Shown here piece by piece: positions 1 through 64,000 of a stretch of DNA of 64,000 nucleotides. A program made the position numbers and the translations under genes. Location: the IMG/VR virus record IMGVR_UViG_3300044640_001495, positions 1 through 64,000 of that record, one strand, 5' to 3'. Below the pieces are notes generated by a model, which made no database searches, was not told where the DNA came from, and worked only from the letters and a program-made list of their open reading frames with translations. The first letter of the stretch is position 1; the number at the start of each line of letters is the position of its first letter. This DNA comes from a virus.

Positions 1-792
1 GTATTCTATAATGGTGTTGAGCAGACTAAAGTTTCAGGAACATTTGGCACAGCCAACTATACTAACTCTACAGACAGTTTAGCCATAGGTAATATAAGCG
101 GTGGCAACAACAGTTTTGATGGCAAGATGGCCATGGTTAGAATCAGTAACACGGCCAAGTATGCCGCGGCATTTACTTCCACAGTGACTTATGGTGTTGA
201 ATCAGATACTCGATTGTTCTTGGACTTGGGTTACCCGTTATCTGATACATCTTATTATGAGTTGAATGGTGTATCGGTAGTCACTAACACTCTGACCACT
301 ATCTATATTTCCAAGTCAGCGTATCCTAATTTAGATAAACAAGTTCGAGTAGGCAATACCGTAACAAATACTAGCGATTCCACAACTTGCATAGTCACCG
401 CACCAGTGTTCACAGCAGATCCTAGTAACTGGGGAGTAGATGTTTCACCTGGATGGGGCGGCGTGGCCACAGTAAACTTCACTGGTGCTAGACATACTAT
501 CGTCAACAACGGTACAACTGTGAGTGAAGAGTTCCCGAACACATTCACTGGATTAGTACATCCTTATAATGGCGGCACGCTAGGCCTTACTATGTGTCTT
601 GCAAATGATCCTAGATTTGCCGAGTCAGCGGCTATACCAATCGGTGCTAGAATAACCAGCAACATAGCAGGCTTTGGTATTAGAACTGTAACGGCCATCG
701 TGGTCTCGGGCGGCGACAGATTTATATCATACGATCCTACAGGATTGACCGGTGTTACCAGCACTTCACATGTGTTTAACTTCTATTGGTAA
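1..792 (+). CDS. LamG-like tail/structural protein, 5' truncated
   Basis: The frame is open from base 1, so the gene begins before the window; the first in-frame ATG (127) lies inside a domain and is not a credible start. Bases 4-170 encode strands (FYNGV, LAIGNISGG, FDGKMAMVRISN) like the end of a laminin-G/concanavalin-type jelly roll. The remaining 200 or so residues are rich in Thr, Gly and Val and look like beta-structure. Such proteins are usually tail fibre or adhesin parts that bind surface glycans. The next gene follows within 4 bases. The domain call is moderate and the exact virion role is inferred. Confidence 0.6.
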   Translation, partial: VFYNGVEQTKVSGTFGTANYTNSTDSLAIGNISGGNNSFDGKMAMVRISNTAKYAAAFTSTVTYGVESDTRLFLDLGYPLSDTSYYELNGVSVVTNTLTTIYISKSAYPNLDKQVRVGNTVTNTSDSTTCIVTAPVFTADPSNWGVDVSPGWGGVATVNFTGARHTIVNNGTTVSEEFPNTFTGLVHPYNGGTLGLTMCLANDPRFAESAAIPIGARITSNIAGFGIRTVTAIVVSGGDRFISYDPTGLTGVTSTSHVFNFYW

Positions 793-795
793 TTG

Positions 796-1230
796 ATGTT
801 TGAACACCGGAGGCTGGCAGTTGACGCAGGGCTGGCAGAACAGATACAACATCAGCGTGGTTTGGACTATAGACGCAGGTACGGAGCAGGCTGGCAGAGT
901 ATAGGGTATACTGGTCAGCCTTTTCCATGGTTTGAATCAACATATAGGGCAGTTGAAGCAGAAGCGGGTAGTATAGACACATGGTGGTTTAATGCGAACC
1001 TACAGGGCGAAGGCACAGGTTGGCATAGTCACAGTCAGTGGGCACGAGTAGGTGTGCTGTATGTACAAGTTCCCGCGGGTCTTATAGAGTTTAAGCAGGG
1101 CGAAGCATACTGGACAGAATCACCCCAAGCAGGAGATTTACTAGTATTTCCCGGGGCATTAGAGCATAGAGTAAGGCCCAACACTAGCGAGCAGGTTAGA
1201 ATCAGCGTGGCGTTCAACTTTAAACGGTAA
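796..1230 (+). CDS. 2OG-Fe(II) oxygenase family protein (short)
   Basis: This 144-residue protein carries the core of the phage 2-oxoglutarate/Fe(II) dioxygenase family: GWHSHSQWARVGVLYV (iron-binding His), then DLLVFPGALEHRVRP (distal His) and an Arg-containing end strand VRISVAFNF. A TTG lies one codon upstream (793), but the ATG at 796 is preferred. It is shorter than the oxygenases at 23113 and 23764 because it lacks their N-terminal region. Substrates of these phage enzymes are generally unknown; protein or nucleotide hydroxylation is possible. It is sandwiched between two fibre-like genes, so a role in modifying virion proteins can be imagined but is not shown. Confidence 0.75.
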   Translation: MFEHRRLAVDAGLAEQIQHQRGLDYRRRYGAGWQSIGYTGQPFPWFESTYRAVEAEAGSIDTWWFNANLQGEGTGWHSHSQWARVGVLYVQVPAGLIEFKQGEAYWTESPQAGDLLVFPGALEHRVRPNTSEQVRISVAFNFKR

Positions 1231-1233
1231 ATA
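1226..1233 (+). promoter_or_regulatory. T4-type late promoter box (GGTAAATA)
   Basis: The TAAATA core lies at the stop codon of the oxygenase gene, 18 bases before the ATG at 1252. It resembles the T4 late consensus TATAAATA recognised by the gp55 sigma factor. The expected short leader contains an AGGA ribosome site. Confidence 0.5.
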
Positions 1234-1251
1234 CTCACAGAGGATATAATA

Positions 1252-1998
1252 ATGGCCGCAAACGGAATATCAACACTATCAACTAAACAGTTAAAGCAAG
1301 AAGCCAAGCTAGGCATCGCACAAACAAGACGACAAGCAGCAGGCGATACTACTGCGCCATACTATAGAGAAAATAACACCTACGATATAGATAATCTGCC
1401 TACTAAGTATTCTGGAAATACATTAGTGAATAATTCTAATCCAGGTGGATTATTGCAAGGGCGTCCATGGATTAACGTTGCAGCTATTACATTTACATCT
1501 GGAGTTTATCATCGCACAGTAACTGGCACAACAAATGCTAATGGCTATTTTGGTACTGATTTTACTCCGGCTAACGATGATCTAACATTTTTCGATACCT
1601 ATGCTGCTACTTCTCAAGGTGTCTATACAAGTTTAAACTTATCCAGCCTACCAGAATATACCAGCATTATGCTGACAGGATACTTCTTAGCACCTACTAC
1701 AGATACCTATACATTCTACACCAGCACCGACGATGCTAGTTATATGTGGATAGGCCCGGATGCTATTACAGGATATACTCATACTAATGCCGTTGTAAAG
1801 AACGGCGGTCTTCACGGTGTTACAGAAGTGAGCGGGACTATAGCAATGACAGCGAACATCTACTATCCTTTCCGTGTTATGTTTGGTAACCTAACAGGAC
1901 CAGGCACAATGACGGTTAGTTGGGCAAGTAGTACACAATCTAAAACATCAAACTGGTCTGGTAAACTGTTCTACAACTCAGCCACTAACGGATTCTAA
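1252..1998 (+). CDS. PA14/GLEYA-like adhesin domain structural protein
   Basis: The protein has 248 residues. The N-terminal 55 residues (STLSTKQLKQEAKL, YRENNTYDIDNLPTKY) resemble the attachment segment found on many T4-like virion proteins. Residues 130-230 look like a PA14/GLEYA beta-sandwich: YTFYTSTDDASYMWIG, then LHGV, then YYPFRVMFGNLTGPGTMTVSW, where the paired Asp residues would bind Ca2+ and a sugar. The likely role is a virion adhesin or fibre tip contacting host glycans. It is preceded by a late box and followed at once by 1999, whose ATG abuts its stop. Confidence 0.6.
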   Translation: MAANGISTLSTKQLKQEAKLGIAQTRRQAAGDTTAPYYRENNTYDIDNLPTKYSGNTLVNNSNPGGLLQGRPWINVAAITFTSGVYHRTVTGTTNANGYFGTDFTPANDDLTFFDTYAATSQGVYTSLNLSSLPEYTSIMLTGYFLAPTTDTYTFYTSTDDASYMWIGPDAITGYTHTNAVVKNGGLHGVTEVSGTIAMTANIYYPFRVMFGNLTGPGTMTVSWASSTQSKTSNWSGKLFYNSATNGF

Positions 1999-2400
1999 AT
2001 GTACAGAAAATATATCAACATTGTAGAAGCAGCAAACAAAGGCTGTCCTATTGCCACACACGATCTAGAAGTAAATGTCAAGAATAGACAAACAGCTATA
2101 GACAAACACCACTACGGTCCTGCCAATCCTGATGAGCCTGGCAACTATTGGAAAGACGCAGCCAAGCAGTGGGATATAAACGAAAAGACTGCCAAGACAA
2201 TGACCTGTGGTAATTGTGCGGCATTCAACATCACCGATGCAATGTACAAGTGCATACACGACGGAATGGGCGCAGAGGCATACGAAGCAGAGAAAACTCG
2301 CGAAGCAGCTGATCTAGGCTACTGTACTCTACTACACTTTAAATGTGCTGGAACCCGTAGCTGTCAACTTTGGATCACTGGCGGACCTATTGTAAAGTAA
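1999..2400 (+). CDS. Conserved phage protein with a C-terminal cysteine cluster
   Basis: The 133-residue protein has a Cys-rich C-terminal half: MTCGNCAAFN, then MYKCIHDG, GYCTLLHFKC and RSCQLWITGGP. The spacing suggests a metal site (zinc or iron-sulfur). I recall similar proteins next to virion genes in marine T4-like phages, but the function is unknown. It begins directly at the stop of the adhesin-like gene, so the two are co-translated. No signal peptide or membrane segment is seen. Confidence 0.6.
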   Translation: MYRKYINIVEAANKGCPIATHDLEVNVKNRQTAIDKHHYGPANPDEPGNYWKDAAKQWDINEKTAKTMTCGNCAAFNITDAMYKCIHDGMGAEAYEAEKTREAADLGYCTLLHFKCAGTRSCQLWITGGPIVK

Positions 2401-2401
2401 T

Positions 2402-3037
2402 ATGATTACGCTATCCGATAATCAGTTTGATGCAAATGGTTATTGGGACCAGCCCATAGAGAAACTGCTGTACCAACCCACCATAGATGATCTTGATCTA
2501 TTTGACCAGAACGGATACGACCTCACTCCCTTAGAACAACATTTTGCCTACGGCAACAGAGCTAAACCTAAAAAGCACAGAGAACATCTACGAGCCCTTA
2601 AACAGGATTGGTTTATGCAACAGCCTACCACAGAAGGCTCACATCTTAATCATAGCCTACTGTTTGAACGCAAAGGCTACACAGGTGCTGCACTAGAAGA
2701 ATTGGAATACTGGGCTCGTACACTGCCTTTGGTCAACAAGGTGATAGCACTACGTCCTAAATGGGGCTTGGACTTTTCTATGGACTATGCTGACCGTGCG
2801 GGCAATGTCTTTGAAGTACTACACTGGGAATGGGACAGCTTTGTCTACGAAGAAACAGAATATATTCGCAAAATTGTAGAACCTGTGTTGCTGGCCATAG
2901 ACTGGCGTGATGCTGCCCAACAGATCCTAGCACAGAAAGACAAGTGGCATCATCTAGACTTCTTTGCACAGAGTCGTTGGAAGTGTGAGTACTTTGGCAT
3001 CCCAGAGGAGCGATTCAAAATGGTTGCTTGGAACTAA
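2402..3037 (+). CDS. Hypothetical protein, 211 aa
   Basis: I do not recognise a domain. The protein is rich in Trp and aromatic residues (WDQPIEKLLYQP, WARTLPLVNK, FEVLHWEWDSF, DKWHHLDFFAQSRW) with a mixed alpha/beta look and no signal peptide or membrane segment. The start lies one base after the previous stop, so it belongs to the same late operon as the adhesin and the Cys-cluster protein. A late box at its end drives the next gene. Confidence 0.55.
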   Translation: MITLSDNQFDANGYWDQPIEKLLYQPTIDDLDLFDQNGYDLTPLEQHFAYGNRAKPKKHREHLRALKQDWFMQQPTTEGSHLNHSLLFERKGYTGAALEELEYWARTLPLVNKVIALRPKWGLDFSMDYADRAGNVFEVLHWEWDSFVYEETEYIRKIVEPVLLAIDWRDAAQQILAQKDKWHHLDFFAQSRWKCEYFGIPEERFKMVAWN

Positions 3038-3040
3038 ATA
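3033..3040 (+). promoter_or_regulatory. T4-type late promoter box (ACTAAATA)
   Basis: The TAAATA core overlaps the stop of the 211-aa gene and stands 21 bases before the nuclease ATG at 3062. The leader contains TTGGAG as ribosome site. Confidence 0.45.
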
Positions 3041-3061
3041 ATAGCACTTATTGGAGTATAC

Positions 3062-3502
3062 ATGAAACAATTTCTATTACTGCTGTTGGCAGTACCTGCA
3101 CTAGCATTTGCACAGGGCAAGATGCCCGCAAAGTCAGCGACCTACGATGCACAGGTTATTAGAGTGAGTGATGGCGATACTATTGTAATCGCCGCTCCCT
3201 TTCTCCCACAGCCACTCAAGCCCGAACTTGCTGTTAGGATCTACGGAGTCGACACGCCAGAAAAAGGACACAGAGCTCAATGTCCACAAGAAGACCAACG
3301 AGCGCAATTGGCGAGTAAATTTACAACTCAAGCCTTACAATCCCACCCAAAGCACCAGGTTATTATCTATGGATGGGATAAGTTTGGTGGCCGTATATTG
3401 GGAGACATCTTGGTAAACGGACAAAGCATTAGACAGGGACTTATCAGCAATGGCTTGGCCCGTGAATACTACGGTGAAGCCAAACAAAGCTGGTGTAATT
3501 AA
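3062..3502 (+). CDS. Secreted thermonuclease-like (SNase) nuclease
   Basis: The protein has 146 residues. A Sec signal peptide (MKQFLLLLLAVPALAFAQ, cleavage near residue 18) is followed by a staphylococcal nuclease fold: RVSDGDTIVI, VRIYGVDTPEKG, then YGWDKFGGRILGDILVNG and LISNGLAREYYG. The active-site Arg and Asp/Glu of the SNase family appear conserved in the strands VRIYGVDTPE and FGGRILGD. A periplasmic nuclease made by a phage could degrade competing incoming DNA or host nucleic acid, as superinfection exclusion or nutrient recycling. That role is inferred; the family call is firm. Confidence 0.85.
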   Translation: MKQFLLLLLAVPALAFAQGKMPAKSATYDAQVIRVSDGDTIVIAAPFLPQPLKPELAVRIYGVDTPEKGHRAQCPQEDQRAQLASKFTTQALQSHPKHQVIIYGWDKFGGRILGDILVNGQSIRQGLISNGLAREYYGEAKQSWCN

Positions 3503-3513
3503 TTTAGAACAGA

Positions 3514-3617
3514 ACATCTACCTTAGGAACGCTTGCGTTACTTAGATGTGCCCGGCTGCTGGGCAGAACGTTATGGGAGTCGTGCCCCGGAATGGCGTTC
3601 TAAGTGAGCATTTTTTT
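3514..3617 (+). ncRNA. Candidate structured RNA with three stems and a terminal T-run
   Basis: No ORF fills this interval. The sequence folds into ordered hairpins: 3514-3520 pairs with 3543-3549 and encloses AACGC-TT-GCGTT; 3550-3553 pairs with 3561-3564; and 3565-3570 (AGAACG) pairs with 3596-3601. A run of seven T residues follows at 3611-3617. This looks like a small RNA with its own terminator, or a processed 3' UTR of the nuclease mRNA. I do not recognise the family. Confidence 0.45.
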
Positions 3618-3627
3618 ACGACCCTAG

Positions 3628-3635
3628 AATAAATA
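3628..3635 (+). promoter_or_regulatory. T4-type late promoter box (AATAAATA)
   Basis: The box stands 20 bases before the ATG at 3656. The leader holds a perfect AGGAGG ribosome site. Confidence 0.55.
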
Positions 3636-3655
3636 CAGTACAGGAGGACACAACC

Positions 3656-3814
3656 ATGAAACAGCGTAAATTATTAATGAAGCTGTACAAGGCTTGCGTC
3701 GACCATGATACTGAAACAGTTTCCGAACTACGTAAAAAAGAGTTCGCTAAGATACGGAAACACAAGGCCGAAGGTAAGTCATTTACACGCAAATGGACTT
3801 TGGTACAGATTTAA
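3656..3814 (+). CDS. Small basic protein, 52 aa
   Basis: This short ORF has one of the strongest Shine-Dalgarno sequences in the window (AGGAGG, 8 bases before ATG) and its own late box. The product is Lys/Arg-rich and probably helical (MKQRKLLMKLYKACVDHDTE, then ELRKKEFAKIRKHKAEGKSF). It could be a nucleic-acid binding or ribosome-associated peptide; the function is unknown. The next gene starts 45 bases further on with its own promoter. Confidence 0.65.
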   Translation: MKQRKLLMKLYKACVDHDTETVSELRKKEFAKIRKHKAEGKSFTRKWTLVQI

Positions 3815-3845
3815 CACAACTGTAACATTACACACAGCCTAGGGC

Positions 3846-3853
3846 GATAAATA
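3846..3853 (+). promoter_or_regulatory. T4-type late box (GATAAATA) abutting an ATG
   Basis: The box ends 6 bases before the ATG at 3860. In T4, transcription starts 6 bases after the box, which would leave a one-base leader. No ribosome site is visible, so the mRNA is predicted to be leaderless. Confidence 0.55.
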
Positions 3854-3859
3854 TTAGCT

Positions 3860-4744
3860 ATGCTAAAAACTTATCGCTCTATTTTTATATCCGATGTGCA
3901 TTTAGGTACTAGAGATAGTCAAGCTGATAAGTTAAACAACTTTCTCAAACACAACACCTGCGAAACACTCTATATGGTAGGGGACATACTAGATGTATGG
4001 CGCATACAACAAAACAAATGGCGTTGGAAGCAATCACACACCAATGTTGTAAGACGTATACTTGGACATGCCAAACGTGGCACACGAGTAATCTACGTAG
4101 CAGGCAATCACGATGAATTCTTAAGACCATTAATGCCCTACGGTATTAACTTTGGCAATGTGGAAGTGGTTAATCAATTTGAACATGTTGGGGTAGACGG
4201 CAAACACTATCTAGTCACCCACGGCGACCTGTTTGACGGCATTACCCGACTGGCACCGTGGTTGGCATTCTTAGGTGATAAGGCCTATGACTTTATTCTA
4301 TCTGCCAACAGCAAGTTCAATTGGCTACGACATCGTATGGGTTTTGGCTATTGGAGTTTGAGCAAGTATCTTAAAGCCCGTGTTAAGAAAGCAGTAGACT
4401 TTATATTTCAGTTTGAACGGAATCTAATGGCCTACTGTAAGAAACGCGGCTTTGACGGTGTCATATGCGGACACATACATCACGCAGAGATCAAAGAGAT
4501 AGATGGCATTACGTATATGAATGACGGCGACTGGGTTGAATCGTGTACAGCACTTGTAGAGCACCACGATGGTAAGTGGGAAATCATAACTTGGACTAAG
4601 GAGCGAGACGATGTGGATACTGATACTAATAGCGGTTCACGTGAACAATCCTCAAGACGTTCCGGGAAGAATAGAACTAGCATTCAAAGATCAAGCCAGT
4701 TGCGAGATGACCCTAGCGTCGATGAAGTGGCAGCTAAAGTTTAA
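3860..4744 (+). CDS. LpxH-like metallophosphoesterase
   Basis: The protein has 294 residues. All calcineurin-like phosphoesterase motifs are present in order: DVHLG, GDILDVW, GNHDE, THGD and GHIHHAE. This arrangement and the size match UDP-2,3-diacylglucosamine hydrolase (LpxH) and related family members, which act on lipid A precursors at the inner membrane. The last 50 or so residues are Ser/Arg/Asp-rich and probably disordered, an extension not usual in LpxH. Next to a glycosyltransferase and a desaturase, it fits an envelope-remodelling group. It could equally act on another nucleotide-sugar or nucleic-acid phosphate ester. Translation is predicted to be leaderless. Confidence 0.75.
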   Translation: MLKTYRSIFISDVHLGTRDSQADKLNNFLKHNTCETLYMVGDILDVWRIQQNKWRWKQSHTNVVRRILGHAKRGTRVIYVAGNHDEFLRPLMPYGINFGNVEVVNQFEHVGVDGKHYLVTHGDLFDGITRLAPWLAFLGDKAYDFILSANSKFNWLRHRMGFGYWSLSKYLKARVKKAVDFIFQFERNLMAYCKKRGFDGVICGHIHHAEIKEIDGITYMNDGDWVESCTALVEHHDGKWEIITWTKERDDVDTDTNSGSREQSSRRSGKNRTSIQRSSQLRDDPSVDEVAAKV

Positions 4745-4765
4745 TAATTTTAAGGTAGAAGGCAA

Positions 4766-5482
4766 ATGCCAAAAACAATAAGTGATAAAATTACCATAGT
4801 GGTACCCTGTAAGAATGAGGAAAACTACATTGCGCATTTGCTAATGCATCTACGCCAACAATCAATAGGCAACACCAGAATTATCATTGCAGATTGTTCC
4901 ACAGACAAAACACGAGAAGTTATCGAAATAATGAAAGGTGAGTTGAATGTTGAGGTTATCGATGGCGGGCCTGTTAGCTTTGCTAAGAACAACGGAGCTC
5001 GATTGGTTAATACGCCCTACATATTATTCATTGATGCTGATGTGCGCTTCTTTAAAGACACTGTGATTCAAGATGCTGTCAATTTGATTGAGAGTAAGAA
5101 CCTAGATCTCATTGGCCTAAACATCAAATGCTACGACAAGGATCTAAGAGCTAAAGTCGGATTTACTACATTTAATCTAATCAATCATGCATTAAAATTC
5201 TTCTCACCCTTTGCTGTGGGAGCATTCATGCTGACCCGCAGAGATCGTTTTGAAGAGTTTGGGGGATTTCCTGAACAGTTTTCCACAAGCGAAGACTTCT
5301 TCTTATCACGCAAGTATAGCCCTAAAAAGTTTAGAATCATTCGCCATCACTTTGGACAAGATAGCCGTAGGTTTAAGAAGATGGGCTATATGGGCATGGC
5401 CAAGTACCTAGTTAAGAACTTTGTCAATCGCAATAATAAAGCCTACTGGGACAGTTTAGACAGCAGTAGATACTGGAGTTAA
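4766..5482 (+). CDS. Family 2 glycosyltransferase
   Basis: The protein has 238 residues with a GT-A fold: ITIVVPCKNEENYI (nucleotide-binding strand), IIIADCSTDKTRE, and ILFIDADVRFF, where DAD is the metal-binding DXD motif. GGFPEQFSTSEDFFLSRK carries the probable catalytic ED motif. No clear membrane segment is seen. Phage GT2 enzymes can glycosylate host lipopolysaccharide, virion proteins or modified DNA bases; the lipid- and envelope-related neighbours favour the first. Its last 27 bases overlap the convergent HAD gene. Confidence 0.8.
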   Translation: MPKTISDKITIVVPCKNEENYIAHLLMHLRQQSIGNTRIIIADCSTDKTREVIEIMKGELNVEVIDGGPVSFAKNNGARLVNTPYILFIDADVRFFKDTVIQDAVNLIESKNLDLIGLNIKCYDKDLRAKVGFTTFNLINHALKFFSPFAVGAFMLTRRDRFEEFGGFPEQFSTSEDFFLSRKYSPKKFRIIRHHFGQDSRRFKKMGYMGMAKYLVKNFVNRNNKAYWDSLDSSRYWS

Positions 5483-6055
5483 AACAAGTTCGTAGAGTTC
5501 ACTCCAATTCTTGACTACAGGGTAAGAACACTTGTGATGCATATTATGCCCGTGTTCAATAAGAACAGATTTCAAACCTAAAGCATGTCCGACATCAGCA
5601 TTGGCAGGTTTATCTTCAATCCACCACAGGCCGCTGTCTTTGTATGGAGCCAATGCAGAATCTTTGTCTGCGCCTGTATCTAGGCAAATAACTGTTTCGA
5701 TAGCATTGCCAAACAACTTACGTAGATTCATTTCACGCAGTTTCTGTGCGTTCTTGTCCAGACTTAGGCTTGTGATAACACGGAATTCGTAGCCGTGTTC
5801 TTCATGTAGTCGTTTAACATAGTGAGCAGCATCTCTAAGTGCAGGAAGGAATCCAATTGCTGCAGATTCGTTAAAAGTCTTTACAACCTTTTTGGCATCT
5901 TTTTCTTCTAGTTCGTTATAGTGGTGATGTAGATAATAGCTTTTCTTGTTATCCGCTGTTAGTGTGTATCCACGTTCTTGCATCCAAACTGAGAACGCCC
6001 ATTCCCAATCTAACAAGACGCCATCGGCATCGGTGAGTATAAGTTTGTTTTTCAT
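5456..6055 (-). CDS. HAD-superfamily hydrolase (5'-nucleotidase-like)
   Basis: The protein has 199 residues and starts with the HAD motif I LILTDADGVLLDWE, the two Asp residues being nucleophile and acid/base. ITSLSLD corresponds to motif II and the acidic pair in WWIEDKPANADVG to motif IV. The size and WIEDK motif resemble phage 5'(3')-deoxyribonucleotidase-like HAD proteins, so nucleotide or sugar phosphate hydrolysis is likely. It is convergent with the glycosyltransferase gene and divergent from the desaturase gene. A perfect early promoter ends 5 bases before its ATG. Confidence 0.75.
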   Translation of the reverse strand: MKNKLILTDADGVLLDWEWAFSVWMQERGYTLTADNKKSYYLHHHYNELEEKDAKKVVKTFNESAAIGFLPALRDAAHYVKRLHEEHGYEFRVITSLSLDKNAQKLREMNLRKLFGNAIETVICLDTGADKDSALAPYKDSGLWWIEDKPANADVGHALGLKSVLIEHGHNMHHKCSYPVVKNWSELYELVLTPVSTAV

Positions 6056-6060
6056 ACTGT

Positions 6061-6089
6061 ATTATAACATACTTTAACCCTTGTGTCAA
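6061..6089 (-). promoter_or_regulatory. Early sigma70-type promoter, leaderless spacing
   Basis: On the minus strand TTGACA (6089-6084) and TATAAT (6066-6061) are 17 bases apart, a perfect consensus. Only 5 bases separate the -10 box from the HAD ATG at 6055, so transcription should start at or next to the A of the ATG. Confidence 0.75.
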
Positions 6090-6104
6090 CGGGCTAAGTA
6101 AAAT

Positions 6105-6809
6105 ATGAATATAATAATCGCAACCTTGGTAATGGTTCAAATTACCATAGCCTGTGTCACTCTATACCTACATAGAAGTCAAGCACACAGAGCAGTACAA
6201 TTTCACCCAATCCTGGCACATCTAATGCGCTTTTGGCTATGGTTATCAACCGGTATGGTGACCAAACAATGGGTAGCCATCCATCGCAAACATCACCAGA
6301 AGAGTGATCAAGAGGGCGATCCGCATAGTCCCCAAATATACGGAATTTGGCGTGTGCTATTTGGCGGAGCATTCTTATATCACAAGGCTAGCAAAGATAC
6401 CGCAATGATCGATCAGTTGAGCACAGGCACACCTAATGACTGGATCGAGCGTAAACTTTATACCCCGCACAGCCGCTTAGGGATTCTTTTAATGTTGGTC
6501 ATAGACCTTGTTCTTTTTGGCCCTATAGGTTTAGTGGTGTGGGGTATTCAAATGATTTGGATTCCAATATGGGCAGCTGGAGTTATCAACGGACTCAGCC
6601 ATTGGTGGGGATATCGAAATGTTGAAACCAACGACACTTCGAAGAATTTAATACCCTGGGCTTTCTGGATAGGCGGCGAGGAGCTACACAACGGGCATCA
6701 TGCAGACGGAGCCAATGCTAAGTTTAGTCAACGTTGGTGGGAGTTCGATATTGGCTGGATGTATATCTGTATACTGCGGTTCTTTAAATTAGCAACAGTT
6801 AGAGCATAA
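6105..6809 (+). CDS. Fatty-acid desaturase (delta-9 acyl-CoA type)
   Basis: The protein has 234 residues and shows the three His boxes of membrane di-iron desaturases: HRSQAH (residues 23-28), HRKHH (60-64) and HNGHH near 195. Hydrophobic segments lie around residues 3-22, 40-52 and 128-160. It is shorter than typical bacterial desaturases (about 300), having lost part of the C-terminus. It would put double bonds into acyl chains of host membrane lipids using O2 and ferredoxin-type electrons, which could alter membrane fluidity during infection. A terminator follows directly. Confidence 0.85.
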   Translation: MNIIIATLVMVQITIACVTLYLHRSQAHRAVQFHPILAHLMRFWLWLSTGMVTKQWVAIHRKHHQKSDQEGDPHSPQIYGIWRVLFGGAFLYHKASKDTAMIDQLSTGTPNDWIERKLYTPHSRLGILLMLVIDLVLFGPIGLVVWGIQMIWIPIWAAGVINGLSHWWGYRNVETNDTSKNLIPWAFWIGGEELHNGHHADGANAKFSQRWWEFDIGWMYICILRFFKLATVRA

Positions 6810-6811
6810 AG

Positions 6812-6840
6812 AAAAAGCACCCGAAGGTGCTTTTCTTTTT
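6812..6840 (+). terminator. Rho-independent terminator, probably bidirectional
   Basis: GCACC-CGAA-GGTGC is flanked by an A-tract upstream and TTTTCTTTTT downstream. It separates the desaturase gene from the convergent minus-strand gene at 6874. Confidence 0.85.
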
Positions 6841-6873
6841 ACCACTATATATTTTTGCTCTATGAGCGTAATA

Positions 6874-7146
6874 TTATTTCTTTACGCCTGCATTAACAAA
6901 TGCGTACATTTTTTCGGCGGTCTCTAATACTTTATCTAAACCTGGAAACTCTGGCATTTGAACTGTGCTAACAATTTGACCAGTCTTCTCATCACGAGTA
7001 GCTGTCATTTCCCAACCTGCAAACTTAGATTGAAAGTCGTCTTGCACTAGGCTTTTAGCCATGCCCAAGATATCTGTACGGATTTCATAACCGTTTTTAT
7101 TGAATTTAACTTCTGGTAGCTTTGGTGCTGTAAAAATTTCTGACAT
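6874..7146 (-). CDS. Conserved phage protein, 90 aa
   Basis: The start at 7146 (MSEIFTAPKLPEVKFNKNG) is chosen over the upstream ATG at 7182 because AGGAG lies 8 bases before it. I recall very similar proteins in marine T4-like phages, where they remain uncharacterised. The sequence is soluble, with helices around LGMAKSLVQDDF and LDKVLETAEKMYAFVNAG. It is a single-gene unit between a terminator and a minus-strand promoter. Confidence 0.7.
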   Translation of the reverse strand: MSEIFTAPKLPEVKFNKNGYEIRTDILGMAKSLVQDDFQSKFAGWEMTATRDEKTGQIVSTVQMPEFPGLDKVLETAEKMYAFVNAGVKK

Positions 7147-7206
7147 AATAATCTCCTGTGTGTTAATGTCTGTTGCTAACAACTACTTCTTTTTCGCTGT
7201 TAGTTT

Positions 7207-7235
7207 ATTATATATGCCTAGAGACAAAAAAGCAA
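7207..7235 (-). promoter_or_regulatory. Early sigma70-type promoter
   Basis: TTGCTT (7235-7230) and TATAAT (7212-7207) are 17 bases apart on the minus strand. The leader to 7146 contains an imperfect hairpin (TGTTAG with CTAACA). Confidence 0.5.
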
Positions 7236-7236
7236 C

Positions 7237-7812
7237 TTATTTTCTGAACTTTTTTACTCGTTCCTTGATAAGGGTTACCACTTCATCACTAAGCACTACT
7301 TCGTAGTGGTTGTATTGGACTTCCACTAGTTCCATATCCTTATGATGTTTCTGGCTAGCAATGGTCACAACCCCGTCATTGGGCTCGTGCATAAAAGGAC
7401 TTTGTCCTTTTACAGTCACAATGTTAGTCCACGGGTGCTGTATTTTAATACGGCTAGCTTGCTTCATAACCCACGAACTAGGACCAATGTCTCGCATTAG
7501 TCTGCTAAAAGGCAAAAAGTATTGAGCATAGTCCGCTACTTCGGCGCCCCCATACGGAGTACTAAGTGTAATAGCACCGTTAACAGATTCCGGAATACAG
7601 TTGGCTAAGTGTAGGCTGTAGATACCACCTAGACTGTGTGCAACAAATACTAGATCTTTATAATCTTTTAGTGTTGCCTGCATGTCTTTTAGGTTGTTTT
7701 CGAACCCGTTACGACTGTCGTAATTGATATCGATACCTTGACCTAATTTACTTCTGATATAATTGAAGCTTTCGCTGGTGGCATTAGCACCGTGTATGTA
7801 CACCAAGTTCAT
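7237..7812 (-). CDS. Alpha/beta hydrolase (lipase/esterase-like)
   Basis: The protein has 191 residues. The N-terminus LVYIHGANATSESF is the oxyanion strand, FVAHSLGGIYSLHLA carries the nucleophilic Ser in a GxSxG-like elbow (A replaces the first G), HEPNDGVVT carries the Asp, and VQYNHYEVV the His. The family includes lipases and PGAP1-like esterases; the substrate is unknown. Together with desaturase and LpxH-like genes it suggests lipid metabolism or lysis functions. A late box sits exactly 5 bases before its ATG, so its mRNA should begin at the start codon. Confidence 0.8.
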   Translation of the reverse strand: MNLVYIHGANATSESFNYIRSKLGQGIDINYDSRNGFENNLKDMQATLKDYKDLVFVAHSLGGIYSLHLANCIPESVNGAITLSTPYGGAEVADYAQYFLPFSRLMRDIGPSSWVMKQASRIKIQHPWTNIVTVKGQSPFMHEPNDGVVTIASQKHHKDMELVEVQYNHYEVVLSDEVVTLIKERVKKFRK

Positions 7813-7817
7813 GCCAA

Positions 7818-7825
7818 TATTTATC
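7818..7825 (-). promoter_or_regulatory. T4-type late box (GATAAATA), leaderless spacing
   Basis: The minus-strand box is followed by 5 bases and then the ATG of the alpha/beta hydrolase at 7812. By the T4 rule, +1 coincides with the A of the ATG. Confidence 0.6.
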
Positions 7826-7830
7826 GGAAT

Positions 7831-7953
7831 TTATTTGGCTAACATTATGTCTCTAGCTTCTTTGTGCATGCCTGCACGAGCCATTGCCGCAGCGGCGCGA
7901 GCCTGTCCAATACTTAGGCCGATTTCGTATAATGCGTTTAAAAATGATTTCAT
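7831..7953 (-). CDS. Small Ala-rich helical protein, 40 aa
   Basis: A longer frame is open upstream, but this start (MKSFLNALYEIGLSIGQARA) is preceded by AAAGGAAA and overlaps the stop of the upstream gene as ATGA. The product is a single probable amphipathic helix ending AGMHKEARDIMLAK. This composition resembles the short DUF3563-like host and phage peptides; the function is unknown. Confidence 0.6.
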   Translation of the reverse strand: MKSFLNALYEIGLSIGQARAAAAMARAGMHKEARDIMLAK

Positions 7954-8126
7954 AGATAGCTTTCCTTTTGAGAATTGAATTGTCGGATGTAGTTTTCCAA
8001 CTGTGCGGCATCGGTAATGCCTTTGGTGCTTAGATAAGCGTCTAAGCGGCTTTGGTAATTGGATCCTGGGAACATTTCTGCTAATCGTTCCAATATAGCC
8101 AGCATCCTGCTTGATAAGTATTTCAT
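7950..8126 (-). CDS. Small protein, 58 aa, coupled to the 40-aa gene
   Basis: This frame reads MKYLSSRMLAILERLAEMF, then SRLDAYLSTKGITDAAQLENY, which looks like a genuine protein (two helices), whereas the overlapping 119-residue frame does not. Its TGA overlaps the next ATG (ATGA), indicating coupling. A weak ribosome site (AGAGAGAAC) precedes it. Similar short proteins (YLS/YIA..D.AdlE..) occur beside the 40-aa type; the function is unknown. Confidence 0.6.
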   Translation of the reverse strand: MKYLSSRMLAILERLAEMFPGSNYQSRLDAYLSTKGITDAAQLENYIRQFNSQKESYL

Positions 8127-8168
8127 ATTGTTCTCTCTGTGTTGTAGTACTCATGGTTTCTACTGAGT

Positions 8169-8176
8169 TATTTATC
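8169..8176 (-). promoter_or_regulatory. T4-type late box (GATAAATA)
   Basis: This minus-strand box lies about 43 bases before the ATG of the 58-aa gene. It is divergent from the late box at 8232. Confidence 0.4.
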
Positions 8177-8231
8177 CAGCTCTTGTGCAATCGCGCATTT
8201 TTCAGTACAATGTTATAATTGTTTAAAATGA

Positions 8232-8239
8232 GTTAAATA
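8232..8239 (+). promoter_or_regulatory. T4-type late promoter box (GTTAAATA)
   Basis: The box is placed 18 bases before the ATG at 8258. The leader has AGGAAA as ribosome site. Confidence 0.5.
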
Positions 8240-8257
8240 CATGATAGGAAACAATTT

Positions 8258-8545
8258 ATGAAACTTCGTACCAGATCAATTCTGCAGGAACTCAATGAAA
8301 TTGCCGAAGTACGCAATACGGATTCGTTGATCGAAAGCCGTGCCACCAACATCATTAATTCCGCTATTAATCTGTTGGAAAGCATACACAAGCATTATGA
8401 CGCTGAAAGTGCTGACGAATTAGAGCGTCGATTGATCAATGCTATCAAAGGACAAGATCCCAGTAAATTTACCCGCGGTGTACGAAGATTGGCAGAATCG
8501 CGTAAGGCCAAAAGAAAACTAGAAGAATCTAACAACAATGAATAA
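8258..8545 (+). CDS. Hypothetical charged helical protein, 95 aa
   Basis: The protein begins MKLRTRSILQELNEIAEVRN and is predicted to be largely helical with a very basic C-terminus (RRLAESRKAKRKLEESNNN). It contains several L/I-x-E triplets near the N-terminus, the type of site cleaved by T4 prohead protease gp21, so an internal head protein is possible. The gene overlaps the next by 8 bases and is under a late box. There is no recognised domain. Confidence 0.55.
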   Translation: MKLRTRSILQELNEIAEVRNTDSLIESRATNIINSAINLLESIHKHYDAESADELERRLINAIKGQDPSKFTRGVRRLAESRKAKRKLEESNNNE

Positions 8546-9347
8546 GCTATTTGAAGGCGGTAATGTATTCAAGGACGCCGATAAAAAATCACTAACGCAA
8601 CGCATCGCCACAGGCGACGTTGAGTCGACGGTCCTGTATATCGAAAAGATCACAGGCCTGGACTTTACCAAAGAAAAACACGCAGATGACAAAAAACCGG
8701 TGAAATGGTTGGGCACCACAGGCCGCAAAGAAGATCCAGATGGCACCTTTGAGCGCAACAGTTCCGGGGATCTAGATCTTTCAGTGGATGCCAATGAAGT
8801 AGACAAAAGAGCCTTTGCCGACAAATTGATAGCACAGTTTGGCAAAGAAAATGTCAAGCTCAGCGGAGATAATGTGCATTGGAAAACTCCTATCAACGGT
8901 GATGCTGCCAATGGGTTTGTGCAAGCTGACTTTATGTTTTCCGCAAATCCCAAGTTTCAACAAGGTAGCATGATCGGTGGACAGGGTGAGTACCGTGGAG
9001 AGCACCGCCACATTGTATTGAGTTCAATTGCCCGTGCTAGAGGCATGAAGTACAGTCCCAAACATGGTTTACTAAACGCTACCACAGACGAACTGTTACC
9101 TGACGGCAACGATTGGAATGTGATCAGCAAGCAGCTATTGGGACAATCAGCCACGGTCAAAGACATTCGTTCTGTGGACACCATTCTCAATTATATCAAG
9201 AAACTGCCCAACTACGAAGAGCTAGTTGCAGGTGCTAGAGAAACACTAGGCAAACAAGGAATCGAATTGCCGAAGAACGAAGCCTTTGAAAGCTATCAAC
9301 CTGGAACAATAGGTTGGATGCGCAGAATGATAAACATTACAAAATGA
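8538..9347 (+). CDS. Nucleotidyltransferase-fold-like protein
   Basis: The protein has 269 residues. A motif GTTGRKEDP, then SSGDLDLSVD, then QADFMF has the spacing of a Pol-beta-type nucleotidyltransferase core (G-S/T near a DxD pair and a third acidic residue on the next strand). The rest is mixed alpha/beta. I recall homologues in marine T4-like phages as unannotated proteins. It overlaps the next gene, which bears a ligase-like KxDG motif, by 4 bases, suggesting a joint nucleic-acid end-processing function. That function is inferred from motifs only. Confidence 0.5.
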   Translation: MNKLFEGGNVFKDADKKSLTQRIATGDVESTVLYIEKITGLDFTKEKHADDKKPVKWLGTTGRKEDPDGTFERNSSGDLDLSVDANEVDKRAFADKLIAQFGKENVKLSGDNVHWKTPINGDAANGFVQADFMFSANPKFQQGSMIGGQGEYRGEHRHIVLSSIARARGMKYSPKHGLLNATTDELLPDGNDWNVISKQLLGQSATVKDIRSVDTILNYIKKLPNYEELVAGARETLGKQGIELPKNEAFESYQPGTIGWMRRMINITK

Positions 9348-10444
9348 GAGCATTTGAATTCCTAATTGAAGACGAAGCGGCTCCTGCACCCAAGAAAGTG
9401 GGCCGTGAGTTTAATCACCTAGAAGATCTAGTGTTCACAGAGGCCAATGGTGCTGTCAAAGCCATACAGATCCTAAAAGATTTAGCCAGTCCAGAAACCA
9501 GTATTACCATTAAGTGGGACGGCAACCCCACAGTCTATTGGGGACGTGAAGAAGATGGCACCTTCCGCATGGTAGGCAAGAACAACTGGGGACGTGAAGA
9601 AGGCAAAAGCTCTAACCCAGAAGAATTAAAACAGTTTATCATGAGTCGTGGCAAAGGTGAAGACTGGCGTCCTAAATTTGCCAGTGATATGGCCGCACTG
9701 TGGCCCATATTTGAAAAGGCAACACCTGCAGAATTCCGTGGCTATGTTTATGGAGATATTCTATTCCATCCAGGTAAACCCTATAAAGGTGGCGATGGTA
9801 AAATATCATTCACTCCTAATCAAACCACTTATTCCGTGACAGGCAGCAGTGAAGTTGGCCGTCAGTTGGCCAAGGCCAAAGTGGCAGTGGCAGCACACAA
9901 ACTGTTCAGTTACTTTGGAGACAAGAGTGGTGAAGACTTCAATGACGTTGAGCAGTTCAGTGGTAACCCTGAACTCAAGGTGTTTGGACTCACCAGTGTG
10001 AGTTACAGACCTGCTGTGGGAGCAGATAATCTCAGCAAGATAGAAGCATTGGCCAAAAATCAGCGGGCAATAAACAACCTGTTGGCTCCTGTAGCAGGCA
10101 TGGGCTATCTGCAGAGTGAGATCTATACCTTTGTGAACACTCAATCAAAGGCCAAGCAATTGGACAACATCAACACAGAAGCGTTCATGTCTTTTGTGCA
10201 AAAAACTCCTGCTAAAGCTGCCAAGATCACAGCACACAGCGAACAACATCCAGGAGTTATGGACAAGTTGTTTGAACTGGTGCGTGAAATCATGGCAGCC
10301 AAAGATGAAGTAATACGTGAGTTAGACGCTGCCGGAGGTGACATTACAGCCACAACAGGTGGCAAGCCCGGCGGGGAAGGCTATGTTGCTGGTGGTTCAA
10401 AGTTGGTACCTAGAGACCGCTGGACTCCTTTTAGAGCCGACTAA
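9344..10444 (+). CDS. DUF6267-like phage protein with ligase-type KxDG motif
   Basis: The start at 9344 (MRAFEFLIEDEAAP) is taken because it overlaps the previous stop as ATGA. The protein has 366 residues. ITIKWDGNPTVYWGRE matches the nucleotidyl-lysine motif I (KxDG) of DNA/RNA ligases, and YVYGDILFHPG could be motif III/IIIa. I recall the family as DUF6267. Its MRAFEF start is shared with 14151 and 38809. It may be an RNA/DNA ligase-like enzyme carried in the virion. Without a structure comparison the enzymatic role is tentative. Confidence 0.6.
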   Translation: MRAFEFLIEDEAAPAPKKVGREFNHLEDLVFTEANGAVKAIQILKDLASPETSITIKWDGNPTVYWGREEDGTFRMVGKNNWGREEGKSSNPEELKQFIMSRGKGEDWRPKFASDMAALWPIFEKATPAEFRGYVYGDILFHPGKPYKGGDGKISFTPNQTTYSVTGSSEVGRQLAKAKVAVAAHKLFSYFGDKSGEDFNDVEQFSGNPELKVFGLTSVSYRPAVGADNLSKIEALAKNQRAINNLLAPVAGMGYLQSEIYTFVNTQSKAKQLDNINTEAFMSFVQKTPAKAAKITAHSEQHPGVMDKLFELVREIMAAKDEVIRELDAAGGDITATTGGKPGGEGYVAGGSKLVPRDRWTPFRAD

Positions 10445-10470
10445 AATCAGCCGTATCGGCGTGATTTTTT
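10443..10470 (+). terminator. Rho-independent terminator
   Basis: AATCAGCCG-TAT-CGGCGTGATT forms a stem with one bulge followed by TTTTTT directly after the DUF6267 stop codon. It insulates the next late promoter. Confidence 0.75.
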
Positions 10471-10478
10471 CAATCCAA

Positions 10479-10486
10479 TATAAATA
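10479..10486 (+). promoter_or_regulatory. Perfect T4 late promoter box (TATAAATA)
   Basis: This is an exact match to the T4 late consensus. The predicted start is 10492, giving a leader of about 67 bases before the gene at 10559. Confidence 0.8.
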
Positions 10487-10490
10487 CTGT

Positions 10491-10538
10491 ATAAGAATCA
10501 AGGTGATTCTTATATATTGCCGGTCCCGGAGCGGGATC
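10491..10538 (+). promoter_or_regulatory. Structured mRNA leader, two hairpins
   Basis: The predicted transcript opens with a 10-bp perfect hairpin (10491-10500 with 10504-10513). A 7-bp hairpin with loop GAG (10522-10528 with 10532-10538) follows, then the AAGGAG ribosome site. Terminal 5' hairpins commonly stabilise abundant phage mRNAs. Confidence 0.55.
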
Positions 10539-10558
10539 ATTGATAAGGAGAAAACATC

Positions 10559-10924
10559 ATGGCAGAAACAACAAGAGTAAACCCCACAGCAGTAGCATTG
10601 GGCACACTACAATCTACACTACAACTAAAACTGTTTAAGTGTGTTTTGAATAACAGCGGCGATGCAACAGCACGTAACGCAGCAACTATGTCACTATTGA
10701 CAGATGAAATCGGCACTACCGGTGCATTGATGCAAGGCAAGGCCAACGGTCTTGAGCTAGCATTTATCGGTGACGGTCACGCTCTTGACGTTGACACAGT
10801 TGCAATCCGTTTAGGCCGTATCATTGCAGCAGGTTCACGTACATCTTCTGGTGTTTGGACATTTACAGGCGGTGGTACATTGACTGTAACTAACCCAACA
10901 ACTTTTGTTGGTCTACAGACCTAA
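10559..10924 (+). CDS. Small abundant virion-type protein, 121 aa
   Basis: The protein has a strong ribosome site, a perfect late promoter, a stabilised leader and its own terminator, so it is probably made in large amounts. The N-terminal half is Ala/Thr-rich and helical (RVNPTAVALGTLQSTLQLKL), the C-terminal half is beta-like (IRLGRIIAAGSRTSSGVWTF). A decoration or tail-tube-associated protein is possible. No family is recognised. The monocistronic layout is unusual among its polycistronic neighbours. Confidence 0.6.
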   Translation: MAETTRVNPTAVALGTLQSTLQLKLFKCVLNNSGDATARNAATMSLLTDEIGTTGALMQGKANGLELAFIGDGHALDVDTVAIRLGRIIAAGSRTSSGVWTFTGGGTLTVTNPTTFVGLQT

Positions 10925-10953
10925 TTAGTTAATTCTCAGGGATGGGAAGCACT

Positions 10954-10977
10954 AAAGCACCTTCGGGTGCTTTTTTG
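10954..10977 (+). terminator. Rho-independent terminator with UUCG loop
   Basis: AAAGCACC-TTCG-GGTGCTTT is followed by TTTG. The very stable tetraloop and T-run give high confidence. Confidence 0.9.
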
Positions 10978-10996
10978 TTGGCTGGTCAATCGTAGG

Positions 10997-11004
10997 CGTA
11001 AATA
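10997..11004 (+). promoter_or_regulatory. T4-type late box (CGTAAATA) close to ATG
   Basis: The box ends 10 bases before the ATG at 11015. The predicted leader is about 5 bases with no ribosome site. Confidence 0.45.
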
Positions 11005-11014
11005 GTAGCACATT

Positions 11015-11419
11015 ATGGCACGCTATCAAGTTATTACTCTCGTAGACATCACTAGAACTCACGCTAGTAGATATGAAACTGATCAATTGAAATTAGGACA
11101 ACAGGCCAACTTCAACGCTCTTCAACAGGCAATTGGCCTGCGTTCTAATTTTTCCTTTCTGTCCGACCCCAGTCAACAGTCCGGACAGTTGCCAAGAGAC
11201 CTAGAAGGTAAGGCTACTTATTGGACTTGGAACTTTGATACAGAACGTGATAGTGTTTTTCTCAAAGGTCAAGACCCAGTTGGCCTGTTAATTGACGATA
11301 TCAATGGGGTTCCTATAACCAATCAACTAAATAATTCAGTTGATATAGATCCAGCAGCATTTATTAGTAAAGGTGATCGTGCAAATATTTGGATATACGA
11401 AATCACACAAGCGGGATAA
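11015..11419 (+). CDS. Hypothetical phage protein, 134 aa
   Basis: The protein starts MARYQVITLVDITRTHASRY and contains GKATYWTWNFDTERDSVF and IDDINGVPITNQLNNSVD. I recall this pattern in T4-like phages as an uncharacterised protein. The fold looks mainly beta. It is predicted to be translated from a nearly leaderless late mRNA; the next late box overlaps its stop codon. Confidence 0.6.
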   Translation: MARYQVITLVDITRTHASRYETDQLKLGQQANFNALQQAIGLRSNFSFLSDPSQQSGQLPRDLEGKATYWTWNFDTERDSVFLKGQDPVGLLIDDINGVPITNQLNNSVDIDPAAFISKGDRANIWIYEITQAG

Positions 11420-11422
11420 ATA
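11415..11422 (+). promoter_or_regulatory. T4-type late promoter box (GATAAATA)
   Basis: The box overlaps the stop of the 134-aa gene. The leader to 11516 is about 88 bases and contains short repeats (TAGGCATT, TAGGCACA) before AAAAGGAAA. Confidence 0.5.
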
Positions 11423-11515
11423 CAATTTAACAGGCAAAACCATTAGGCATTTCGGAACACTTAGGCACATGGCTCGGAGCGAGCACTTGACTTAACATAA
11501 AAGGAAACAGCCATA

Positions 11516-11821
11516 ATGGCCACAACCGTAGAACGACTTGGTGTAGTAGAGACCAAGGTAGCAAACCTAGACGAAAAATTAGACGAGATCAAGGTTGATG
11601 TCAAAGACATGCACGACTGTCTAGACAAGACTCGCGACAGTGTCATGGCCAAATTAGATGACATGTACGGAGCAAGCTGTGAACAACATAGTCAATTGGC
11701 CAGTAAAATTACAGAATTAGAACGTTTCAAACAAAAATGGATCTATATGACAGCAGGCGGCATAGCAGTGTTGGGCTTTTTATCCGGCCACTCTGCAACA
11801 TTTGCCAGCTTGTTCAAGTGA
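11516..11821 (+). CDS. Coiled-coil membrane protein, XhlA/holin-like
   Basis: The 101-residue protein has an N-terminal heptad region (VERLGVVETKVANLDEKLDE, EIKVDVKDMHDCLDK), a second helix, and a C-terminal membrane segment (WIYMTAGGIAVLGFLSGHSA). This order is that of haemolysin XhlA-type phage proteins that support holin activity. The role in lysis is inferred from architecture. It has a late box and is followed by a hairpin terminator. Confidence 0.6.
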   Translation: MATTVERLGVVETKVANLDEKLDEIKVDVKDMHDCLDKTRDSVMAKLDDMYGASCEQHSQLASKITELERFKQKWIYMTAGGIAVLGFLSGHSATFASLFK

Positions 11822-11834
11822 CAGGTTGAATACA

Positions 11835-11842
11835 ATTAAATA
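11835..11842 (+). promoter_or_regulatory. T4-type late box (ATTAAATA)
   Basis: The box is followed directly by a terminator-like hairpin and the ATG at 11864. Confidence 0.35.
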
Positions 11843-11863
11843 AGGGCCATAGGTCCTTTTTTT
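11843..11863 (+). terminator. Terminator-like hairpin abutting a start codon
   Basis: AGGGCC-ATA-GGTCCT plus a seven-T run ends at the base before the ATG at 11864. It can terminate the XhlA-like transcript; in an mRNA starting at the box it would occupy the entire leader. Confidence 0.6.
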
Positions 11864-12304
11864 ATGACTAACATTTCTAAACGCTTAGAGCAAGTAGTTA
11901 GTTCTGCACAACAAAGATTAATTGAAAAACATCAAATTCTCCCAGTTAAAGTCGCAGAAGGAATCCTTGTGGGCGATGTACTCATTGTCAGCGAAGGCAT
12001 TGTCAAACACCTTAGATATAATGACACCTGGCTTTACAAAGACATTTACCTAAATGCAGCAGCCATACGATTGGCCAATATGTTGGCTGTAAACAAACTG
12101 TCAATTCACGCTGATAAGCTGCATAGGGCAGATCAGGAGTACGGCCGCTGGTACCATGACAGTCAAATGCTTCGTGCTCAATATCAAAAAGCACAGCTCA
12201 AACATGATCACAACCGTGCAGACATGTTATGGGCTAGATACTGTGAAAGCAGAGATCGAGCTATAAATGCCAAAAACATTGTGCAGCGATTGACCTGCAT
12301 ATGA
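11864..12304 (+). CDS. Hypothetical protein, 146 aa
   Basis: The N-terminal half is mixed (LPVKVAEGILVGDVLIVSEG) and the C-terminal half is a long charged helix (QYQKAQLKHDHNRADMLWAR). There is no signal peptide, membrane segment or known motif. It has no ribosome site: the start codon follows a terminator hairpin directly. A late box begins at its stop codon. Confidence 0.5.
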   Translation: MTNISKRLEQVVSSAQQRLIEKHQILPVKVAEGILVGDVLIVSEGIVKHLRYNDTWLYKDIYLNAAAIRLANMLAVNKLSIHADKLHRADQEYGRWYHDSQMLRAQYQKAQLKHDHNRADMLWARYCESRDRAINAKNIVQRLTCI

Positions 12305-12311
12305 ATAAATA
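12304..12311 (+). promoter_or_regulatory. T4-type late promoter box (AATAAATA)
   Basis: The box lies 26 bases before the ATG at 12338 and overlaps the stop of the previous gene. The leader lacks a clear ribosome site. Confidence 0.5.
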
Positions 12312-12337
12312 TACTATCATTCTGGACCTTAACTAAT

Positions 12338-13879
12338 ATGAAAACAACAGACCTTTTTGCATTCAATAGATCATCTAAAAGACTAAATGAATCGTTGTCT
12401 AAAACTTTTGGGCGTAAACTAAACTTAGAAACATTCAGTGTTGAACAGCTGGAAGATGCACGTAATAAACTACGCACACAGATCTACACGGCCCGTAGCA
12501 GTTCTAACTTCAACGAAACGGTGGAAAACGATGCTCTAACACAGGCACAGTTCATGCACGATGCTATTGTTGCAGAACTTGCAGAGCGTGATGAGCCTAT
12601 TGTTGACAACACACAACTAGAAGAAGCACAAGCGTTCTATGTAATGCTCTTGGGACCACGTTCTGGCCAACGTGATCCATACCACGGTCCTTTTAATAGT
12701 CCAGACGAAGCACAGGCATGGATTGACACTGAATCACCTAATCCGGAAGATTACGAAGTAGGCGATTTCCCTGCTGGACAATTTGGACAATATGATAATG
12801 GCCAACCAGTACAAGAAGGTATGACGGAAGGTGGCAACTTTGACGAACAAGCGGTAGTAGATCTTCTTAAGAAATTCGACGAAGATATGAATGAAATTGG
12901 CGGCTACGGTGATCCCGACTATGATAAAATTATGGCGGCTCTAAGCAAGGGTGATATTGAGTCTGCCATCGATGAAATTTGGAATTCTTATTCCGATCAA
13001 GATGGCGGCGAACTTCGCAATATAGATTCGTATATTCAAGATCTAGAATCCGAAATTAGTTATGTTGTACAAGGATCAGACGACGAAGGCGGCGACACCG
13101 ATGATGCATATGCCCTAGCATCAGCAGGTCATGGTGGCGATGAAGACTATGGAACTTTTAATCAAGGCGAAAGTCTACAGAATGAAGCGTATATTAATAA
13201 TGCAGAAGATGCAATTAATTTACTAGCGGCAATTAGAGCACAATCTAAAATGGCAGAACGTGGTGGCGGCGAACCAGTCCGCCCTAATCAACTGGTCAAT
13301 GACCTTTGGGATGTCATGCAATGGATTGAAGCCAACATGAAAGAATCAATTGAAACAGAATCAAAAAATACAGGAGATAATATGCGTAATCTAAGAGAAG
13401 GTGAAATCCAGCAAGCGTCTGCGATTGTCACAGCAAAGACAATGGTTGACAGAGTTGGCCGTTGGATCGAGGAACTTTCTGGTATGGAGAACGATACTCT
13501 ATTACAGTTAGGCGATTCTATCCGTGACGAAATGGGACAAGAGCAGGCCAAGCAGTTTATATCTGCATCAGCTCCGGCTATCCAATCGGCACTAGAAAAT
13601 CTCAAAGCTACTCGCGAGGCCCTAGCTTCCAGCGTGAGAGCACTTACTGGCGAAGAACAAAGTGCTGAAATGCTAGGCGGCGAGCCAGGTGCAGACATGG
13701 CAGCTCCTGCAGAACCAGACGCCATGAATGCCGAGCCAGGAATGGATATGGGCGACGAAGTTGCAGGTGACGACTTTGATGCAGCTGAACCAGCAGCAGG
13801 GGGCCTAGGTGATGCAGGACGTGAACAGCGTGAAAGCATTGATCGTCAAAGCCGTTTGATGAAAGTATTGGCAGGATGA
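12338..13879 (+). CDS. Large acidic prohead/core-type structural protein
   Basis: The protein has 513 residues and is very acidic, with Gly/Asp-rich linkers (YGDPDYDK, GSDDEGGDTDD) and an Ala/Pro/Glu/Met-rich tail (GGEPGADMAAPAEPDAMN). A helical region near residue 350 (LREGEIQQASAIVTAKTMVD, then SIRDEMGQEQAKQF) resembles a domain I recall from marine T4-like phage structural proteins. The composition suits a scaffold or head core protein. It heads a coupled unit with 13876 and 14151, which also have unusual N-termini. Assignment to the core is inferred. Confidence 0.55.
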   Translation: MKTTDLFAFNRSSKRLNESLSKTFGRKLNLETFSVEQLEDARNKLRTQIYTARSSSNFNETVENDALTQAQFMHDAIVAELAERDEPIVDNTQLEEAQAFYVMLLGPRSGQRDPYHGPFNSPDEAQAWIDTESPNPEDYEVGDFPAGQFGQYDNGQPVQEGMTEGGNFDEQAVVDLLKKFDEDMNEIGGYGDPDYDKIMAALSKGDIESAIDEIWNSYSDQDGGELRNIDSYIQDLESEISYVVQGSDDEGGDTDDAYALASAGHGGDEDYGTFNQGESLQNEAYINNAEDAINLLAAIRAQSKMAERGGGEPVRPNQLVNDLWDVMQWIEANMKESIETESKNTGDNMRNLREGEIQQASAIVTAKTMVDRVGRWIEELSGMENDTLLQLGDSIRDEMGQEQAKQFISASAPAIQSALENLKATREALASSVRALTGEEQSAEMLGGEPGADMAAPAEPDAMNAEPGMDMGDEVAGDDFDAAEPAAGGLGDAGREQRESIDRQSRLMKVLAG

Positions 13880-14154
13880 AATTTTTTGACATCACCAACG
13901 AGGGCGACTTCTTAAAAATTAGAGAACTTGCCCCAACGGTTGCTCCTGGCACCCCTGGAGCGCCGTTAGGTGCTGCACCAGCAGCAGGTCCTGCACCTAC
14001 TGCTGCTCCTGCTCAAGATCCGCAGATGCAACAAAAGATGATGGCACAGCAGGCGTTGGATCGCGCCAATCAAAAAAAACAAATTCAAGATCAAATAAAA
14101 TCAAAGCAAGAAGAACTTGCTGAATTACAAAAACAGTTGGCGGCTATAAAATGA
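13876..14154 (+). CDS. Pro/Ala-rich coiled-coil protein, 92 aa
   Basis: It begins MKFFDITNEGDFLKIREL and is followed by a Pro/Ala/Gly linker (residues 20-45) and a C-terminal coiled coil of Gln, Lys and Glu. The start overlaps the preceding stop (ATGA), as does its own stop with the next start. The N-terminus is similar to those of 9344, 14151 and 38809. A small head or core component is plausible; the function is unknown. Confidence 0.55.
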   Translation: MKFFDITNEGDFLKIRELAPTVAPGTPGAPLGAAPAAGPAPTAAPAQDPQMQQKMMAQQALDRANQKKQIQDQIKSKQEELAELQKQLAAIK

Positions 14155-14537
14155 GATTTTTTGAATTTAGCGGCGATGATGAAGGTGATCGATTCGTTAT
14201 GGTTCTTCGTAATTACATTGGTCGTGCCGCCAGTAAGAAGGCGCCTGCTAAATTAAATTGGAATGGACTCAACAAAGTTCTAGCCACAAATGGATTTGAA
14301 CTAACAGCAGACTACGAAACATTCAAGGCCATGTACGATTCAATACCAACTATTCAGCAGATGGTTAAGAATTTTAACGCTGACGGCATTGAACTAAACG
14401 TACCAGGTGCACCAGACGAAGAGCCAAAAGGTGACGGAACCAAATCCCCAGAAGATAGTCAAACAGCAGTAGACCAAACAGCAGCATCAGCAGCGGCCGG
14501 ACAATTGGCACAATCACAAGCAACACCCCAGACTTGA
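14151..14537 (+). CDS. Small acidic protein with MRFFEF start, 128 aa
   Basis: After MRFFEFSGDDEGDRF a compact helical domain spans about residues 15-80 (FVMVLRNYIGRAASKKAPAK and onward). The last 45 residues are low-complexity Asp/Gln/Ala. It is translationally coupled to the 92-aa gene. Its N-terminus resembles three other products in the window and could be a packaging or interaction tag. No family is recognised. Confidence 0.55.
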   Translation: MRFFEFSGDDEGDRFVMVLRNYIGRAASKKAPAKLNWNGLNKVLATNGFELTADYETFKAMYDSIPTIQQMVKNFNADGIELNVPGAPDEEPKGDGTKSPEDSQTAVDQTAASAAAGQLAQSQATPQT

Positions 14538-14562
14538 CGTCCCCGTAGTTTTCCTGTAATAT
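14534..14562 (+). promoter_or_regulatory. Early sigma70-type promoter, leaderless spacing
   Basis: TTGACG and TAATAT are 17 bases apart, and the ATG at 14570 lies 7 bases after the -10 box. Transcription is expected to start at the ATG. Confidence 0.6.
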
Positions 14563-14569
14563 ATACAGT

Positions 14570-15265
14570 ATGACTATATCTCCACCTCCCTTTGTAGAAA
14601 AATTTCAATATAAGCCCTGTCAACAGGTCAACGATCCAATTACTCGCAAGCGAGTATATCTTACTCCGGACGGCGAAAGCCTTCCATCAGTGACCACTAT
14701 ACTTGGTGCTACTAAAGACATGACCCATTTGAATGAATGGCGTGATAGAATTGGGCATGCCAAGGCACAACAAATTACCACAGAAGCCGCAGGTGTAGGC
14801 ACAGCCATGCACGGCAATCTAGAACGTTTTGTGTGCGGCATGCAACGTCAACCTGGAAATAATCCTGTACACATACAGGCCAATAAAATGGCTGATGTGA
14901 TTATTGAAAACGGACTAAGCAAGGTAAACGAAATATGGGCCATGGAACAGAGCCTGTACTTTCCCGGTCTATTCTCGGGCACCACTGACCTAGTGGGCAT
15001 ACACGAAGGCGAGCCTGCGGTAATGGATTACAAGCAGACCAACAAGCCCAAGAAAGCAGAGTGGGTGGAAGATTACTATCTACAACTGATGGCCTATATA
15101 CTAGCACATAATGAAGTCTACGGCACAGATATTCGCAAGGGTGTTATCTTTATGTGCAGTCGTGCTTTTGAATATCAACAGTTTACTCTAGAGCCTGCAG
15201 ACTTCAACAAATGGCAGGACGCTTGGTTAAACAAGGTAGAGGAATACTACAGTCTAGGAAGATAA
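14570..15265 (+). CDS. PD-(D/E)XK (RecB/Cas4-like) exonuclease
   Basis: The protein has 231 residues. PSVTTILGATKD is the N-terminal motif of the family, FSGTTDLVG supplies the first catalytic Asp, AVMDYKQTNK the D-x-K pair, and YYLQLMAYILAH the QxxxY motif. It is a single-strand or end-specific nuclease fold used in phage recombination or host DNA degradation. It has an early promoter of its own inside a region of late genes. The start is supported by leaderless promoter spacing since no ribosome site is seen. Confidence 0.85.
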   Translation: MTISPPPFVEKFQYKPCQQVNDPITRKRVYLTPDGESLPSVTTILGATKDMTHLNEWRDRIGHAKAQQITTEAAGVGTAMHGNLERFVCGMQRQPGNNPVHIQANKMADVIIENGLSKVNEIWAMEQSLYFPGLFSGTTDLVGIHEGEPAVMDYKQTNKPKKAEWVEDYYLQLMAYILAHNEVYGTDIRKGVIFMCSRAFEYQQFTLEPADFNKWQDAWLNKVEEYYSLGR

Positions 15266-15268
15266 ATA
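15261..15268 (+). promoter_or_regulatory. T4-type late promoter box (GATAAATA)
   Basis: The box overlaps the nuclease stop codon, 23 bases before the ATG at 15292. The leader lacks a good ribosome site. Confidence 0.55.
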
Positions 15269-15291
15269 CTCTATAACGGGAATTTACTACT

Positions 15292-16884
15292 ATGGCTGTT
15301 GTCCAGATATCAAAAATCCAGGTCAGAAGAGGCCTTAAAAATGCAGGAATCGGTGTTCCTCAACTGAGCGCGGCAGAATTTGCATGGGCAGTAGATTCCC
15401 AGGAACTGTTCATAGGTAACGGCAGCGTGGCTGACGGTGCCCCTTATGTTGGCAATACCAAAGTGCTCACCGAGCATGATAACATATTAGAACTTGCAGC
15501 CAGTTATAGATTCAGTGAATCTGAACCTTCTATAGCGCAAAGTGTTGCCAGGTCACTTCAGACCAAATTAGATGAATATGTCAGTGTGTTGGATTTTGGA
15601 GCCATACCGGATGGCAGCACAGACTGTGTGCCATTTTTTCAAAATGCCTTGAATGAATTGTTTAGAAACATAGATCCTAGATTCAAAAAAACTCTGCTGA
15701 TCCCCAACGGCACATATTTTTTCAGCAGCAACTTAAAAATTCCTAGCACGGCAAAGATACAAGGCGAAACCAGAGACGGTGCTATTCTGCAGATAGGCAA
15801 CAACAGTATTTTATTTGTCACAGCTAACGGTCAAGAAGTTGCAGAATTCACCAGTGGCAATAGACCAACCGATGTCAATATCAGTAATTTAACAATTGAT
15901 CACAATCAAGGTCAAACGGTATTAACCGGAGTAGCAGATAGTGCGTTCACCAATGTAAAATGGACCAGCGGCTATGTGTTGGGAGACCCTATCGTTGGTG
16001 ATATTCAAAACTCCAATCCATCATTGTACTGGGAAAACAGTCTTGATGGTACTAAAGTAACCAACATCACGCTCAAAGACTGTGTGTGGCAATCAACTCC
16101 GTTGGCCGTGAGATCTGATCAGATTACCATAGATTCCAGTGCTCCGCCAAGTTTTGATACCAGCGTGAAATTTGACGGCTGTAGATTTTTTGTCTGCAAC
16201 ACCGCAATAGTGATTAACGGTGTACCCGGCCAAGGAAACCTATGGCGTGTCTTTGACTGTGAGTTTGAAGAAATTGCCGCACACGCCTTTATATCTGACA
16301 ATGGTACAGGCACAGTTATACAACGTTCCAGATTCATCAACTGCGGCAACAACACCAACAACGCAGCCACGCCAACATCCAGTATCGTCAAGTTTGGAGA
16401 GAAAAATGGCAATACTGTGATTGACAGCACCAGCAACAGACATCAAGCAGCAGGATTCACCGCAGTGAGTACTAGACCTGCAATAACAGAAGTTGAAAAC
16501 GCCTCCAGGGTCAGTTTGATAGATATGAATTATGAAATAATCTATCTATCAGACGGTTTTAAACCACTGTCAGTATTTGCAGCATTCAACAGATATACCT
16601 ACATAGATTATGTTTTACAGTTAGGCGATCATTCACGAGCAGGACAAATAGTGGTAATGGTCACTGAGTCAGTAGGCGAATTTACATTCTCCGACAACTA
16701 CGTGTATTCATCACCCAGTTCATCTACACCAGAGGGGATTCTTATGACAGATTTTGTTTTTAATGTAGAATTAAAAGACAACGATGGCGACAGTGGAATT
16801 GAAACACTGTTGTTGTCATATCGAAATCCGCTGTCTTCCGGTCAAACTGGAACGATATCATATTCAATATCGTACGGTGTTTGA
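15292..16884 (+). CDS. Tail fibre/spike with beta-helix (pectate-lyase-like) domain
   Basis: The protein has 530 residues. Residues 1-50 (KIQVRRGLKN, LSAAEFAWAVDSQELFIGNG) form the short domain seen at the start of hyaluronidase-like and major-tropism-determinant phage proteins. From about residue 98 (VLDFGAIPDGSTDCVPFFQNA) there is a right-handed beta-helix of the pectate lyase 3 type, typical of tailspikes that bind or cleave surface polysaccharide. The C-terminus is a beta-rich cap. Late promoter. Enzymatic activity cannot be judged from sequence alone. Confidence 0.75.
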   Translation: MAVVQISKIQVRRGLKNAGIGVPQLSAAEFAWAVDSQELFIGNGSVADGAPYVGNTKVLTEHDNILELAASYRFSESEPSIAQSVARSLQTKLDEYVSVLDFGAIPDGSTDCVPFFQNALNELFRNIDPRFKKTLLIPNGTYFFSSNLKIPSTAKIQGETRDGAILQIGNNSILFVTANGQEVAEFTSGNRPTDVNISNLTIDHNQGQTVLTGVADSAFTNVKWTSGYVLGDPIVGDIQNSNPSLYWENSLDGTKVTNITLKDCVWQSTPLAVRSDQITIDSSAPPSFDTSVKFDGCRFFVCNTAIVINGVPGQGNLWRVFDCEFEEIAAHAFISDNGTGTVIQRSRFINCGNNTNNAATPTSSIVKFGEKNGNTVIDSTSNRHQAAGFTAVSTRPAITEVENASRVSLIDMNYEIIYLSDGFKPLSVFAAFNRYTYIDYVLQLGDHSRAGQIVVMVTESVGEFTFSDNYVYSSPSSSTPEGILMTDFVFNVELKDNDGDSGIETLLLSYRNPLSSGQTGTISYSISYGV

Positions 16885-17311
16885 TCTTTACGGAAACGAA
16901 AGATTATTTAAATGGAAGCAGTTCAGAGATAGTTTAGAAGTCAGCGCCACTCCATTAAGTGATGTTGCTGAACTCTGGAGCCATGCTCCGTTTGTCAATC
17001 CTTTCTTAGACCCCCAACAACCAAACACTTGGCCTGACCCTTGGCATTTGGTTATCGACGGCAAGCTAGATGATCTTGCTATTTGTCTCGGCATGCTGTA
17101 TACTATTAAATTAACACAGCGGTTTATGGATACCGTTTGTGAGATACATAAGTCTATGCTCCCCAAAGATCACGATTCAAAATTCTTTCTAGTAGCAGAT
17201 AACGCTGTGTTAAACTACGAACCAAGGATAGCTCATGATCTTAATGTGTTACAAGAAATCAAAACCGACATCGTGTGGTCCAGTTCGGCATTACCAATAA
17301 ATATCAAATAA
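16877..17311 (+). CDS. Conserved T4-like phage protein (VFDLYGNERLFKWK family)
   Basis: The conserved part reads VFDLYGNERLFKWKQFRDSL, PWHLVIDGKLDDLAICLGML and YTIKLTQRF, a family I recall from marine T4-like phages without known function. The start is uncertain: GTG at 16877 overlaps the spike gene by 8 bases, homologues seem to begin a few residues earlier (perhaps ATT at 16862), and the ATG at 16784 is too deep in the spike gene. It immediately precedes nrdA. Confidence 0.65.
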   Translation: MFDLYGNERLFKWKQFRDSLEVSATPLSDVAELWSHAPFVNPFLDPQQPNTWPDPWHLVIDGKLDDLAICLGMLYTIKLTQRFMDTVCEIHKSMLPKDHDSKFFLVADNAVLNYEPRIAHDLNVLQEIKTDIVWSSSALPINIK

Positions 17312-17324
17312 AGTAGAGACATAG

Positions 17325-19658
17325 ATGGAAATAACAGTAATCAAAAGAAATGGTGATCGAGAGCCACTCACCATTGAGAAATGGCAGGCACAGGTGGCAA
17401 AAGTATGTAGCGGTATTGCAGATGTTAGCCAAAGCATGATCGAGATCAAAGCACAGCCACATTTTTATGACGGCATAACCACAAGAGAAGTAGATGAAAT
17501 CACTCTAAGAGCCATTGTGGATCTCATAGACGTTGAAAACAATCCCGACGTTGGTCATACCAATTATCAGTATGTAGCAGGCAAACAGCGAGTTAGCATG
17601 TTGCGTAAAGATGTTTACGGTAGCTACACTCCCCCTAGTCTATATGAAATAGTCAAGACAAATGTGGCCACCGGTCTGTACACGCCAGACCTACTTGTGT
17701 GGTACACAGAAGATGACTGGAACAAGATGAATGACATGTTGGATCATGAAAAGGATGAAACATATTCATATGCTGCCATTGAGCAATTGATAGAAAAGTA
17801 TCTAGTTAAAAATCGTAGTACAAAACAAACATACGAAACTCCACAAATTAGATATATGGTTGCAGCCGCTACTGTTTTTCATAAAGAAGAACCTAATGCA
17901 TCACGTATGCGTTATATCAAGGAATACTACAATGCAGCCTCCGATGGTCTATTTACTCTTGCTACTCCTGTCCTTGCTGGTCTCGGTACCCCTACTAAAC
18001 AATTCAGTTCGTGCGTACTTATTCGCAGTGATGATGACTTGGATAGTATTTTTGCTTCAGGTGAAATGATGGCCAAGTATGCCAGCAAACGTGCAGGCAT
18101 TGGTTTAGAAATTGGACGACTACGTCCATTAGGCAGTCCCATCCGTGGTGGTGAGATTATGCACACAGGTATGATACCCTTCTTGAAGAAGTGGTTTGGT
18201 GACCTGCGTAGTTGCAGTCAAGGAGGTATTCGTAATGCAAGTGCTACTGTTTTTTATCCTATTTGGCATCATCAGTTTGATGATCTTATTGTTCTTAAGA
18301 ACAACCAAGGAACAGAAGAAACCCGAGTCCGTCATATGGATTATGGGGTTGTGCTTAGTGCCTTCTTCTGGAGACGATTCAAAAACAAAGAAGACATAAC
18401 CTTCTTTGATCCCAACGAAGTACCTGACCTATACGAAGCGTTTTACAAAGACACTGAGTTGTTTGAAGAACTCTATGTCAAGTACGAAAAACAAAAAGGC
18501 CTCCGTAAGAAAACGATGAGTGCCGAAGAAGTGTTCAAGAGTGGTATACTAAAAGAGCGCACAGACACGGGTCGAATATATCTCGTATTCATTGATAATG
18601 TCATGAACCAAGGACCTTTTGATCCTGAGTACCATACGATTTATCAAAGTAACTTGTGCTGTGAGATCCTATTACCCACACGTTCATTTAAGCGATTAGA
18701 CGACGATAGTGGACGCATAGCGTTATGTACACTGGGATCTATCAACTGGGGATCGTTCCGCAATCCAGAGGATATGCGTAGAGCCTGTAGGATTCTACAG
18801 CGTAGCCTGTGTAACATTCTTGACTATCAAGATTTCTTGTCGATACAGAGTAAACTTAGTAACGACGAGATACAACCACTAGGTATTGGTGTTACAAATC
18901 TTGCCTACTGGCATGCCAAGCGTGGACTCAAGTATGGCGAGAAAGATGCACTACAGGATGTTAAAACCTGGATGGAGCACCAAGCGTTCTACTTAACAGA
19001 AGCCACAGTTGAATTAGCCAAAGAACGTGGCCCGTGTACAGAGAGTCATAAAACTAGATATGGACAAGGCGTCTTTCCCTGGGAACTTCGTGCCAAGGGT
19101 GTTAATGAACTGGCAGACTTCGCTCCTGAACTTGATTGGGAAACACTACGTGGTAATATGAAGCAGTACGGTGTGCGTAATGCCACATTGATGGCCATTG
19201 CCCCTGTTGAAAGTTCAAGTGTTGTTATTAACTCAACCAATGGCATTGAAATGCCCATGAGCCTAATATCAGTTAAAGAATCAAAGGCAGGATCATTTGT
19301 ACAGGTTGTTCCTGAATACCATAAACTAAAAAACAAATATCAAATGATGTGGGAACAGAAAGACTGTGATGGCTATTTGAAAACAGCCGCAGTTCTTGCT
19401 GCCTATGTTGATCAATCAATTTCAACTAACACATTCTACAATCCAGCACACTGGGCAGATCGTAAAGTGCCTACTACATTGATTGCTAAAAATTTGATGC
19501 AGGCGCACATGTGGGGATTGAAAACATTCTACTACAGCCTGATTAATAAGGCAGGTAGCAAAGCAATGGCCGAAGCAACTCCCGAAGTACACTACAACGG
19601 GTTCCATAACGAAAGAGAAGTAATCGAAGACGAAGACTGCGAGGCATGTAAATTATGA
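17325..19658 (+). CDS. nrdA: Ribonucleotide reductase class Ia, alpha subunit
   Basis: The protein has 777 residues, the normal length. An ATP-cone (residues 1-90, VIKRNGDREPLTIEKWQAQV) is followed by the ten-stranded barrel with SSCVLIRSD (redox Cys near 230), SNLCCEILLPTR (the N-x-C-x-E catalytic loop near 443) and PVESSSVVINSTNG. The C-terminus DEDCEACKL carries the CxxC pair that receives electrons from glutaredoxin. It reduces NDPs to dNDPs for phage DNA synthesis. It overlaps nrdB by 4 bases and grx follows, forming one operon. Confidence 0.97.
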   Translation: MEITVIKRNGDREPLTIEKWQAQVAKVCSGIADVSQSMIEIKAQPHFYDGITTREVDEITLRAIVDLIDVENNPDVGHTNYQYVAGKQRVSMLRKDVYGSYTPPSLYEIVKTNVATGLYTPDLLVWYTEDDWNKMNDMLDHEKDETYSYAAIEQLIEKYLVKNRSTKQTYETPQIRYMVAAATVFHKEEPNASRMRYIKEYYNAASDGLFTLATPVLAGLGTPTKQFSSCVLIRSDDDLDSIFASGEMMAKYASKRAGIGLEIGRLRPLGSPIRGGEIMHTGMIPFLKKWFGDLRSCSQGGIRNASATVFYPIWHHQFDDLIVLKNNQGTEETRVRHMDYGVVLSAFFWRRFKNKEDITFFDPNEVPDLYEAFYKDTELFEELYVKYEKQKGLRKKTMSAEEVFKSGILKERTDTGRIYLVFIDNVMNQGPFDPEYHTIYQSNLCCEILLPTRSFKRLDDDSGRIALCTLGSINWGSFRNPEDMRRACRILQRSLCNILDYQDFLSIQSKLSNDEIQPLGIGVTNLAYWHAKRGLKYGEKDALQDVKTWMEHQAFYLTEATVELAKERGPCTESHKTRYGQGVFPWELRAKGVNELADFAPELDWETLRGNMKQYGVRNATLMAIAPVESSSVVINSTNGIEMPMSLISVKESKAGSFVQVVPEYHKLKNKYQMMWEQKDCDGYLKTAAVLAAYVDQSISTNTFYNPAHWADRKVPTTLIAKNLMQAHMWGLKTFYYSLINKAGSKAMAEATPEVHYNGFHNEREVIEDEDCEACKL

Positions 19659-20755
19659 GCAAACAACAATATAACCTAACCACAAAAACAGACTATCTCA
19701 ATCGCAAGATGTTTCTGGATCCAGCAGGGCCAGTGACCATTCAACGCTTTGAAGAAGTAAAATATAAAAAGATTGCAGACTTTGATTCAACTGCCCGAGG
19801 ATTCTTTTGGCAACCAGAAGAGATTAGTTTGACTAAAGATTCGAACGATTTTAAAGATGCCAGCGATGCTGTCAAACATATCTTCACTAGCAACCTACTT
19901 CGTCAAACAGCACTGGATAGTTTGCAAGGTCGTGGACCAACACAGGTATTTACTCCGGTGTGTAGTCTCCCTGAAGTAGAAGCACTTATGTACAACTGGG
20001 GATTCTTTGAAACAAATATTCACAGTAAGAGTTACAGCCATATTATTCGTAACATTTACAATGTACCCAAGGATGTGTTCAACACCATCCATGACACTCG
20101 AGAAATTGTAGACATGGCCAGTTCGGTAGGCAACTACTATGACAAGCTACACGTTATTAACTGCCGTAAAGAACTTGGACAAGAGGTTACTGAGAAAGAA
20201 CACGTTAAGGCTGTTTGGTTGGCACTACATGCCAGCTATGCGCTAGAAGCGTTCCGCTTTATGGTTAGCTTTGCCACCAGCTTGGCCATGGTAGAGAATA
20301 AAATCTTTATGGGTAATGGCAACATCATTCAATTGATCTTGCAAGATGAACTCTTACACAAAGGGTGGACTGCTTATATGATCAATCAAGTGGTCAAAGA
20401 GGATGCTCGATTTGTCGAAGCTCGAGAAGAATGCCATGCAGAAGTGTATCAACTTTACATGGATGTTATTCGTGAAGAAAAAGAATGGGCCACCTATTTG
20501 TTCAAGTTAGGTCCTGTTATTGGACTCAATGCCAACATCCTAAAAGATTTTGTAGATTATACCGCAGTGGGCGCATTAAAAGATATTGGTATCAAGTATC
20601 TTCAGGCCGCACCAAAATCAACTCCAATTCCGTGGTTCAACAAGCACACAGATACCAGCAAGAAACAAAGTGCTCTACAAGAAACAGAAAGCACAAACTA
20701 TGTTATCGGCGTCATGGGAGAAAATATTGACTATGCTGAATTGCCGGCTATATAA
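19655..20755 (+). CDS. nrdB: Ribonucleotide reductase class Ia, beta subunit
   Basis: The protein has 366 residues. The ferritin-like di-iron site is visible: ALDSLQGRG (Asp), then FFETNIHSKSYSHIIRNI, where Glu, His and the radical Tyr have the same spacing as in E. coli NrdB, and later Glu/His residues (EEC-HAE). The C-terminal tail ENIDYAELPAI is the peptide that docks on NrdA. The start overlaps the nrdA stop. Confidence 0.96.
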   Translation: MSKQQYNLTTKTDYLNRKMFLDPAGPVTIQRFEEVKYKKIADFDSTARGFFWQPEEISLTKDSNDFKDASDAVKHIFTSNLLRQTALDSLQGRGPTQVFTPVCSLPEVEALMYNWGFFETNIHSKSYSHIIRNIYNVPKDVFNTIHDTREIVDMASSVGNYYDKLHVINCRKELGQEVTEKEHVKAVWLALHASYALEAFRFMVSFATSLAMVENKIFMGNGNIIQLILQDELLHKGWTAYMINQVVKEDARFVEAREECHAEVYQLYMDVIREEKEWATYLFKLGPVIGLNANILKDFVDYTAVGALKDIGIKYLQAAPKSTPIPWFNKHTDTSKKQSALQETESTNYVIGVMGENIDYAELPAI

Positions 20756-20756
20756 T
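20727..20756 (+). promoter_or_regulatory. Possible early promoter inside the nrdB end
   Basis: TTGACT and TATAAT are 18 bases apart at the very end of nrdB, 20 bases before the glutaredoxin start. Confidence 0.45.
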
Positions 20757-20775
20757 ACAGTTAAAAGGACACATC

Positions 20776-21024
20776 ATGGAAGTAATAGTTTGGAGCAAGT
20801 ACCATTGCCCTTATTGTGATCAAGCAAAAGCATTGTTGACACAGCAAGGTGTTAAATTTGAAGAACGTAAAATTGGTGACGGTTACACTCGAGAAGAATT
20901 GTTAGAAGCTGTACCAACTGCTAGAACAGTACCACAAATTATCATCAATGGTAATGTAATTGGTGGCTTTACAGAATTAAGAAAATATATCGATGAAACT
21001 GGTTTCAACGGTAGCGGATACTAA
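20776..21024 (+). CDS. grx: Glutaredoxin
   Basis: The protein has 82 residues with the CPYC redox motif at residues 11-14, the cis-Pro segment TVPQIIING and the GG-containing turn (VIGGFTELRKY) that binds glutathione. In this operon its job is to re-reduce the C-terminal CxxC of NrdA. It is comparable to T4 NrdC. AAAAGGA precedes the start. Confidence 0.93.
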   Translation: MEVIVWSKYHCPYCDQAKALLTQQGVKFEERKIGDGYTREELLEAVPTARTVPQIIINGNVIGGFTELRKYIDETGFNGSGY

Positions 21025-21038
21025 TTAGGAAAATATAA

Positions 21039-21356
21039 ATGTTATTTAATAAACAAAAATTTGCAGCAGGTGATATCATCTCAGTTAAATTGATTACTGG
21101 AGAAGAAGTCATGGGCAAATTTGTGGAAGACACAATGGGAACTATCACTCTAGATCGTCCTTTAATGTTGGCCATGACACAGAAAGGACCAGCAATGTCT
21201 CCAGTACTGATGACAGTTCATCCGGATGCCAAGTTGACATTTAATTCAAGTGCAATCATCACCATGGCAGAAACAGATCCGGAAGTTGGCAAGCAGTATG
21301 TATTCCAGACCACAGGCATTCAGCCAGTAAGTGCTGGTAGTATTATCAAAGGTTAA
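21039..21356 (+). CDS. Sm/LSm-like small phage protein, 105 aa
   Basis: The segment FAAGDIISVKLITGEEVMGK, then FVEDTMGTITLDRPLML, has the strand pattern of an LSm core (hydrophobic-x-L-x-x-G-x-x-x-x-G, then a second strand and a loop), so an Hfq/Sm-like fold is possible. The C-terminal half is unlike Hfq. I recall the family as widespread but unnamed in marine T4-like phages. It may bind RNA. It sits directly behind glutaredoxin in the nrd operon. Confidence 0.55.
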   Translation: MLFNKQKFAAGDIISVKLITGEEVMGKFVEDTMGTITLDRPLMLAMTQKGPAMSPVLMTVHPDAKLTFNSSAIITMAETDPEVGKQYVFQTTGIQPVSAGSIIKG

Positions 21357-21359
21357 TCT

Positions 21360-21740
21360 ATGGCCGCAGGAGACCCAATTGATTACAGTAGTTACTATGC
21401 CGATATTGCTACAGCATTAGGAACAATTGCAACGAATTCAACTGATATTAAGAATTCGTTGGCCATAATTGCTGCCCAAACAACTACCTTAGCTAGTACA
21501 TTAGGGGAAATCGAAGGTCATCAGCAAAAATTGCGTGAGCTTGGCGAAGGCCCTGGTATCCATATTATTGGGCCTTATGAATTAGTGCAATTCATCACCT
21601 CATATAGAAGTCTAATTGAAGAAGGCAAACTGCTGAGTTTTCGTGATAAACAGCCGTCGGACAAAGAAGTTAGCAAAGCACTAAATGATCTTGGCAACTA
21701 TATAGCAAAGATCAAACAGAATATTCCCAAGGATTTTTAA
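21360..21740 (+). CDS. Hypothetical protein, 126 aa
   Basis: The N-terminal 55 residues are a Thr/Ala/Asn-rich helix with coiled-coil periodicity (IATALGTIATNSTDIKNSLA), followed by a conserved-looking block GPGIHIIGPYELVQF. No motif is recognised. It lies one base before the PAAR spike gene, so a baseplate or tail partner is plausible. Confidence 0.55.
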   Translation: MAAGDPIDYSSYYADIATALGTIATNSTDIKNSLAIIAAQTTTLASTLGEIEGHQQKLRELGEGPGIHIIGPYELVQFITSYRSLIEEGKLLSFRDKQPSDKEVSKALNDLGNYIAKIKQNIPKDF

Positions 21741-21741
21741 T

Positions 21742-22704
21742 ATGCCAGGAGTATCGAGACAAGGCGCCGATATTGCCGGCGGAACAATCGCAGCAGGTTC
21801 TTCTAATGTTTTTGTAAATGGTTCACCAATTGCAAGACTAGGAGATGCAGTAGCAGGTCACGGTCGTGGTTCGCATAGTAGCCCTACAATGGCTGGATCT
21901 AGTAGTACAGTATATGCTAACGGCATTCTAATATGTAGAGAAGGTGATGCGGCAACCTGTGGCCATCCTGCTACTGGCAGCGGAAATGTGTTCTCCGGAA
22001 CATTTGCATCCTTTGTAGTCCCTCCTGTAGTAATTGCTCCAGCAACACAAGCAGCCATTAACAGACAAACAAGTGCATATGTGGCTAATCCCGGTGCTTA
22101 CAATGTTGCATCTAACGACCAGGTTAAACAAAACTTTCCGGGTACTCCACAAGGAGCAGACGGTGAGAGTTTAATTGACACTGATGTGGTACTAGCCAGT
22201 GACATTCCTTCATTGCTGTCGCAGAATCTCGACGAAGCCGGCAAGGGGATTTGGGAAGAGACAGGAATGGGCGGCCGCGCCAGTAATTCTAGGATCACTG
22301 GTATATGGAAAGAACTTGGATATCCACAGACTGGTGCTTGGCTTACTGACCAAACTGCTTGGTGTATGGGTTATGTAAATTGGGTGTTGAAACGATGCGG
22401 CTACAGATTTGTGCAAACTGCCTGGGCTTTTGATATTAGGGATAAAGCTGCTGCATATAAAGCCGTTAAGATCCCACTTAATCAAGGACAGCCTGGAGAC
22501 ATAGCTTTATGGAGTTATGGTCATGTGAATTTTATCTATACTGCCAGTAGCGGAACATACTCTTTTGTTGGTGGTAATCAAAGCACTAAAGCAAAAAATG
22601 TTAATAATCCCTCGAGCGGGTCTGTGACAAGATCTTGGCCAAGCGGGTATCGAACACCCGGCGACAATTCCTTAATTGGAATATTTAGACCTGTTAAGGA
22701 ATAG
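21742..22704 (+). CDS. PAAR-repeat spike protein fused to a CHAP-like peptidase
   Basis: The protein has 320 residues. Residues 1-90 hold PAAR-type repeats (MPGVSRQGADIAGG, VFVNGSPIARLGDAVAGHG, VYANGILICREGDAATCGHP) with the Cys and His residues that bind iron or zinc at the cone tip. After a linker, residues 190-318 form a CHAP/NlpC-like domain: WCMGYVNWVLKRCGY (nucleophile Cys), DIALWSYGHVNFIY (His) and a following FVGGNQ. A tip protein with a built-in peptidoglycan peptidase would pierce the envelope and cut the wall during DNA entry. It resembles T4 gp5.4 plus a lysin. Confidence 0.8.
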   Translation: MPGVSRQGADIAGGTIAAGSSNVFVNGSPIARLGDAVAGHGRGSHSSPTMAGSSSTVYANGILICREGDAATCGHPATGSGNVFSGTFASFVVPPVVIAPATQAAINRQTSAYVANPGAYNVASNDQVKQNFPGTPQGADGESLIDTDVVLASDIPSLLSQNLDEAGKGIWEETGMGGRASNSRITGIWKELGYPQTGAWLTDQTAWCMGYVNWVLKRCGYRFVQTAWAFDIRDKAAAYKAVKIPLNQGQPGDIALWSYGHVNFIYTASSGTYSFVGGNQSTKAKNVNNPSSGSVTRSWPSGYRTPGDNSLIGIFRPVKE

Positions 22705-22705
22705 C

Positions 22706-23116
22706 ATGAAAAAATTCTTATGGAAAATATTAGGTTTCCTTAGTTTGGGAATGGCCTATGTTGGATTAGTTACACCAGGTATCCCCTACTCAATCTTTGT
22801 GGTGTTTGCGGCCTATTGCTTTGCCAAAGGTAGTCCCAAGATGCATGCCTGGATTTACAATCACAAACTGTTTGGACCGTTCCTTACTAACTGGGGTGAA
22901 AAGCGTGTGTTCCCACAGAAGATGAAATACTTCATGTTGTTCATGATGACAACCAGTTTGATCACCATGTGGTTGACAGCAGTCCCAGTTCGTGGTATAA
23001 TATACACAGCAGTGTTTATGATGCTGGTGGCCATATGGGCTTGGAGATTCCCCAGCTCAGTTGAAGAATATGACAACAGAAAAGCACAAGGTAAAAAAAT
23101 TGGATGGATTAAATGA
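22706..23116 (+). CDS. DUF454 (YbaN-like) inner membrane protein
   Basis: The start at 22706 (MKKFLWKILGFLSLGMAYVG) follows the PAAR stop by one base. The 136 residues contain three to four membrane segments and the family signature GLVTPGIPYSIFVVFAAYCF, then FAKGSPKMHAWIYNH. YbaN-type proteins are inner membrane proteins of unknown function, in some bacteria linked to heme uptake. Its presence in a phage is notable alongside the heme oxygenase gene. Confidence 0.8.
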   Translation: MKKFLWKILGFLSLGMAYVGLVTPGIPYSIFVVFAAYCFAKGSPKMHAWIYNHKLFGPFLTNWGEKRVFPQKMKYFMLFMMTTSLITMWLTAVPVRGIIYTAVFMMLVAIWAWRFPSSVEEYDNRKAQGKKIGWIK

Positions 23117-23763
23117 CACCTACCTATAAGGTCACTCCACTGTTTGGCGTGCCTTTGTACCAGACCAACATTGGGTCATTGGATAAAGGCATGCGCGAAT
23201 TCATTGAAAATCAAGAATATGAACGCATGGCCGCCGACAACGGTGACTATACAGTGAACAAGTATATTTTAGATACTCCAGAACTTGCTCCGTTGAAAGC
23301 TAAAATTATGAAAGCGGCAGATAATTTTATCTACACAGTCTTAGACGTAAAACGCAACATGGATTTTCGCATGGAGAACAGTTGGGTGAATCGTCATTAC
23401 ACAGGCGACTACTCTGGACAACACTATCATGGCAACAGCCTTATCAGTGGTGTTTATTACATAGACACAGGCGTTGATACTGGTGCATTTGTATGTCACA
23501 AAGACAAGGGCAACTATAACCTATGGACCGAAACTGTGAGAGTGGACTTCAATTATCAAGACCACGGTAACGATGCCAAGCTGAATTTCTTCAATGCCGA
23601 TGCTTGGGGTTTGTATCCTGCCAAAAATGACCTAATCATGTTCCCATCCATGATGACTCATTCGGTTGAGGAAAATCAATCGTCAAAGATACGATACAGT
23701 TTGGCCTTTAACCTATTCCCCCGAGGCACAGCCGGTGGTGTAATCAATACCCTAACTGTTTAA
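23113..23763 (+). CDS. 2OG-Fe(II) oxygenase family protein
   Basis: The protein has 216 residues. TPLFGVPLYQTNIG is the family N-terminal strand, WVNRHYTGDYSGQHYHGNSL holds the iron-binding His and Asp region, LIMFPSMMTHSVEEN the distal His, and RYSLAFNLFPRG the 2OG-binding Arg. It overlaps the DUF454 gene by 4 bases and is followed directly by a paralogue, the pair clearly being a duplication. The substrate is unknown. Confidence 0.85.
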   Translation: MTPTYKVTPLFGVPLYQTNIGSLDKGMREFIENQEYERMAADNGDYTVNKYILDTPELAPLKAKIMKAADNFIYTVLDVKRNMDFRMENSWVNRHYTGDYSGQHYHGNSLISGVYYIDTGVDTGAFVCHKDKGNYNLWTETVRVDFNYQDHGNDAKLNFFNADAWGLYPAKNDLIMFPSMMTHSVEENQSSKIRYSLAFNLFPRGTAGGVINTLTV

Positions 23764-24411
23764 ATGCAACATAGAATAACGCCATTGTTTGCAATACCTT
23801 TGTTTCAAACACATCTAGGCAATCTCAATATCATTACCAAAACTTGGTTAAAAAATCTTGAGTATCCTTATCAACGAACCGGCCACGATGGCACTGACGA
23901 AGATCTCGATGAGGGATCAAAAGGCATGTACATTCTAGACAAACCTCAACTCAAGAATTTGCGTAAACAGATAACAGACGCAATTGATTATTTTGTGCAT
24001 CAATCGTTGGGCGTCGACGATGGTATAAAATTTGATATATCAACCAGCTGGGCCAATCGATATCTAAATGATGAACTTGTGATTAAACATAATCATAAAA
24101 ATTCTATGATCAGTGGAGTCTACTATATAGAAACAACAGCCACCACTGCTCCAATTGTGTTTGAACAGGCATGGTCGCATGTGAACCTGTTTCACTCAAC
24201 AACAACGCCCACGTTTAAAAAAACTCATGTGAACGAGTATAACTCAAGCACACATACCATTTATCCGAGAACTGGAGATCTCTTGTTGTTCCCTTCCCAT
24301 CTAGAACATACAGTTCCCGCAAGTGATTCAACAGACACTAGATACAGTCTAGCATTTAATTGTTTTGCTAGAGGACATATGGGATTTGGAACTGGACAAA
24401 TAACACTATGA
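23764..24411 (+). CDS. 2OG-Fe(II) oxygenase family protein, tandem paralogue
   Basis: The protein has 215 residues and the same order of motifs as its upstream neighbour: TPLFAIPLFQTHLG, WANRYLNDELVIKHNHKNSM, then LLLFPSHLEHTVPA and RYSLAFNCFARG. Sequence identity to the neighbour is moderate, so the duplication is old. It overlaps the next gene by 4 bases. Confidence 0.85.
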   Translation: MQHRITPLFAIPLFQTHLGNLNIITKTWLKNLEYPYQRTGHDGTDEDLDEGSKGMYILDKPQLKNLRKQITDAIDYFVHQSLGVDDGIKFDISTSWANRYLNDELVIKHNHKNSMISGVYYIETTATTAPIVFEQAWSHVNLFHSTTTPTFKKTHVNEYNSSTHTIYPRTGDLLLFPSHLEHTVPASDSTDTRYSLAFNCFARGHMGFGTGQITL

Positions 24412-24656
24412 AAAAAATAACACTAGACCAATTGGTAGAAATTGCCGCAGAAGTAGAAGCTGGCGATCCCGCAGATTGGGGTAAACTTGCTGTTGGGCAA
24501 GAACAGGCATTTAGAATGATTGGCACAAGTATACTTGACATGTTTGACAAAGAAGTGTATACTGATGATGACAAACTGATAATGTTGGCAACTATTACTA
24601 AACTAACAGTTGAAAACATGTTGCTTAATCTAAAGATTATGGATAAAAGTTCATAA
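24408..24656 (+). CDS. Small helical protein, 82 aa
   Basis: It begins [20 protein letters not shown] and is predicted to be all-helical and acidic. I recall similar sequences at the same position after oxygenase genes in marine T4-like phages. There is no functional motif. It ends at a late box. Confidence 0.6.
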
Positions 24657-24659
24657 ATA
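24652..24659 (+). promoter_or_regulatory. T4-type late promoter box (CATAAATA)
   Basis: The box overlaps the previous stop codon, 45 bases before the cold-shock gene. Confidence 0.5.
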
Positions 24660-24703
24660 ACTCACACAGACAGCATAAATTTACAAACAAGGAAAATAGT
24701 AAA

Positions 24704-24907
24704 ATGGTAACAGGAAAAGTAAAATGGTTTAACGACGCCAAAGGTTTTGGATTCATTACTCCGGACGATGGTGGCGCAGACTTATTTGCTCACTTTTCAC
24801 AGATTAATTCGAGTGGCTTCAAGAGCCTACAAGAAGGACAAAGTGTAAGGTTTGAAGTGACTCAGGGTCAAAAAGGCGAGCAGGCTAGTAATATTCAAGC
24901 TGCCTAA
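24704..24907 (+). CDS. csp: Cold-shock domain protein
   Basis: The protein has 67 residues and both RNA-binding motifs: KGFGFITP (RNP1) and DLFAHFSQI (RNP2). The length and the start [14 protein letters not shown] match CspA. It is an RNA chaperone that could melt phage mRNA structure. It lies directly upstream of the tmRNA acceptor half, possibly in the same transcript. The leader is A-rich with AAGGAAA. Confidence 0.93.
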
Positions 24908-24914
24908 AAAATTG

Positions 24915-25262
24915 TTGTAGAAGTCTTAAAGTAAGGCATTCTGGACGCGGGTTCGACTCCCGCCAGGTCCACCATAAAGGAGATTAGTATGGATAACGAA
25001 TATAGTGCTCTAGTTGGCTTTATTGTTGTTATCGTAGTATTTGCTCTAGTCCTTTTATGATGGGCCTGCCATGGTTTCGACAGGGTGAGATAGGATAAAG
25101 ATCAACACGTGGGGTCACGTAAAATACAAAAAACGTAAATGCAAACGCAGATACATTCGACTTCAGCGCAATGAGCTTCACTGGAAACACTGTTTCCGGC
25201 AAAAGCAAAGTTGCTCTAGCTGCCTAAAAAACAGCGGTCCGAGGTAGTTATACCTTGTCATC
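24915..25262 (+). ncRNA. ssrA: Circularly permuted (two-piece) tmRNA
   Basis: The acceptor half comes first: T-arm GCGGG-TTCGACT-CCCGC (24947-24963), acceptor strand CAGGTCC and ACCA (24964-24974). The coding half starts with GGGCCTG (25062-25068), which pairs over all 7 positions (one G-U) with CAGGTCC, followed by the tmRNA signature TTCGACAGGG. The tag frame runs from the resume codon GCA at 25141 to TAA at 25227 and encodes 28 residues, starting ANADTFDF and ending in the proteolysis signal ALAA. A PK1-like hairpin (ACGTG-GGGT-CACGT) lies between. The order acceptor-spacer-coding is that of permuted ssrA genes. The outer ends (24915 and 25262) are estimates. Confidence 0.92.
24989..25060 (+). 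CDS. 23-aa membrane peptide inside the tmRNA intervening segment
   Basis: Between the two tmRNA halves lies AAAGGAG, 7 bases later an ATG, and 23 codons ending in TGA two bases before the coding half starts. The peptide MDNEYSALVGFIVVIVVFAL and three more residues is one hydrophobic helix with an acidic N-terminus. It fills the segment that is removed during maturation of a permuted tmRNA. Expression is unproven, but ribosome site, spacing and composition all look designed. Confidence 0.6.
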   Translation: MDNEYSALVGFIVVIVVFALVLL

Positions 25263-25273
25263 CAAAATAGCAG

Positions 25274-25298
25274 AACCCGCTTCGGCGGGTTTCTTTTT
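25274..25298 (+). terminator. Rho-independent terminator of the tmRNA
   Basis: AACCCGC-TTCG-GCGGGTT followed by TCTTTTT ends the tmRNA transcription unit. Confidence 0.92.
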
Positions 25299-25403
25299 GG
25301 CAATATTTCCAAATTATCGTCTCGAAGTTGTGCGTGTACGCACATGTTTTGTTTGAAAGTTCACGTATAATGGTAGGATCATATTATTTAAAAAGGAAAA
25401 ATT

Positions 25404-26300
25404 ATGACAACAACAATTACAATCAAAGACAAACCGATTAACGCAACCTATCAAAATGTTACAGGCCTAACAGGCGGAACCGGAACAGGTGCTGCTTTTG
25501 ATGTTACTAAAACAGACGGAGTATACTCTGTTGTTCTAGACAGTCTAGTAGCCAGTGCAGGATCGGGATACCTTGCTGGTGACACAATCACTCTTGCTGG
25601 TACGGCACTAGGCGGAGCGGCAGCTAACAACTTGATCGTTACTGTTGCTACAGTTGGCACTGCTGGTAAAATTGCTACGTTCGGTGTAGTAGGTACAGGT
25701 CGTGCTGGCGACGGCACAGTTGATATTACAGTTGATGTTACCGGTACTACAGGTATTGACACTTACACAATGGGAGGCGCAAGCACAGAGTTCACAACAA
25801 CTAAAACTGCTAGTAAAGTAACCTTGGCAAGTACCTTGATATCTAACATGGAATTTAATCTTGCTGATCACGAGCGTGTTGTATTCACAGACAAAGCTAT
25901 TGCCTATGATGCCGCAGGTCGTGCAGGTGATGTATACTCATTACTAGCAGCCGCACTTGGTACTGCTGATGTTACTAACGCATACAAAGGCATTGGCATT
26001 GATCTAGCCGACAAAGGTTGGACCAACAAACAATTGGCAGAAGCCCTATTAAACACAGACGTTTACAAAACAGACGCAGGTGGGGTTGGCAATGAAACTT
26101 TCATCAAGCACGTTTACAAAAACGTATTTGGCACTGATGCTGCATTGACACAGGTTACAGACTACACAGTATGGATGACTAACAATAACCTGTCACAAGC
26201 TGATGTTTTGGTTGCCGCAAGTGAGTTAGCAGCTTTTGAAACAACTATTGGGTTGGTCGGTTTAGCCACAACCGGCATTGAATATACTCCTGTTGTATAA
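25404..26300 (+). CDS. Beta-rich surface protein with C-terminal DUF4214-like domain
   Basis: The protein has 298 residues. The N-terminal 130 residues are Gly/Thr/Ala-rich with the repeat type GTGTGAAFDVT and GSGYLAGDTITLAGTALGG found in phage fibre proteins. The C-terminal part (VYSLLAAALGTADVTNAYKG, KQLAEALLNTDVY, FIKHVYKNVFG) resembles DUF4214, a helical domain of secreted and surface-anchored proteins. It has a good ribosome site and its own terminator, so it is a monocistronic and probably abundant product. It may be a virion decoration or a host-surface protein. Confidence 0.55.
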   Translation: MTTTITIKDKPINATYQNVTGLTGGTGTGAAFDVTKTDGVYSVVLDSLVASAGSGYLAGDTITLAGTALGGAAANNLIVTVATVGTAGKIATFGVVGTGRAGDGTVDITVDVTGTTGIDTYTMGGASTEFTTTKTASKVTLASTLISNMEFNLADHERVVFTDKAIAYDAAGRAGDVYSLLAAALGTADVTNAYKGIGIDLADKGWTNKQLAEALLNTDVYKTDAGGVGNETFIKHVYKNVFGTDAALTQVTDYTVWMTNNNLSQADVLVAASELAAFETTIGLVGLATTGIEYTPVV

Positions 26301-26318
26301 TTAATTACACGCCAAGAC

Positions 26319-26342
26319 AGGCTCTTCGGAGCCTTTTCTTTA
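26319..26342 (+). terminator. Rho-independent terminator
   Basis: AGGCTC-TTCG-GAGCCT is followed by TTTCTTT, just after the DUF4214-like gene. Confidence 0.9.
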
Positions 26343-26398
26343 TTAATTTTTTCTATTAGCGTCATTAAAATAATTATTGAAAAAACTATTAAAATTGC

Positions 26399-26427
26399 TT
26401 GACCTATAGGTTAAATAAACGTACAAT
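26399..26427 (+). promoter_or_regulatory. Composite promoter: sigma70 hexamers with a late box in the spacer
   Basis: TTGACC and TACAAT are 17 bases apart (a TATAAT overlaps 5 bases further on). The spacer contains GTTAAATA (26410-26417), a T4-type late box. It drives the peroxiredoxin operon. Confidence 0.55.
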
Positions 26428-26475
26428 ATAATATCAGTACAAACACTGAGTTTTTATCACACACAAGGAGAAGAT

Positions 26476-27015
26476 ATGAAAACAGTCGGACACAAATTAG
26501 AAAAATTCACAGTCACCGGCGTCAAGCCAGGACAACCAGAAGACGCTTTCTTTGACATTACAGAGAAGTCATTTGAAGGCAAGTGGAAAGTAATCGTTTA
26601 CTATCCAAAAGACTTTACATTTGTATGCCCAACAGAAATCGTAGCCTACGACAAATTGACAGGCGACTTTGCTGATCGTGATGCTGTATTGCTCACAGGT
26701 TCGACAGACAACGAGTTCTGTAAAGTTAGCTGGCAAACAGCTCACGCTGATTTGAAGAAGATCACACACAATCAGTTTGCCGACACACAACGTGGTGAGT
26801 TGAGCTTGATTGAACAGTTGGGCGTATTCTATGCACCTGCTGGTGCCGCACTTCGCGCAACATTCATTGTTGATCCAGACAACGTTATTCAACACGTTAC
26901 TGTCAACAACTTGAACGTTGGTCGTAGCCCAGAAGAAACTCTGCGTGTGTTGGATGCGCTACAAACCGGTGAGCTTTGCGCTTGTAACCGTACAGTTGGC
27001 GGCGAAACACTTTAA
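26476..27015 (+). CDS. Peroxiredoxin (AhpC/2-Cys type)
   Basis: The protein has 179 residues. The peroxidatic Cys51 lies in DFTFVCPTEIVAY, the conserved Arg in the segment ALRATFIVD, and C-terminal Cys168 and Cys170 (ELCACN) are candidate resolving residues. This layout matches the AhpC branch that partners AhpD. It reduces H2O2 and organic peroxides. It is followed with a one-base overlap by a DUF2061 gene and then an AhpD-like gene, so the operon is an antioxidant set. Confidence 0.92.
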   Translation: MKTVGHKLEKFTVTGVKPGQPEDAFFDITEKSFEGKWKVIVYYPKDFTFVCPTEIVAYDKLTGDFADRDAVLLTGSTDNEFCKVSWQTAHADLKKITHNQFADTQRGELSLIEQLGVFYAPAGAALRATFIVDPDNVIQHVTVNNLNVGRSPEETLRVLDALQTGELCACNRTVGGETL

Positions 27016-27215
27016 TGGAAACTAGGACAAGGACCTTGGTCAAGACCATCATCTATAGGATTTGGGTCTTATGCTCAACCTATGTGATGTTGTTGGTAAC
27101 AGGACAAAGTTTAACACAGGCCCTTGTTCCTACAATCATTATAAATTGTGTCTGGATGACATCATACTATTTGTATGATAGACTTTGGGCACGTATTAAA
27201 TGGGGACGAAAATGA
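27015..27215 (+). CDS. DUF2061 small membrane protein
   Basis: The 66-residue protein has the DUF2061 pattern: TRTLVKTIIYRIWVLCSTYV, then two membrane helices and a C-terminal YYLYDRLWARIKWG. The family is found in many bacteria, sometimes near sulfur or redox genes, and its function is unknown. It is tightly coupled to both neighbours (1-base and 4-base overlaps), which suggests a role in peroxide defence or co-regulated membrane stress. Confidence 0.8.
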   Translation: METRTRTLVKTIIYRIWVLCSTYVMLLVTGQSLTQALVPTIIINCVWMTSYYLYDRLWARIKWGRK

Positions 27216-27718
27216 GTTTTATTGAAACAGTAAAAGGCGCATTGCCAGACTACGCAAAAGACACCAAGTTAAATATTGACGCTGTGTTTGTGCGTAGTAC
27301 ATTGGATGCTGATGTTGCTATGGGTTGTGCCGTGGCCGCACTCGCCGCAACTGGCAACGGTAAGGTGTTAAGCATATTGTTAGCAGATGCGCCAGTACAC
27401 GCAGAGTCAGCAATGACAGCGGCGAGCATTATGGCACAGAACAACGTCTGGTATCCCTACGTTGAGATGGCCGATGATCCTGCTCTAAAAGGCCTGCCAG
27501 CACAGTTACGCATGAATGCCATTGCCAGTCACGGTGGAACAACCAAGAGCAACTTTGAGGCATTTAGTTTGGCCGCAAGTATTGTAGGCAAGTGCCACTT
27601 CTGTGTTAAGGCACATTACGAAACGCTCAAGCAAGAAGGCTACACTGTAGAACAGCTTCGTGATATTGGCCGCATTGCCAGTGTGATGAATTCGGTGGCA
27701 AAAGTGTTAAACAGCTAA
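27212..27718 (+). CDS. AhpD-like alkylhydroperoxidase
   Basis: The start at 27212 (MSFIETVKGALPDYAKDTKL) overlaps the preceding gene as ATGA. The 168 residues include the AhpD catalytic set: Glu116, Cys128, Cys131 and His135 in the pattern E-x11-CxxCxxxH (KCHFCVKAHYETL). AhpD reduces AhpC through its CxxC pair. Having both in one phage operon indicates a self-contained peroxide reductase module. Confidence 0.9.
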   Translation: MSFIETVKGALPDYAKDTKLNIDAVFVRSTLDADVAMGCAVAALAATGNGKVLSILLADAPVHAESAMTAASIMAQNNVWYPYVEMADDPALKGLPAQLRMNAIASHGGTTKSNFEAFSLAASIVGKCHFCVKAHYETLKQEGYTVEQLRDIGRIASVMNSVAKVLNS

Positions 27719-27723
27719 ACTAG

Positions 27724-27775
27724 TTGACAAGAGTTAGCGATTACTGTATTATAGCAGTAATCGCTTTTCTTTTGG
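27724..27775 (+). promoter_or_regulatory. Early promoter embedded in a terminator hairpin
   Basis: TTGACA (27724-27729) and TATTAT (27747-27752) are 17 bases apart. The -10 box is also the loop of a 10-bp hairpin (27737-27746 with 27755-27764) followed by TTTTCTTTT, which can terminate the ahpD transcript. The same bases therefore end one operon and start the next. Confidence 0.7.
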
Positions 27776-27782
27776 AGAAATT

Positions 27783-28202
27783 ATGTTAGAGTGTTTGATT
27801 GTAGGTGATAGTATAGCAGTGGGCACACACATGTTTGCCAAAGAATGTACTCTTGTAGGCAAGGGAGGAATCAATACTTGGCAGTGGAATCGTGATTATC
27901 TAAAAAATGATTTAACCGCCAATACCGTTATTATAAGTTTAGGAAGTAATGATCATAAACATATACATACAGAAGCAGAGTTGTTAAAGATGCGTGACAA
28001 AATAAAAGGCAAACGTGTGTTTTGGATTTTGCCAGCTGGCAATCTTAAAGCAAGTCAAGTTAATATAAACTATATTCAACTAACAATAAAAGAAATTGCT
28101 AACAAATACGGCGATACTGTGTTGCCAATTACCAAATTGCAACCAGACGGCATACATCCAAGTTGGGCTGGATATAAACAACTAGCAGAACAGATAAAAT
28201 AA
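27783..28202 (+). CDS. SGNH-family hydrolase/esterase
   Basis: The protein has 139 residues. The four SGNH blocks are visible: GDSIA (Ser), a Gly near GKGGINTW, SLGSNDHKH (Asn) and PDGIHPSWAGY (Asp and His). It is shorter than typical family members. SGNH enzymes deacetylate or hydrolyse esters on polysaccharides or lipids. TTGGAG precedes the start, and it is the first gene after an early promoter. Confidence 0.82.
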   Translation: MLECLIVGDSIAVGTHMFAKECTLVGKGGINTWQWNRDYLKNDLTANTVIISLGSNDHKHIHTEAELLKMRDKIKGKRVFWILPAGNLKASQVNINYIQLTIKEIANKYGDTVLPITKLQPDGIHPSWAGYKQLAEQIK

Positions 28203-28246
28203 AATCTGTCGAACACAATACAGCTAAGTAAAACACAAGGAATATC

Positions 28247-28615
28247 ATGATTATAGAAATTAAACTAGGGCCAGATTTAACATTGGCATTTGAAGAGCCG
28301 GCAAATGATATGGGAATCGGCATTACTGCCAGTATCACTGCCATGCCAGTGCTTGACGATATAGCCAACCAGCTCTATTTCAAAGTAGATACCGGACCAA
28401 AACTTCGGTGTCGGACCGGCAACGGCAATTATCCCGAAGACATGCCAAACAGGAACAAAGCTGACAATCACGTCAGTTGGAGACTGGCGCAACACGAAGC
28501 TCGTTTATGGCAAATTGGTGGACAACCTTATCTAGGAATTGATCATCCAGACTACCAATATGAAATTGCCTTGACTGCAGAGCAGAGTGAGATATTCAGC
28601 AAGAGGTTTCCATAA
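28247..28615 (+). CDS. Hypothetical protein, 122 aa
   Basis: The protein is mixed alpha/beta with a C-terminal block WRLAQHEARLWQIGGQPYLG followed by a short helix. I recognise no family. No membrane segment or signal is seen. AAGGAA lies before the start, so it probably shares the transcript of the SGNH gene. Confidence 0.5.
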   Translation: MIIEIKLGPDLTLAFEEPANDMGIGITASITAMPVLDDIANQLYFKVDTGPKLRCRTGNGNYPEDMPNRNKADNHVSWRLAQHEARLWQIGGQPYLGIDHPDYQYEIALTAEQSEIFSKRFP

Positions 28616-28651
28616 GGCGTTATTCTTTGCAATAAATTGAATTGTAGGCAG

Positions 28652-28680
28652 TTGACAACCTCTAAACTAGATGCTATACT
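28652..28680 (+). promoter_or_regulatory. Early sigma70-type promoter
   Basis: TTGACA and TATACT are 17 bases apart. The leader before the next gene contains a strong GGAGG site. Confidence 0.75.
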
Positions 28681-28719
28681 AGTCGTATAGTTTAACAAGT
28701 TTGGAGGTTTCTTTTGACA

Positions 28720-29109
28720 ATGCATCTAGAAGGTCCGTGGCTTAGTACCACTGGCAAACCCAAAGGCAAGCAAAAGTTTGCATCAGCAGAACACGCAAGA
28801 AAGGCCCGTGAATTGAACGAATCGTGGAAAGAACTACAGAAGAAATGGGCTGTAGAGATTGAAGATAAGAAACGAACTCGTGGGCTGGCGGCAGAATCTT
28901 TGAGCAAATCATACTCACTGAAGATTCCTGAGGGCCGCAATACCACTGCACATATCAAAAGTGTGGATACCGGCGGCAATGCTGTGTTAAAAGCCAGTCC
29001 AATCTACACTGGAACCAAAGTCAAAGGCATTGCGACAATGCACAAGAGCAACGCTGTGCCTGTGTTCAGTGATGAAGAAGCACAAGATATCTCCAAAATG
29101 CGTCGATAA
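28720..29109 (+). CDS. Conserved phage protein (HKSNAVPVF family)
   Basis: The ATG at 28720 (MHLEGPWLSTTGKPKGKQKF) is used; a TTG at 28714 has better spacing to GGAGG and cannot be excluded. The 129 residues are basic and include LPEGR-like and GIATMHKSNAVPVFSDEEAQ motifs, which I recall from an uncharacterised protein common to marine T4-like phages. The basic helical N-terminus suggests nucleic-acid or ribosome contact; the function is unknown. Confidence 0.65.
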   Translation: MHLEGPWLSTTGKPKGKQKFASAEHARKARELNESWKELQKKWAVEIEDKKRTRGLAAESLSKSYSLKIPEGRNTTAHIKSVDTGGNAVLKASPIYTGTKVKGIATMHKSNAVPVFSDEEAQDISKMRR

Positions 29110-29114
29110 TCACC

Positions 29115-29400
29115 AGTTTCTCGGGAGATAACGCAAGTATGAGGTATATATTAAACGTTTCGCAAAGAAACTAAGATAGTTGGTTAGATGAAAATGTCAA
29201 AAGCATGGAAGTTTAGCCCGCGGGTCTTGGCCAATGAGAAACCCGTATTTTCGGGATGCCAAGGGTCGCCAAAGGTACTAAGAGTTATGAACTTAGTGGC
29301 TAATGGAGACAACTACACGAAAGTAGGGTTCTTTCAGAGCCTCGTGAAGTTAACTCCCTTTATGTAATGTAATCTGAACTTTGGATTACACCAAGTCAAA
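29115..29400 (+). ncRNA. Candidate structured RNA or long leader before sleB-like gene
   Basis: This 300-base gap holds no credible ORF but many nested stems: CTTGGC (29226) with GCCAAG (29258) around CCCG/CGGG; CTAAG (29278) with CTTAG (29292); CTAC (29313) with GTAG (29323); and TGTAATC (29368) with GATTACA (29384) just before AAAGGAGG. I do not match it to a known riboswitch, intron or RNase P. It may be an independent RNA or a regulatory 5' UTR that exposes the ribosome site of the lysin gene. Confidence 0.5.
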
Positions 29401-29409
29401 GGAGGACTT

Positions 29410-29955
29410 ATGGAAAAATTTATTAGATTTACCACCTATGTTATAGGTTTAATTGTAGTATGCCTATTGGTGCAGAATGTAACTTTTGCCAAAATGGAAA
29501 AGCTACGTGAGGGTCAGATGTTATCATCGCCCGACATTGTGTCAATTAAAACTAGAGAACGACAACTAGAATGCCTAGCGATGAATATCTATCGCGAAGC
29601 AGGACACGAAAACTTTGAAGGCAAAGTAGCAGTGGCACAGGTCACCATGAACAGGGCGTCTCATCCCTCGTTCCCAAAAGATGTCTGTGCAGTTGTTTTT
29701 CAAAAGTCAGTAGTGATAGACAGAGTCATTTGCCAATTCTCATGGTATTGTGACACTGCGCACAAAGCTAGACCTATTAACCAATCGGCTTACAACGAAA
29801 GTATGGCTGTGGCTAAAAAGGTATTATTGGAAGGTTTCAGACTTGACGTAATGAAAGAAGCATTGTATTATCATGCTAACTATGTCAATCCGCAATGGAA
29901 TCTAGAAAAAATTGGAACAATCGGCAATCATATCTTTTACAGAGGAAAGAAATAA
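29410..29955 (+). CDS. SleB-type cell wall hydrolase (Hydrolase_2)
   Basis: The 181-residue protein has an N-terminal membrane or signal segment (residues 6-26), then the SleB core: LECLAMNIYREAGHENFEGK (catalytic Glu), VAVAQVTMNRASHPSFPKDV, CAVVFQ, and FSWYCD. Members are muramidase/transglycosylase-like and serve as phage endolysins. With the N-terminal segment it could be a signal-anchor-release endolysin. The next gene encodes a small membrane protein that may act as its holin. Confidence 0.87.
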   Translation: MEKFIRFTTYVIGLIVVCLLVQNVTFAKMEKLREGQMLSSPDIVSIKTRERQLECLAMNIYREAGHENFEGKVAVAQVTMNRASHPSFPKDVCAVVFQKSVVIDRVICQFSWYCDTAHKARPINQSAYNESMAVAKKVLLEGFRLDVMKEALYYHANYVNPQWNLEKIGTIGNHIFYRGKK

Positions 29956-29956
29956 A

Positions 29957-30292
29957 ATGGTAGACTTCAACAAATTTAATCCGCTGCCTCATTTTGAAAA
30001 TCTTCAAGAGTTCAAAACCTGGGCTACCGCCAAAGTCAGCCACATTTCGGCAGAGACATTTGGTTGGCTAGCAGTCATTGTACTACACGCTGCCACTGTT
30101 CCTAGTCTGTTCGCTGTAATGAGTGGGTTAACTGACAAGATGCCCGCAGTGGATCTTGTGTTGTTATGCTGGGGCGGCCTAACCCTGTTATTTGTCAAAG
30201 CCACAGTGCAAAAAGACATGCTCAACGTAGTCACTATTGGATTTGGATTTATTGTCCAAGCAGTAATGATGGCGCTAATCTTCTTCAAATAA
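29957..30292 (+). CDS. Small integral membrane protein, holin candidate
   Basis: The ATG at 29957 lies one base after the sleB-like stop. The 111 residues contain three hydrophobic helices (LAVIVLHAATVPSLFAVMSG, VLLCWGGLTLLFV, VVTIGFGFIVQAVMMALIFF) after a soluble 40-residue N-terminus. Position next to an endolysin and topology suit a class I holin. I recall similar proteins in marine T4-like phages. Confidence 0.6.
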   Translation: MVDFNKFNPLPHFENLQEFKTWATAKVSHISAETFGWLAVIVLHAATVPSLFAVMSGLTDKMPAVDLVLLCWGGLTLLFVKATVQKDMLNVVTIGFGFIVQAVMMALIFFK

Positions 30293-30309
30293 ATTGGTTA
30301 AGCACCCGG

Positions 30310-30338
30310 TTGACATTGAGCAGCCGTGGTGCTATACT
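30310..30338 (+). promoter_or_regulatory. Early promoter with -35 box in a hairpin loop
   Basis: TTGACA and TATACT are 17 bases apart. The -35 element lies in the loop of an imperfect hairpin (AGCACCCGG with CCGTGGTGCT, 30301-30333), which could act as an operator or terminator. Confidence 0.7.
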
Positions 30339-30372
30339 TATTATATCGTTAACACACACAGAAAGGTACACG

Positions 30373-30852
30373 ATGAAAAAGGCAATTCTAGTAGGCTTAC
30401 TTGCAACAGCTATTACAGGCTGTTCGTCAATGAAAGATATTCCAGAGCGCAAGACATTTGCTCAACCTGGTTGGTATCAAAGTTGCGCACAGGAAGGCGT
30501 TAAAGGTTGGTTCTGGTGGAGTGAAGATTATGTCTATGCCTGCGGTGCAGGAGACAGTAATTACGCTCAGGCAGCAGAAGAACAAATGGATGCGATTGCA
30601 ATGAACAACTTTGCAAAACGTATCAATGGTACAGTTAATAGCGAAACATCTATTGACATTGTCAACGACAAGAAAACAACTCGTACCAAGATTACCTACA
30701 AGGTAGAAGACACCGCCATCCGCCGTCATGTGAAAAGTGAACGCGGACACTTTACTATGGCCGGAAAACATTATACTTTTGTTCGTCTTGAGATGAAGAA
30801 GGCTACATTCGATCAATTGATCGCTGAAGCTCAGACCAAGCGAGCTCAATAA
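30373..30852 (+). CDS. Lipoprotein, LPP20-like
   Basis: The start at 30373 follows AAAGGT. The 159 residues begin with a lipoprotein signal, lipobox ITGC (Cys16), followed by a domain with W-Y and A-rich helices (WYQSCAQEG, QAAEEQMDAIAMNNFAKRIN) similar to the LPP20 lipoprotein family. It would be an outer-membrane lipoprotein. It opens a run of three exported proteins upstream of the curli operon. Confidence 0.65.
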   Translation: MKKAILVGLLATAITGCSSMKDIPERKTFAQPGWYQSCAQEGVKGWFWWSEDYVYACGAGDSNYAQAAEEQMDAIAMNNFAKRINGTVNSETSIDIVNDKKTTRTKITYKVEDTAIRRHVKSERGHFTMAGKHYTFVRLEMKKATFDQLIAEAQTKRAQ

Positions 30853-31187
30853 TGAAGGCTCTGGTCATTACAGTAGTTCCTGCACTGGCATTATTGGCGC
30901 TAACAGGCTGCGGATCTGCATCAAAAGTTGTTGCTCAGAAACCGCAGTACTGTCATACTAGTCAAACTATTACTACTCATAACAAAGAAACAGTAGATAG
31001 CAAGACTGTGTTAGAATGCACAGACGACGATATCAAACGAATTACCACGGCAAGGTTAGGTATGTCAACTAACTGCGGTGAATTTACTTATTGGATGCAG
31101 ATTGGAGGAAGAGATGTTCAACGCAAAGGCGTCAGTTGTCAAAAAATGGATGGTGGCTGGGAAATTGTTAATACTGGTCGTAACTAG
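30852..31187 (+). CDS. Small lipoprotein, 111 aa
   Basis: The signal ends in LTGC (Cys20), a good lipobox. The mature part has five further Cys residues (YCHTS, LECTDD, NCGEF, VSCQK), probably disulphide-bonded in the periplasm. The start overlaps the previous stop by one base. I recognise no family. It overlaps the next gene by 74 bases. Confidence 0.6.
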   Translation: MKALVITVVPALALLALTGCGSASKVVAQKPQYCHTSQTITTHNKETVDSKTVLECTDDDIKRITTARLGMSTNCGEFTYWMQIGGRDVQRKGVSCQKMDGGWEIVNTGRN

Positions 31188-31545
31188 TCCAGCATTGGCT
31201 AATGACATCAGTAATCCTAGATTTTTCGAATATCGCTCAGGTTCGTTTATTAATGAAGTTGCGCAAATATCTTTTGGATGGTTCAAAACTTTGGACAATG
31301 ATCAAAAAGATTCTTACACCCAGGCGCTGTATCATGCCGTGATGTTTGCCGAAAATGGACAGGCTGTTGAATGGTACAAACGTGATGCTAGTGGTGTTGC
31401 AGTGCCTGTGATGACATGGCCCACTGGATCGGGATATTGTAGGAGGATGCATGTGCAGGCCATAGCTTATGGTGTGCAGAGAACATTGAGTAGCACAGCC
31501 TGTTTCTCAAATGCGAGCAGTAATTGGCGTTGGATAAGGGAATAA
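31114..31545 (+). CDS. Exported surface-antigen-like protein (RT0821/Lpp0805 type)
   Basis: The ATG at 31114, with GGAGGA before it, gives a 143-residue protein whose signal peptide ends near PALA. The mature part (DNDQKDSYTQALYHAVMFAE, VEWYKRDASGVAVPVMTWPT, GYCRRMHVQAIAYG) resembles the RT0821/Lpp0805 surface protein family with its W-x and CR motifs. Such proteins are common in alphaproteobacteria. It overlaps the upstream lipoprotein gene in another frame. Confidence 0.6.
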   Translation: MFNAKASVVKKWMVAGKLLILVVTSPALANDISNPRFFEYRSGSFINEVAQISFGWFKTLDNDQKDSYTQALYHAVMFAENGQAVEWYKRDASGVAVPVMTWPTGSGYCRRMHVQAIAYGVQRTLSSTACFSNASSNWRWIRE

Positions 31546-31548
31546 ATA
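31541..31548 (+). promoter_or_regulatory. T4-type late box (AATAAATA), leaderless spacing
   Basis: The box overlaps the stop of the surface-antigen-like gene and ends 6 bases before the ATG at 31555, so the predicted leader is one base. Confidence 0.6.
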
Positions 31549-31554
31549 TTACAC

Positions 31555-32949
31555 ATGAAAATAAATCTCAGCGATAAAATTATTGCCTGGCTGGCCCTGT
31601 TCAGCGGGTTAACCATTTCTGCAGTGGCCATTTGGTACAGCGTAGCGGGTCTCGTTAGCATTTTCGCAGCCGCTGCTATCCCTATTATTGTTATGGGTGT
31701 AGTGCTAGAAGTCAGCAAATTAATTGCCACTGTATGGTTAAAAATCAATTGGGATAGAGCCCCTATTTACATTAGAAGTTATCTCATAGTTGCCATTGCC
31801 ATCCTTATGGTAATTACCTCCATGGGCATCTTTGGTTTTCTATCAAAGGCACACAGTGATCAAACATTAGTGTCCGGAGATGTTCAGAGCAAAATTGCTA
31901 TCTATGACGAAAAAATAAAAACTGAACGCGAAAACATCGAAGCTGGTCGCAAGGCCCTGAAACAAATGGATGCCACCATTGATGAAACCATTGCTCGCAG
32001 TAAAACTGATCAAGGGGCTGTCAATGCCAATACCATGCGTCAACGCCAGGCCAAAGAAAGAGCCCAGATAAATTCTGACATAACTAAATCGCAAAAGGCC
32101 ATTGCCACTCTTAATGAAGAACGTGCTCCAATTGCGGCCGAAATACGCAAGGTTGAAGCTGAAGTTGGTCCCATCAAATACATAGCTGCCTTTGTGTATG
32201 GCAGCAATCCCGATGCCAACCTATTAGAAAAAGCGGTGACTTGGGTAATTATTATCATTGTTTCAGTATTTGATCCTTTGGCAGTGATACTGCTGTTGGC
32301 CAGCCAATATAGTTTTCAATGGTTTCGCAGAGCCGAAGAAGACCACAAGGAATCTCTAGAAAATTCCATACCAACAGATAACAAAGATGGTCCTCCAACC
32401 AATGAAGAAATTACTCCAAGATCAGAACCTTTTATACCACCAGCCACAAATTTATGGCCGTTTCCCGCAGCCGCATATATACAAACAACACACACAGCAC
32501 CTGTCGTAGATTCTTTCACAACACAGCCGACCGCACTAGGAGGTGATATAACGGCGTCTGAGGAACTGCATGAAGAGGATGACGACTACGACGAAAATGA
32601 CACAGTTGAGATTAGAGAAGCCAAGCGAAATTGGAAACACGATCATCCGGACGATTCTTTGAAAAGACACAGACGTCTTTTAGAAAATGGTTTGATTGAT
32701 CGTCTTCCTTGGGAAGAGTACCTAAAAGCTGCCCCCGACTTTACAGACAATGAAGCCGCAGAAGAAGCAGCGAAATGGGCTCTAGAACAAGTTGAAGAAA
32801 CTAAAAAAAAAGATAACAGCATGGATGGAACGGGAACAGGGTCAACAGATTCGCAAGATTCAGGAAAGCTAGTGGGCTATATTCAAAATGCCGAGCAGAA
32901 TGAATCTACGATCTGGCAAAAGGTCAAACAAGTCAAAGGACAAGGATGA
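31555..32949 (+). CDS. Multi-pass membrane protein with coiled coil, 464 aa
   Basis: Three hydrophobic segments occupy residues 8-60 and 72-97, then a long charged coiled coil runs from about 110 to 215 (YDEKIKTERENIEAGRKALK), a fourth membrane segment lies near 228-247, and the last 200 residues are an acidic, Pro/Thr-rich cytoplasmic tail. I recall proteins of this layout in pelagiphages and cyanophages without assigned role. It could be a membrane anchor for phage replication or a tail-length-type protein; no motif decides. Predicted leaderless late mRNA. Confidence 0.6.
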   Translation: MKINLSDKIIAWLALFSGLTISAVAIWYSVAGLVSIFAAAAIPIIVMGVVLEVSKLIATVWLKINWDRAPIYIRSYLIVAIAILMVITSMGIFGFLSKAHSDQTLVSGDVQSKIAIYDEKIKTERENIEAGRKALKQMDATIDETIARSKTDQGAVNANTMRQRQAKERAQINSDITKSQKAIATLNEERAPIAAEIRKVEAEVGPIKYIAAFVYGSNPDANLLEKAVTWVIIIIVSVFDPLAVILLLASQYSFQWFRRAEEDHKESLENSIPTDNKDGPPTNEEITPRSEPFIPPATNLWPFPAAAYIQTTHTAPVVDSFTTQPTALGGDITASEELHEEDDDYDENDTVEIREAKRNWKHDHPDDSLKRHRRLLENGLIDRLPWEEYLKAAPDFTDNEAAEEAAKWALEQVEETKKKDNSMDGTGTGSTDSQDSGKLVGYIQNAEQNESTIWQKVKQVKGQG

Positions 32950-33329
32950 CAGCCAAGGTAGTTGTAGTCACTGCTCCTGACGATGTATTGATTGATGGTT
33001 TTAGATTGTTGTTGGTAGATCTCAATGCTGAACAGACCAAAATCATTTCAGATAGTTTGTTGAATCTAAAATCACAGCATGATATCATTACCTATCTTTG
33101 GTCATCTGATCACGACACGGATTGGCTGCTGGACAAAAAATCCAAGAGCGATCTCATCATATTCAACGCAGATAGCGCAAACAGTCTTGTTATAGGATAC
33201 ATCTGCGCTCAAAAAAATTCACACTACTTTGGCAACCTAAGAAATTTATCACGTGCTAATGCAAAGGCTATATATGCTAGTGAGGATTGTGAATCTTTAC
33301 TTAACCTAACCATAAACAATTATGAATAA
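32946..33329 (+). CDS. Hypothetical protein, 127 aa
   Basis: It begins MTAKVVVVTAPDDVLIDGFR and has an alternating beta/alpha pattern (LLLVDLNAEQTKIISDSL, DLIIFNADSANSLVIGYI) like a receiver or Rossmann-type fold without visible catalytic residues. I recall it beside the multi-pass membrane protein and S21 in other marine phages. It overlaps both neighbours. Confidence 0.55.
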   Translation: MTAKVVVVTAPDDVLIDGFRLLLVDLNAEQTKIISDSLLNLKSQHDIITYLWSSDHDTDWLLDKKSKSDLIIFNADSANSLVIGYICAQKNSHYFGNLRNLSRANAKAIYASEDCESLLNLTINNYE

Positions 33330-33558
33330 ATCAAGAGTTACTCTAGGGAGAACCGTAGTTCTCAAAGAAGGCGAAAATATCAATCAGGCTCTCCGCCGAT
33401 TCAAAAAGAAAGTCGAAGAAAGTGGTATTCTCGATGAACTGAGACAAAAAGAGTTTTACGAAAAACCCACAACCATGCGCAAACGCCTCAAAGGTGCAGC
33501 AGTGGCTAGATGGCGCAAGAAACTGCGTGAAAACGAATTACCTAAAAAAATGTTTTAA
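33322..33558 (+). CDS. rpsU: Ribosomal protein bS21
   Basis: The 78 residues match bS21: VVLKEGENINQALRRFKKKV, EESGILDELRQKEFYEKPTT and RKRLKGAAVARWRKKL. bS21 sits on the 30S platform near the anti-Shine-Dalgarno sequence and affects initiation. Phage-encoded bS21 is known, to my memory including pelagiphages. A phage copy could bias ribosomes toward phage mRNAs, which here include several apparently leaderless ones. Confidence 0.93.
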   Translation: MNKSRVTLGRTVVLKEGENINQALRRFKKKVEESGILDELRQKEFYEKPTTMRKRLKGAAVARWRKKLRENELPKKMF

Positions 33559-33562
33559 TCTA

Positions 33563-33591
33563 TTGACATTCTGTCAGAAAGGTAGTATAAT
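33563..33591 (+). promoter_or_regulatory. Perfect early promoter, leaderless spacing
   Basis: TTGACA and TATAAT are exactly 17 bases apart and the ATG at 33598 begins 7 bases after the -10 box, at the expected +1. No ribosome site exists. Confidence 0.8.
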
Positions 33592-33597
33592 AACTGT

Positions 33598-34179
33598 ATG
33601 AACACAGATATTATGATCGACTTGGAGACGCTAGACGTTCTCCCCACAGCAACAATCTTAACCATTGGTGCAGTTAAATTTGATCCATTTGGTGATGATG
33701 TAAACGAAAAAAAATGTGAGAAATTTTATGTCCGTGTTGATGTTGATAGTTGTGATCGGATTGGTGCTACGGTTTCGCAGGCTACCTTAGATTGGTGGGC
33801 TTCACAATCACAGGAAGCTCAGAACGAAGCATTTGATCCTGCAAACAGAGTCTCTATTGAAGAAGCAATGACACAACTGTACAAGTTTTGTTGGGGCGGC
33901 AAAAGAGTATGGAGTCACGGTGCTGGCTTTGATGTTACTATTCTAGAATGGTATTTTCGTAAGATCGGCAAAGCTATTCCTTGGAGCTTCTGGGAAGTTC
34001 GCGACACTCGCACAATTTTCGATGTAGGTATCAATCCCAACCGTCCTCCAGTGCTAAAACATCATGCTCTCGAAGATGCGTGGAATCAAGCAGTAGGTGT
34101 GCAAAATGTCTACAAAGCTCTGCGGACCAGTACAATGAGCGACGGTAACTATATCGCACCATTTGCAAATCAAAGGTAA
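33598..34179 (+). CDS. DexA-like 3'-5' exonuclease (DEDDh)
   Basis: The 193 residues have the DEDD motifs: IMIDLETLD (Exo I), WSHGAGFDVTILEWYF (Exo II) and HHALEDAWNQA (Exo III, with His and Asp). The size and the WWASQSQEAQNEAF segment resemble T4 DexA and related phage exoribonucleases. It may degrade host or phage RNA or DNA ends. The transcript is predicted to begin at the ATG. Confidence 0.85.
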   Translation: MNTDIMIDLETLDVLPTATILTIGAVKFDPFGDDVNEKKCEKFYVRVDVDSCDRIGATVSQATLDWWASQSQEAQNEAFDPANRVSIEEAMTQLYKFCWGGKRVWSHGAGFDVTILEWYFRKIGKAIPWSFWEVRDTRTIFDVGINPNRPPVLKHHALEDAWNQAVGVQNVYKALRTSTMSDGNYIAPFANQR

Positions 34180-34182
34180 TAT

Positions 34183-34467
34183 ATGGACAGTCAAACCAAA
34201 GAAGTAATGGACATTCTCCAAGAAGAATGTGCTGAAGTAATTCAAGCGGTAAGTAAAATCAGCCGCTTCGGACTAGACAATTTTAAACCAGGAAAACCTA
34301 AAACCAATAGGCAACATCTGGAAGAAGAGCTAGGCGATATGATAACCATGATTGATATCTTGCACAACATGGATATTGTAAGCTGGACAAATATCGACCG
34401 TGCAGCTGAAGCTAAACGTGAAAAACTAAAAAAATGGTCAAATATTCAGAATTTAGAGAATATTTGA
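34183..34467 (+). CDS. MazG-like nucleotide pyrophosphohydrolase
   Basis: The 94 residues have the MazG-type metal-binding helices: LQEECAEVIQAVSKI (E-x-x-A-E) and LEEELGDMITMIDIL (E-x-x-D). Phage MazG enzymes cleave (d)NTPs or alarmones to keep the host in a growth-like state. It follows the exonuclease gene by 3 bases. Confidence 0.82.
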   Translation: MDSQTKEVMDILQEECAEVIQAVSKISRFGLDNFKPGKPKTNRQHLEEELGDMITMIDILHNMDIVSWTNIDRAAEAKREKLKKWSNIQNLENI

Positions 34468-34475
34468 TATAAATA
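34468..34475 (+). promoter_or_regulatory. Perfect T4 late promoter box (TATAAATA)
   Basis: This exact consensus match starts at the mazG-like stop. The roughly 75-base dnaK leader contains a GAGCA-TAG-TGCTC hairpin before AAAAGGAGA. Confidence 0.7.
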
Positions 34476-34555
34476 AAATCGTAAGCTGCACCAAAGCGGG
34501 CGGTTTATAGAGCATAGTGCTCACAATCTAGATCTTACTTTAAAAGGAGATAATT

Positions 34556-36457
34556 ATGTCTAAGATCATCGGTATCGATTTAGGTACCACAAACTCATGT
34601 GTAGCTGTTATTGAAAACGGCATCCCCAAAGTAATTGAAAATGCAGAAGGTGCTAGAACAACACCTTCAATCGTTGCCTACGGCAAAGATGAAATTCTCG
34701 TAGGTGCTTCAGCAAAACGTCAATCAGTTACTAACCCCAAAAATACAATCTATGCTTCAAAGCGTTTGATTGGACGCAAGTTTAAAGAGGAAGCTGTTCA
34801 AAAGGACATCAACCTTATGCCCTACGAAATCATGGAAGCCAAGAATGGCGATGCATGGGTTCGTGCTAATGGTCAAGAGTTGGCGCCTCCACAAATCTCA
34901 GCAGAAGTTTTGCGTAAGATGAAAAAGACAGCGGAGGATTATCTAGGTCATGAAGTTACTCAAGCAGTTATCACAGTTCCTGCGTACTTTAACGACAGCC
35001 AAAGACAAGCTACTAAAGACGCTGGACAAATCGCAGGCCTGGAGGTACTCCGTATTATTAACGAGCCTACTGCGGCAGCTCTTGCTTATGGCGTTGATAA
35101 AGCTGATAAAAGAGATAGGAAAATTGCTGTTTACGATCTTGGTGGCGGTACATTCGATGTTTCGATCATCGAAATAGCCAACGTAGATGGAGACAAGCAG
35201 ATCGAAGTATTGAGCACAAACGGCGATACATTCCTTGGCGGTGAAGACTTTGACCAACGTATTATGGATTACTTGGTTGAAGAATTCCGCAAGGATCAAG
35301 GTGTTGATCTAACCAAAGATGTACTTGCTCTACAGCGTTTAAAAGAATCTGCTGAGAAGGCAAAAATTGAATTGTCTAGCTCTGCAAGCACAAGTGTTAA
35401 TTTGCCATACATCACAGCAGACGCAAGTGGCCCTAAGCACATGAATATCACTATTAGCCGTAGCAAGTTAGAACAGCTTGTTGACGAGTTAATCACTCGC
35501 TCAATTGAGCCATGTAAAGTTGCCATGAAAGATGCAGGTGTCACAGCCGCTGACATCGATGAAGTTATTCTTGTTGGTGGTATGACACGTATGCCAAAGG
35601 TACAAGAAGCCGTTGAAAAATTATTTGGCAAGGCACCACGTAAGGATGTTAATCCAGACGAAGCTGTTGCCGCAGGTGCCGCAGTACAAGGTGCTGTTCT
35701 CGGTGGCGATCGTACTGATGTGTTGTTGCTAGATGTGACTCCACTGAGTTTGGGTATTGAAACAATGGGCGGTGTGTTTGCAAAGGTTATTCAAAAGAAC
35801 ACAACCATTCCGACTAAGGGACAGCAGACATTCTCAACAGCAGAAGACAATCAACCTGCGGTGACTATCAAGGTATTCCAAGGTGAGCGTGATCTAGTAC
35901 AATACAACAAATTGCTAGGTGAATTCAATCTTGAAGGTATTCAACCGCAACGTCGTGGACAGCCGCAAATCGAAGTTACATTTGATATTGATGCTAACGG
36001 TATCATGAATATCTCGGCCAAGGACAAGAGCACAGGCAAAGAAAACAAGATCACTATTAAATCAGATAGCGGTCTAAGCAAAGAAGAAATTGAACGCATG
36101 GTACGTGAAGCTGAAGAAAATGCAGAGAGTGATCAAAAAGCTCGAACATTAATTGATGCTCGCAACCAAGCTGAAGCAACTGTACATGAAGTTAAAAAAG
36201 ATCTTGAAGAATTTAAAGATGAATTAACTGATACAGAAAAGACAGAAATCGAGACAGCAGTTAAATCAGTCGAAGACGCTATGAAAGAAGATGACGCTGA
36301 TAAAATTAAAGCTGAACTCGAAAAAGTTTTTCCGGCAATGAAAACATTGTTGGAGAAAAAGCAGGCCAAGGAACAGGCAGCTCAGGCGCCTCAACCAGAA
36401 GCCAAAGCAGATGACAATGTGGTAGACGCTACGTTTACAGAAACTAAGTCTAGCTAA
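34556..36457 (+). CDS. dnaK: Chaperone DnaK (Hsp70)
   Basis: The 633 residues are full length. [14 protein letters not shown] is phosphate loop 1, [15 protein letters not shown] loop 2, and [14 protein letters not shown] the adenosine motif; the substrate domain contains [14 protein letters not shown] and ends with an acidic lid tail. The C-terminal EEVD-like end of bacterial DnaK is replaced by [11 protein letters not shown] complete Hsp70 is rare in phages. DnaJ and GrpE are not in the window, so host co-chaperones are probably used. It heads a group with Hsp20 and ClpS under a late promoter. Confidence 0.97.
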
Positions 36458-36464
36458 TTGTCTT

Positions 36465-36485
36465 GGGGGCACCTTCGGGGTCCCC
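36465..36485 (+). terminator. Hairpin between dnaK and hsp20
   Basis: GGGGGCACC-TTCG-type stem with one mismatch is followed by a weak T-rich stretch. It may be an attenuator or RNA-processing site rather than a full terminator. Confidence 0.5.
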
Positions 36486-36513
36486 ATTGTTCTTACTTTA
36501 TAAGGAGACTATT

Positions 36514-36960
36514 ATGAACAATAACGCATTACAAAGAATTGAAGCTATTAATAGAGCACTGATTGGTTTTGACACCATGTTCGACCAAATGGAACGTAGA
36601 TTTTCCAACAGTGTGTCCAACAACTATCCTCCGCACAATATACTCAAGACTGGTGAGAATCAGTATGAGATTCAAATTGCTGTGACAGGATTTGAAAAAT
36701 CGGAAATTTCCGTAACTGTAGAAGCTAATGTGCTTACAGTAAAAGGCGAAGGAGCAGAATCTGTTCGCCATGAGAATCCGGAAATTGTTTACTTGCATCG
36801 TGGTCTAGCCACCCGCGACTTTGTTCGTGAGTTTCCACTTGCTGAACACATGGAAGTTGCAGGTGCAGAAATCCGCAATGGCATGCTGATTGTGAAATTG
36901 ATCCGCAATATTCCCGAGTCTGAAAAGCCACGTGTGATTGACATTGTGGAAGTTAAATAA
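36514..36960 (+). CDS. Small heat-shock protein (Hsp20/IbpA type)
   Basis: The start at 36514 has TAAGGAG 7 bases before it. The 148 residues begin with the IbpA-like segment (FDTMFDQMERRFSNSVSNNY) and contain the alpha-crystallin core (YEIQIAVTGFEKSEISVTVE, LATRDFVREFPLAEHMEV, GMLIVKLIRNIPE). It is a holdase preventing aggregation, possibly for virion proteins. The dnaK and hsp20 leaders share TCTTACTTTA-AAGGAG, indicating a duplicated ribosome-site region. Confidence 0.92.
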   Translation: MNNNALQRIEAINRALIGFDTMFDQMERRFSNSVSNNYPPHNILKTGENQYEIQIAVTGFEKSEISVTVEANVLTVKGEGAESVRHENPEIVYLHRGLATRDFVREFPLAEHMEVAGAEIRNGMLIVKLIRNIPESEKPRVIDIVEVK

Positions 36961-36968
36961 TCAATCAA

Positions 36969-36986
36969 TGGGGGAGAAATCCCCCA
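36969..36986 (+). promoter_or_regulatory. mRNA hairpin before clpS
   Basis: TGGGGGA-GAAA-TCCCCCA is a perfect 7-bp GNRA-loop hairpin without a T-run. It probably protects or punctuates the transcript between hsp20 and clpS. Confidence 0.5.
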
Positions 36987-37001
36987 GTTGGAGAAATAAA
37001 A

Positions 37002-37304
37002 ATGACCACTGAAATTCAAATAGAAGAAAAAATTATAACAAGTTTACAGCCACCTAAAATGTGGAAAGTAATCGTGCTCAACGATGAAAAGACTCCTATG
37101 GAGTTTGTGATAGAATTGTTAACTGACATATTTAAACACAGTGTAAGTGCAGCCAAAGATATCACTCTGGAAATACATAATTCTGGCAGTGCTGTGGCAG
37201 GAGTCTACACTCATGAGATTGCCGAGACCAAAGGCATAGAATCAACTCAACTGGCTCGAAGTAATGGGTTTCCATTGCGCATCACACTAGAACAAGAAGA
37301 ATGA
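37002..37304 (+). CDS. clpS: ClpS adaptor
   Basis: The 100 residues show the ClpS core: PPKMWKVIVLNDEKTPMEFV (N-degron pocket Asn and Asp), IFKHSVSAAKDITLEIHNSG and VAGVYTHEIAETK. ClpS delivers N-end rule substrates to ClpAP. A phage copy could redirect host proteolysis. A phage ClpP-like protease is also encoded (56442) but no Clp ATPase lies in the window. Confidence 0.92.
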   Translation: MTTEIQIEEKIITSLQPPKMWKVIVLNDEKTPMEFVIELLTDIFKHSVSAAKDITLEIHNSGSAVAGVYTHEIAETKGIESTQLARSNGFPLRITLEQEE

Positions 37305-37561
37305 CCTTTGACGATGTGCGATTAATCAAACATCAATTTACAGGGGCACGTAGATTCGGTTATTGGGTTCATTTTAGAGATCAGCGTCCCAGTTCTCAAG
37401 CCAGTGGCAAGTCCGGCAAACTAAGTATAATACGATTTGTAGAATCAGCTTTTGGTCCATTGGGAACACGTTGGCAGTATCAAAGATTCAATGTCAACGA
37501 TTATATTCTCAAGCTCAACAGTGAACAGGATCTTGTGATGCTGATACTACGTTTCAGATAA
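37301..37561 (+). CDS. Member of the small DA..F.L[KR][WF] protein family
   Basis: The 86 residues end with NDYILKLNSEQDLVMLILRF, which matches the C-terminal strand-helix motif of the tandem paralogues at 50753-53646. The middle (YWVHFRDQRPSSQASGKSGK) has a Ser/Gly-rich loop. The function is unknown. It overlaps clpS by 4 bases. Confidence 0.6.
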   Translation: MTFDDVRLIKHQFTGARRFGYWVHFRDQRPSSQASGKSGKLSIIRFVESAFGPLGTRWQYQRFNVNDYILKLNSEQDLVMLILRFR

Positions 37562-37574
37562 TTACGGAGTCATA

Positions 37575-38126
37575 ATGAGCCTAAGAGAATTAACCAAAGA
37601 CAATCACACCAATGCAGAAAGACAGGAGTTTGTAAAAATACTGTTTTCAGGAACCATAGATCCCAAACTGTACGCTACATATCTCTACAATCAATTTCCT
37701 ATGTATGAGCTGTTAGAAGTATGTGCCATGCCGCATGGACTGCTGTCTGACATGCCAGGAATCTTACGGGCCAAGGCCATTAGAGCTGACTTTGAGGAAT
37801 TATGGGGATCAGACGAAGAAGATAGACCCAAAATGTGTGCAGTGGTAAAAGAGTATATGGATCATATTATGAAAATTAAAGATGATCCTAAATTGCTAAT
37901 GGCACACCTTTATGTACGACACATGGGCGATCTAGCTGGCGGACAAATGATTGCCAAAAAGGTGCCCGGGGCTGGCAAGTACTATCAATTTGAAGATGCC
38001 GATAGTCTAAAAGCAGCAGTTCGTTTAAAAATCGACGACAGCATGGCCGACGAAGCAAAAGTCTGTTTTGATTTTGCTACACAATTTTTTAAAGAGATGA
38101 TGGAAATTGCAAACATCAACAAGTAA
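37575..38126 (+). CDS. ho1: Heme oxygenase
   Basis: The 183 residues have the proximal heme ligand His11 (LTKDNHTNAERQEF) and the distal-helix Gly motif (YVRHMGDLAGGQMIAKK). Heme oxygenase opens heme to biliverdin, CO and Fe2+. The next gene overlaps it and encodes a bilin reductase, as in marine phages that make phycobilins from heme. The product could also serve to release iron. Confidence 0.92.
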   Translation: MSLRELTKDNHTNAERQEFVKILFSGTIDPKLYATYLYNQFPMYELLEVCAMPHGLLSDMPGILRAKAIRADFEELWGSDEEDRPKMCAVVKEYMDHIMKIKDDPKLLMAHLYVRHMGDLAGGQMIAKKVPGAGKYYQFEDADSLKAAVRLKIDDSMADEAKVCFDFATQFFKEMMEIANINK

Positions 38127-38799
38127 AGTCTGGCAAACACTCATTGAAGTGCAAGAGCTGTTTATTGAACAGTTCAACAAAACCGGAAAGGAAGTATATG
38201 AAACGGGTATGGATCGCTTCAACAGCCCTGGTTGGGTTAATCGTGTTTGGACCAGTAGCAGTTATCGTAGGGCTCACGTTGATGTTGTGGATGCTAGAGA
38301 AACCAAAGGACTCTGGATGATGCACTGTTGCATCTTCCCGCATACACATAATCCTGCACCGATCTTTGGATTCGATGTAATTGCAGGCAAGAACAAGATC
38401 ACCGGGTGTTTCTATGATTACTCAGCTGCCGGCGATAAAGAACATGCTATGATGGATTGGTTTGCAGAAGAAGCACAAAAGCTAGAGTGGAATAAAACTC
38501 GCAAACTGCCAGATTGGGCAGAACGTATCTTTAGCCCTAGTATGGTAGCTGCTGGGAACGTTAGCGATGAAGAAGAACTAGCACAGATTATTGCCATGGC
38601 AAAAGAGGGCATACAGCACTATTTGAGCACGGTAGCAGAAACCAATAATACAGCTAACGATACTACAGAGGCACAGAACTACTACTGCGAAAATCAAAAG
38701 CAGAACCCGCATACACCACGTGTAATGGTTAGTTTAGGGCTTTCAGAAGAGGACGTTAAACATTTTATTCAAGAATGCCTGTTCCCTGAAATCAGCTAA
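38107..38799 (+). CDS. Ferredoxin-dependent bilin reductase (PebS/PcyX-like)
   Basis: The 230 residues match this family: SSSYRRAHVDVVDARETKGL, HNPAPIFGFDVIAGKNKITG, CFYDYSAAG, LPDWAERIFSPSM, then YCENQKQNPHTPRVMVSLGL and FIQECLFPEIS. The start is a TTG overlapping the heme oxygenase gene by 20 bases; a GTG 42 bases later is possible. These enzymes reduce biliverdin to phycobilins with ferredoxin electrons. I recall the PcyX branch being described from oceanic phages beside heme oxygenase. Which bilin is made cannot be read here. Confidence 0.85.
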   Translation: MQTSTSKVWQTLIEVQELFIEQFNKTGKEVYETGMDRFNSPGWVNRVWTSSSYRRAHVDVVDARETKGLWMMHCCIFPHTHNPAPIFGFDVIAGKNKITGCFYDYSAAGDKEHAMMDWFAEEAQKLEWNKTRKLPDWAERIFSPSMVAAGNVSDEEELAQIIAMAKEGIQHYLSTVAETNNTANDTTEAQNYYCENQKQNPHTPRVMVSLGLSEEDVKHFIQECLFPEIS

Positions 38800-38802
38800 A
38801 TA
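38795..38802 (+). promoter_or_regulatory. T4-type late box (GCTAAATA), leaderless spacing
   Basis: The box overlaps the bilin reductase stop and ends 6 bases before the ATG at 38809; the predicted leader is one base and there is no ribosome site. Confidence 0.6.
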
Positions 38803-38808
38803 TTAGCT

Positions 38809-40233
38809 ATGAGAGCATTTGAAATAATTACAGAATCAGAAGGCGGGATTATCCGTCGTGCCCAAGAGGTTAGTCAGGGCAAAACTATCACGTTTGCTAA
38901 AGATGGTAAAAAAATTAACCTAGTTAGCACAACAGTTATTCCTGAAACTGAATTGAGATATGAAGTTCAAACTGATCTCGAACAAGGTTTAAAAGATGCT
39001 CTTGCAGCACTGGGCAATCCCACAGTATATTATTACAGTAAAGTGCAGGGAAAATCCGGAGCAGCATTAATTACCCTATGGGAAGACGAAAACAAGAAAT
39101 CAATTGCGTTCGTTAAATTTACTAATACAAAAAAAGCCGGAGCATTTCCAATTGCATGGACAAATGCAGATTTTGGAAGAGATACTGGCTACACACAAAC
39201 TGATAATAAAATTGCAGAACGTGCGCAGTTTGATATTAAACCCAACAAGTTGTTTGCTACAGACATTGATATTCCTGTTGCAACACTGCCTAAGCAGATT
39301 AAACAAAAAGAAGATCTATCTCCAGAGATTAATCAACAGATTAGTCAACTGTTGACAAATGTACTAACCAACTCAACAACTCCAGTTCCGGGTGCTGATC
39401 AATATATGACAACCTATGAAGTTGATCTTGGTGAAAGTGCAGCACCAATTGCACTAGTCACCGGTAATTTTGTCACCGGTAGTTATAGAGAAGCTGAAGC
39501 AGCATTATTAACTCCTATTGGGCTAACTTGGAACGGTATTAAATCTGTACTGTTTCCAGGCGGTGGATCAAATTTATTATACGACAGTTATCTAAGACTG
39601 AACAAAACTACTTCTTTAAAAGTAAGTAGCAAAGATAAAAAAGGTGGTGCTGCTGCCGCAGTCACAGGGCTATTAAAAGATATTCAAGAAAATCCAGAAC
39701 GTTTTTCAGAAGTCACAGACAAGCCCAACTATCAAGAGATTTTAAAAATTATTAACGTAATTGCATCTAACTCTGCAATTACAGGTCCATTAGAATTAGC
39801 AGTAAAATTTGGCTTTATTGACAGTACTGATGCGGCCAATGTCCAACAGAATTTAGGCCAGGCAATTAAATATAATCCGCAACTACCGTGGGCAACTACT
39901 CCCGGAGTACAGTCGGCATTTAAAAGAAAAGGTGCAAAGTTTGAAGACCCTGCATATGATATGGGATATCACGCATTGGCAGGTATCGCTGAACTAGTAG
40001 CAGATCATTTGAACAAGATGCCAGGTATGAGCGATTTCTTTAAAGCCGTACTTGAGAGATCAACAATGATCCAGGTAAAATCTAGAATTGCCAAAGGTAG
40101 TGGTGGCGCATTCTTTAACTCTTTCCAGGTCATTTATCCGCCAGTGTTCGACGGCATTATCAAAGTGGTCGCTGGCAACAACTACATGTCTACTCGTAGA
40201 CCAGTTGGCAAAATTAGTTTTAAAATCCCCTAA
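38809..40233 (+). CDS. Hypothetical late protein with MRAFEI start, 474 aa
   Basis: It begins MRAFEIITESEGGIIRRAQE, nearly the same as the DUF6267-like protein at 9344. The body is mixed: a beta region (ITLWEDENKKSIAFVKFTNT), a middle with LYDSYLRLNKTTSLKVSSKD, and a C-terminal part with GSGGAFFNSFQVIYPPVFDG. I do not recognise a family. The N-terminal peptide and late leaderless promoter suggest a virion-internal protein. It directly precedes the curli operon but has its own promoter. Confidence 0.55.
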   Translation: MRAFEIITESEGGIIRRAQEVSQGKTITFAKDGKKINLVSTTVIPETELRYEVQTDLEQGLKDALAALGNPTVYYYSKVQGKSGAALITLWEDENKKSIAFVKFTNTKKAGAFPIAWTNADFGRDTGYTQTDNKIAERAQFDIKPNKLFATDIDIPVATLPKQIKQKEDLSPEINQQISQLLTNVLTNSTTPVPGADQYMTTYEVDLGESAAPIALVTGNFVTGSYREAEAALLTPIGLTWNGIKSVLFPGGGSNLLYDSYLRLNKTTSLKVSSKDKKGGAAAAVTGLLKDIQENPERFSEVTDKPNYQEILKIINVIASNSAITGPLELAVKFGFIDSTDAANVQQNLGQAIKYNPQLPWATTPGVQSAFKRKGAKFEDPAYDMGYHALAGIAELVADHLNKMPGMSDFFKAVLERSTMIQVKSRIAKGSGGAFFNSFQVIYPPVFDGIIKVVAGNNYMSTRRPVGKISFKIP

Positions 40234-40266
40234 GTAAACTAGTATTTTAATATAATCGGTTTTTGC

Positions 40267-40274
40267 TCTAAATA
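40267..40274 (+). promoter_or_regulatory. T4-type late promoter box (TCTAAATA) of the curli operon
   Basis: The box lies 30 bases before the csgF ATG. The leader ends TATAACCGGGAGCGAATCG, nearly identical to the leader of the minus-strand operon at 49814. Confidence 0.55.
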
Positions 40275-40304
40275 TACATAACAAGTATAACCGGGAGCGA
40301 ATCG

Positions 40305-40787
40305 ATGGTTAAGTTTATAATAGCCACCATATTAATGGCTACAGCATCAGTAGTCAATGGTGCAGAATTACAACACAATTTTAATAGTCCATCCTTTTCA
40401 GGGATTGGATATAGTTCTCACGTTCTAACACTCTATCAATTAGAGACACAGGCCAGAGACAAAAATAAAGCAGCAGCTGATGCTCTTAAAGCAAAGGCAG
40501 AGAGTGATGCATTAAACACTCCGCAGGCTAAGTTTCAAGCAAACTTAGAAAGTCGTATCTATTCACAGTTGGCCAAGCAGATTACAGATAGTTTGTTTGG
40601 TGTTAACGGTGTTCCAGTGTGTACTGCTAACAGTGCAGGTAATTGCGGACAAATGGAAGTTGCCGGTAATAACATCACCTGGAAAGTAGAAGGTACATTT
40701 ATTATTGTTAGAATTGAAAATGTATTAGATCCAAGACAATTTACAGAAATGAAGGTGCCAAGTGGCACATTTGGATTTGGAGGATAA
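40305..40787 (+). CDS. csgF: Curli assembly factor CsgF
   Basis: The 160 residues start with a signal peptide (cleaved near VNGA-20). The mature N-terminus HNFNSPSFSGIGYSSHVL corresponds to the F-x-NP-x-F-G-G segment by which CsgF plugs the CsgG pore, and FQANLESRIYSQLAKQITDS to the helical neck. The C-terminus is beta-rich, as in CsgF. In bacteria CsgF anchors the curli nucleator at the outer-membrane pore. It is the first gene of the phage curli operon, 3 bases before csgG. Confidence 0.88.
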   Translation: MVKFIIATILMATASVVNGAELQHNFNSPSFSGIGYSSHVLTLYQLETQARDKNKAAADALKAKAESDALNTPQAKFQANLESRIYSQLAKQITDSLFGVNGVPVCTANSAGNCGQMEVAGNNITWKVEGTFIIVRIENVLDPRQFTEMKVPSGTFGFGG

Positions 40788-40790
40788 TAC

Positions 40791-42026
40791 ATGAAACAAA
40801 CACTATTATCCCTGGCCGTTGTAGCAGTATTGAGTGGGTGCGCATCAAGTTCGGCTATCAAAGAAAAAATAACTGGAAACCAGTTTGACGAACCGAAAGT
40901 CGAGTCTAGTAAATTTCTAAAGAAAGACTCTAATAAATTACAACCACCAGAAGGCGGACCGTTAACAGTGGCAGTGTATGGATTTAGAGATCTAACAGGG
41001 CAACGTAAAAGCCAGCCACTGATTGCGTCATTAAGTTCAGCTGTTACACAAGGTGCTGAAAACTATCTAATCAAGGCCCTACAGGATGTAGGTGATCAAC
41101 GCTGGTTCACAGTACTAGAACGTGTTGGCCTAGAGAACTTGATCAAAGAACGTCAAATGATTCGTCAAATGCGTGAGCAATACCAAGGCCGTGATGCCAA
41201 GATGTTGCCCCCAATGATGTTTGCCGGGATCATCATGGAAGGTGGCATTGTTGGCTACGATAGCAATACACTAACAGGCGGTAGTGGAGTAAGACTGTTT
41301 GGTATTGGGGCAAGCACACAATACCAATCAGACACTGTGACAGTTACCTTAAGAACAGTGAGCGTGTCTACAGGCGAAATTTTAACAACTGTGACAGTAA
41401 CTAAAACAGTGTTAAGTTATATGGACAAAGTGACATTATTGCGATTTGTTGGAGATGGCACAACTTTAGGTGCAAATGCAAATGCATTAGAGGGTGAGAT
41501 CGGCGGCAGCATAAATGAAAGTATCAACAAGGCAATCGACGTAGCTGTACAGGCAGCAGTGATTCAAACTATTAATGAAGGTGCTCGTAAAGGACACTGG
41601 GCATTTAAAAGCAATAAAGTAAGTTCTCCGGTTGCCGTTATTCCGGCGATACCTGCACCAGTAGTAATACCTGCACCAGTAGTAATACCTGCACCAGTAG
41701 TAATATCAGTACCAGTAGTAGAGGAGAAGAAAGATGTCGTGGTTCAATCACAAGCCAAACCCGAAACCAAAACCGAAGCCGTATCCAGTGCCCCCGCAGA
41801 AATAAAGAAAGAAGTTGTACCGGTTGAAAAACTTTCAGGTGAGATGATTTTAAAGGAAGCTTCTTACATTTATAAAGAGCCCGACCTAACAAGTCAAAAA
41901 ACTTGGCAGTTTAAGAAAGGTGCTTTAGTTACAATTATAGGACAAGAGGGTGATTGGGTAGCAGTCAGTGACTCACAAAAACGAAAAGGATTTGTTAATA
42001 AGGATGTACTGGTTAACAAACCTTAA
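40791..42026 (+). CDS. csgG: Curli secretion pore CsgG with C-terminal SH3 domain
   Basis: The 411 residues have a lipobox LSGC (Cys17) and a complete CsgG domain (residues 50-275): LTVAVYGFRDLTGQRKSQP, RWFTVLERVGLENLIKER, IMEGGIVGYDSNTLTGG, RLFGIGASTQYQSDTVTVTL and SVSTGEILTTVTVTKTVLSY. CsgG forms the nonameric outer-membrane channel for curli subunits. Unlike typical CsgG (about 275 residues), this one continues through a Pro/Val repeat (PAPVVIPAPVVI, residues 280-305) into a bacterial SH3 domain (EASYIYKEPDLTSQ, GDWVAVSDSQKRKGFV). Confidence 0.93.
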   Translation: MKQTLLSLAVVAVLSGCASSSAIKEKITGNQFDEPKVESSKFLKKDSNKLQPPEGGPLTVAVYGFRDLTGQRKSQPLIASLSSAVTQGAENYLIKALQDVGDQRWFTVLERVGLENLIKERQMIRQMREQYQGRDAKMLPPMMFAGIIMEGGIVGYDSNTLTGGSGVRLFGIGASTQYQSDTVTVTLRTVSVSTGEILTTVTVTKTVLSYMDKVTLLRFVGDGTTLGANANALEGEIGGSINESINKAIDVAVQAAVIQTINEGARKGHWAFKSNKVSSPVAVIPAIPAPVVIPAPVVIPAPVVISVPVVEEKKDVVVQSQAKPETKTEAVSSAPAEIKKEVVPVEKLSGEMILKEASYIYKEPDLTSQKTWQFKKGALVTIIGQEGDWVAVSDSQKRKGFVNKDVLVNKP

Positions 42027-42027
42027 T

Positions 42028-42076
42028 GGTGTTGGAATTTTAACATGTTGAAATTTTAACATGTTGAAATTTTAAC
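42028..42076 (+). repeat. Three direct repeats of a 16-bp unit
   Basis: ATGTTGAAATTTTAAC occurs exactly at 42045-42060 and 42061-42076, with a degenerate copy (GTGTTGGAATTTTAAC) just before. They fill the start of the gap between csgG and the curlin-repeat gene and could be a protein-binding array. Confidence 0.8.
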
Positions 42077-42104
42077 AGCGGCATTTAATTTCTAGAGTAC
42101 AGAG

Positions 42105-42112
42105 ATTAAATA
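42105..42112 (+). promoter_or_regulatory. Possible late box (ATTAAATA) before the curlin gene
   Basis: The box lies 108 bases before the curlin-repeat start. A TATAAT at about 42160 and a GGTCA-A-TGACC palindrome also lie in this leader, so the subunit gene may have its own control. Confidence 0.35.
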
Positions 42113-42220
42113 AAATTACAAGAAGTAAGTCTACGGAGAGGAGTAGATTAGAGAAGTGGTATAATTATAGGTCAATGACCAGGAACTTGTCAGCAAACAA
42201 TAAACTGACATTTTAAAAAA

Positions 42221-43036
42221 ATGAAACAAACAATGACAGGCGGTTGTGGGTTGTCGAGAAAATTACTCACAGTGATGCTGATGAGCTTTGCCACCATAAG
42301 TGGTGCTCAGACAGCAACAGGTCCTAACAAGGTTTATATCGAACAAGTGGGTAGTAGCAATACTATCACAATTGAACAAGTTGGCGGGACTAACAATGTT
42401 GGCGGCGTTACTACAACTGTAGCAACGACAGTAGCAGGAACAGGTATTACTACACTGACTCCAGACGCACCGAGTGCTACTAACTATGGAACTATTACCG
42501 GAAGCACAAACATAGTTGACATTACACAAACAGGAAATGCTAACAGTAGCCAATACAATATTCGTGGAAGTAATAACAGCTACACTACTAATATGTTAGG
42601 CAATGGTAATCAAACTAGATTAACTATTGGCAATACCAACAACGCTACAAACAGCCAAAACGTTATTACAGAACAAATTATCGGTAATAACAATATGATT
42701 CTACAAGATCTAGTTGGTAGCAATATTACTACTAACACAGTTTTGGATGGAGATAATAACCAAGTTACTAGTAGTTTGTTAAGCAGCAGAGGTAGTGTAT
42801 CAAATGTAGCTAATGGAAACGCTAACGTGTTCAACATCCAGCAATTAGATGCAGCGGGTGCTAACGGACATGTTCTTGCTATGATGACCACAGGCGACTA
42901 CAACAGCATCACCACACAGCAACAAGGCACCAACGATACCACAGTTAATATACAAACACAGGGTAGCAACAACACTATCACAGTTCGTACAAGTAGTTCA
43001 GCTATTGTATCTCCAGCCACAGCGATTGCGAGATAA
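42221..43036 (+). CDS. Curlin-repeat protein (CsgA/CsgB-like amyloid subunit)
   Basis: The 271 residues begin with a long signal peptide (cleavage near ISGA-Q). The mature part is Asn/Thr/Gln/Gly-rich with imperfect curlin repeats of the type I-x-Q-x-G-x-x-N: VYIEQVGSSNTITIEQVGGT, IVDITQTGNANSSQYNIRGS, ITTQQQGTNDTTVNIQTQGS. In CsgA each repeat is a strand-turn-strand unit of a cross-beta solenoid. Here about ten units can be guessed, twice the number in E. coli CsgA. It should be exported by CsgG and form extracellular fibres. Confidence 0.82.
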   Translation: MKQTMTGGCGLSRKLLTVMLMSFATISGAQTATGPNKVYIEQVGSSNTITIEQVGGTNNVGGVTTTVATTVAGTGITTLTPDAPSATNYGTITGSTNIVDITQTGNANSSQYNIRGSNNSYTTNMLGNGNQTRLTIGNTNNATNSQNVITEQIIGNNNMILQDLVGSNITTNTVLDGDNNQVTSSLLSSRGSVSNVANGNANVFNIQQLDAAGANGHVLAMMTTGDYNSITTQQQGTNDTTVNIQTQGSNNTITVRTSSSAIVSPATAIAR

Positions 43037-43038
43037 TT

Positions 43039-44133
43039 ATGCGTGTCTTGTTGTTAGCCCTACTGCTAACAGTGGCCAGCCCTTCTTGGGCTGGCATTGG
43101 CACGGTTTCAGAAAACAAAGGCACAGCCTGTGAAGTTGAACGCAATAAGAAAAAGATGTCAGGAGTTAAGGGTGCTGAAATTGAAAGCATGGACACTTAT
43201 ACAACCGGTGCTTGTGTAAGTAATATAACATTCAAAGATGATACCAAAGTCAAAGTTACAGAAAACAGCAGATTGCTTATCGACGATTTTGTTTTCGATC
43301 CTAAGAAATCAGATGCAGGCAAGCTCGCGCTCAAAGTTGGTATGGGCACTGTCCGATACGCTAGCGGACAAATTGCTAAAAATAATCCGCAACAGGTAAA
43401 CATCAAAACTCCAACAGCTACAGTAGCAGTGCGTGGCACTGATTTCACTATGACTGTGGATGAAACTGGGCAAAGTCTTATCATGCTGGTTCCTAGTTGT
43501 AAAGACGAAAAAGACGTTAAACAATTTGAACTAGATGAACAACGATGTAAGGTTGGCAGTATCACAGTGACTACAGGCATTGGATCAGTGACCTTAGACA
43601 AGGCATTCGAAGCTACCTATGTCACCAGTGCTTCAATGATGCCAACTTCCCCAGTTATTGTCAATACCGTTGAAGGCAAGATAGGTAATAACTTAATCAT
43701 TGTTAAGCCTCAAGAAGTCTTGCAGGCAATTAAAGATGCCGGCAGATCAAAACGTGATACTGAATTAGAAGAACTCGAGGCAGACGCCCAACGACAAATA
43801 GCTATGCGTGTTGAAAAAGCCAACGAAAAAAGCGACCCTGTACTATTGCCAGATACATTTTCTGATGGTAAGAAAGGATGTAATCCAAGTACTACTGTTT
43901 GCGTGGCATGGGAAAAGAACGACTCTCCTGATATACAAAGTAAAGGCAAAGGTACAGCCTATAGAAGTAATACAGATCATTATGCTGAAGTTAAAACCAC
44001 AGGCTATGATTCAAACACATTTGTGTCTATAAGCCACAATGATCAATATGCGTTTACGTTTGTTGGTAGCGGAGATCCAGGCGGTAATGTAGTAAACATT
44101 GTACAAAAGACTGGAGTGTTAAGACGTCCATGA
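43039..44133 (+). CDS. Exported FecR-domain protein
   Basis: The 364 residues start with a signal peptide (MRVLLLALLLTVASPSWAG). Residues 50-160 form a FecR domain: DDTKVKVTENSRLLIDDFVF and VNIKTPTATVAVRGTDFTMT. The middle holds a charged helix (RDTELEELEADAQRQIAMRV) and the C-terminus is beta-like. Bacterial operons often pair an exported FecR protein with a CHASE2-cyclase, and such a cyclase ends this operon. It starts two bases after the curlin gene and overlaps the next by 4. Confidence 0.82.
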   Translation: MRVLLLALLLTVASPSWAGIGTVSENKGTACEVERNKKKMSGVKGAEIESMDTYTTGACVSNITFKDDTKVKVTENSRLLIDDFVFDPKKSDAGKLALKVGMGTVRYASGQIAKNNPQQVNIKTPTATVAVRGTDFTMTVDETGQSLIMLVPSCKDEKDVKQFELDEQRCKVGSITVTTGIGSVTLDKAFEATYVTSASMMPTSPVIVNTVEGKIGNNLIIVKPQEVLQAIKDAGRSKRDTELEELEADAQRQIAMRVEKANEKSDPVLLPDTFSDGKKGCNPSTTVCVAWEKNDSPDIQSKGKGTAYRSNTDHYAEVKTTGYDSNTFVSISHNDQYAFTFVGSGDPGGNVVNIVQKTGVLRRP

Positions 44134-45785
44134 AACGAATAATTTTTTTATTGTTATTATTCTGCTCTAACGCATTTGGCGCCCTAACAGATATAAAGTT
44201 TGGACGATACCAAATTGCAGACAGCCAATGGAATGTCAGTGCCTGTTTGAATACAACAACCTGCCAAATTTACAGTAAGCAACCTGGTACTATGTACAAA
44301 ATACCATGGTTCAATGGAACTTGGAGTTGGCAGTCAGGACAGTATGTACAATTTGGGTTGACAGGGAATGCCAGCTATCCCTACGAAGGCAAAGTTTACA
44401 ACAGCAACGGCACACTAGCTGGTACTATAGGCACAGGTAAAATTGTCAACATGGGTCCAGATTATTTCTTCTTTGTAGGCAATGACAACAATACAGGACA
44501 GCTATTCAGTGGCAGCTCGGGTATGTCAACTACCAGCGGAGTATCGTGGACTGGCGCACTTAATCCGACTATACAACAGGCCGATACATACGCTAACGCC
44601 ACGTATTCTACAGTACCGTTAAGTTCAGGGCAGACTGCTACATCTACTCCTAGTAATGCGGCGCCGCCGCCACCTGCGCCTACCGCAATTTACAATAACA
44701 GTTCTGGTGTGTATGTTACCAGAGCAATACCAACTAGCAATAATAGTCCAAGCAATGAAGGTCCTACTAATGCGTTTGATAACAATCCCTATACCAAGTA
44801 CTTAAACTTCGATAAACAAAATGCTGGAGTTACTATCCAATTAAATGCTGGGCGAGTTGTTACTAGTTTTAAATTAACTACAGCTAATGATGCTGTAGAG
44901 CGAGATCCAACAAGTTATAAACTCTACGGATCAAATGACGGATCAACATGGACATTAATTCAACAAGGCGCACTATCTTTGTCCGATAATAGATTTAGTG
45001 TTAGTAGCGATATCGCAGTAACTAACTCTACGGCCTATGTTTATTATTTTATGATATTCCCTTCTATTAAAAACAATGCTGGTAATAGCGTACAAATTGC
45101 AGAGATTACCTATTTCTATGATGCTAATAGTACAACCACAAGTACAGCAACTAGCAATACTATTGTTGATCCAACAACCGCCGCCGCAAATACGTTATGT
45201 TGCGGTGGATCAGCAGCCGCATTTAATGCTAACACAACAAACACGGCTAAAGTTTTAACATTCGTTAATAGAACAACTGCCGATAGCCAAGTACACATAG
45301 AACAGATCGGCACACAAAACGTAGTTGAAGTAAATCAAAGCGGGACTAAAAATAATTATGTCGAATATTACGGCAATGGTCTAAGCAATGATATTAATAT
45401 CGCACAAACAGGAAATGCTACAACACAGGCAAATTATGTTGACTTGAGAGTTGTGGGTAATTTTAACTTAGTAGATCTACAACAGACCAGTACTGGTGGT
45501 ACTAAAGGAATATTTGCTGATGTCAGCGGCAATAACAATAGTTTGCTGGTACAACAAAAAGACGGCGGCAGTCACTATGCTGAAATCACACTAAGTGGCG
45601 GTAATAAGAATGTCGACGTACTGCAACAAGGCAGCGCCAGTCATATGGCCAAAGTTAATCTAAGCGGTACACCTACTGATCTAAGTCTAACACAAAGTGG
45701 CAGTACTCAAAACTACTATTCAATCACTCACAACTGCACCACTGTAGGCGGTTGTGCTAAAATTACTGTGACACAGGGACAATAA
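44130..45785 (+). CDS. Discoidin (F5/8 C) plus curlin-repeat secreted protein
   Basis: The 551 residues have a signal peptide (MKRIIFLLLLFCSNAFG), an N-terminal beta domain, a Pro-rich linker (residues 172-190), and an F5/8 type C/discoidin-like domain (about 205-335: SNEGPTNAFDNNPYTKYLNF, SFKLTTANDAVERDPTSYKL, YGSNDGSTWTLI). The last 165 residues are curlin-like repeats (VHIEQIGTQNVVEVNQSGTK, INIAQTGNATTQANYVDLRV). It could be a CsgB-like nucleator or a fibre-tip adhesin binding glycans through discoidin. I know no such combination. Confidence 0.75.
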   Translation: MKRIIFLLLLFCSNAFGALTDIKFGRYQIADSQWNVSACLNTTTCQIYSKQPGTMYKIPWFNGTWSWQSGQYVQFGLTGNASYPYEGKVYNSNGTLAGTIGTGKIVNMGPDYFFFVGNDNNTGQLFSGSSGMSTTSGVSWTGALNPTIQQADTYANATYSTVPLSSGQTATSTPSNAAPPPPAPTAIYNNSSGVYVTRAIPTSNNSPSNEGPTNAFDNNPYTKYLNFDKQNAGVTIQLNAGRVVTSFKLTTANDAVERDPTSYKLYGSNDGSTWTLIQQGALSLSDNRFSVSSDIAVTNSTAYVYYFMIFPSIKNNAGNSVQIAEITYFYDANSTTTSTATSNTIVDPTTAAANTLCCGGSAAAFNANTTNTAKVLTFVNRTTADSQVHIEQIGTQNVVEVNQSGTKNNYVEYYGNGLSNDINIAQTGNATTQANYVDLRVVGNFNLVDLQQTSTGGTKGIFADVSGNNNSLLVQQKDGGSHYAEITLSGGNKNVDVLQQGSASHMAKVNLSGTPTDLSLTQSGSTQNYYSITHNCTTVGGCAKITVTQGQ

Positions 45786-45790
45786 AACAG

Positions 45791-45798
45791 CATAAATA
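45791..45798 (+). promoter_or_regulatory. T4-type late box (CATAAATA), leaderless spacing
   Basis: The box ends 4 bases before the cyclase ATG (45803). Within one base the predicted start is the ATG itself. Confidence 0.55.
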
Positions 45799-45802
45799 TT
45801 TC

Positions 45803-47845
45803 ATGCTGAAAAAAATCCTAACTAGTCCTTGGACTGCCCTATTAACATTGGCACTTATTGTAAGTATAAGAATCGCCGATCCTGTCTTTGTAGAAAGTGT
45901 AAGACTACGCTACTTTGACACACTGATTACTAATAAAACTCCAACTGCCAATAACATCTATACGGTAAACATAGATGAAGCAGCATTGGACAAATATGGC
46001 CAGTGGCCTTTACCAAGGGCAGAGTATGCAAAAATTATTAAAGATCTTTATGATCGTGGTGCTGGCCTTGTTGTGCTCAATGTTATCATGGCTGAGCCTG
46101 ATCGCACTGGTGGCGATGCTGTTCTCGCAACGGCCCTAAAACAATATCCAGTTGTAATGGGCAGCGTACCATCACAAAAAACTAAGAACTCTCCTCGCAA
46201 TCCAGGTAGTGCTGTACTAGGTCCAGAGTGGCAGGATCAAATTGTACAATACCCGGGACTTATTGCCAATGTACCTCAGTTAGAAAATGCAGCAGCAGGC
46301 ATTGGTATCGTTAGTACACTGCCAGAAGTAGACGGTGTTAATCGACGACTGCCCCTAGTTGTATCCGTTGATGGTAAATTATATCCCAGTATGTCTATGG
46401 AAGCACTTAGAGTCGCAGCTGGTGATTCAACCTTCCAAGTCAAGCTCAATGAAAATGGTGTTGAGAAAATGCGCATACCCAAGTTTGGTCCTATTACAAC
46501 AGATGCGTTAGGTCGTGTATGGATCGATTGGAGTCAAGAAAACCAACAGGCGAGTCTTTTGGACTTGCCCAAAAACTTTAATGGTGCTATAGTTATAGTA
46601 GGTCCAACAGCCGCAGGCATTGCTAATCCTTTGCCTACAGCTAAAGGTGCAGTGTGGCCGCAGGATGTACAAGCGGCAGCAATGGCAACTATGATCAACG
46701 GAGTGGTAATTCAACGTCCCGACTATGCCGACGGAGTTGAAATCCTAGCATTACTAGTATTCGGCATATTGTTAATTTTCTTATCGAGGTGGACTTATGT
46801 TGGAATTGGTTCTGCTGTGGTTATTGTTGGTGCCGTCGTTCCTGGTACTATGTACGCTTTCAGTAATTGGCTCATCCTATCAGATGCGACTGCAATCACG
46901 TTTGGGCTTGTTATCGTTGCTCTTCATACTTATGGCGTTAAATTTGTAAGCGAGTTCTTACAGAAGCAGGCCATAAAGAAACAGTTTGCGGGTTATTGCT
47001 CTAAAGAAGTTGTAGAGCTACTACAAAAAGATCCAGACTTAATCAAGCGTGGTGTACGCAAAGATGTATCAGTTATGTTCAGTGACCTGCGTGGCTTTAC
47101 TCCTATTGGTGAACACTATGGTGATGATGTAGGCGGACTAGGCAAGTATATGAACGGCTACATGGATGCTATCAGTCGTCCTATCATGAACAACAACGGC
47201 ATGATATTAAAGTATGTAGGTGATGCGAGTATGCACATACATGGTGCTCCTATCGAAGACACCAATCATGCTAGAACTATTGTTGCTGTTGGCCTAGAGA
47301 TGCTGGATGCTGTTGACGAATACACAAAACTGATGGAAGCACAAGGATTACCACCTGCCGCAATGGGTTGGGGTTGCAATACTGGTATTGGCTTTATTGG
47401 CGAGATGGGATCAACTGACAGACACGGTTATGACATCTTAGGTGATATGGTGTCAACCGCGGCACGACTAGAAGCACGTTGTAAGGCCTATGGTGTACTA
47501 TGTATTATTGGTGCTGAAACATACAATCGTACCAAAGACGACTTCTTTTATCTAATGATAGATAACTTACAGCCTAAAGGAAAAACTGTGGCAGACTTGA
47601 TCTATACAGTATTACGTACTAAGGGTGCAGACTACACTAGAGATAAGATAGCACACGAAGTGATGCATGACTTGTACCGACAGAAAAAGTTTGACGAAGC
47701 TGCCGCTATGTGTGCAAAGCTAAAGGGCAACTTTGGTGGACAAATGGACAAGTACTACAAAATCTGGATCGAGCGTTGCGACTTTATGAAACTGCAAGAT
47801 CTAGGCGACAACTGGAACGGCGAGTTTGTTGCTCACGAGAAGTAA
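45803..47845 (+). CDS. CHASE2-domain class III nucleotide cyclase
   Basis: The 680 residues comprise an N-terminal membrane helix (8-25), a periplasmic CHASE2 domain (30-305, with YTVNIDEAALDKYGQWPLPR), three membrane helices (310-378) and a class III cyclase domain (420-600). VSVMFSDLRGFTP supplies the metal-binding Asp, LKYVGDASMHIHGAP the Lys and second Asp, and YDILGDMVSTAARLE the transition-state Arg; the usual Asn of the VN-x-x-AR motif is Ser here (near 548). It should make cAMP or a related signal in response to the periplasm. It is the last gene of the curli operon. Confidence 0.88.
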   Translation: MLKKILTSPWTALLTLALIVSIRIADPVFVESVRLRYFDTLITNKTPTANNIYTVNIDEAALDKYGQWPLPRAEYAKIIKDLYDRGAGLVVLNVIMAEPDRTGGDAVLATALKQYPVVMGSVPSQKTKNSPRNPGSAVLGPEWQDQIVQYPGLIANVPQLENAAAGIGIVSTLPEVDGVNRRLPLVVSVDGKLYPSMSMEALRVAAGDSTFQVKLNENGVEKMRIPKFGPITTDALGRVWIDWSQENQQASLLDLPKNFNGAIVIVGPTAAGIANPLPTAKGAVWPQDVQAAAMATMINGVVIQRPDYADGVEILALLVFGILLIFLSRWTYVGIGSAVVIVGAVVPGTMYAFSNWLILSDATAITFGLVIVALHTYGVKFVSEFLQKQAIKKQFAGYCSKEVVELLQKDPDLIKRGVRKDVSVMFSDLRGFTPIGEHYGDDVGGLGKYMNGYMDAISRPIMNNNGMILKYVGDASMHIHGAPIEDTNHARTIVAVGLEMLDAVDEYTKLMEAQGLPPAAMGWGCNTGIGFIGEMGSTDRHGYDILGDMVSTAARLEARCKAYGVLCIIGAETYNRTKDDFFYLMIDNLQPKGKTVADLIYTVLRTKGADYTRDKIAHEVMHDLYRQKKFDEAAAMCAKLKGNFGGQMDKYYKIWIERCDFMKLQDLGDNWNGEFVAHEK

Positions 47846-47847
47846 TC

Positions 47848-48330
47848 TTATCTAACTATCATAGCAAAAGTAAACATCACCGTAGGGACCGCTATTGCCA
47901 TAAAACTTGTACCTATAAGTACTCTGTCTATCATGTCAGACTGTGCTTGTATTTTGGCATTTTTTATGTCTGCTTCTAGTTTAGCACGTTCTTTATACAT
48001 ACGCACACGCTCGGCCATCATCTCGTCCCAAACATCTTTGTTACCTGACCATATCAACATTTCTTTCAATTCTTTTTCAGTGTCACGCAAGGCCTTGCTC
48101 TGCATGGCAATCTGAACTGACATGGCTCTAATCTGACCGTCTGTGAGAATCTTTTTGCTAGTTTGTGCCTCTACATTAGCACTGTGAATCTTATCGCTGT
48201 TTTCAAAGAACTTGGCAAACTGTCCATAGAGACTGTTGACATCTTTGCCCAGAGCAATGGCCTTTTTAATATAGCTCACTGACTGTTGTGCGGCCGTGAA
48301 GGCAATACCAAGTGTGATAGGATCAATCAT
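47848..48330 (-). CDS. Coiled-coil protein with C-terminal membrane anchor, 160 aa
   Basis: The protein is helical: MIDPITLGIAFTAAQQSVSY, then a charged coiled coil (AQTSKKILTDGQIRAMSVQI, ERVRMYKERAKLEADIKNAK) and a membrane segment at the end (IGTSFMAIAVPTVMFTFAMI). I recall this type in marine T4-like phages. It is the last gene of the minus-strand cassette and converges with the cyclase gene, ending 3 bases from it. A lysis or membrane-scaffold role is possible. Confidence 0.65.
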   Translation of the reverse strand: MIDPITLGIAFTAAQQSVSYIKKAIALGKDVNSLYGQFAKFFENSDKIHSANVEAQTSKKILTDGQIRAMSVQIAMQSKALRDTEKELKEMLIWSGNKDVWDEMMAERVRMYKERAKLEADIKNAKIQAQSDMIDRVLIGTSFMAIAVPTVMFTFAMIVR

Positions 48331-48485
48331 GTTTTCTTGGGTGCCTTATCTTTAGGTGGAGGTTTAGACCATTCCAGGCATACCACTTTGCGATTGTATA
48401 CATCGCCAGTCCATGTCCATTTGACACACCGAGGCTCGTTTGATAACATGCCTGCTAGTAATAGCGAGGCAATTGCATTTACCAT
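48327..48485 (-). CDS. Small protein, 52 aa
   Basis: A perfect AGGAGGAG lies 6 bases before the ATG at 48485. The product MVNAIASLLLAGMLSNEPRC has a short hydrophobic N-terminus, probably a signal peptide, then VKWTWTGDVYNRKVVCLEWS and a Pro/Lys tail; the two Cys could form a disulphide in the periplasm. Its stop overlaps the next start (ATGA). It could be a spanin-like or inhibitory peptide; the function is unknown. Confidence 0.65.
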   Translation of the reverse strand: MVNAIASLLLAGMLSNEPRCVKWTWTGDVYNRKVVCLEWSKPPPKDKAPKKT

Positions 48486-48503
48486 AATCGCTCCTCCTAC
48501 AAA

Positions 48504-48836
48504 TTAACTTTCGCCTGCTGCGGCTGACTTATCGTCCTCAGATTTCTTTTTAGATTGTGTAATCTTGTTAATTTCTGTTTCTGCTTCTACACGTTCAAAC
48601 TCAATTGTCTTGCCTCGTAGGTGTAATACTGTATTGACCTTTTGATTTAGTCGAATCAAATCGTTGTCCAACATACGTATACGATCGATTAGGGCGATAA
48701 GAACGGTGTTAGCTTCGCTGATAACGGGCTTGACTTCTTTCGTGGCCCATTCCCAAACATACTTGATGATAAAGCCCATTCCCACTGCCATGACAATTGG
48801 AAAACCATATTTGTTTACAAGTTCAACTATATCCAT
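48504..48836 (-). CDS. Membrane-anchored helical protein, 110 aa
   Basis: Residues 8-26 (KYGFPIVMAVGMGFIIKYVW) form a membrane segment, followed by a long helix (IALIDRIRMLDNDLIRLNQK) and a charged tail. It is a paralogue in layout of the 93-aa protein at 49533 (same N-in helix and IDxRI/RVK motif), indicating duplication within the cassette. Holin or antiholin function is plausible. Confidence 0.65.
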   Translation of the reverse strand: MDIVELVNKYGFPIVMAVGMGFIIKYVWEWATKEVKPVISEANTVLIALIDRIRMLDNDLIRLNQKVNTVLHLRGKTIEFERVEAETEINKITQSKKKSEDDKSAAAGES

Positions 48837-48977
48837 TTATTTTACCTCCTTCCAGATTCCCCAAGGGTCCCAGATTTTCTTTTCTTTTTCTGCGGGCTCG
48901 TAATAATACCAAACTGCTACTGATGCTAGAACTAAAACCTCTAGCATCCAAAACACTAGAAATGCTTCAAACAACAT
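48837..48977 (-). CDS. Small membrane protein, 46 aa
   Basis: MLFEAFLVFWMLEVLVLASV forms one membrane helix, followed by YYYEPAEKEKKIWDPWGIWK in the cytoplasm or periplasm. The stop lies directly before the ATG of the 110-aa gene and supplies its ribosome site (GGAGG). Small single-helix proteins like this can be holins or accessory lysis proteins. Confidence 0.6.
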   Translation of the reverse strand: MLFEAFLVFWMLEVLVLASVAVWYYYEPAEKEKKIWDPWGIWKEVK

Positions 48978-48997
48978 AGTTCGCTCCTATTTGTTGA

Positions 48998-49144
48998 TTA
49001 AACTGTTAACCCAAATATCAATCCTATTACGAATCCTACTAGTCCTGCCTTAACAAGATCAATATCATGCCACAACGGTTGATTTTTTAAATATTCTCTA
49101 GTATGTTCAGGCAAACTGTCATACCAGTTAGTCCACTTGTCCAT
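48998..49144 (-). CDS. Small membrane protein, 48 aa
   Basis: The product MDKWTNWYDSLPEHTREYLK has a soluble N-terminus and one C-terminal membrane helix (AGLVGFVIGLIFGLTV). It overlaps the end of the upstream gene by 17 bases. The function is unknown; composition and neighbours suggest membrane association in a lysis-type cassette. Confidence 0.6.
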   Translation of the reverse strand: MDKWTNWYDSLPEHTREYLKNQPLWHDIDLVKAGLVGFVIGLIFGLTV

Positions 49145-49322
49145 TTTCACCGTCCTTTAAAAATTTTACCAACGGGTCTACTTTTTTAAGATAGCATCTT
49201 CCGTCAATGTTAACTAGCTGGAAATAGTCTCCGCCTTTCCATCCTAGCTTATCTACGTTAAGTTCGTTATCCAATATTATTCCATTTGGACTTAGATCCC
49301 ACGAATAGTCAAAATGCAACAT
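49128..49322 (-). CDS. Small protein, 64 aa (AbrB/MazE-like strand pattern)
   Basis: The start at 49322 has GAGGAGAG before it and overlaps the upstream stop (TGATG), so the longer frame to 49394 is not used. The product contains GIILDNELNVDKLGWKGGDY and FQLVNIDGRCYLKKVDP, a pattern reminiscent of swapped-hairpin AbrB/MazE domains, with low certainty. Confidence 0.55.
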   Translation of the reverse strand: MLHFDYSWDLSPNGIILDNELNVDKLGWKGGDYFQLVNIDGRCYLKKVDPLVKFLKDGENGQVD

Positions 49323-49552
49323 CAATCTCTCCTCGCCCACTCTGCTGGCCATTTTGGGTTTGTAGCCTTTTGCTCGCGCACCATTCGAAACCATTCTTTC
49401 CTTACTGCTAGATCATGTTTCATACGATCTAATTTAGAGTCTGAATTATCGCTATAAAATATATAATAGAATGCTATGCCAAATCCAAAACTTAATAAAA
49501 AATATGCGATCAGTTTTAGATCTAGAACGAAATTAATCTCTACGAGCATCAT
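49322..49552 (-). CDS. Membrane protein, 76 aa
   Basis: It begins with two consecutive ATGs (49552, 49549) and reads MMLVEINFVLDLKLIAYFLL, then a membrane helix to about residue 30 (SFGFGIAFYYIFYSD), and a charged helical C-terminus (MKHDLAVRKEWFRMVREQKA). It overlaps the upstream gene by 20 bases. The function is unknown. Confidence 0.6.
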   Translation of the reverse strand: MMLVEINFVLDLKLIAYFLLSFGFGIAFYYIFYSDNSDSKLDRMKHDLAVRKEWFRMVREQKATNPKWPAEWARRD

Positions 49553-49814
49553 TCTTTCCATCGGCTCGGGCAATACGATCTGCATCAGGCCGTAGACCTA
49601 GTGCATTGGATACAATAGTATCAATACGTATTACATCGTGATTCATGGTTTTGACACGATTGTCTAGAGCAATAATAATGCCCTTCATGCCGTTGATAGA
49701 GCCAAGTACGCCCTGTAGCAATAGCTTAATGGTTAAGTATACAAAATACCCACCTGCTAGTGCAGCGGCTACTGGCATGCCCAGATCGCCTATAATCTTG
49801 AAAATGTCGCCCAT
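49533..49814 (-). CDS. Membrane-anchored helical protein, 93 aa
   Basis: The first gene of the minus cassette. Residues 10-38 (DLGMPVAAALAGGYFVYLTI) form a membrane helix, then GVLGSINGMKGIIIALDNRV and KTMNHDVIRIDTIVSNALGL form a long amphipathic helix. It shares layout with the 110-aa protein at 48504. A holin-like role is plausible. Its late-type promoter and leader copy those of csgF. Confidence 0.65.
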   Translation of the reverse strand: MGDIFKIIGDLGMPVAAALAGGYFVYLTIKLLLQGVLGSINGMKGIIIALDNRVKTMNHDVIRIDTIVSNALGLRPDADRIARADGKNDARRD

Positions 49815-49837
49815 CGGTTCGCTCCCGGTTATATGAG

Positions 49838-49845
49838 TATTTAAC
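49838..49845 (-). promoter_or_regulatory. T4-type late promoter box (GTTAAATA), minus strand
   Basis: The box stands 23 bases before the ATG at 49814. The leader reads TATAACCGGGAGCGAACCG, almost the same as the csgF leader. Confidence 0.55.
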
Positions 49846-49848
49846 CGA

Positions 49849-49877
49849 TTGACAGGGTTTTAAACTGATGCTATAAT
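49849..49877 (+). promoter_or_regulatory. Perfect early sigma70-type promoter
   Basis: TTGACA and TATAAT are 17 bases apart. It is divergent from, and 3 bases away from, the late box of the minus-strand cassette. It drives the early gene cluster starting at 49902. Confidence 0.8.
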
Positions 49878-49901
49878 ATATGTACATTATCGGAAAATAC
49901 C

Positions 49902-50753
49902 ATGAAAATTAAATTGGTTTCAGACCTGCACTTAGAGTTCTCGGACATTATGATCCCTAACGATGCTGATTACGATCTACTAATTTTGAGCGGCGATATT
50001 ATGGTTGCCCAAGATCTCCACGACCATCAGGACGAAAATGTTAGAACTGCGGCCATGCTTGAAATGTTAGGCAGCAGACAGCTTAAGGCTCAGCGATTCC
50101 GTGATTTCTTAAAGCGTTGTAGTTTTCAATTTCCGCATGTGATTTATGTTGCAGGTAATCACGAGTTCTACCACGGTAAATTCTTTGCCAGCATTGATCA
50201 TCTGCGTGAAGAATGTGCCAAGTATCCCAATATCTATTTCTTGGAAAATGACACCAAGGTAATCAACGACATTGTGTTTATGGGTGCAACACTTTGGACT
50301 GACTGCAACAAGCATGACCCATTTACACTTCATGCGCTTGCGGACATGATGAACGATTTTAGAATTATTCGACATGATCAATCCGGCTACCGAGCTCTCA
50401 AGCCTGCTGACATTGCAGATCGTCATCGCAAAACACTGCAATATTTTAAGACTGTAATGGACGGCTATCCTCAAGAGCAAAAGTTTGTTGTGGTAGGACA
50501 TCACACTCCTAGCCATATGAGTTGTCATCCGCAGTATGCACATGACTACATCATGAACGGTGGCTATCACAGCGACCTAAGTGATTTTATTCTTGATCAT
50601 CCACAGATTAAACTTTGGACTCACGGACATACTCATCATCCGTTTGATTATGTGTTAGGCAGTACTCGTGTAGTTTGTAATCCTAGGGGGTACGAAAGCG
50701 ATGGCTATACTGAAGATACTGGCTGGAATCCCAACATTGTATTGGAAGTTTAA
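49902..50753 (+). CDS. Calcineurin-like metallophosphoesterase
   Basis: The 283 residues have the full motif set: LVSDLHLEF, LSGDIMVAQD, VAGNHEFYHG, VVGHHTPSH and THGHTHHPFDY. It differs from the LpxH-like protein at 3860 and is closer to the small phage and bacterial phosphoesterases of the YmdB/ICC class. Possible substrates are cyclic nucleotides or nucleic-acid ends. The final codon overlaps the next start. Confidence 0.85.
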   Translation: MKIKLVSDLHLEFSDIMIPNDADYDLLILSGDIMVAQDLHDHQDENVRTAAMLEMLGSRQLKAQRFRDFLKRCSFQFPHVIYVAGNHEFYHGKFFASIDHLREECAKYPNIYFLENDTKVINDIVFMGATLWTDCNKHDPFTLHALADMMNDFRIIRHDQSGYRALKPADIADRHRKTLQYFKTVMDGYPQEQKFVVVGHHTPSHMSCHPQYAHDYIMNGGYHSDLSDFILDHPQIKLWTHGHTHHPFDYVLGSTRVVCNPRGYESDGYTEDTGWNPNIVLEV

Positions 50754-51031
50754 TGTACGCCTATTCAGAAGAATGGAAGAAGTTTAAGCCACCTGATGAT
50801 GTTCTGGAACAATGTCATCAGGTGCTTATCACAGACGTTGATTGCGAGCAAGCAGGAGAGCCTTTCTGGAAAATCAAAAAATGGTGTCTAGCACATTGTA
50901 AAAGTTATGTTTGGTTTGACGTCACTGATGTCAGCGATGTAGGTTATCAGTGGGATGAAATTGCTGCCTACTGGTTCCATGACGAAAAGGATGCAGTAAT
51001 GTTTACACTAAAATACAAGAGCGGAAAATGA
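50753..51031 (+). CDS. DA..F.L[KR][WF] family protein, copy 1
   Basis: The 92 residues include FWKIKKWCLAHCKSYVWF and end YWFHDEKDAVMFTLKYKSG. The W-C-x3-C-K and F-x-D-x-x-DA-x-x-F-x-L-K-Y motifs recur in six to seven neighbours, so this is a tandem-duplicated family of small soluble proteins. The function is unknown. It overlaps both neighbours by 1-4 bases. Confidence 0.65.
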   Translation: MYAYSEEWKKFKPPDDVLEQCHQVLITDVDCEQAGEPFWKIKKWCLAHCKSYVWFDVTDVSDVGYQWDEIAAYWFHDEKDAVMFTLKYKSGK

Positions 51032-51210
51032 ACACTAGACTTAAAGAACTTAAACAATGTGCAGGTATAGATTTTAATCCTGATCAAGAAGGGTTAGATC
51101 TGTTTGCGCAACTGATCATAGAACGGTGTGTAGAATCCTTTCACCAGACTCGAATGGCTGAAACTACACTGGAACAACATTTTAGACGTGCAATAGGATT
51201 AGAAGAATGA
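51028..51210 (+). CDS. Small phage protein, 60 aa
   Basis: It is helical, with IDFNPDQEGLDLFAQLIIER and CVESFHQTRMAETTLEQHF. Similar short proteins with a LxxFAELIxxEC core recur in T4-like phages without known role. It overlaps both neighbours by 4 bases. Confidence 0.6.
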   Translation: MNTRLKELKQCAGIDFNPDQEGLDLFAQLIIERCVESFHQTRMAETTLEQHFRRAIGLEE

Positions 51211-51443
51211 GTGGTACACCTGCAGACAAAAGCCCGGGCATAACAGGCTTTATTGAAATCTTTGAAGGCCGTCTTCAGAAAATGAAGCTACACCTTAAAG
51301 AAGAATTGGGCAAGGCCAAACACGATAGGGATCGTAAGAGTATACGCAGGATTATTGCTGATTCTCGTAAACTAAACAAGACACTAAAAGAAATGCGTAA
51401 TGCTACAACCAAACTATGTCCACATTGCGGAGAGAAACTATGA
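51207..51443 (+). CDS. Small basic protein with C-terminal zinc ribbon half, 78 aa
   Basis: A Lys/Arg-rich helix (FEGRLQKMKLHLKEELGKAK, then DRDRKSIRRIIADSR) is followed by TTKLCPHCGEKL, a single CxxC knuckle. It could bind zinc as a dimer or bind nucleic acid. The stop overlaps the next start (ATGA). Confidence 0.6.
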   Translation: MSGTPADKSPGITGFIEIFEGRLQKMKLHLKEELGKAKHDRDRKSIRRIIADSRKLNKTLKEMRNATTKLCPHCGEKL

Positions 51444-51760
51444 CACACGAACAACTGATTAAAACTCTCAGGGGTATTCAATTTATTGTTATCAATACCT
51501 GCTATGGTGGATTTGGACTCAGCGGCCGTGCTGAAAAAGAATACAAACAGATGGCAGGTATAACTGATCCAAAATGGTACGGACGAGAGATTCCTAGAGA
51601 CGATCCTTATCTTGTAAAGATTGTGAGAGACCTAGGCATGGCAGCAAACGGAGACCACGCCAATCTAAAAATTGTTGAGGTACCTGGTGATGTTGAATGG
51701 GAAATTGCGGAATATGACGGCAACGAATGGGTGGCTGAAAAACACAGGACCTGGTCGTGA
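51440..51760 (+). CDS. Hypothetical protein, 106 aa
   Basis: The start at 51440 overlaps the previous stop. The product MTHEQLIKTLRGIQFIVINT continues with CYGGFGLSGRAEKEYKQMAG and VPGDVEWEIAEYDGNEWVAE. The GGFGLS and VEWEI-YDG-E-V blocks are ones I recall in other phage and viral proteins of unknown function. Soluble. Confidence 0.6.
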   Translation: MTHEQLIKTLRGIQFIVINTCYGGFGLSGRAEKEYKQMAGITDPKWYGREIPRDDPYLVKIVRDLGMAANGDHANLKIVEVPGDVEWEIAEYDGNEWVAEKHRTWS

Positions 51761-52026
51761 AAGTCAGTGTGCATCATTGGAGGTTTGAAGATGGTAAAAC
51801 TTCCCCTAATGCCGGGCATCCTATTAAAGAATTGATTTTAGATCCTCCTCCTCGCGGTTGGTACTGTTGGGTATATCCCGAGGATGATCGAGCATTTGAA
51901 GAATGGATGAAGAGAGTCTGTCCGACTGCGGATATGTGTCATCGTTTTAACAGCGGCGATCCTATGTGGACCATCTACATTAAAGAAGACGTTGAGGCAA
52001 CTGTATTCCAGTTGATGTGGATGTGA
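51757..52026 (+). CDS. DA..F.L[KR][WF] family protein, divergent copy
   Basis: The 89 residues start VSVHHWRFEDGKTS and include PPRGWYCWVYPEDDRAFEEW and the ending IYIKEDVEATVFQLMWM, a degenerate form of the family C-terminus. The function is unknown. It overlaps both neighbours by 4 bases. Confidence 0.55.
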   Translation: MKVSVHHWRFEDGKTSPNAGHPIKELILDPPPRGWYCWVYPEDDRAFEEWMKRVCPTADMCHRFNSGDPMWTIYIKEDVEATVFQLMWM

Positions 52027-52247
52027 TTTCAAAAGAACGCTACAAGGAATTTGAACAGCATTGGATTATGGAATTCATGCGTAATCCTCACTATCGACTT
52101 GGGCAGGCGTTCTTGAATTATTTTCCAGAGATTGGTAAAATCTATCTCAATGATGGAGATCGCGGGCACAACGAAGAATACCGTCTTTGGAATACTCGAG
52201 ACCTAAAAGAAGCTAACACCATTATACAAAAGTGGTTAAATGAGTAA
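52023..52247 (+). CDS. Hypothetical protein, 74 aa
   Basis: GTG at 52023 overlaps the previous stop (GTGA) and is preferred over the GTG at 52017. The product ISKERYKEFEQHWIMEFMRN, then YRLGQAFLNYF and LWNTRDLKEANTIIQKWL, is helical. I recall similar proteins (YRLGQAFLN) in T4-like phages. It is followed by another family member with an 8-base overlap. Confidence 0.6.
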   Translation: MISKERYKEFEQHWIMEFMRNPHYRLGQAFLNYFPEIGKIYLNDGDRGHNEEYRLWNTRDLKEANTIIQKWLNE

Positions 52248-52551
52248 GCCAATTGTGATGACTCCTGGTCAATGGACCAGTGTGCTCGAGCGTATTAAAC
52301 AACGTGAAAAGCCCTCTGTGTATCTTTCACGAACAAAGATGAAAGATGTCTTAGGTTTCACACTACGTGATCATAGAGAATACGTAAAGGATACGGAATA
52401 TGTTAGACCTCCAGAGGGCGGTGAATGGTGGCCGGTAGTAGAGTTAGGATGGTATGAAGGCAAAAAATCACAGCATACTGTTCGATTGGATTTTTATGAT
52501 GATCAAAAACGCACAATGTTCCTGTTAAAATATGGTAATGGCCAAGACTAG
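52240..52551 (+). CDS. DA..F.L[KR][WF] family protein, copy 2
   Basis: The 103 residues end VRLDFYDDQKRTMFLLKYGN, the family signature. Upstream is an insertion with PPEGGEWWPVVELGWYEGKK. It overlaps both neighbours. The function is unknown. Confidence 0.6.
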   Translation: MSKPIVMTPGQWTSVLERIKQREKPSVYLSRTKMKDVLGFTLRDHREYVKDTEYVRPPEGGEWWPVVELGWYEGKKSQHTVRLDFYDDQKRTMFLLKYGNGQD

Positions 52552-52783
52552 AGTAGGTACAATTAATGAAGTTCTCAGCACTAGGGCTAGAGCTGTGTTT
52601 CCCTATAGAGTAAACTTCAATCAGATAACTGTTGCCCAGGTTGAAGAAATGGCTGTGTGGTGTATAAACAACTGTAAAGAACTATGGCGTGAAGAGCACT
52701 ATCATGCCTTGTACTTTCAGTTTACAGATGAACGTGATGCCATGATGTTCATGCTGAAATTTGGGGGCAGAGGCAATGTCTAA
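52538..52783 (+). CDS. DA..F.L[KR][WF] family protein, copy 3
   Basis: The ATG at 52538 (MAKTRVGTINEV) is chosen over 52532. The 81 residues hold VEEMAVWCINNCKELWREEH and LYFQFTDERDAMMFMLKFGG, the clearest copy of both family motifs. The function is unknown. It overlaps both neighbours. Confidence 0.65.
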   Translation: MAKTRVGTINEVLSTRARAVFPYRVNFNQITVAQVEEMAVWCINNCKELWREEHYHALYFQFTDERDAMMFMLKFGGRGNV

Positions 52784-53138
52784 AATGAAATTCAAATGGG
52801 AAACTGATCAGTGGGGGCATGAATACATTTTTCTTGGCGACCGACCCACTAAGACTATATATCAGTATATGATAATAGATGATCGTGTAGAAGAAACCAA
52901 AGAAATCATAGTATATACATTTACAATGGGAGATGTAGAAGACCCAGACCTATATGCTGCCCAACCGCTTTGGGACTGGCAACAGAGCGAACAAGGCAAA
53001 TGGATAATGGAACATGCAGTCGAAACTCCTGTATGGCATAGAATGGTAGATCACTTTGATCGTGGTTACAAGTATCAAGTCCGTGCCAAATTACAGGGTG
53101 CCAGGCTAACAGAATGGTTGTTGAGACACGGTAAATGA
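52776..53138 (+). CDS. Larger relative in the tandem family, 120 aa
   Basis: The start at 52776 overlaps the previous gene. The product MSKMKFKWETDQWGHEYIFL is Trp-rich (WDWQQSEQGKWIMEHAVETP) and ends YKYQVRAKLQGARLTEWLLR, a distant echo of the family C-terminus. Membership in the family is tentative. Confidence 0.55.
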   Translation: MSKMKFKWETDQWGHEYIFLGDRPTKTIYQYMIIDDRVEETKEIIVYTFTMGDVEDPDLYAAQPLWDWQQSEQGKWIMEHAVETPVWHRMVDHFDRGYKYQVRAKLQGARLTEWLLRHGK

Positions 53139-53392
53139 TAGATCCGGATCCAACTCCAACTATTATGAGGGCTCAACGGGCAGAAGAACATCTCAAAGTA
53201 GACGATAAGCTAATGACACTATTAGGTACCTATCATGCTATAGTGTTACGAGATGATGACTTTGCAGAAAAACTCACATGGTGTTTAGAGAATTGTCAAA
53301 ACAAATTCCGTGATCTTGCACACCCAACCGGTCGTGCTTGGTATTTTCAAAATGAACAGGATGCAACTATGTTTGCAATGAAATGGGCATGA
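53135..53392 (+). CDS. DA..F.L[KR][WF] family protein, copy 4
   Basis: The 85 residues include FAEKLTWCLENCQNKFRDLA and the ending AWYFQNEQDATMFAMKWA, closely similar to copy 3. The function is unknown. It overlaps both neighbours by 4 bases. Confidence 0.65.
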   Translation: MIDPDPTPTIMRAQRAEEHLKVDDKLMTLLGTYHAIVLRDDDFAEKLTWCLENCQNKFRDLAHPTGRAWYFQNEQDATMFAMKWA

Positions 53393-53646
53393 CACTAGAA
53401 GAAGAAATTGCCAATAAGGCCGCTAGTGAAATGGCTAGAGAAATAGATCGAGAGGTACTTTGGGGTCTGTTTGAAGGCATTGGTTGGACTCGATTTAAAA
53501 TCAGTCGACTAACGGACAACAATCATGCCATAGATATCACCAATTGGTTATCGGATAATTGTAAGGGCCAGTTTGAACGAAACGGTGCAGAATTTCTTTT
53601 TGAAGATTCCAAAGATGCTGTACTCTTTATGTTGCGTTGGGGTTGA
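53389..53646 (+). CDS. DA..F.L[KR][WF] family protein, copy 5
   Basis: The start at 53389 overlaps the previous stop (ATGA). The 85 residues contain AIDITNWLSDNCKGQFERNG and FLFEDSKDAVLFMLRWG. It is the last copy of the tandem array; its stop falls inside the -35 box of the next early promoter. Confidence 0.65.
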   Translation: MTLEEEIANKAASEMAREIDREVLWGLFEGIGWTRFKISRLTDNNHAIDITNWLSDNCKGQFERNGAEFLFEDSKDAVLFMLRWG

Positions 53647-53671
53647 CTTGTGAGCAGTATGGTGTTATAAT
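53643..53671 (+). promoter_or_regulatory. Early sigma70-type promoter
   Basis: TTGACT and TATAAT are 17 bases apart, overlapping the stop of the last family copy. The leader has AGGAG 5 bases before the ATG at 53701. Confidence 0.75.
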
Positions 53672-53700
53672 ATACATATCGTTAATTACTAGGAGTTGGC

Positions 53701-53928
53701 ATGTTATATCAATTGGTACTAATTACTAATCTGGGTGCTATTACACCGTTGGTGTCTTACAACGATCTCACTGCTTGCCTGCAACAACGTGCGATGATGT
53801 CAAAATCAGCACAGTACTCAGCAGAGTGTTTGCCCACTCAGAGTCCCGAAGAACTTAAAAAACAGATACAATCGCAATTTAAAATGATGAACGAACTTCT
53901 GCAAGAACTACAGAGAACACAAAAATGA
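53701..53928 (+). CDS. Small phage protein, 75 aa
   Basis: MLYQLVLITNLGAITPLVSY is a hydrophobic beta start, followed by LTACLQQRAMM and a charged C-terminal coiled coil (LKKQIQSQFKMMNELLQELQ). The N-terminus may be a weak signal or anchor. The function is unknown. It overlaps the next gene by 4 bases. Confidence 0.55.
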   Translation: MLYQLVLITNLGAITPLVSYNDLTACLQQRAMMSKSAQYSAECLPTQSPEELKKQIQSQFKMMNELLQELQRTQK

Positions 53929-54329
53929 AAATAGGTTTCAGTTTTGGACGATGTATTCGAGACATTGTCAATGGTGAAGTGAGTTATGACGATGTTGCTT
54001 GGATCATTTCGGGTACTGCACTTCGCGATATAGAAACCGTTAAATTCTGCATTCAAGATTATATGTATCGTCATGATTATCTAGAAGGACTAGACGAAGA
54101 GCAGTGTATGGAAGTAGGCATGCGATTGTACAACGAAGGCAAGGTGTTTCAACCTCGTCTACAAGATATTCGTGCTTTTCGTATTCCCGAAGGCGCAATT
54201 TGGGCCGACCTATTCCCTACTAACATGGCCAATAACCATGCAGCCAAAACAGCATGGGAAGCCTACAGATTCATGCTACATATGACTGTACAAGTTCCAG
54301 AGGATGTAAAAGAAAATTGGAAAGGATAA
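53925..54329 (+). CDS. Conserved T4-like phage protein, 134 aa
   Basis: The product MKIGFSFGRCIRDIVNGEVS, then YDDVAWIISGTALRDIETVK, then LYNEGKVFQPRLQDIRAF and IWADLFPTN, is a conserved pattern I recall in several T4-like phages under no function. It is helical and soluble. The strong conservation suggests an enzyme or host-interaction role. Confidence 0.65.
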   Translation: MKIGFSFGRCIRDIVNGEVSYDDVAWIISGTALRDIETVKFCIQDYMYRHDYLEGLDEEQCMEVGMRLYNEGKVFQPRLQDIRAFRIPEGAIWADLFPTNMANNHAAKTAWEAYRFMLHMTVQVPEDVKENWKG

Positions 54330-54332
54330 AAC

Positions 54333-54524
54333 ATGACAATAATCAAAGAAGGCAGTAAATGGGATGGCGGCAACGGTAAGATTTTTAGGGTAATACAGAT
54401 TGTGGAAGTAGAAAATCATACTTGGATTCACTACATCAATGATCATTTGCCAGAAAGCAAAAATAGAGAATACAGTTGTTATCGAGAAAGTTTTTTATCT
54501 AGATTTAGACCACTACCAGAATGA
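54333..54524 (+). CDS. Small protein, 63 aa
   Basis: The product KIFRVIQIVEVENHTWIHYI with YSCYRESFLSRFRPLPE resembles the short beta-barrel-like phage proteins with a YxCxxESFLxRF ending. The function is unknown. It overlaps the next gene by 4 bases. Confidence 0.55.
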   Translation: MTIIKEGSKWDGGNGKIFRVIQIVEVENHTWIHYINDHLPESKNREYSCYRESFLSRFRPLPE

Positions 54525-54799
54525 TACACATAAATTTTAGTATAGATAATCCGTGGCGTCGATCAAGATTTTACTATCTTAGCAACATCAACGGACAGCT
54601 TACTGAAAATAAATGCTGGGAGATAGAACAGTATCTATCAGGCGGTCTAGTTGAGTTTGAATTTAACTTTACTGTTAGACAAGACCATGCAGGATTTGAA
54701 TTATCTTTGGGCCTGCTAGGCTATAACATTCATTTTAATTTTTACGATCGACGACATTGGGACAACGAAACAAACACTTGGAAAACATATGAAAATTAA
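54521..54799 (+). CDS. Hypothetical protein, 92 aa
   Basis: It begins MIHINFSIDNPWRRSRFYYL and contains FNFTVRQDHAGFELSLGLLG and FNFYDRRHWDNETNTW. The alternating aromatic pattern suggests a small beta fold. I recall the IDNPW and YDxRHWD motifs in other phages. The function is unknown. It overlaps the next gene by 11 bases. Confidence 0.6.
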   Translation: MIHINFSIDNPWRRSRFYYLSNINGQLTENKCWEIEQYLSGGLVEFEFNFTVRQDHAGFELSLGLLGYNIHFNFYDRRHWDNETNTWKTYEN

Positions 54800-54956
54800 A
54801 TTTGATAAAAACACAATGCCAGATGAACTCTACAATTCACTCCTACAACATTTTGTAAATGAAGCTGTAGGACTCGGAGTCAATGTAAACAAGTTTACAG
54901 AATTTAACAATTGGGTCGTTGAGTGTGAAGTAGACGCAAAAGAGGCGGTACATTAA
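54789..54956 (+). CDS. Small protein, 55 aa
   Basis: The ORF starts inside the previous gene (ATG 54789) and encodes MKIKFDKNTMPDELYNSLLQ, then HFVNEAVGLGVNVNKFTEFN and VVECEVDAKEAVH. It looks like a compact alpha/beta peptide and its codon choice matches its neighbours. The function is unknown. Confidence 0.5.
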   Translation: MKIKFDKNTMPDELYNSLLQHFVNEAVGLGVNVNKFTEFNNWVVECEVDAKEAVH

Positions 54957-54958
54957 TT

Positions 54959-55180
54959 ATGAAAACATTTGATACATTTGAACAAGTAGCGGACATGGGT
55001 GCCTGTGTTAAGCGTCCTATTGTTGTTCATGCTAAAAAAATTGATGAGGAATTTCGTGTTAACACACTGGAAGGCAATTACAAACAGGGCAAGCCCGGTG
55101 ACTACCTAATGCGTGGCATTGATGGCGAGTTGTATATTTGTGATGGCCCTATTTTTGAACGCTCATACGATTTCGTCTAA
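54959..55180 (+). CDS. Small protein with PGDYLMRGIDGELYICDG motif, 73 aa
   Basis: The product reads KRPIVVHAKKIDEEFRVNTL, EGNYKQGKPGDYLMRGIDGE and LYICDGPIFERSY. This GDxLxxGxxGExYxxxxxxFxxxY pattern is widespread in phages and mobile elements, usually as a short beta domain of unknown role. Confidence 0.65.
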   Translation: MKTFDTFEQVADMGACVKRPIVVHAKKIDEEFRVNTLEGNYKQGKPGDYLMRGIDGELYICDGPIFERSYDFV

Positions 55181-55186
55181 TACAGT

Positions 55187-55648
55187 ATGACTAAAAAGAT
55201 CTATTATGAAAAACTTGGAAGACGTTATGTCCCTGTGGCAGAGTATGATAATGACCTGTTGGATAGCTTTACAAAAGGTACTCACTTGGTTATGTCTTAC
55301 CCCGGAGGGCAGTCTCGCTGTTTTAATATTGATCCTAACTATGCTGCCATGATTGCGGCAGGCCGTGTGGCTGAAGATGCCATCTGTCGAGCCATATCCA
55401 AAGCCAGCGAAATGAAGCCACAGAGAACTCCTATTACTCCCGGACAAAAGAAAGCCTGGGAGAAGCTAGCCAAAGAGTTTGGAGATGAATTATGTCCGTT
55501 GACCTATGGTAGTTACAGAGATCATGCGGAAGCTGGTGTTAAGGCCATGCAAGAGGAAGCAGACAAACTGATGCAACACGAAAGTGTACGCAAAGCCTAC
55601 GATCACTTTCAATTGATGTGCGAACTTACCAAGGAAAAAAATGAATGA
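55187..55648 (+). CDS. Hypothetical protein, 153 aa
   Basis: The product has the N-terminal block YYEKLGRRYVPVAEYDNDLL and THLVMSYPGGQSRCFNID, then a long helical region (AAMIAAGRVAEDAICRAISK, ITPGQKKAWEKLAKEFG). It resembles an uncharacterised phage family I recall. It overlaps the next gene by 8 bases. Confidence 0.6.
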   Translation: MTKKIYYEKLGRRYVPVAEYDNDLLDSFTKGTHLVMSYPGGQSRCFNIDPNYAAMIAAGRVAEDAICRAISKASEMKPQRTPITPGQKKAWEKLAKEFGDELCPLTYGSYRDHAEAGVKAMQEEADKLMQHESVRKAYDHFQLMCELTKEKNE

Positions 55649-55826
55649 TCCTATAAAAGAACGAATGATAGAACTAATGGAACCCATTGATCGTCAGATC
55701 ATGATGTGTGACGACAGACATGATCAGCTCATGTTGGCCTGCGCCATGCTGACCACAGTAAAAGATCTGTTTGATCTGCATATTGGCGAAGATGGCCGTA
55801 AGCAGATGTTTAAGGATTTTGTATAA
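55641..55826 (+). CDS. Small helical protein, 61 aa
   Basis: The product MNDPIKERMIELMEPIDRQI continues with MMCDDRHDQLMLACAMLTTV and is entirely helical and acidic. It is a common type of small early phage protein; the function is unknown. Confidence 0.55.
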   Translation: MNDPIKERMIELMEPIDRQIMMCDDRHDQLMLACAMLTTVKDLFDLHIGEDGRKQMFKDFV

Positions 55827-56047
55827 TGTATAAAACTATGTATAAAGAAGTCGAAGTAGATGTTGATTTAAGTGACTTTGACACCGATGATCTAATTGAA
55901 GAATTGGAGTCACGTGGCTCAGGTGTTATGAACTACGGTGATGGGACAGATGTACTACGAGCGATCTATGAAAAACGTAGACTAGGACAAGATTATCAAA
56001 CAGAATTAGATCAACTTATTTGGTTAGGATTGGGCAAAGTTGTATGA
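55826..56047 (+). CDS. Small acidic protein, 73 aa
   Basis: The product KEVEVDVDLSDFDTDDLIEE, then LESRGSGVMNYGDGTDVLRA, followed by helices, has the shape of the short DFDTDELIEEL-type proteins found in many phages. The start overlaps the previous stop by one base. The function is unknown. Confidence 0.6.
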   Translation: MYKTMYKEVEVDVDLSDFDTDDLIEELESRGSGVMNYGDGTDVLRAIYEKRRLGQDYQTELDQLIWLGLGKVV

Positions 56048-56424
56048 CTGAAATACAGCTGATTATACTGCTTTTGGCTCTCTTTGGCATTAAACATTTT
56101 ATATGTGATTTTCTACTGCAATTTCCCTATATGCTAGAACAAAAGGGCATCTACGGTGCAGAGGGTGGGGTACATCACGCCACTATGCACGGAGTTTGGA
56201 CTTGGGTTATTTTGTTGCCATTTTTAGGCACAATGGCAGTTTTTGCCGCACTATTTGACATGGTAGCACACTATCATATCGATTGGGCAAAACAACAGTT
56301 GAATCAAGGGCTGACTCCTGCAGATCGCACATTTTGGGTTTGGTTTGGGCTAGATCAAGCTCTCCATTATTTGACCTATATCGTTATTATTGGCTGGGCT
56401 GTAGGTGTATTCTCTATTAACTGA
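56044..56424 (+). CDS. DUF3307-like membrane protein
   Basis: The start at 56044 overlaps the previous stop. The 126 residues contain ALFGIKHFICDFLLQFPYML, HHATMHGVWTWVIL and ALFDMVAHYHIDWAKQQLNQ, with conserved His and Asp residues within membrane helices, as in DUF3307. The arrangement suggests a metal- or lipid-related membrane enzyme. Similar proteins occur in many phages and prophages. Confidence 0.75.
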   Translation: MTEIQLIILLLALFGIKHFICDFLLQFPYMLEQKGIYGAEGGVHHATMHGVWTWVILLPFLGTMAVFAALFDMVAHYHIDWAKQQLNQGLTPADRTFWVWFGLDQALHYLTYIVIIGWAVGVFSIN

Positions 56425-56441
56425 TAGTATAATTACTAGAT

Positions 56442-57029
56442 ATGATAAGTAATAGTACGCAAGGGGCAGCAGTGAAAAAAATAGACGAATTTAACGCCAG
56501 CGATCGTATTGGCATAAAATTACTGGAAAATTCGGTTCATTTTCTAACCGGCGAAATTACCGAAGAAAACGTCAACGAATGCATCAAATGGTTGGTCTAC
56601 GAAAATCTAGAAGCTAAAGAAAAAGTTCTTACTCTGTATGTTAATTCATCGGGCGGAGATCTTTACCAGGCATTTGCTCTCATTGACATCATGCGAAACA
56701 GCAAACACATTGTTCGCACTGTGGGTATAGGCAGTGTTATGAGTGCTGCATTTTTGATTTTTACCAGTGGCGATCATGGAGAAAGACACATTGCAGCCAA
56801 CACAGGTATTATGTGTCATCAATTCTCCGGCGGAACTGACGCCAAGTTTCACGACCTAAAAGCAGAAATGAAAGAGAATGAGATGTTAAACAAGAAGATG
56901 GTTGACATACTTAAGAACGCAACCGGATTAGCCCCATCAAGAATTAAAACAAAACTGTTGCCAGCCAGTGATGTTTATCTAACAGCACAAGAAGCCATCG
57001 AACTCGGCATTGCCGATCATTTAATATAA
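56442..57029 (+). CDS. clpP: ClpP-family serine protease
   Basis: The 195 residues include TLYVNSSGGDLYQAFALIDI, the nucleophile Ser101 (GIGSVMSAAFLIFTSG), His126 (IMCHQFSGG) and Asp177 (ASDVYLTAQEAIELGIADHL), so the catalytic triad is intact. It is close in size to ClpP. It may form a phage or mixed tetradecamer with host ClpP, or act as a prohead-type protease. A phage ClpS is encoded at 37002. Confidence 0.9.
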   Translation: MISNSTQGAAVKKIDEFNASDRIGIKLLENSVHFLTGEITEENVNECIKWLVYENLEAKEKVLTLYVNSSGGDLYQAFALIDIMRNSKHIVRTVGIGSVMSAAFLIFTSGDHGERHIAANTGIMCHQFSGGTDAKFHDLKAEMKENEMLNKKMVDILKNATGLAPSRIKTKLLPASDVYLTAQEAIELGIADHLI

Positions 57030-57039
57030 AAGGTCAAAT

Positions 57040-57294
57040 ATGGAAGTCGTAAGCATTAACAGCAGACGCAAAGAACAGATTCAAGAAGAAGAGCAAAAAA
57101 AAGCCATGCTGGAGGTGGTTGACTTTATCAGGCAGTCAATTGACCAAGGTGTCATAAAAGAATTCGTTGCCTGCTCAATTGACAATAGTGGAGAGTGCCA
57201 GATACATGTGGCTGCAATGGACCTGCCCGGCAGCGTGGGTCTTTTTGAAATTGGCAAACACATTCTAATCAGCGGCGAATCAACATTTGATTAA
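57040..57294 (+). CDS. Hypothetical protein, 84 aa
   Basis: A charged N-terminal helix (MEVVSINSRRKEQIQEEEQK) leads to a beta segment FVACSIDNSGECQIHVAAMD. I recall similar proteins in T4-like phages. The function is unknown. A hairpin TGTGGC-AAAAAA-GCCACA follows its stop. Confidence 0.6.
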   Translation: MEVVSINSRRKEQIQEEEQKKAMLEVVDFIRQSIDQGVIKEFVACSIDNSGECQIHVAAMDLPGSVGLFEIGKHILISGESTFD

Positions 57295-57295
57295 A

Positions 57296-57313
57296 TGTGG
57301 CAAAAAAGCCACA
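57296..57313 (+). terminator. Hairpin at the end of the early cluster
   Basis: TGTGGC-AAAAAA-GCCACA is a perfect 6-bp stem with no strong T-run. It marks the end of the protein-coding cluster and the start of the promoter pair for the RNA region. Confidence 0.4.
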
Positions 57314-57332
57314 TAATGTGACCGTATTTCTA

Positions 57333-57361
57333 TTGACACATAAATAAAAAGACAATATAAT
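57333..57361 (+). promoter_or_regulatory. Composite promoter 1 of the RNA region
   Basis: TTGACA and TATAAT are 17 bases apart, a perfect consensus. The spacer contains CATAAATA, a late box, so the site may work both early and late. Confidence 0.8.
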
Positions 57362-57418
57362 ACATACAGTTGGTTAGGAAGGCGTCAAAATTTATTTTGC
57401 CTAAAATGCAAATAAAGG

Positions 57419-57447
57419 TTGACACAGAGACTAAATAACTGTATAAT
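57419..57447 (+). promoter_or_regulatory. Composite promoter 2 of the RNA region
   Basis: TTGACA and TATAAT are 17 bases apart; the spacer contains ACTAAATA. Tandem with the promoter 86 bases upstream. No credible gene lies between the two, so the 57362-57418 segment appears to be leader only. Confidence 0.8.
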
Positions 57448-57504
57448 TAAAACATAGACAGCAAGGTGTTGTCTATAAAAGGAAAAGAAAGGAAAAGAAA
57501 GCAA

Positions 57505-57648
57505 ATGAAACTCAGATCATCTTTTAGTCATTTTAATTCGATACCTAAGCAGGTAGGCGTGATGGCCTCTTGCTGGTTAGCGATTAATAGTCTATCATAT
57601 GATCGTACACCAGAGCTAGAGCCGGGGTCCGTGGAGATGTTAGTGTAA
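57505..57648 (+). CDS. Possible small protein, 47 aa
   Basis: From the ATG at 57505 (after GGAAAAGAAAG) the frame reads MKLRSSFSHFNSIPKQVGVM, then ASCWLAINSLSYDRTPELEP. It resembles a short soluble protein and is followed by a terminator. It is not certain that it is coding; the alternative is a structured leader of the tRNA operon. Confidence 0.4.
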   Translation: MKLRSSFSHFNSIPKQVGVMASCWLAINSLSYDRTPELEPGSVEMLV

Positions 57649-57675
57649 ACTCAAAATACACTTAAACTTCAAAGG

Positions 57676-57705
57676 ACCCTAGGATTAAAACCCTGGGGTT
57701 TTTTG
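57676..57705 (+). terminator. Rho-independent terminator
   Basis: ACCCTAGG pairs with CCTGGGGT around loop ATTAAAAC and a run of six T follows. It separates the possible 47-aa gene from the next ORF. Confidence 0.7.
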
Positions 57706-57721
57706 TTTTCCGCAAGGAAAA

Positions 57722-57883
57722 ATGGAATTAGAGATAGATAAAAACTACGAAGTTGAACATAGCGAGAATTTTGTGCTAACGGCAGAACAGACAAGGAAAC
57801 TTATCTGGCAAAAGTTTGCAAGAAATAACATGCTAGATCAACTAGAAGAGCGAGAAAGGCAGTTTCAAAAACTTGCTGAATAA
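57722..57883 (+). CDS. Small charged helical protein, 53 aa
   Basis: ATG at 57722 is preceded by AAGGAAAA. The product MELEIDKNYEVEHSENFVLT continues with AEQTRKLIWQKFARNNMLDQ and a Glu/Arg-rich coiled coil. The start lies just behind a terminator, so either read-through or a processed mRNA would be needed. The function is unknown. Confidence 0.5.
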   Translation: MELEIDKNYEVEHSENFVLTAEQTRKLIWQKFARNNMLDQLEERERQFQKLAE

Positions 57884-57995
57884 CGCAAAAGTGCAATAGA
57901 TTACGGGAACGAGGCCCGGGCAGCGCACTCAAAACATGCTGCGAACGGGCGGACTAGTGGATGGCTTATCCTTGTGTGGATAAAAAAATACTAGT

Positions 57996-58065
57996 TATAT
58001 TAAAGCGTACTCCAAAACTAGAATGTTTAGGGGACAAGGCCACGAGCCGAGTACGTTTTAATATA
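57996..58065 (+). ncRNA. Candidate stem-closed RNA upstream of tRNA-Tyr
   Basis: A 17-bp stem (57996-58012 with 58049-58065, one G-U) encloses 36 bases. It lies in the transcript leading to the tRNA array and could be an RNase III substrate or an independent small RNA. Confidence 0.45.
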
Positions 58066-58115
58066 CACTCTTCATTCACCTTTGAACGGTGTCTAAAAGC
58101 ATAGCGGAGAGTGTA
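58064..58115 (+). ncRNA. Second candidate hairpin RNA, mutually exclusive base pairing
   Basis: TACACTCT (58064-58071) pairs with AGAGTGTA (58108-58115) and encloses CACC/GGTG. Its first two bases are shared with the preceding stem, so the two structures compete at the junction. It ends 10 bases before tRNA-Tyr. Confidence 0.4.
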
Positions 58116-58124
58116 AACAATTTT

Positions 58125-58213
58125 GGACGAGTGCGCTGAATTGGTTGAAGGCAACGGACTGTAAATCCGCCACATAAGAAACATTGTAGGTTCGACTCCT
58201 ACCTCGTCCACCA
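58125..58213 (+). tRNA. tRNA-Tyr (GTA)
   Basis: Acceptor GGACGAG/CTCGTCC, anticodon loop CTGTAAA, class II variable arm, encoded CCA. Confidence 0.92.
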
Positions 58214-58222
58214 AACGAATGG

Positions 58223-58251
58223 TTGACTTTTTTTTGGATTGGTGTTATACT
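58223..58251 (+). promoter_or_regulatory. Early sigma70-type promoter inside the tRNA array
   Basis: TTGACT and TATACT are 17 bases apart, just after tRNA-Tyr and before the protein gene at 58282. Confidence 0.7.
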
Positions 58252-58281
58252 ATTAATACTGTGAACTTAAAAGGAAATCAA

Positions 58282-58476
58282 ATGCAATCGTATCGTGTTT
58301 ATGTTGAAGTGGGTTCGTATGCAGGTGAAGGTACCAGCGGTGCTTTTCAAACTGAGAGCCTTCGACAATTTGAAACTGTAGTAAATGCCCAGACATCCGG
58401 AGATGCTGTGCGTATAGCAGAAGCCCAATATGGTGGCCAAGAACGGTGCCGTGTCACGTTCCGCGGCGTTGCTTAA
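58282..58476 (+). CDS. Small protein, 64 aa, within the tRNA array
   Basis: AAAGGAAA precedes the ATG. The product MQSYRVYVEVGSYAGEGTSG, then LRQFETVVNAQTSGDAVRIA and EAQYGGQERCRVTFRGVA, has a small alpha/beta pattern like ribosome-associated or RNA-binding peptides. The function is unknown. tRNA-Asp begins 9 bases after the stop. Confidence 0.6.
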   Translation: MQSYRVYVEVGSYAGEGTSGAFQTESLRQFETVVNAQTSGDAVRIAEAQYGGQERCRVTFRGVA

Positions 58477-58484
58477 CAATTTTA

Positions 58485-58559
58485 GGTCTGTTCGTATAGA
58501 GGTTATTACTGCGGATTGTCTATCCGCTTACGGGGGTTCGATTCCCCCACAGACCGCCA
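58485..58559 (+). tRNA. tRNA-Asp (GTC)
   Basis: Acceptor GGTCTGT/ACAGACC, anticodon stem GCGGA/TCCGC with loop TTGTCTA, discriminator G, encoded CCA. Confidence 0.92.
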
Positions 58560-58566
58560 AGTTTAT

Positions 58567-58643
58567 TCCTCGGTAGCACAGTTGGTAGTTGCGCGGCACT
58601 GTTAATGCCGATGTCGGAAGTTCGAGCCTTCCCCGGGGAGCCA
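58567..58643 (+). tRNA. tRNA-Asn (GTT)
   Basis: Acceptor TCCTCGG/CCGGGGA, anticodon loop CTGTTAA, T-loop TTCGAGC, encoded CCA. Confidence 0.88.
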
Positions 58644-58648
58644 ATAAT

Positions 58649-58724
58649 GTATCCTTAGCTCAATTGGCAGAGCGCTGGTCTCCAAAACCAGAGGTTCGCG
58701 GTTCGAGGCCGTGAGGGTACGCCA
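58649..58724 (+). tRNA. tRNA-Trp (CCA)
   Basis: Acceptor GTATCCT/AGGGTAC, anticodon stem CTGGT/ACCAG with loop CTCCAAA, discriminator G, encoded CCA. Confidence 0.92.
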
Positions 58725-58732
58725 AGTTTTAT

Positions 58733-58807
58733 GGACCGTTCGTCTATCGGTTAGGACACTAGGTTTTCATCCTGGTAAGAGGGGTTCGACTCCCCTACGG
58801 TCTTCCA
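58733..58807 (+). tRNA. tRNA-Glu (TTC)
   Basis: Acceptor GGACCGT/ACGGTCT, anticodon loop TTTTCAT, T-arm GGGG-TTCGACT-CCCC, encoded CCA. Confidence 0.9.
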
Positions 58808-58814
58808 AATTTAT

Positions 58815-58892
58815 GTGGCGGTGGCAGAGAGGCCCATTGCAACGGATTGCAAATCCGTAAAATCGTGAGTTCAAATCTCACCCGCCACTCCA
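58815..58892 (+). tRNA. tRNA-Cys (GCA)
   Basis: Acceptor GTGGCGG/CCGCCAC, anticodon stem ACGGA/TCCGT with loop TTGCAAA, discriminator T as expected for Cys, encoded CCA. Confidence 0.9.
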
Positions 58893-58897
58893 AACAT

Positions 58898-58942
58898 GGC
58901 TCCACTCGTTCGACATAGTCGATGCTGTGGAGTTTTTCTTTT
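58898..58942 (+). terminator. Rho-independent terminator within the tRNA array
   Basis: CTCCAC (58900) pairs with GTGGAG (58927), with an inner TCGAC/GTCGA stem, followed by TTTTTCTTTT. It would end or attenuate the first tRNA transcript before tRNA-Leu. Confidence 0.8.
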
Positions 58943-59023
58943 GCCCCGGTAGACAAATTGGCAAAGTCGTCTCTCTCAAAAAGAGAAATTTAAATGCGGG
59001 TTCAACTCCCGCCCGGGGTACCA
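58943..59023 (+). tRNA. tRNA-Leu (CAA)
   Basis: Acceptor GCCCCGG/CCGGGGT, anticodon stem TCTCT/AGAGA with loop CTCAAAA, encoded CCA. The variable arm is short for Leu (about 9 bases). Confidence 0.85.
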
Positions 59024-59028
59024 ATCAT

Positions 59029-59118
59029 GGAAGTATGGCTGAGCATGGCTTAAGGCAGCAGTCTTGAAAACTGAAGGCTCGAAAGGGTCCGTGGGTTCGA
59101 ATCCTACTACTTCCGCCA
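59029..59118 (+). tRNA. tRNA-Ser (TGA)
   Basis: Acceptor GGAAGTA/TACTTCC, anticodon loop CTTGAAA, long variable arm (GGCTCGAAAGGGTCC), discriminator G, encoded CCA. Confidence 0.92.
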
Positions 59119-59123
59119 ACTAT

Positions 59124-59231
59124 GGACGAATCATTTGAGCAGTGTTAGATGCACACGGGTTACCTTTCCTAACCGCCAAGTGGCGTACCCCTGCCGAATG
59201 ACCTGGGCGTGGCAGTGATAATGATTCGTCC
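59124..59231 (+). ncRNA. Candidate stem-closed spacer RNA between tRNA-Ser and tRNA-Ile
   Basis: A perfect 12-bp stem (GGACGAATCATT with AATGATTCGTCC) encloses 84 bases that fold into further hairpins: GGTTA/TAACC, CGCC-AAGT-GGCG, and CTGCC/GGCAG. It fills the 122-base spacer. No ORF. Processing of the flanking tRNAs would release it as a compact RNA. I know no family with this shape. Confidence 0.6.
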
Positions 59232-59240
59232 GCCTAATAC

Positions 59241-59315
59241 AGCCTATTAGCTCAGTGGTAGAGCACCGTCTTGATAAGGCGGGGGTCCTTGGATCGTTCC
59301 CAAGATAGGCTACCA
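59241..59315 (+). tRNA. tRNA-Ile (GAT)
   Basis: Acceptor AGCCTAT/ATAGGCT, anticodon loop TTGATAA, discriminator A, encoded CCA. Confidence 0.92.
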
Positions 59316-59337
59316 ATTTTTTAAAAGGAGATCTGTC

Positions 59338-59382
59338 ATGACTAGTGACAAGAGTGATAAGATAACGGGGGTGAAACTTTAA
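59338..59382 (+). CDS. Possible 14-codon mini-ORF reading into tRNA-Lys
   Basis: AAAAGGAG lies 7 bases before ATG at 59338. The frame encodes MTSDKSDKITGVKL and stops 16 bases into tRNA-Lys. It may be a translated leader or a chance ORF behind a relict ribosome site. Confidence 0.25.
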   Translation: MTSDKSDKITGVKL

Positions 59383-59440
59383 GGTGAAGTAACTGGCTTT
59401 TAACCAGTAAAACTCGGATCGTTCCCGAGCACCCCTACCA
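59367..59440 (+). tRNA. tRNA-Lys (TTT)
   Basis: Acceptor GGGGGTG/CACCCCT (first pair G-U), anticodon stem ACTGG/CCAGT with loop CTTTTAA, encoded CCA. Confidence 0.9.
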
Positions 59441-59521
59441 TATAAAAACACATTAGGCCTGGTCATAGACCATCGCGGGTATAGTGCCTTCCGTGCCGCG
59501 GACTTGAGTGTGTTTTTATAT
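59441..59521 (+). ncRNA. Candidate stem-closed spacer RNA between tRNA-Lys and tRNA-Met
   Basis: The spacer starts at the base after the tRNA-Lys CCA and ends at the base before tRNA-Met. Its ends form a perfect 12-bp stem (59441-59452 with 59509-59520) that continues 5 bp into the tRNA ends (TACCA with TGGTA), 17 bp in all. Inside are GGTC-ATA-GACC and CGCGG/CCGCG stems. Cleavage at the tRNA ends would release an 81-base RNA. Confidence 0.65.
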
Positions 59522-59597
59522 GGTAATATAGCATAGTGGCTAATGCAGTTGCTTCATACGCAGCCTATCGTTGGTTCGAGTCCAACTATTACCACCA
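59522..59597 (+). tRNA. tRNA-Met (CAT), elongator type
   Basis: Acceptor GGTAATA/TATTACC with a normal first pair, anticodon loop TTCATAC, no initiator GGG/CCC stem; encoded CCA. A lysidine-modified Ile2 role cannot be excluded. Confidence 0.9.
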
Positions 59598-59603
59598 AGT
59601 TGT

Positions 59604-59677
59604 TGGGGGTTAGTTAAATGGTATAACCGCGGATTTTGATTCCGCTATTAAAGGTTCGATTCCTTTACCCTCTGCCA
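59604..59677 (+). tRNA. tRNA-Gln (TTG)
   Basis: Anticodon stem GCGGA/TCCGC with loop TTTTGAT, discriminator G, encoded CCA. The first acceptor pair is unpaired (T-T); weak 1-72 pairs are typical of tRNA-Gln. Confidence 0.88.
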
Positions 59678-59685
59678 AAAAATAA

Positions 59686-59760
59686 CGGTCCTTAGTTCAA
59701 TGGATAGAATGCTTGGCTTCGAACCAAGCGGTGTGGGTTCGATTCCTGCAGGACCGGCCA
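59686..59760 (+). tRNA. tRNA-Arg (TCG)
   Basis: Acceptor CGGTCCT/AGGACCG, anticodon stem CTTGG/CCAAG with loop CTTCGAA, discriminator G, encoded CCA. Confidence 0.92.
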
Positions 59761-59761
59761 A

Positions 59762-60433
59762 CTAGATAATAGTAGATAGTTCAGCAGGAGTTAACTTAGG
59801 TGGCTCTGGAAAAGGACGTGGATCAGAAAACCCAACTGTTGTTGGTCCGTTGTTTACCGTTTCTCTTACTCGAGAGTCATTGGGTTGGCCAACAGATAGA
59901 AACACAATGGGCCATTCATTTTCTGCAAGACCTAAAATCTTGTGAGCTTGGTCTTCGAAAAAGCATGATGTAAAGGCAGTACGATATCCTAGAGATTCTG
60001 CTTGTATCATAGAAAAACTAGCAGCAATCATTGTATCTTTTTCAGAACGTGTTCGAACAGTATATTGTGTTTTAGGATCAGCAGATCTAGAAGATACATT
60101 TATTCCTTGTTCACGTACTGTAGTACCATTAGAAACAAGACCTAGGTCAAAGTTGTCTAAGATAGGAACTCCTATCCATGCTAACAGTAAAGGTGATTGG
60201 GCTGTTAGTAAATGTTTACGAATTGGCATGTTAATGAAACTGTCTAAGAACAGTTTATTTTTTAATTCAAGAGCTTTGTGGCTTTGAGTTAATGCAATAA
60301 CACGCCAAGGATATGCACGTTGCTTACTAGGGGCTGAACAACCAGCTGTTAGTATTGAGTCAATATGCTCTTGAGGTATAGCGTCATTAGTAAATGCTCG
60401 CTGTGTTCGTCGATTTAAAAAGATGTCTAACAT
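59762..60433 (-). CDS. Nitroreductase-family flavoprotein
   Basis: The 223 residues start at ATG 60433 (a TTG lies just before). The family pattern is visible: FLNRRTQRAFTNDAIPQEHI, SAPSKQRAYPWRVIALT (FMN-binding), then AASFSMIQAESLGYRTAFTS and LGLAENEWPIVFLSVG. It would reduce quinones, nitro compounds or flavins with NAD(P)H, or break down a flavin. It lies antisense to and inside the plus-strand tRNA array, ending 2 bases after tRNA-Arg, which suggests an insertion. The late box is in leaderless position. Confidence 0.8.
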   Translation of the reverse strand: MLDIFLNRRTQRAFTNDAIPQEHIDSILTAGCSAPSKQRAYPWRVIALTQSHKALELKNKLFLDSFINMPIRKHLLTAQSPLLLAWIGVPILDNFDLGLVSNGTTVREQGINVSSRSADPKTQYTVRTRSEKDTMIAASFSMIQAESLGYRTAFTSCFFEDQAHKILGLAENEWPIVFLSVGQPNDSRVRETVNNGPTTVGFSDPRPFPEPPKLTPAELSTII

Positions 60434-60437
60434 CAAG

Positions 60438-60445
60438 TATTTATT
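60438..60445 (-). promoter_or_regulatory. T4-type late box (AATAAATA), leaderless spacing
   Basis: The minus-strand box ends 4 bases before the nitroreductase ATG (60433). It lies 3 bases from the plus-strand tRNA-like gene at 60448. Confidence 0.55.
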
Positions 60446-60447
60446 TT

Positions 60448-60521
60448 ATCGCTGTAGTGAAAAGATATCACAAGACCCTGCGAAGGTCTAAGTCCACGTT
60501 CAACTCGTGGCAGCGATACCA
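60448..60521 (+). tRNA. Atypical tRNA-Arg-like gene (GCG anticodon)
   Basis: Acceptor ATCGCTG/CAGCGAT, anticodon stem AGACC/GGTCT with loop CTGCGAA, T-arm CCACG/CGTGG and CCA are good. The D-arm GTGA/TCAC encloses AAAGATA and lacks the usual GG. Anticodon GCG for Arg is rare in bacteria, which use ACG. Confidence 0.65.
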
Positions 60522-60591
60522 AAATTAGTAAAATTCTATTACGTAAGATCCAAGCAAAGTGCAAGGATTGGCCATAACAAGGAGATATAAA

Positions 60592-60798
60592 ATGAAACCT
60601 ATTACTTTTAAAAATCGTTTAAACAACGAACGAGTAGTCTGTGAAGATTCTCGTCAAACTCAGAATATAGATGGCGTTGAGTATCTCTTGGTTCATCGCC
60701 CTGACAATCAACGACAGTTCCTTATGCGTAAGGATGTGTTAGAAAAAGTTAATGGTGTTGGTAGTGTAGTGGCTGCACGGCTGTCTGTGAAACAGTAA
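60592..60798 (+). CDS. Small protein whose 3' end overlaps tRNA-His, 68 aa
   Basis: ATG at 60592 follows AAGGAGATATAA. The first 52 residues (MKPITFKNRLNNERVVCEDS, then IDGVEYLLVHRPDNQRQFLM, RKDVLEKV) look like a real protein; I recall this type in T4-like phages. The last 15 codons are encoded by the 5' half of tRNA-His (60754 on). The function is unknown. Confidence 0.6.
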   Translation: MKPITFKNRLNNERVVCEDSRQTQNIDGVEYLLVHRPDNQRQFLMRKDVLEKVNGVGSVVAARLSVKQ

Positions 60799-60827
60799 GA
60801 GAGAGTTCGATTCTCCCCTTCACCCCA
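60754..60827 (+). tRNA. tRNA-His (GTG)
   Basis: Anticodon loop CTGTGAA and encoded CCA. It fits with an encoded G-1 opposite C73; the acceptor has two T-T mismatches and the T-stem one mismatch, so it is degenerate. It overlaps the end of the upstream protein gene. Confidence 0.75.
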
Positions 60828-60829
60828 AT

Positions 60830-60905
60830 GCCGCTTTAGCTGATGTGGTCATAGCACCGGTTTGAAGAACCGAGGAACTAGGTTCGATCCCTAGAGGCGG
60901 CACCA
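60830..60905 (+). tRNA. tRNA-Phe (GAA)
   Basis: Acceptor GCCGCTT/AGGCGGC, anticodon loop TTGAAGA, discriminator A, encoded CCA. Confidence 0.9.
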
Positions 60906-60911
60906 AGATAT

Positions 60912-60995
60912 GTGAGCGTGGTGGAATGGTATACACAGCAGACTTAAAATCTGCCGCCTTCGGGATTGAGGGTTCAAGTCCCTCCGCTCATACCA
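60912..60995 (+). tRNA. tRNA-Leu (TAA)
   Basis: Acceptor GTGAGCG/CGCTCAT, anticodon stem GCAGA/TCTGC with loop CTTAAAA, class II variable arm CGCCTTCGGGATT, encoded CCA. Confidence 0.92.
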
Positions 60996-61002
60996 AATAA
61001 AT

Positions 61003-61094
61003 GCCAGCGAGACTTGGTAGTCAGAGAGGTTTTATAAACCTTTTAGCGCCAGATTAGCGTTCTTGAGAGGGTTCGATTCCCTCCGCTGGTACCA
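61003..61094 (+). tRNA. Class II tRNA with TAT anticodon (Ile AUA?)
   Basis: Acceptor GCCAGCG/CGCTGGT, T-arm GAGGG/CCCTC and CCA are good. The anticodon stem GAGGT/ACCTT has loop TTTATAA, giving TAT. A long variable arm (stem AGCGC with GCGTT) makes it class II, unexpected for Ile. The D-loop is short (TTGGTA). Confidence 0.65.
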
Positions 61095-61124
61095 AATTAT
61101 TTTATAAGTTTTTTCATAAAGTTG

Positions 61125-61153
61125 TTGACACACAGGTGATTAGACTATATAAT
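61125..61153 (+). promoter_or_regulatory. Perfect early promoter inside the tRNA array
   Basis: TTGACA and TATAAT are exactly 17 bases apart, 22 bases before tRNA-Leu(TAG). It makes the last tRNA block a separate transcript. Confidence 0.85.
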
Positions 61154-61175
61154 GTATATTATTAGTTAGAAATTT

Positions 61176-61259
61176 GCGCAAGTGGTGGAATGGTATACAC
61201 GCTGGTCTTAGAAGCCAGTGCCGAAAGGATTGAGAGTTCGAGTCTCTCCTTGCGCACCA
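61176..61259 (+). tRNA. tRNA-Leu (TAG)
   Basis: Acceptor GCGCAAG/CTTGCGC, anticodon loop CTTAGAA, class II variable arm GCCGAAAGGATT, encoded CCA. Confidence 0.92.
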
Positions 61260-61266
61260 TAGTTTA

Positions 61267-61342
61267 GGGTTCTTAGCTCAGTTGGTAGAGCGTCTGCCTT
61301 ACACGCAGAATGTCGTCAGTTCGACCCTGGCAGAACCCACCA
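61267..61342 (+). tRNA. tRNA-Val (TAC)
   Basis: Acceptor GGGTTCT/AGAACCC, anticodon stem TCTGC/GCAGA with loop CTTACAC, discriminator A, encoded CCA. Confidence 0.92.
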
Positions 61343-61350
61343 AGCAACAC

Positions 61351-61438
61351 GGAGCATTGGCCGACCGGTTAAGGCAACAGATTGCTAATCTGTCATTCAG
61401 TAATGGGTGAGTAGGTTCGATTCCTACATGCTCCGCCA
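61351..61438 (+). tRNA. tRNA-Ser (GCT)
   Basis: Acceptor GGAGCAT/ATGCTCC, anticodon stem ACAGA/TCTGT with loop TTGCTAA, class II variable arm, discriminator G, encoded CCA. Confidence 0.92.
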
Positions 61439-61440
61439 TA

Positions 61441-61600
61441 ACGTTCCGAGTGTCTTCGGATAGTGTGACCCACACGATGAGAAGTAGTGTGACAACTACG
61501 GGTGGTAGTCTTTAAACCCAAAGGCCGCTAGCAATGCGAGAACGGTCCCTGTCGGGAAGCGGGTGGAAGGTACGAGTGAGGGGTATGATAGCGTCATATC
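61441..61600 (+). ncRNA. Candidate structured RNA between tRNA-Ser and the 61663 gene
   Basis: No ORF. Hairpins in order: TCCGA/TCGGA (61445-61460), GTGTG/CACAC (61463-61475), GTAG/CTAC (61484-61499), then a GGTCC/GGG-rich region and TATGA-TAGCG-TCATA near 61590. The remaining bases to 61662 hold AATAAAGGAAA as ribosome site for the next gene. The family is not recognised. Confidence 0.5.
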
Positions 61601-61662
61601 TTTCTGTACTATAATTACCGCCGGGGGATGCAGAGCAACCAGATTTTAATAAAGGAAATACA

Positions 61663-61875
61663 ATGAAACCAGGTCCAAATTATAGAATGAGTGCTTTGAC
61701 TAAAGCAAGTCTAGCAATGAGTAGAGTTCTAGATCCGCACAAACGAGGTGAATGGAAACGTGCTATGATTGATGCTGAACTATGTGCTGCCGTGGTGCCA
61801 AAACGTGAACCACGCAAACAGGGAGGTGGTAATTTTACCACTCATGCATCCGGAACAGTATCCAGTGGAGGCTAA
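61663..61875 (+). CDS. Small basic protein, 70 aa
   Basis: AAAGGAAA precedes the ATG. The product MKPGPNYRMSALTKASLAMS, then RGEWKRAMIDAELCAAVVPK, has a Lys/Arg-rich middle and a Gly/Ser/Thr tail (RKQGGGNFTTHASGTVSSGG). It may bind RNA. One base separates it from the next gene. Confidence 0.6.
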   Translation: MKPGPNYRMSALTKASLAMSRVLDPHKRGEWKRAMIDAELCAAVVPKREPRKQGGGNFTTHASGTVSSGG

Positions 61876-61876
61876 C

Positions 61877-62026
61877 ATGCAAGTTCGAGTTAAAGAAAAT
61901 GCAGATCAGGTTGGTAAGTGTGGTTGCGGTCGTTCGCCTACTGGTAAGTGCATCGGTTGGCACGGACTAACCGAACAAGCATTTAAAGAAAAACTTCAAG
62001 AGTATAAACTCAACGAAGGTAAGTAA
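61877..62026 (+). CDS. CDGSH-like small metal-binding protein, 49 aa
   Basis: Residues 14-31 read KCGCGRSPTGKCIGWHGL: C-x-C-x7-C-x-G-x-H. This closely resembles the CDGSH iron-sulfur motif (C-x-C ... C-D-G-x-H), with I for D. I recall the motif CGCGRSPTGKCxGWH in other phage and bacterial small proteins. It may bind a 2Fe-2S cluster or zinc. tRNA-Ala starts 7 bases after the stop. Confidence 0.7.
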   Translation: MQVRVKENADQVGKCGCGRSPTGKCIGWHGLTEQAFKEKLQEYKLNEGK

Positions 62027-62032
62027 AATATT

Positions 62033-62107
62033 GGGCTGTTGGTATAGATGGGAACACAGTAGCTTTGCAAGCTTCAATCCCCGGTTCGATCCCGGGACGG
62101 TCCACCA
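62033..62107 (+). tRNA. tRNA-Ala (TGC)
   Basis: Acceptor GGGCTGT/ACGGTCC (two G-U pairs; tRNA-Ala normally has a G3-U70, here G3-T70), anticodon loop TTTGCAA, encoded CCA. Confidence 0.9.
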
Positions 62108-62124
62108 AGTTTTAAGTAAGTATT

Positions 62125-62198
62125 GCCCCTTTAGTATAATGGTATTACACCTGTTTTGTAATCAGGTTACGGCAGTTCGATTCTGTCAAGGGGCACCA
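62125..62198 (+). tRNA. tRNA-Thr (TGT)
   Basis: Acceptor GCCCCTT/AAGGGGC, anticodon loop TTTGTAA, T-arm with TTCGATT, encoded CCA. Confidence 0.9.
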
Positions 62199-62212
62199 TT
62201 TTTTAGGTACAT

Positions 62213-62830
62213 ATGAAATTTGCATATTTTAATCCAACTGTGATGGCTGTGGCCGATGTGCCGGCGGATGTATTCACCAATTTGAAAAGTCTAGTAGATA
62301 CTGCACATACCAAGACAGAACTCAATGATGAGGGTAATCCTGCTATTAGCATACGTGGCGGACAGCAGATTCAACTCTTGCCAAATCAATTCAATCTAGA
62401 CACAGGGCATATCAAACGCTATGTAGAAGCGCAGTGCCAGGAATACATGGATGCGCAGATCAAACAAAGCGGTCGCAACGATCTGTCAGCATTTCAACCC
62501 ATGTTGGTTTCAGCATGGACTATACGTCAGACTGCAGGCGACTATCAGGCCATGCACAATCATGAAGCACATATCAGCGGCAACATCTACATTGATGTTC
62601 CTGATCTTGATCTCACAGACAACATATCGGATGCTGTGATTGAGTTTAGATTGCCGGTGGTAAGAAACCCTGCACATTTTGTTTTTGTAGATCAATGGCG
62701 GTTTACCCCAAATCCCATGAAGATGATCATATTTCCCAGCTATATTCCACACACTGTGTATCCGTGGAAAGGCAAGGGCCACAGAACAATTTTGGCTTGG
62801 GATGTGAAATTAGTGGCAAAAAAGACTTGA
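62213..62830 (+). CDS. 2OG-Fe(II) oxygenase family protein
   Basis: The 205 residues have the family core: WTIRQTAGDYQAMHNHEAHI (iron-binding His), then MKMIIFPSYIPHTVYPWKGK (distal His) and RTILAWDVKL (Arg). It is the most distant of the four oxygenases in the window. It follows tRNA-Thr by 14 bases with AGGT as weak ribosome site, so it is probably in the tRNA transcript. Confidence 0.8.
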   Translation: MKFAYFNPTVMAVADVPADVFTNLKSLVDTAHTKTELNDEGNPAISIRGGQQIQLLPNQFNLDTGHIKRYVEAQCQEYMDAQIKQSGRNDLSAFQPMLVSAWTIRQTAGDYQAMHNHEAHISGNIYIDVPDLDLTDNISDAVIEFRLPVVRNPAHFVFVDQWRFTPNPMKMIIFPSYIPHTVYPWKGKGHRTILAWDVKLVAKKT

Positions 62831-62855
62831 CATTTAGTCTAAAGAGTGCTATAAT
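62827..62855 (+). promoter_or_regulatory. Perfect early sigma70-type promoter
   Basis: TTGACA and TATAAT are 17 bases apart, overlapping the oxygenase stop. The following 280 bases to rpoZ hold a leader with CACA-AAGG-TGTG and no clear gene. Confidence 0.8.
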
Positions 62856-62929
62856 AGTTTTGTTGTGTAGCAATACATGACCGGTAAAGCGAAGGGTAGA
62901 TGAGAATAGACACAAAGGTGTGAGCTTCA

Positions 62930-63111
62930 TGCTTACTCCAAACTTACAACCATCTGAACAATGGCCGTGTTTATGTGATCCGATCCCTAATAGAATGTCA
63001 TTTGTTAATCGGAAATATATGGACCTCTGTGTATTGTATTTTGCACATTGTCAACGAAGACTACAACTCTTCATTGTATATTGTCCGGTCTATTACTTGA
63101 CCTTTCGTTGA
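62930..63111 (+). CDS. Doubtful small ORF in the rpoZ leader, 60 aa
   Basis: From ATG 62930 the frame reads MLTPNLQPSEQWPCLCDPIP and then a Tyr/Cys-rich part (YMDLCVLYFAHCQRRLQLFI). It has only a weak ribosome site (AAGGTG) and odd composition. The interval may instead be an RNA leader. Confidence 0.2.
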
Positions 63112-63138
63112 CCCGTTATTTTTAACCTAAAGGAATAT

Positions 63139-63387
63139 ATGAACAAACAACTTTCATCAGAAGACGCAGTGGCAGCATACGGCGATAGATTTGAAATGGT
63201 ATTGGCTGCAAGTCAACGAGCTCGAGAGTTGAAAAACGGTCATGCTCCTAGAGTTGATAAAGGTAGTCATGGATTTATTGTTACTGCTCTAAACGAAATC
63301 GAACAGGGCAAGTATACTAGACTTGATTTTTTAAAAACTGTTAAAACAAAGAAGAAAGGACAACGTGATGAACATTTCCCTACGTAA
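63139..63387 (+). CDS. rpoZ: RNA polymerase omega subunit
   Basis: The 82 residues match omega: SSEDAVAAYGDRFEMVLAAS, QRARELKNGHAPRV, then FIVTALNEIEQGKYTRLDFL. AAAGGAA precedes the ATG. Omega helps assemble beta' and influences sigma choice and ppGpp binding. A phage omega could help redirect host RNA polymerase to phage promoters. It overlaps the next gene by 20 bases. Confidence 0.9.
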   Translation: MNKQLSSEDAVAAYGDRFEMVLAASQRARELKNGHAPRVDKGSHGFIVTALNEIEQGKYTRLDFLKTVKTKKKGQRDEHFPT

Positions 63388-63940
63388 GGCAAACGCAGTT
63401 CAGAATTCGATCAATGAAGCAATCAAGGGTATTAAGATTGATACCAGCATTGAGATCAACGAGTTCCAGAACGCACAAGATGAGATTCAAAAGGCCAATA
63501 ACCTTTTGATCACAAATGATGGTCGCCGACAAAAGCTGTTGTTGGCCTTGTACAACATTCGCGGACTGGTTGGTACAGCCAACGCAAATTGCGGAATTGA
63601 CCTGTCATTGGCCAAGGCTGCGTTCATTGACAAGCGTGTCACACAGTTGACTGAAATAGCCACATTGAATCCAGTGAGTGACTTGGCTGTGGTCAACGGC
63701 AAGTTGGACAAGATCCGCAGCCGCAAAGAAGAAAGCCGTGCAAGTTTGTACGGCCGTGACGACACGGTATCTACCAGTGTTGTTGGACGAGATCAAATTG
63801 ATCAAGCCAAGGCAGAGATCCAAAATCTCAAGAAGCAGAAACAAAAACTCAATGATGAAGTTCTTGAGTTAAATATCAAAACTGAAATTCCACTCAGTGA
63901 TGATGTTGTAGCAACACTGCAAGCTGAAGGCTTGATCTAA
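63368..63940 (+). CDS. Coiled-coil phage protein, 190 aa
   Basis: The start ATG 63368 lies inside rpoZ; GTG 63365 is an alternative. The product MNISLRKANAVQNSINEAIK is helical, with DNDxRR-like and RKLDKIRSRKEESRASLYGR segments and a C-terminal coiled coil (DQIDQAKAEIQNLKKQKQKL). I recall similar proteins in T4-like phages without function. Beyond the stop the last 60 bases hold a GC-rich segment with a GGGC/GCCC hairpin. Confidence 0.6.
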   Translation: MNISLRKANAVQNSINEAIKGIKIDTSIEINEFQNAQDEIQKANNLLITNDGRRQKLLLALYNIRGLVGTANANCGIDLSLAKAAFIDKRVTQLTEIATLNPVSDLAVVNGKLDKIRSRKEESRASLYGRDDTVSTSVVGRDQIDQAKAEIQNLKKQKQKLNDEVLELNIKTEIPLSDDVVATLQAEGLI

Positions 63941-64000
63941 CAGACCCCGGGCGCCCTTGCCCGTTATACAAAGGGGGTGGGGCAGTCACCATAAAGAGTG

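Follow-up and report, generated by a model that had tools for sequence, protein, structure and literature searches.

Permuted, two-piece tmRNAs are represented by the Rfam families RF04321, RF01850 and RF01849. In the described model the intervening segment (IVS) between the two pieces is a discarded spacer, and one publication mentions a tRNA-Ala in one tmRNA IVS and a repetitive element in another (PMC11915505). The word "ORF" was not found in that paper, and the word "intervening" is absent from the paper on the phage Melnitz (PMC9004378). Protein genes in removed parts of non-coding RNAs are known from group I introns with homing-endonuclease genes in tmRNA (PMC11915505) and from 23S rRNA, which can contain an IVS with an S23p ORF (PMC4990558). 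In Coxiella, the ORF in the 23S rRNA IVS is seemingly not expressed and decaying (PMC4990558). A search of the open-access literature revealed no description of an ORF in a tmRNA IVS, in agreement with the first-pass annotation, which knew of no described gene at such a position.

The window, i.e., the whole stretch of 64,000 nucleotides that was analyzed, is part of a 353,123-base IMG/VR virus contig of a jumbo phage, the terminase of which shares about 53% identity with the terminase of PA5oct-like phages. It contains a permuted tmRNA at positions 24913-25227 (Rfam RF04321, tmRNA_permuted, 120.5 bits versus a gathering threshold of 47). The covariance model places the acceptor half before the coding half, and ARAGORN likewise calls a permuted tmRNA. 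Gene order, CCA end, tag and the presumed loss of the IVS on maturation are shared with the described permuted tmRNAs, but here the IVS carries an ORF. The features of the locus are as follows:

24704-24907, plus strand: cold shock protein gene directly 5' of the tmRNA (PHROG 729, E 7e-23)
24913-24974, plus strand: acceptor (tRNA-3') half, ending in CCA (Rfam RF04321; sequence)
24975-25061, plus strand: IVS of 87 nt, apparently an exchangeable cassette (Rfam alignment and sequence; relatives with near-identical flanks have a different IVS)
24975-24987, plus strand: predicted 5' arm of the IVS-closing stem (own versus cross-family arm pairing, p = 2e-4, 19 coding clusters)
24976-24982, plus strand: Shine-Dalgarno-like (SD) motif AAAGGAG within the 5' arm (sequence; conserved across coding IVSs)
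24989-25060, plus strand: 23-codon ORF with a TGA stop, encoding MDNEYSALVGFIVVIVVFALVLL, which is predicted to form one membrane helix (pN/pS; permutation p = 0.007)
25046-25057, plus strand: predicted 3' arm of the closing stem, CUAGUCCUUUUA, coinciding with the final four codons (arm-pairing test; sequence)
25058-25061, plus strand: conserved UGAU, which can pair with ACCA (one C.A mismatch) and contains the stop UGA
25062-25227, plus strand: tmRNA coding half up to the tag stop (Rfam RF04321)
25141-25227, plus strand: tag reading frame, ANADTFDFSAMSFTGNTVSGKSKVALAA followed by a stop (ARAGORN)
25273-25292, plus strand: intrinsic-terminator-like hairpin 3' of the tmRNA (consensus scan)

With the mature ends taken from the family model, exactly 87 nt lie between the CCA end at 24974 and the mature start GGGCCUG at 25062. 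The segment reads TAAAGGAGATTAGT, ATG (24989), the remaining codons, TGA (25058-25060) and a final T (25061). The first-pass annotation had proposed that the spacer is nearly completely filled by AAAGGAG and a 23-codon ORF for one hydrophobic helix, with the stop one base from the mature coding half. The sequence and the Rfam borders bear this out in every part, and the peptide is indeed a single hydrophobic stretch. The stop position is in part a by-product of the ACCA-pairing RNA motif, because TGAT before the mature 5' end is common also in non-coding IVSs.

The tag ends in ALAA; it has 28 residues and contains the inverted repeat GGAAACActGTTTCC, the usual tag length being 10 (PMC11915505). 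The cold shock gene is a conserved tmRNA neighbor in many relatives (tblastn synteny). No SmpB gene was found in the same contig. When INPHARED was searched for close relatives of the tmRNA, the matches among the listed records were confined to the cold shock gene and the T-arm. Elsewhere in the window, positions 34556-36457 encode a protein that shares about 65% identity with sequences carrying the annotation chaperone DnaK, and a cluster of 23 tRNA genes is located at 58125-62198.

Pattern scans of IMG/VR phages for beta-type permuted tmRNAs yielded 220 distinct IVSs. An IVS was counted as coding when an SD-like motif was present, an ATG occurred in the first ~24 nt, and the reading frame had no stop before the final 16 nt. 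By this rule, 69 of the 220 are filled by an ORF that follows an SD; they group into 41 DNA clusters (at 75% similarity) and about 40 peptide families without mutual relationship. The coding form was favored by one of the seven scans, an effect limited by counting clusters. Chance expectation was derived from shuffled IVS interiors, with the first and last 8 nt kept and the length of the cluster representative used for binning. Coding clusters were in excess in all length classes, i.e., 7/71 versus 1.1 expected at 60-89 nt, 6/30 versus 0.3 at 90-119 nt, and 28/44 versus 0.24 at 120 nt and above. A smaller, earlier set had 43 coding versus 2.6 expected. Most other long IVSs also have an open frame under relaxed SD and start rules, and some of these look fortuitous. 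All 15 loci tested were confirmed by RF04321. Pattern scans of bacterial contigs gave no match; bacteria are poorly covered by them, as one scan required spacers of 75-105 nt, compared to the ~29 nt implied by the Rfam beta consensus. The observation made in the window is correct and, at the level of sequence, general, as it recurs in the permuted tmRNAs of many aquatic phages.

The non-coding form is the commoner one among the IVSs surveyed. Three non-coding IVSs of 79 nt (L110, L146, L150) contain a T-arm-like stretch, GTAGGTTCGAGTCCTAC, and resemble a degenerate tRNA; ARAGORN called no tRNA in the non-coding IVSs, these three included. Four others of about 62-85 nt (L022, L103, L214, L219; contigs up to 383 kb) contain two or three direct-repeat copies of AAATTTACTTTGGTATT.

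Selection on the ORFs was quantified as pN/pS (Nei-Gojobori proportions), and significance was determined by permuting alignment columns (floor p = 0.0005). The subfamily of the window peptide (TM23), which comprises only 5 distinct sequences, had a pN/pS of 0.24 in frame versus 0.80 and 0.90 off frame (p = 0.007). For the sister family TM24 (10 distinct sequences) the values were 0.19 in frame versus 0.90 and 5.1 off frame (p = 0.0005). In TM24 the in-frame value was 0.21 for codons 2-19, which excludes the stem arm, and 217/84/441 substitutions fell on the three codon positions. The family MKYTALCPxCF...GLTKHKCFSD (10 sequences) had 0.36 versus 2.3 and 0.9, and further, smaller families ranged from 0.09 to 0.8, the two highest values stemming from few, closely similar sequences. 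In total, six families reached p = 0.0005. By purifying selection in one reading frame, the window ORF is therefore a probable protein-coding gene.

The first-pass annotation had also looked to the spacers of related phages, for retention of the ORF as well as for selection on its codons. The selection was found; retention was incomplete, as the close relatives L223 and L043 lack the ORF. They have a structured RNA that replaces the whole segment, which points to cassette exchange and not to an eroded ORF. The window's upstream flank is 95-96% identical (about 550-590 aligned nt) to the flanks of L223 (61-nt non-coding IVS), L043 (53-nt non-coding IVS) and L278 (Cys-rich ORF).

Several pairs of phages document the exchange more closely. 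The flanks of L100 and L065 are nearly the same, with 2 mismatches in 4005 nt upstream and none in 3439 nt downstream (2 in 7.4 kb), yet their IVSs are unrelated, i.e., 82 nt with a membrane-peptide ORF and 101 nt with a Cys-rich ORF. L291, with a non-coding IVS of 122 nt, and L356, with a coding one of 209 nt, have flanks that are 99.4 and 99.5% identical, and for L150 (non-coding) and L238 (coding) the values are 98 and 97%; all pairs come from metagenome assemblies, so that a single pair could be a chimera at the conserved tmRNA halves. A flanking-gene tree of 52 loci required at least 13 changes between coding and non-coding IVSs and 33 cluster changes. Conversely, phages less than 86% identical in the upstream flank can have almost the same non-coding IVS. 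Unrelated IVSs in near-identical phages indicate that the IVS is exchanged as a cassette, and recombination in the conserved tmRNA halves is the probable route. Because some IVS is present in every permuted tmRNA, the process is replacement and not insertion. The evidence for codon selection is independent of the swaps.

The peptides themselves are diverse. An ORF of 44 aa in the IVS of L347 matches PHROG 13558 (E 9.8e-13), relatives of which are annotated in cyanophages as free-standing genes (tblastn 2e-9). The window peptide may be a toxin or antiholin, as the first-pass annotation had suggested, but a PHROG search with the peptides of 23 and 24 residues, which are too short to be informative, gave no match and speaks neither for nor against it. 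Likewise, tblastn of one 65-aa and one 61-aa IVS peptide against phage isolates gave no match. The structures predicted for two of the IVS proteins had low confidence, with mean pLDDT values of 56 and 63. Many of the about 40 families are single hydrophobic helices. As T-rich sequence tends to yield hydrophobic peptides by chance, a membrane role rests on the conservation and not on the hydrophobicity.

The ends of the IVS are predicted to form a stem that extends the acceptor stem via ACCA/UGAU, in which one C.A mismatch occurs. The two arms of a coding IVS pair with each other at -9.2 kcal/mol, compared to -6.0 kcal/mol when arms are combined across coding clusters (p = 2e-4 by permutation, 19 clusters); in non-coding IVSs the values are -12.6 and -5.3 kcal/mol. 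In the coding form the SD lies inside the purine-rich 5' arm and the last codons lie in the 3' arm. The UGA of the UGAU is the stop codon in more than half of the coding clusters. No stop occurs within the IVS in 9 of 41 beta-type clusters, and the frame runs on into the mature coding half. The segment thus seems to be under two codes simultaneously, a processing stem and a mini-mRNA.

A second group of coding IVSs was found in alpha-type tmRNAs. In the cultured Methylophilales phage Melnitz (MZ577097) the permuted tmRNA is of the alpha type, and its IVS of 142 nt consists of the closing stem TAAACACTT/AAGTGTTTA, GGAG, ATG and 41 open codons continuing into the mature half; no CDS is listed for this ORF in MZ577097. 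Like the window tmRNA it is phage-encoded and permuted with an SD-preceded ORF in the IVS, but it is alpha-type, its ORF is unrelated, and there is no stop within the IVS. A pattern scan for tmRNAs of this shape retrieved 24 contigs; nearly all that were parsed are coding, most with the same layout, and nearly all coding loci, Melnitz included, lack a stop in the IVS. All four alpha-type loci tested were confirmed by Rfam as tmRNA_permuted and alpha_tmRNA. These marine alpha-type tmRNAs represent independent coding IVSs, and outside the stem arm their ORFs had pN/pS values of 0.31 (4 distinct sequences) and 0.53 (8). A glutamine riboswitch, described after the tmRNA for Melnitz (PMC9004378), lies directly 3' of the alpha-type tmRNA in L373 (6399-6447), L377 (13402-13456) and L388 (7133-7181). 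The isolates XacN1, SM1, PA_L9 and Marzo have permuted tmRNAs with non-coding, hairpin-like IVSs. In the records of Xanthomonas phage XacN1 (L369, AP018399.1) and Pseudomonas phage SM1 (L370, NC_041877.1) the tmRNA position is devoid of an annotated feature.

Taken together, the IVS of these tmRNAs is probably an exchangeable slot for small genes, in which a processing hairpin doubles as a translated mini-mRNA. The precursor would be transcribed in the order acceptor half, IVS, coding half, and the IVS would close on itself by the stem prolonging the acceptor stem, which is predicted and statistically supported. The purine-rich 5' arm of a coding cassette would act as SD, and the 3' arm with UGAU as the last codons and often the stop, so that one segment of 70-210 nt could serve both purposes. 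Ribosomes would use the precursor as message, or the IVS in the interval between its excision and its decay, and removal would occur by tRNA-type processing. The conserved tmRNA halves may function as homology arms, by which one IVS is replaced by another, coding or not; the replacement itself was observed by comparison. In the window the predicted product is a 23-residue membrane peptide, for which an accessory microprotein for host interaction is the best, though tentative, guess. That so many unrelated peptides, often single hydrophobic helices, occur at one position argues against one common function and fits an accessory slot better. It counts against the small-gene slot that the SD is paired in the predicted fold, which should lower initiation, that close relatives without the ORF exist, and that several families have no stop in the IVS.

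For these stop-less families a further step is conceivable, though rather unlikely. Cleavage at the mature 5' end would turn the excised IVS into a non-stop mRNA and thus a substrate of the just-released tmRNA, so that maturation and trans-translation would be wired to the IVS message. The IVS would then be a self-made substrate of the tmRNA or a feedback on its supply, and on the uncleaved precursor that ribosome would read on into the mature coding half.

The first-pass annotation had suggested that translation of the precursor could compete with or time tmRNA maturation, and the data neither support nor refute such timing. It is unlikely that translation of the IVS controls tmRNA maturation and the peptide itself matters little. 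The closing stem and UGAU/ACCA would hinder RNase P, and a ribosome moving from SD to UGA would open the stem and license cleavage, or a parked ribosome would block it. The location of SD and stop in or beside the two stem arms fits this model, and it gains plausibility from the finding that leader pairing with RCCA hinders RNase P (PMC9433436). However, selection acts on the amino-acid sequence, and the commoner non-coding IVSs have the stronger closing stems, so that tmRNAs evidently mature without such translation.

Still less likely is a selfish or passively drifting element like the rRNA intervening sequences, with ORFs gained and lost to no advantage of the phage. Excision from a non-coding RNA, complementary ends and flanks of very different relatedness would agree with it, and rRNA IVSs behave similarly (PMC4990558). 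Yet IVSs are replaced and not inserted, about 40 unrelated ORF families are under purifying selection, and no mobility protein was recognized among the IVS peptides scanned.

A fortuitous open frame in a segment constrained only as RNA (closing stem, UGAU) is very improbable and was rejected, as the placement of SD-like purines and UGA in these elements and the hydrophobic residues from T-rich codons are outweighed by the excess over shuffles, the frame-specific pN/pS outside the stem arms, the column permutation and the recognizable PHROG protein.

If the small-gene slot is real, permuted tmRNAs harbor a recurrent hidden site for phage small genes, which escapes gene finders because it lies under the tmRNA annotation. 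As IVS content differs between otherwise near-identical phages, its effect on infection can be tested directly, and Melnitz, the IVS of which is coding, is a cultured phage.

Two described systems invite comparison. Group I introns share with the phage IVSs a protein gene nested in a removed part of tmRNA, but they reside in the T-loop, splice themselves out with religation of the RNA, and code for nucleases (PMC11915505), whereas the phage IVSs have neither splicing nor a nuclease; no group I intron core was detected by Rfam at the gathering threshold in the window or 15 related loci. The closest precedent is the 23S rRNA IVS with the S23p ORF (PMC4990558), which also has an ORF in a segment cut from a non-coding RNA without ligation, complementary ends, which are predicted to form a stem in the window as well, and horizontal spread. 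It differs in host RNA, protein family and architecture. The S23p type is located in rRNA helices, is excised by RNase III and encodes a single protein family, whereas the window IVS lies in a tmRNA gene and not in 16S or 23S rRNA, and IVSs of its type encode about 40 selected families, with the SD and often the stop built into the stem.

Follow-up and report, generated by a model that had tools for sequence, protein, structure and literature searches.

Why would a phage carry a curli (type VIII secretion) operon, and what could it put on the surface of the cell that it infects? Curli modules are widespread among ocean phages, and the functions published for them (a lysis pore, nutrient uptake and 'sibling capture') have come with no means of choosing between them. 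We addressed this question with a 64,000-nt stretch of DNA (hereafter the window; positions 1 to 64,000 of IMG/VR record IMGVR_UViG_3300044640_001495), which belongs to a 353-kb record of a T4-related jumbo phage.

A conserved six-gene curli operon

By examining the window from 40305 to 47845, we found six genes on the same strand in the order csgF-csgG-cur1-fecR-cur2-cyc, cur1 and cur2 being curlin-repeat genes and cyc a cyclase gene. The features are as follows:

40267..40274, + strand: T4-type late-promoter-like box TCTAAATA, upstream of csgF
40305..40787, + strand: csgF, 160 aa, signal peptide, N-terminal FNSPSFSG motif (PF10614, 5e-8)
40791..42026, + strand: csgG, 411 aa, outer-membrane lipoprotein pore with lipobox LSGC (PF03783, 1e-46)
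40959-41603, + strand: CsgG core, part of csgG
41868..42008, + strand: C-terminal bacterial SH3 domain of CsgG, after a Pro-rich linker (PF06347, 6e-7)
42221..43036, + strand: cur1, curlin-repeat fibre subunit, 271 aa, signal peptide (PF07012, 7e-4)
43039..44133, + strand: fecR, exported periplasmic FecR-domain protein, 364 aa (PF04773, 1e-9)
44130..45785, + strand: cur2, modular fibre protein, 551 aa, signal peptide, exchangeable heads and constant curlin tail
44190..44624, + strand: cur2 head module H1 (QIADSQW type), no Pfam family
44682..45164, + strand: cur2 head module F5/8C, CBM32-like galactose-binding fold (PF00754, 2e-9; Foldseek)
45195..45782, + strand: cur2 constant tail, curlin-type beta-solenoid (PF07012 in 29/50 homologues; structure model)
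45803..47845, + strand: cyc, 680 aa, membrane CHASE2 sensor with class III nucleotide cyclase domain
45848-46768, + strand: CHASE2 domain of cyc (PF05226, 1e-38)
47060-47536, + strand: class III cyclase domain of cyc (PF00211, Guanylate_cyc, 1e-12)

The genes are mostly separated by 3-18 nt or overlap by 4 nt, except for a gap of 194 nt between csgG and cur1. The product identities proposed by a first-pass annotation were borne out by Pfam for CsgF, CsgG, FecR, F5/8C, CHASE2 and Guanylate_cyc, and by profiles for the curlin repeats. The gene upstream of csgF (38809-40233) matches neither a Pfam nor a PHROG family. The terminase of the phage is nearest to those of PA5oct-type phages (53%), and its tmRNA resembles the betaproteobacterial permuted form.

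By searching other viral genomes, we recovered the same six-gene order at about 80 IMG/VR loci, where mainly cur2 and the cur2-cyc gap vary, as well as in the records of Pelagibacter phage HTVC008M and Methylophilales phage Melnitz. The same order is found in jumbo phages, in pelagimyophages and in a contig that carries a terminase and is binned as Pelagibacter. In close pairs, dN/dS is mostly 0.05-0.15 for each of the six genes, indicating purifying selection. In some relatives, a gene for a porin or a solute-binding protein is inserted beside the operon.

Comparison with known systems

The first-pass annotation had taken a full phage-borne set to be new. This does not hold, since the HTVC008M and Melnitz records are already annotated with these six genes and PMC9599517 (2022) describes csgF, csgG, csgA/B, FecR, a second csgA/B and a cyclase in both myo- and podophages. 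What is new is the swappable heads, the family-level late box, the selection and a second probable display platform, all described below. The pelagiphage modules (HTVC008M, Melnitz and HTVC023P-type podophages; PMC7029224, PMC9004378, PMC9599517) share with the window the gene order and the lack of CsgE. However, their carriers are of about 140 kb or smaller whereas ours is a T4-related jumbo phage, and the window differs by the SH3 domain of CsgG and by the two-module H1 + F5/8C head of Cur2. The podophage version also has a histidine kinase directly upstream (PMC9599517), unlike the window.

Bacterial curli operons (E. coli csgBAC/csgDEFG; alphaproteobacterial csgF-csgG) have CsgG, CsgF and curlin-repeat subunits in common with the window. 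In seven such operons, some of which encode CsgH, we found neither FecR nor a CHASE2 cyclase within about 8 kb. Conversely, an exported FecR gene adjoins a CHASE2 sensor gene in the Paracoccus pAMI5 FecR-CHASE2 cyclase pair, but this bacterial example has no link to curli genes. In Burkholderia, the output of the BiofilmReg FecR-CHASE2 system is a kinase instead of a cyclase, and that operon is tied to biofilm loss upon disruption of its response regulator (PMC5192318). Among CsgGs that are bacterial beyond doubt, the nearest show about 43-50% identity, and neither FecR nor a cyclase is encoded close by. We also considered a bacterial origin through closer relatives, eight matches in GTDB, and set it aside: since these are mostly short contigs in MAGs and one of them holds a phage terminase, those with the full six-gene order are probably phage contigs.

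A late-promoter-like box precedes csgF

The box upstream of csgF, TCTAAATA, differs from the strict T4 consensus TATAAATA. The earlier assignment of the operon to a T4-type late box is nevertheless backed at the family level, because 57 of 63 distinct related loci have a TAAATA core no more than 60 nt ahead of csgF, as against 0/61 for csgG, 0/60 for fecR and 75/357 among the other ORFs; each of csgG, cur1, fecR and cur2 has it in 0-2 loci. In the phage's own genome, NATAAATA occurs upstream of ORFs 46 times against 3.9 expected. The six genes would form a single late transcription unit.

The export apparatus and its curlin subunits

The match of CsgF to PF10614 exceeds the Pfam cut-off, and residues F26, P29, F31, G33 and G35 of its N-terminal CsgG-binding, FNSPSFSG-type motif are invariant among 64 phage homologues. 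CsgG matches the solved structures of E. coli CsgG (3e-45), and its lipobox cysteine is invariant among homologues. The C-terminal SH3 domain, overlooked in the first-pass annotation, occurs only in longer CsgG versions and is absent from short ones (~270 aa). The constriction residues Tyr51/Asn55/Phe56 of E. coli CsgG are not kept, and we attach no functional meaning to this loss since the same positions vary in alphaproteobacterial CsgGs too. We found no CsgE gate (PF10627) across the 353-kb record, under conditions where the E. coli control was detected. CsgE is not universal, as it is also missing from pelagiphage modules and from the alphaproteobacterial operons that they resemble (PMC9599517).

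Curlin repeats are weak by Pfam in single sequences, Cur1 scoring 19.9 bits against a Curlin_rpt cut-off of 20.7, but clear in profiles. A profile built from 30 Cur1 homologues hits 8c50, a curlin-repeat protein of solved structure (4e-9), all 15 invariant columns of that alignment are N, Q or G, and the Q/G/N ladder is invariant in both Cur1 and Cur2. PF07012 is detected in 29 of 50 Cur2 homologues, and the tail of the Cur2 encoded here is modelled with about 14 evenly spaced strands (residues 385-549). By these profiles, Cur1 and Cur2 are CsgA/CsgB-type subunits, and the signal peptides on both confirm the export signals expected of them. A further curlin repeat at the C-terminus of FecR was dropped, its HH probability being only 20%.

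Cur2 carries exchangeable heads

Most Cur2 homologues have a tail of ~196 aa and a head ranging from 0 to 565 aa, with 13 head architectures among 52 sequences. Besides unnamed modules, these heads include F5/8C (20/50) and PA14 (5/50). H1 was found at 61 IMG/VR loci and is fused to a cur2 tail in 58 of the 61 matching ORFs. The window's F5/8C head has the jelly-roll fold of its family, and its best PDB matches by Foldseek are CBM32 galactose/GalNAc binders (e.g. 4a41, TM 0.74 of target), which suggests that this head is of a glycan-binding type. Among cultured phages, the Cur2 of HTVC008M has a PA14 head (2.7e-6) and that of Melnitz has none.

Comparing the window with one related locus (L030), we observed that the F5/8C heads are 95% identical while the Cur2 tails are only 66% identical; in DNA, F5/8C reaches 88% as against 67-76% for the other genes compared. 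This is clear domain swapping: the Cur2 sequences are mosaics whose heads have been traded between phages. Each head module is single copy in the window's phage, with none elsewhere in its genome, tblastn found no F5/8C head in annotated phages, and the main text of PMC9599517 makes no mention of heads or their swapping.

The same heads on a probable beta-barrel

Heads of the Cur2 type are also fused to a C-terminal probable beta-barrel at other loci (L230/L255, L240, L257 and L258). In these proteins the C-terminal Phe is invariant, and the barrel domain matches OMP_b-brl (0.0017) and Opacity (0.0067), both under the cut-off. We discarded AlphaFold as support for the barrel, the model being of low confidence (pLDDT 34). 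Each of the six barrel genes checked is preceded by a TAAATA box, and csgG is absent from the 367-kb record of L240. Judging from these sequence features, a second display platform for the heads is probable, namely an outer-membrane, autotransporter-like beta-barrel.

FecR and the CHASE2 cyclase

The pairing of FecR with a CHASE2 cyclase as a putative signalling module, proposed earlier, is upheld. More than 100 columns are at least 90% conserved in an alignment of 56 FecR homologues, and fecR is flanked by no FecI/TonB partners. In cyc, the metal-binding D428 and D474 and the adenine-selecting K470 are conserved in 38-39 of 39 homologues, and the adenine-selecting D544 in 29/38. As for the transition-state pair, Arg555 is present in 38/38 whereas the Asn is replaced by Ser551, here and in 28/38. 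Given this Ser in most of these cyclases, and since we found no cyclic-nucleotide receptor in the phage, cAMP synthesis is putative.

Discussion

Together, these data suggest that the operon probably uses a curli apparatus to expose a swappable, glycan-binding adhesin at the surface of infected cells, as a late unit that includes a putative FecR/cyclase sensor. During infection, a type VIII export apparatus would be built into the outer membrane. CsgG would be its pore, anchored on the periplasmic side, where its SH3 domain may hold peptidoglycan, and CsgF would serve assembly on the exit side. Cur1 would be the repeated subunit of the resulting surface fibres, which Cur2 would join by its curlin tail while its N-terminal heads, here H1 and the CBM32-like F5/8C, bind glycan; as in tail fibres, heads would be exchanged among phages as the target changes. 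Periplasmic FecR and the inner-membrane CHASE2 cyclase may act as a coupled sensor of envelope or secretion state, with cAMP as its putative output, to which a receptor of the host would respond. Adhesion would be the likeliest benefit: the infected cell and its progeny would be held beside fresh hosts or particles, or glycans of the surface would be masked. Counting against this account are the lack of a CsgE gate, the weak Pfam matches of the curlin repeats, the Ser of most of these cyclases together with the missing receptor gene, the sub-threshold barrel matches, and the absence of clumping with Melnitz discussed below. That the fibres enter the virion surface, as suggested earlier, is unlikely: virion proteins assembled in the cytoplasm should need neither export signals nor a lipobox, yet one or the other is found at the N-terminus of five products, and the remaining product is membrane-bound.

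Since the heads are swappable and of a putatively glycan-binding type, adhesion or capture fits better than a lysis pore or an uptake channel. For Melnitz, CsgG/CsgF were proposed to act as a gated secretin or pinholin that times lysis, the other genes being leftovers (PMC9004378). The missing CsgE, the late-type promoter element and the absence of clumping in Melnitz-infected cultures (PMC9004378) are compatible with such a pore, but both curlin genes, fecR and cyc are retained in order under purifying selection, cur2 goes on gaining binding heads, and CsgG is an outer-membrane lipoprotein rather than an inner-membrane holin. Moreover, Melnitz was said to lack fibre genes, yet its record annotates two curlin-repeat proteins, and we regard a lysis pore as improbable. 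The lack of clumping with Melnitz, whose operon has a headless Cur2, does speak against gross aggregation, in that host at any rate. It is no more credible that an ungated CsgG admits nutrients or cofactors such as iron complexes (PMC7029224, PMC9599517). The lack of CsgE, the FecR-domain neighbour and the porin or solute-binding protein genes of some relatives would suit a channel of this kind, which nonetheless leaves CsgF, two curlin proteins and interchangeable lectin heads unexplained, and here FecR has a signal peptide and no adjoining FecI/TonB partners.

Superinfection exclusion, whereby fibres coat the infected cell and block receptors, the heads putatively binding the cell's own surface glycans, is unlikely but deserves more weight. 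Heads of a glycan-binding type that differ between related phages, and their occurrence on two unrelated display platforms, are consistent with it, although a late-type promoter acts late for exclusion; on sequence data it is not separable from adhesion. That the module is fossil cargo from bacteria, carried without present function, is very improbable: CsgG and the cyclase do have bacterial relatives, but selection already contradicts this idea (dN/dS about 0.1 in every gene), as does an order kept from jumbo phages to pelagimyophages and the Pelagibacter-binned contig.

The swappable lectin heads, taken with the second platform, yield a discriminating prediction, namely that the payload is a surface-displayed binding protein, and HTVC008M (PA14 head) and Melnitz (headless) offer cultured natural contrasts. 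More tentatively, and with the odds somewhat against it, phages may share a pool of exchangeable glycan-binding heads that at least two unrelated secretion platforms, the curli fibre and the autotransporter-like barrel, present on the infected cell rather than on the virion, which would let the dying cell catch a next host or a particle. If so, display of traded heads by the infected cell would be a counterpart of the tail fibre. If the adhesin reading is right, some phages make the exterior of the infected cell adhesive late in infection, which would bear on plankton aggregation, encounter rates and superinfection.

A six-gene curli operon in a T4-related phage

The window makes up the leading 64 kb of a virus record that counts 353,123 bases. 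Its genome encodes a T4-type large terminase whose best relatives belong to PA5oct-type jumbo phages (53% identity), which marks the virus, from its sequence, as a T4-related jumbo phage. All six ORFs that the first-pass annotation had named as a curli operon (40305-47845, + strand; csgF, csgG, the curlin-repeat gene cur1, fecR, the discoidin-curlin gene cur2 and the CHASE2 cyclase gene cyc) were found and their family identities confirmed, and we could add an SH3 domain at the CsgG C-terminus, behind a Pro-rich linker. By inspection, N-terminal export signals are predicted for the CsgF, curlin, FecR and discoidin-curlin proteins, CsgG bears the lipobox LSGC, and a membrane segment lies at the start of the cyclase.

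The annotation had also taken the full phage set to be new. However, with CsgG and the cyclase as tblastn queries, the operon turned up in Pelagibacter phage HTVC008M as well as in four Melnitz phages, in whose records the order is csgF, csgG, curlin, FecR, curlin, cyclase (FecR of HTVC008M, a "hypothetical protein" in its record, was assigned by Pfam). CsgF/CsgG with hypothetical neighbours have been described (PMC7029224), a lysis pore was proposed while clumping was not seen (PMC9004378), and the two CsgA/B-type genes were identified along with FecR and the cyclase in myo- and podophages (PMC9599517). Given these records and PMC9599517, the six-gene set was already known.

The window also holds a permuted tmRNA gene (24882-25318; 102 bits to the betaproteobacterial tmRNA model) and 23 tRNA genes (58125-62198); in Melnitz, too, a tmRNA lies close to the curli operon. 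Shortly before the operon (34556-38799) stand genes for DnaK, Hsp20, ClpS, heme oxygenase and a ferredoxin-dependent bilin reductase, which together with a later ClpP-like gene (56442-57029) form a set for protein quality control and bilin synthesis. Pfam assigned ClpS, heme oxygenase and the bilin reductase; the other three were recognised by eye.

Conservation and probable late expression of the operon

By a single IMG/VR scan with CsgG as query, we obtained 105 relatives and kept 80, with contigs of 280 and 372 kb among them. Gene order was nearly invariant, and lengths were steady for CsgF, cur1, FecR and the cyclase; CsgG varied by its tail and cur2 ranged from 140 to 788 aa. Since dN/dS in close pairs was mostly 0.05-0.15 for each gene, all six are under purifying selection. 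Many loci have unrelated genes inserted between cur2 and cyc, encoding an amidoligase, a RimK-type ATP-grasp ligase, a solute-binding protein or a porin; in L022, L030, L033, L047, L049, L050 and L077 such cargo, large unknown proteins included, sits at one spot, between or after cur2 and cyc. Phage-type curli modules also occur on GTDB MAG contigs (L084, L085, L087, L088 and L090; bins assigned to Rhodobacteraceae, Flavobacteriaceae, Maricaulis and Pelagibacter). As one of these carries a phage terminase, they are probably phage contigs in bacterial MAGs.

In the virus genome, 46 occurrences of NATAAATA lie within 100 nt upstream of ORFs against 3.9 expected, which shows that the phage uses a T4-type late element; the window's late-box site, TCTAAATA, differs from it by one base. 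Across loci, TAAATA stands within 60 nt upstream of csgF in 57/63, bearing out the late-type box annotated ahead of the operon, and of csgG in 0/61, cur1 in 2/57, fecR in 0/60, cur2 in 2/50 and cyc in 15/43, with 75/357 for other + strand ORFs. By these counts, the operon begins at csgF with a late-type element, and we infer that it is transcribed late. The 194-nt csgG-cur1 gap (42027-42220) contains three tandem GAATTTTAACATGTT-like units and a TATAAT-like stretch; this gap exceeds 100 nt in about half of the relatives, and possibly allows separate expression of the major subunit.

The putative signalling genes

FecR is strongly conserved among its homologues. FecR adjoining a CHASE2 cyclase occurs in bacteria without curli, and seven bacterial curli operons had neither nearby; together, the combination of curli, FecR and CHASE2 cyclase looks phage-made. 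The cyclase conserves the catalytic Asp, Lys and Arg, and its transition-state Asn is Ser in most. The phage gave no hit for a cNMP-binding protein, so any cAMP would have its target in the host. A suggestive parallel, and no more, is a FecR-CHASE2 operon of Burkholderia that is linked to biofilm. Compared with the window, the cyclase of relative L023 is 94% identical in CHASE2 and 56% in the catalytic part, and that of L082 53% and 85%; independent exchange of the two domains between phages was noted in L023, L021, L029, L071 and L082.

Curlin proteins with exchangeable heads

The 30 cur1 homologues share 15 invariant columns, each of them N, Q or G (the curlin-ladder residues), and the profile matches the solved curlin-repeat protein 8c50 (4e-9). 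Invariant columns of the cur2 tail are mainly Q and G, and in its AlphaFold model (37-sequence alignment) about 14 strands follow one another at even spacing. At their C-terminus (window 43800-44130), the FecR proteins carry a single curlin-like strand pair (GGN.V.I.Q), with no significant likeness to the cur2 tail (HH probability 20%).

The cur2 tail measures about 196 aa in most loci, against 0-565 aa for the head. Pfam assigned F5/8C to 20/50 cur2 sequences and PA14 to 5/50, and 13 architectures were counted among 52 sequences, unnamed modules included. The HTVC008M head is PA14, and Melnitz lacks a head. By Foldseek, the window's F5/8C head groups with galactose- or GalNAc-binding CBM32 modules. 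Heads and tails have, as their sequences indicate, different histories, because the window and L030 share 95% identity in F5/8C and 66% in the tail, and the window and L014 share 77% in the tail with nothing detectable in common between heads. At the DNA level, F5/8C of L030 is 88% identical versus 67-76% for the compared csgF, csgG, cur1, fecR and tail, and head H1 (a module outside Pfam) of L023 88% versus 72-81%.

A second carrier for the same heads

Scans with the window's two heads gave 119 loci, and in 114 the matching ORF had the curlin tail. Other genes join heads to a C-terminal domain ending in Phe, common to L240 and L230 (5e-13).

Head-on-barrel genes (barrel probable; heads as in the cur2 pool or new)
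L240, 3926-6265, and L230, 3926-6754: H1 with F5/8C or jelly-roll heads; csgG absent from the 367-kb contig of L240
L257 and L258: other heads from the cur2 pool, same C-terminal domain
L259 and L260: C-terminal domain kept, head unmatched to the cur2 pool

The C-terminal domain gave sub-threshold OMP_b-brl and Opacity matches and a poor model, and is probably an outer-membrane beta-barrel. The L240 and L230 genes, the two tested, matched no PHROG family. A TAAATA box stands 37-69 nt upstream in 6/6 such genes examined.

That one pool of heads has two carriers is our chief reason for proposing that selection acts on surface display of the head. Although we only infer secretion, amyloid, the ligand and the benefit, the best reading would be a late phage-encoded curli apparatus displaying an adhesin with exchangeable glycan-binding heads.
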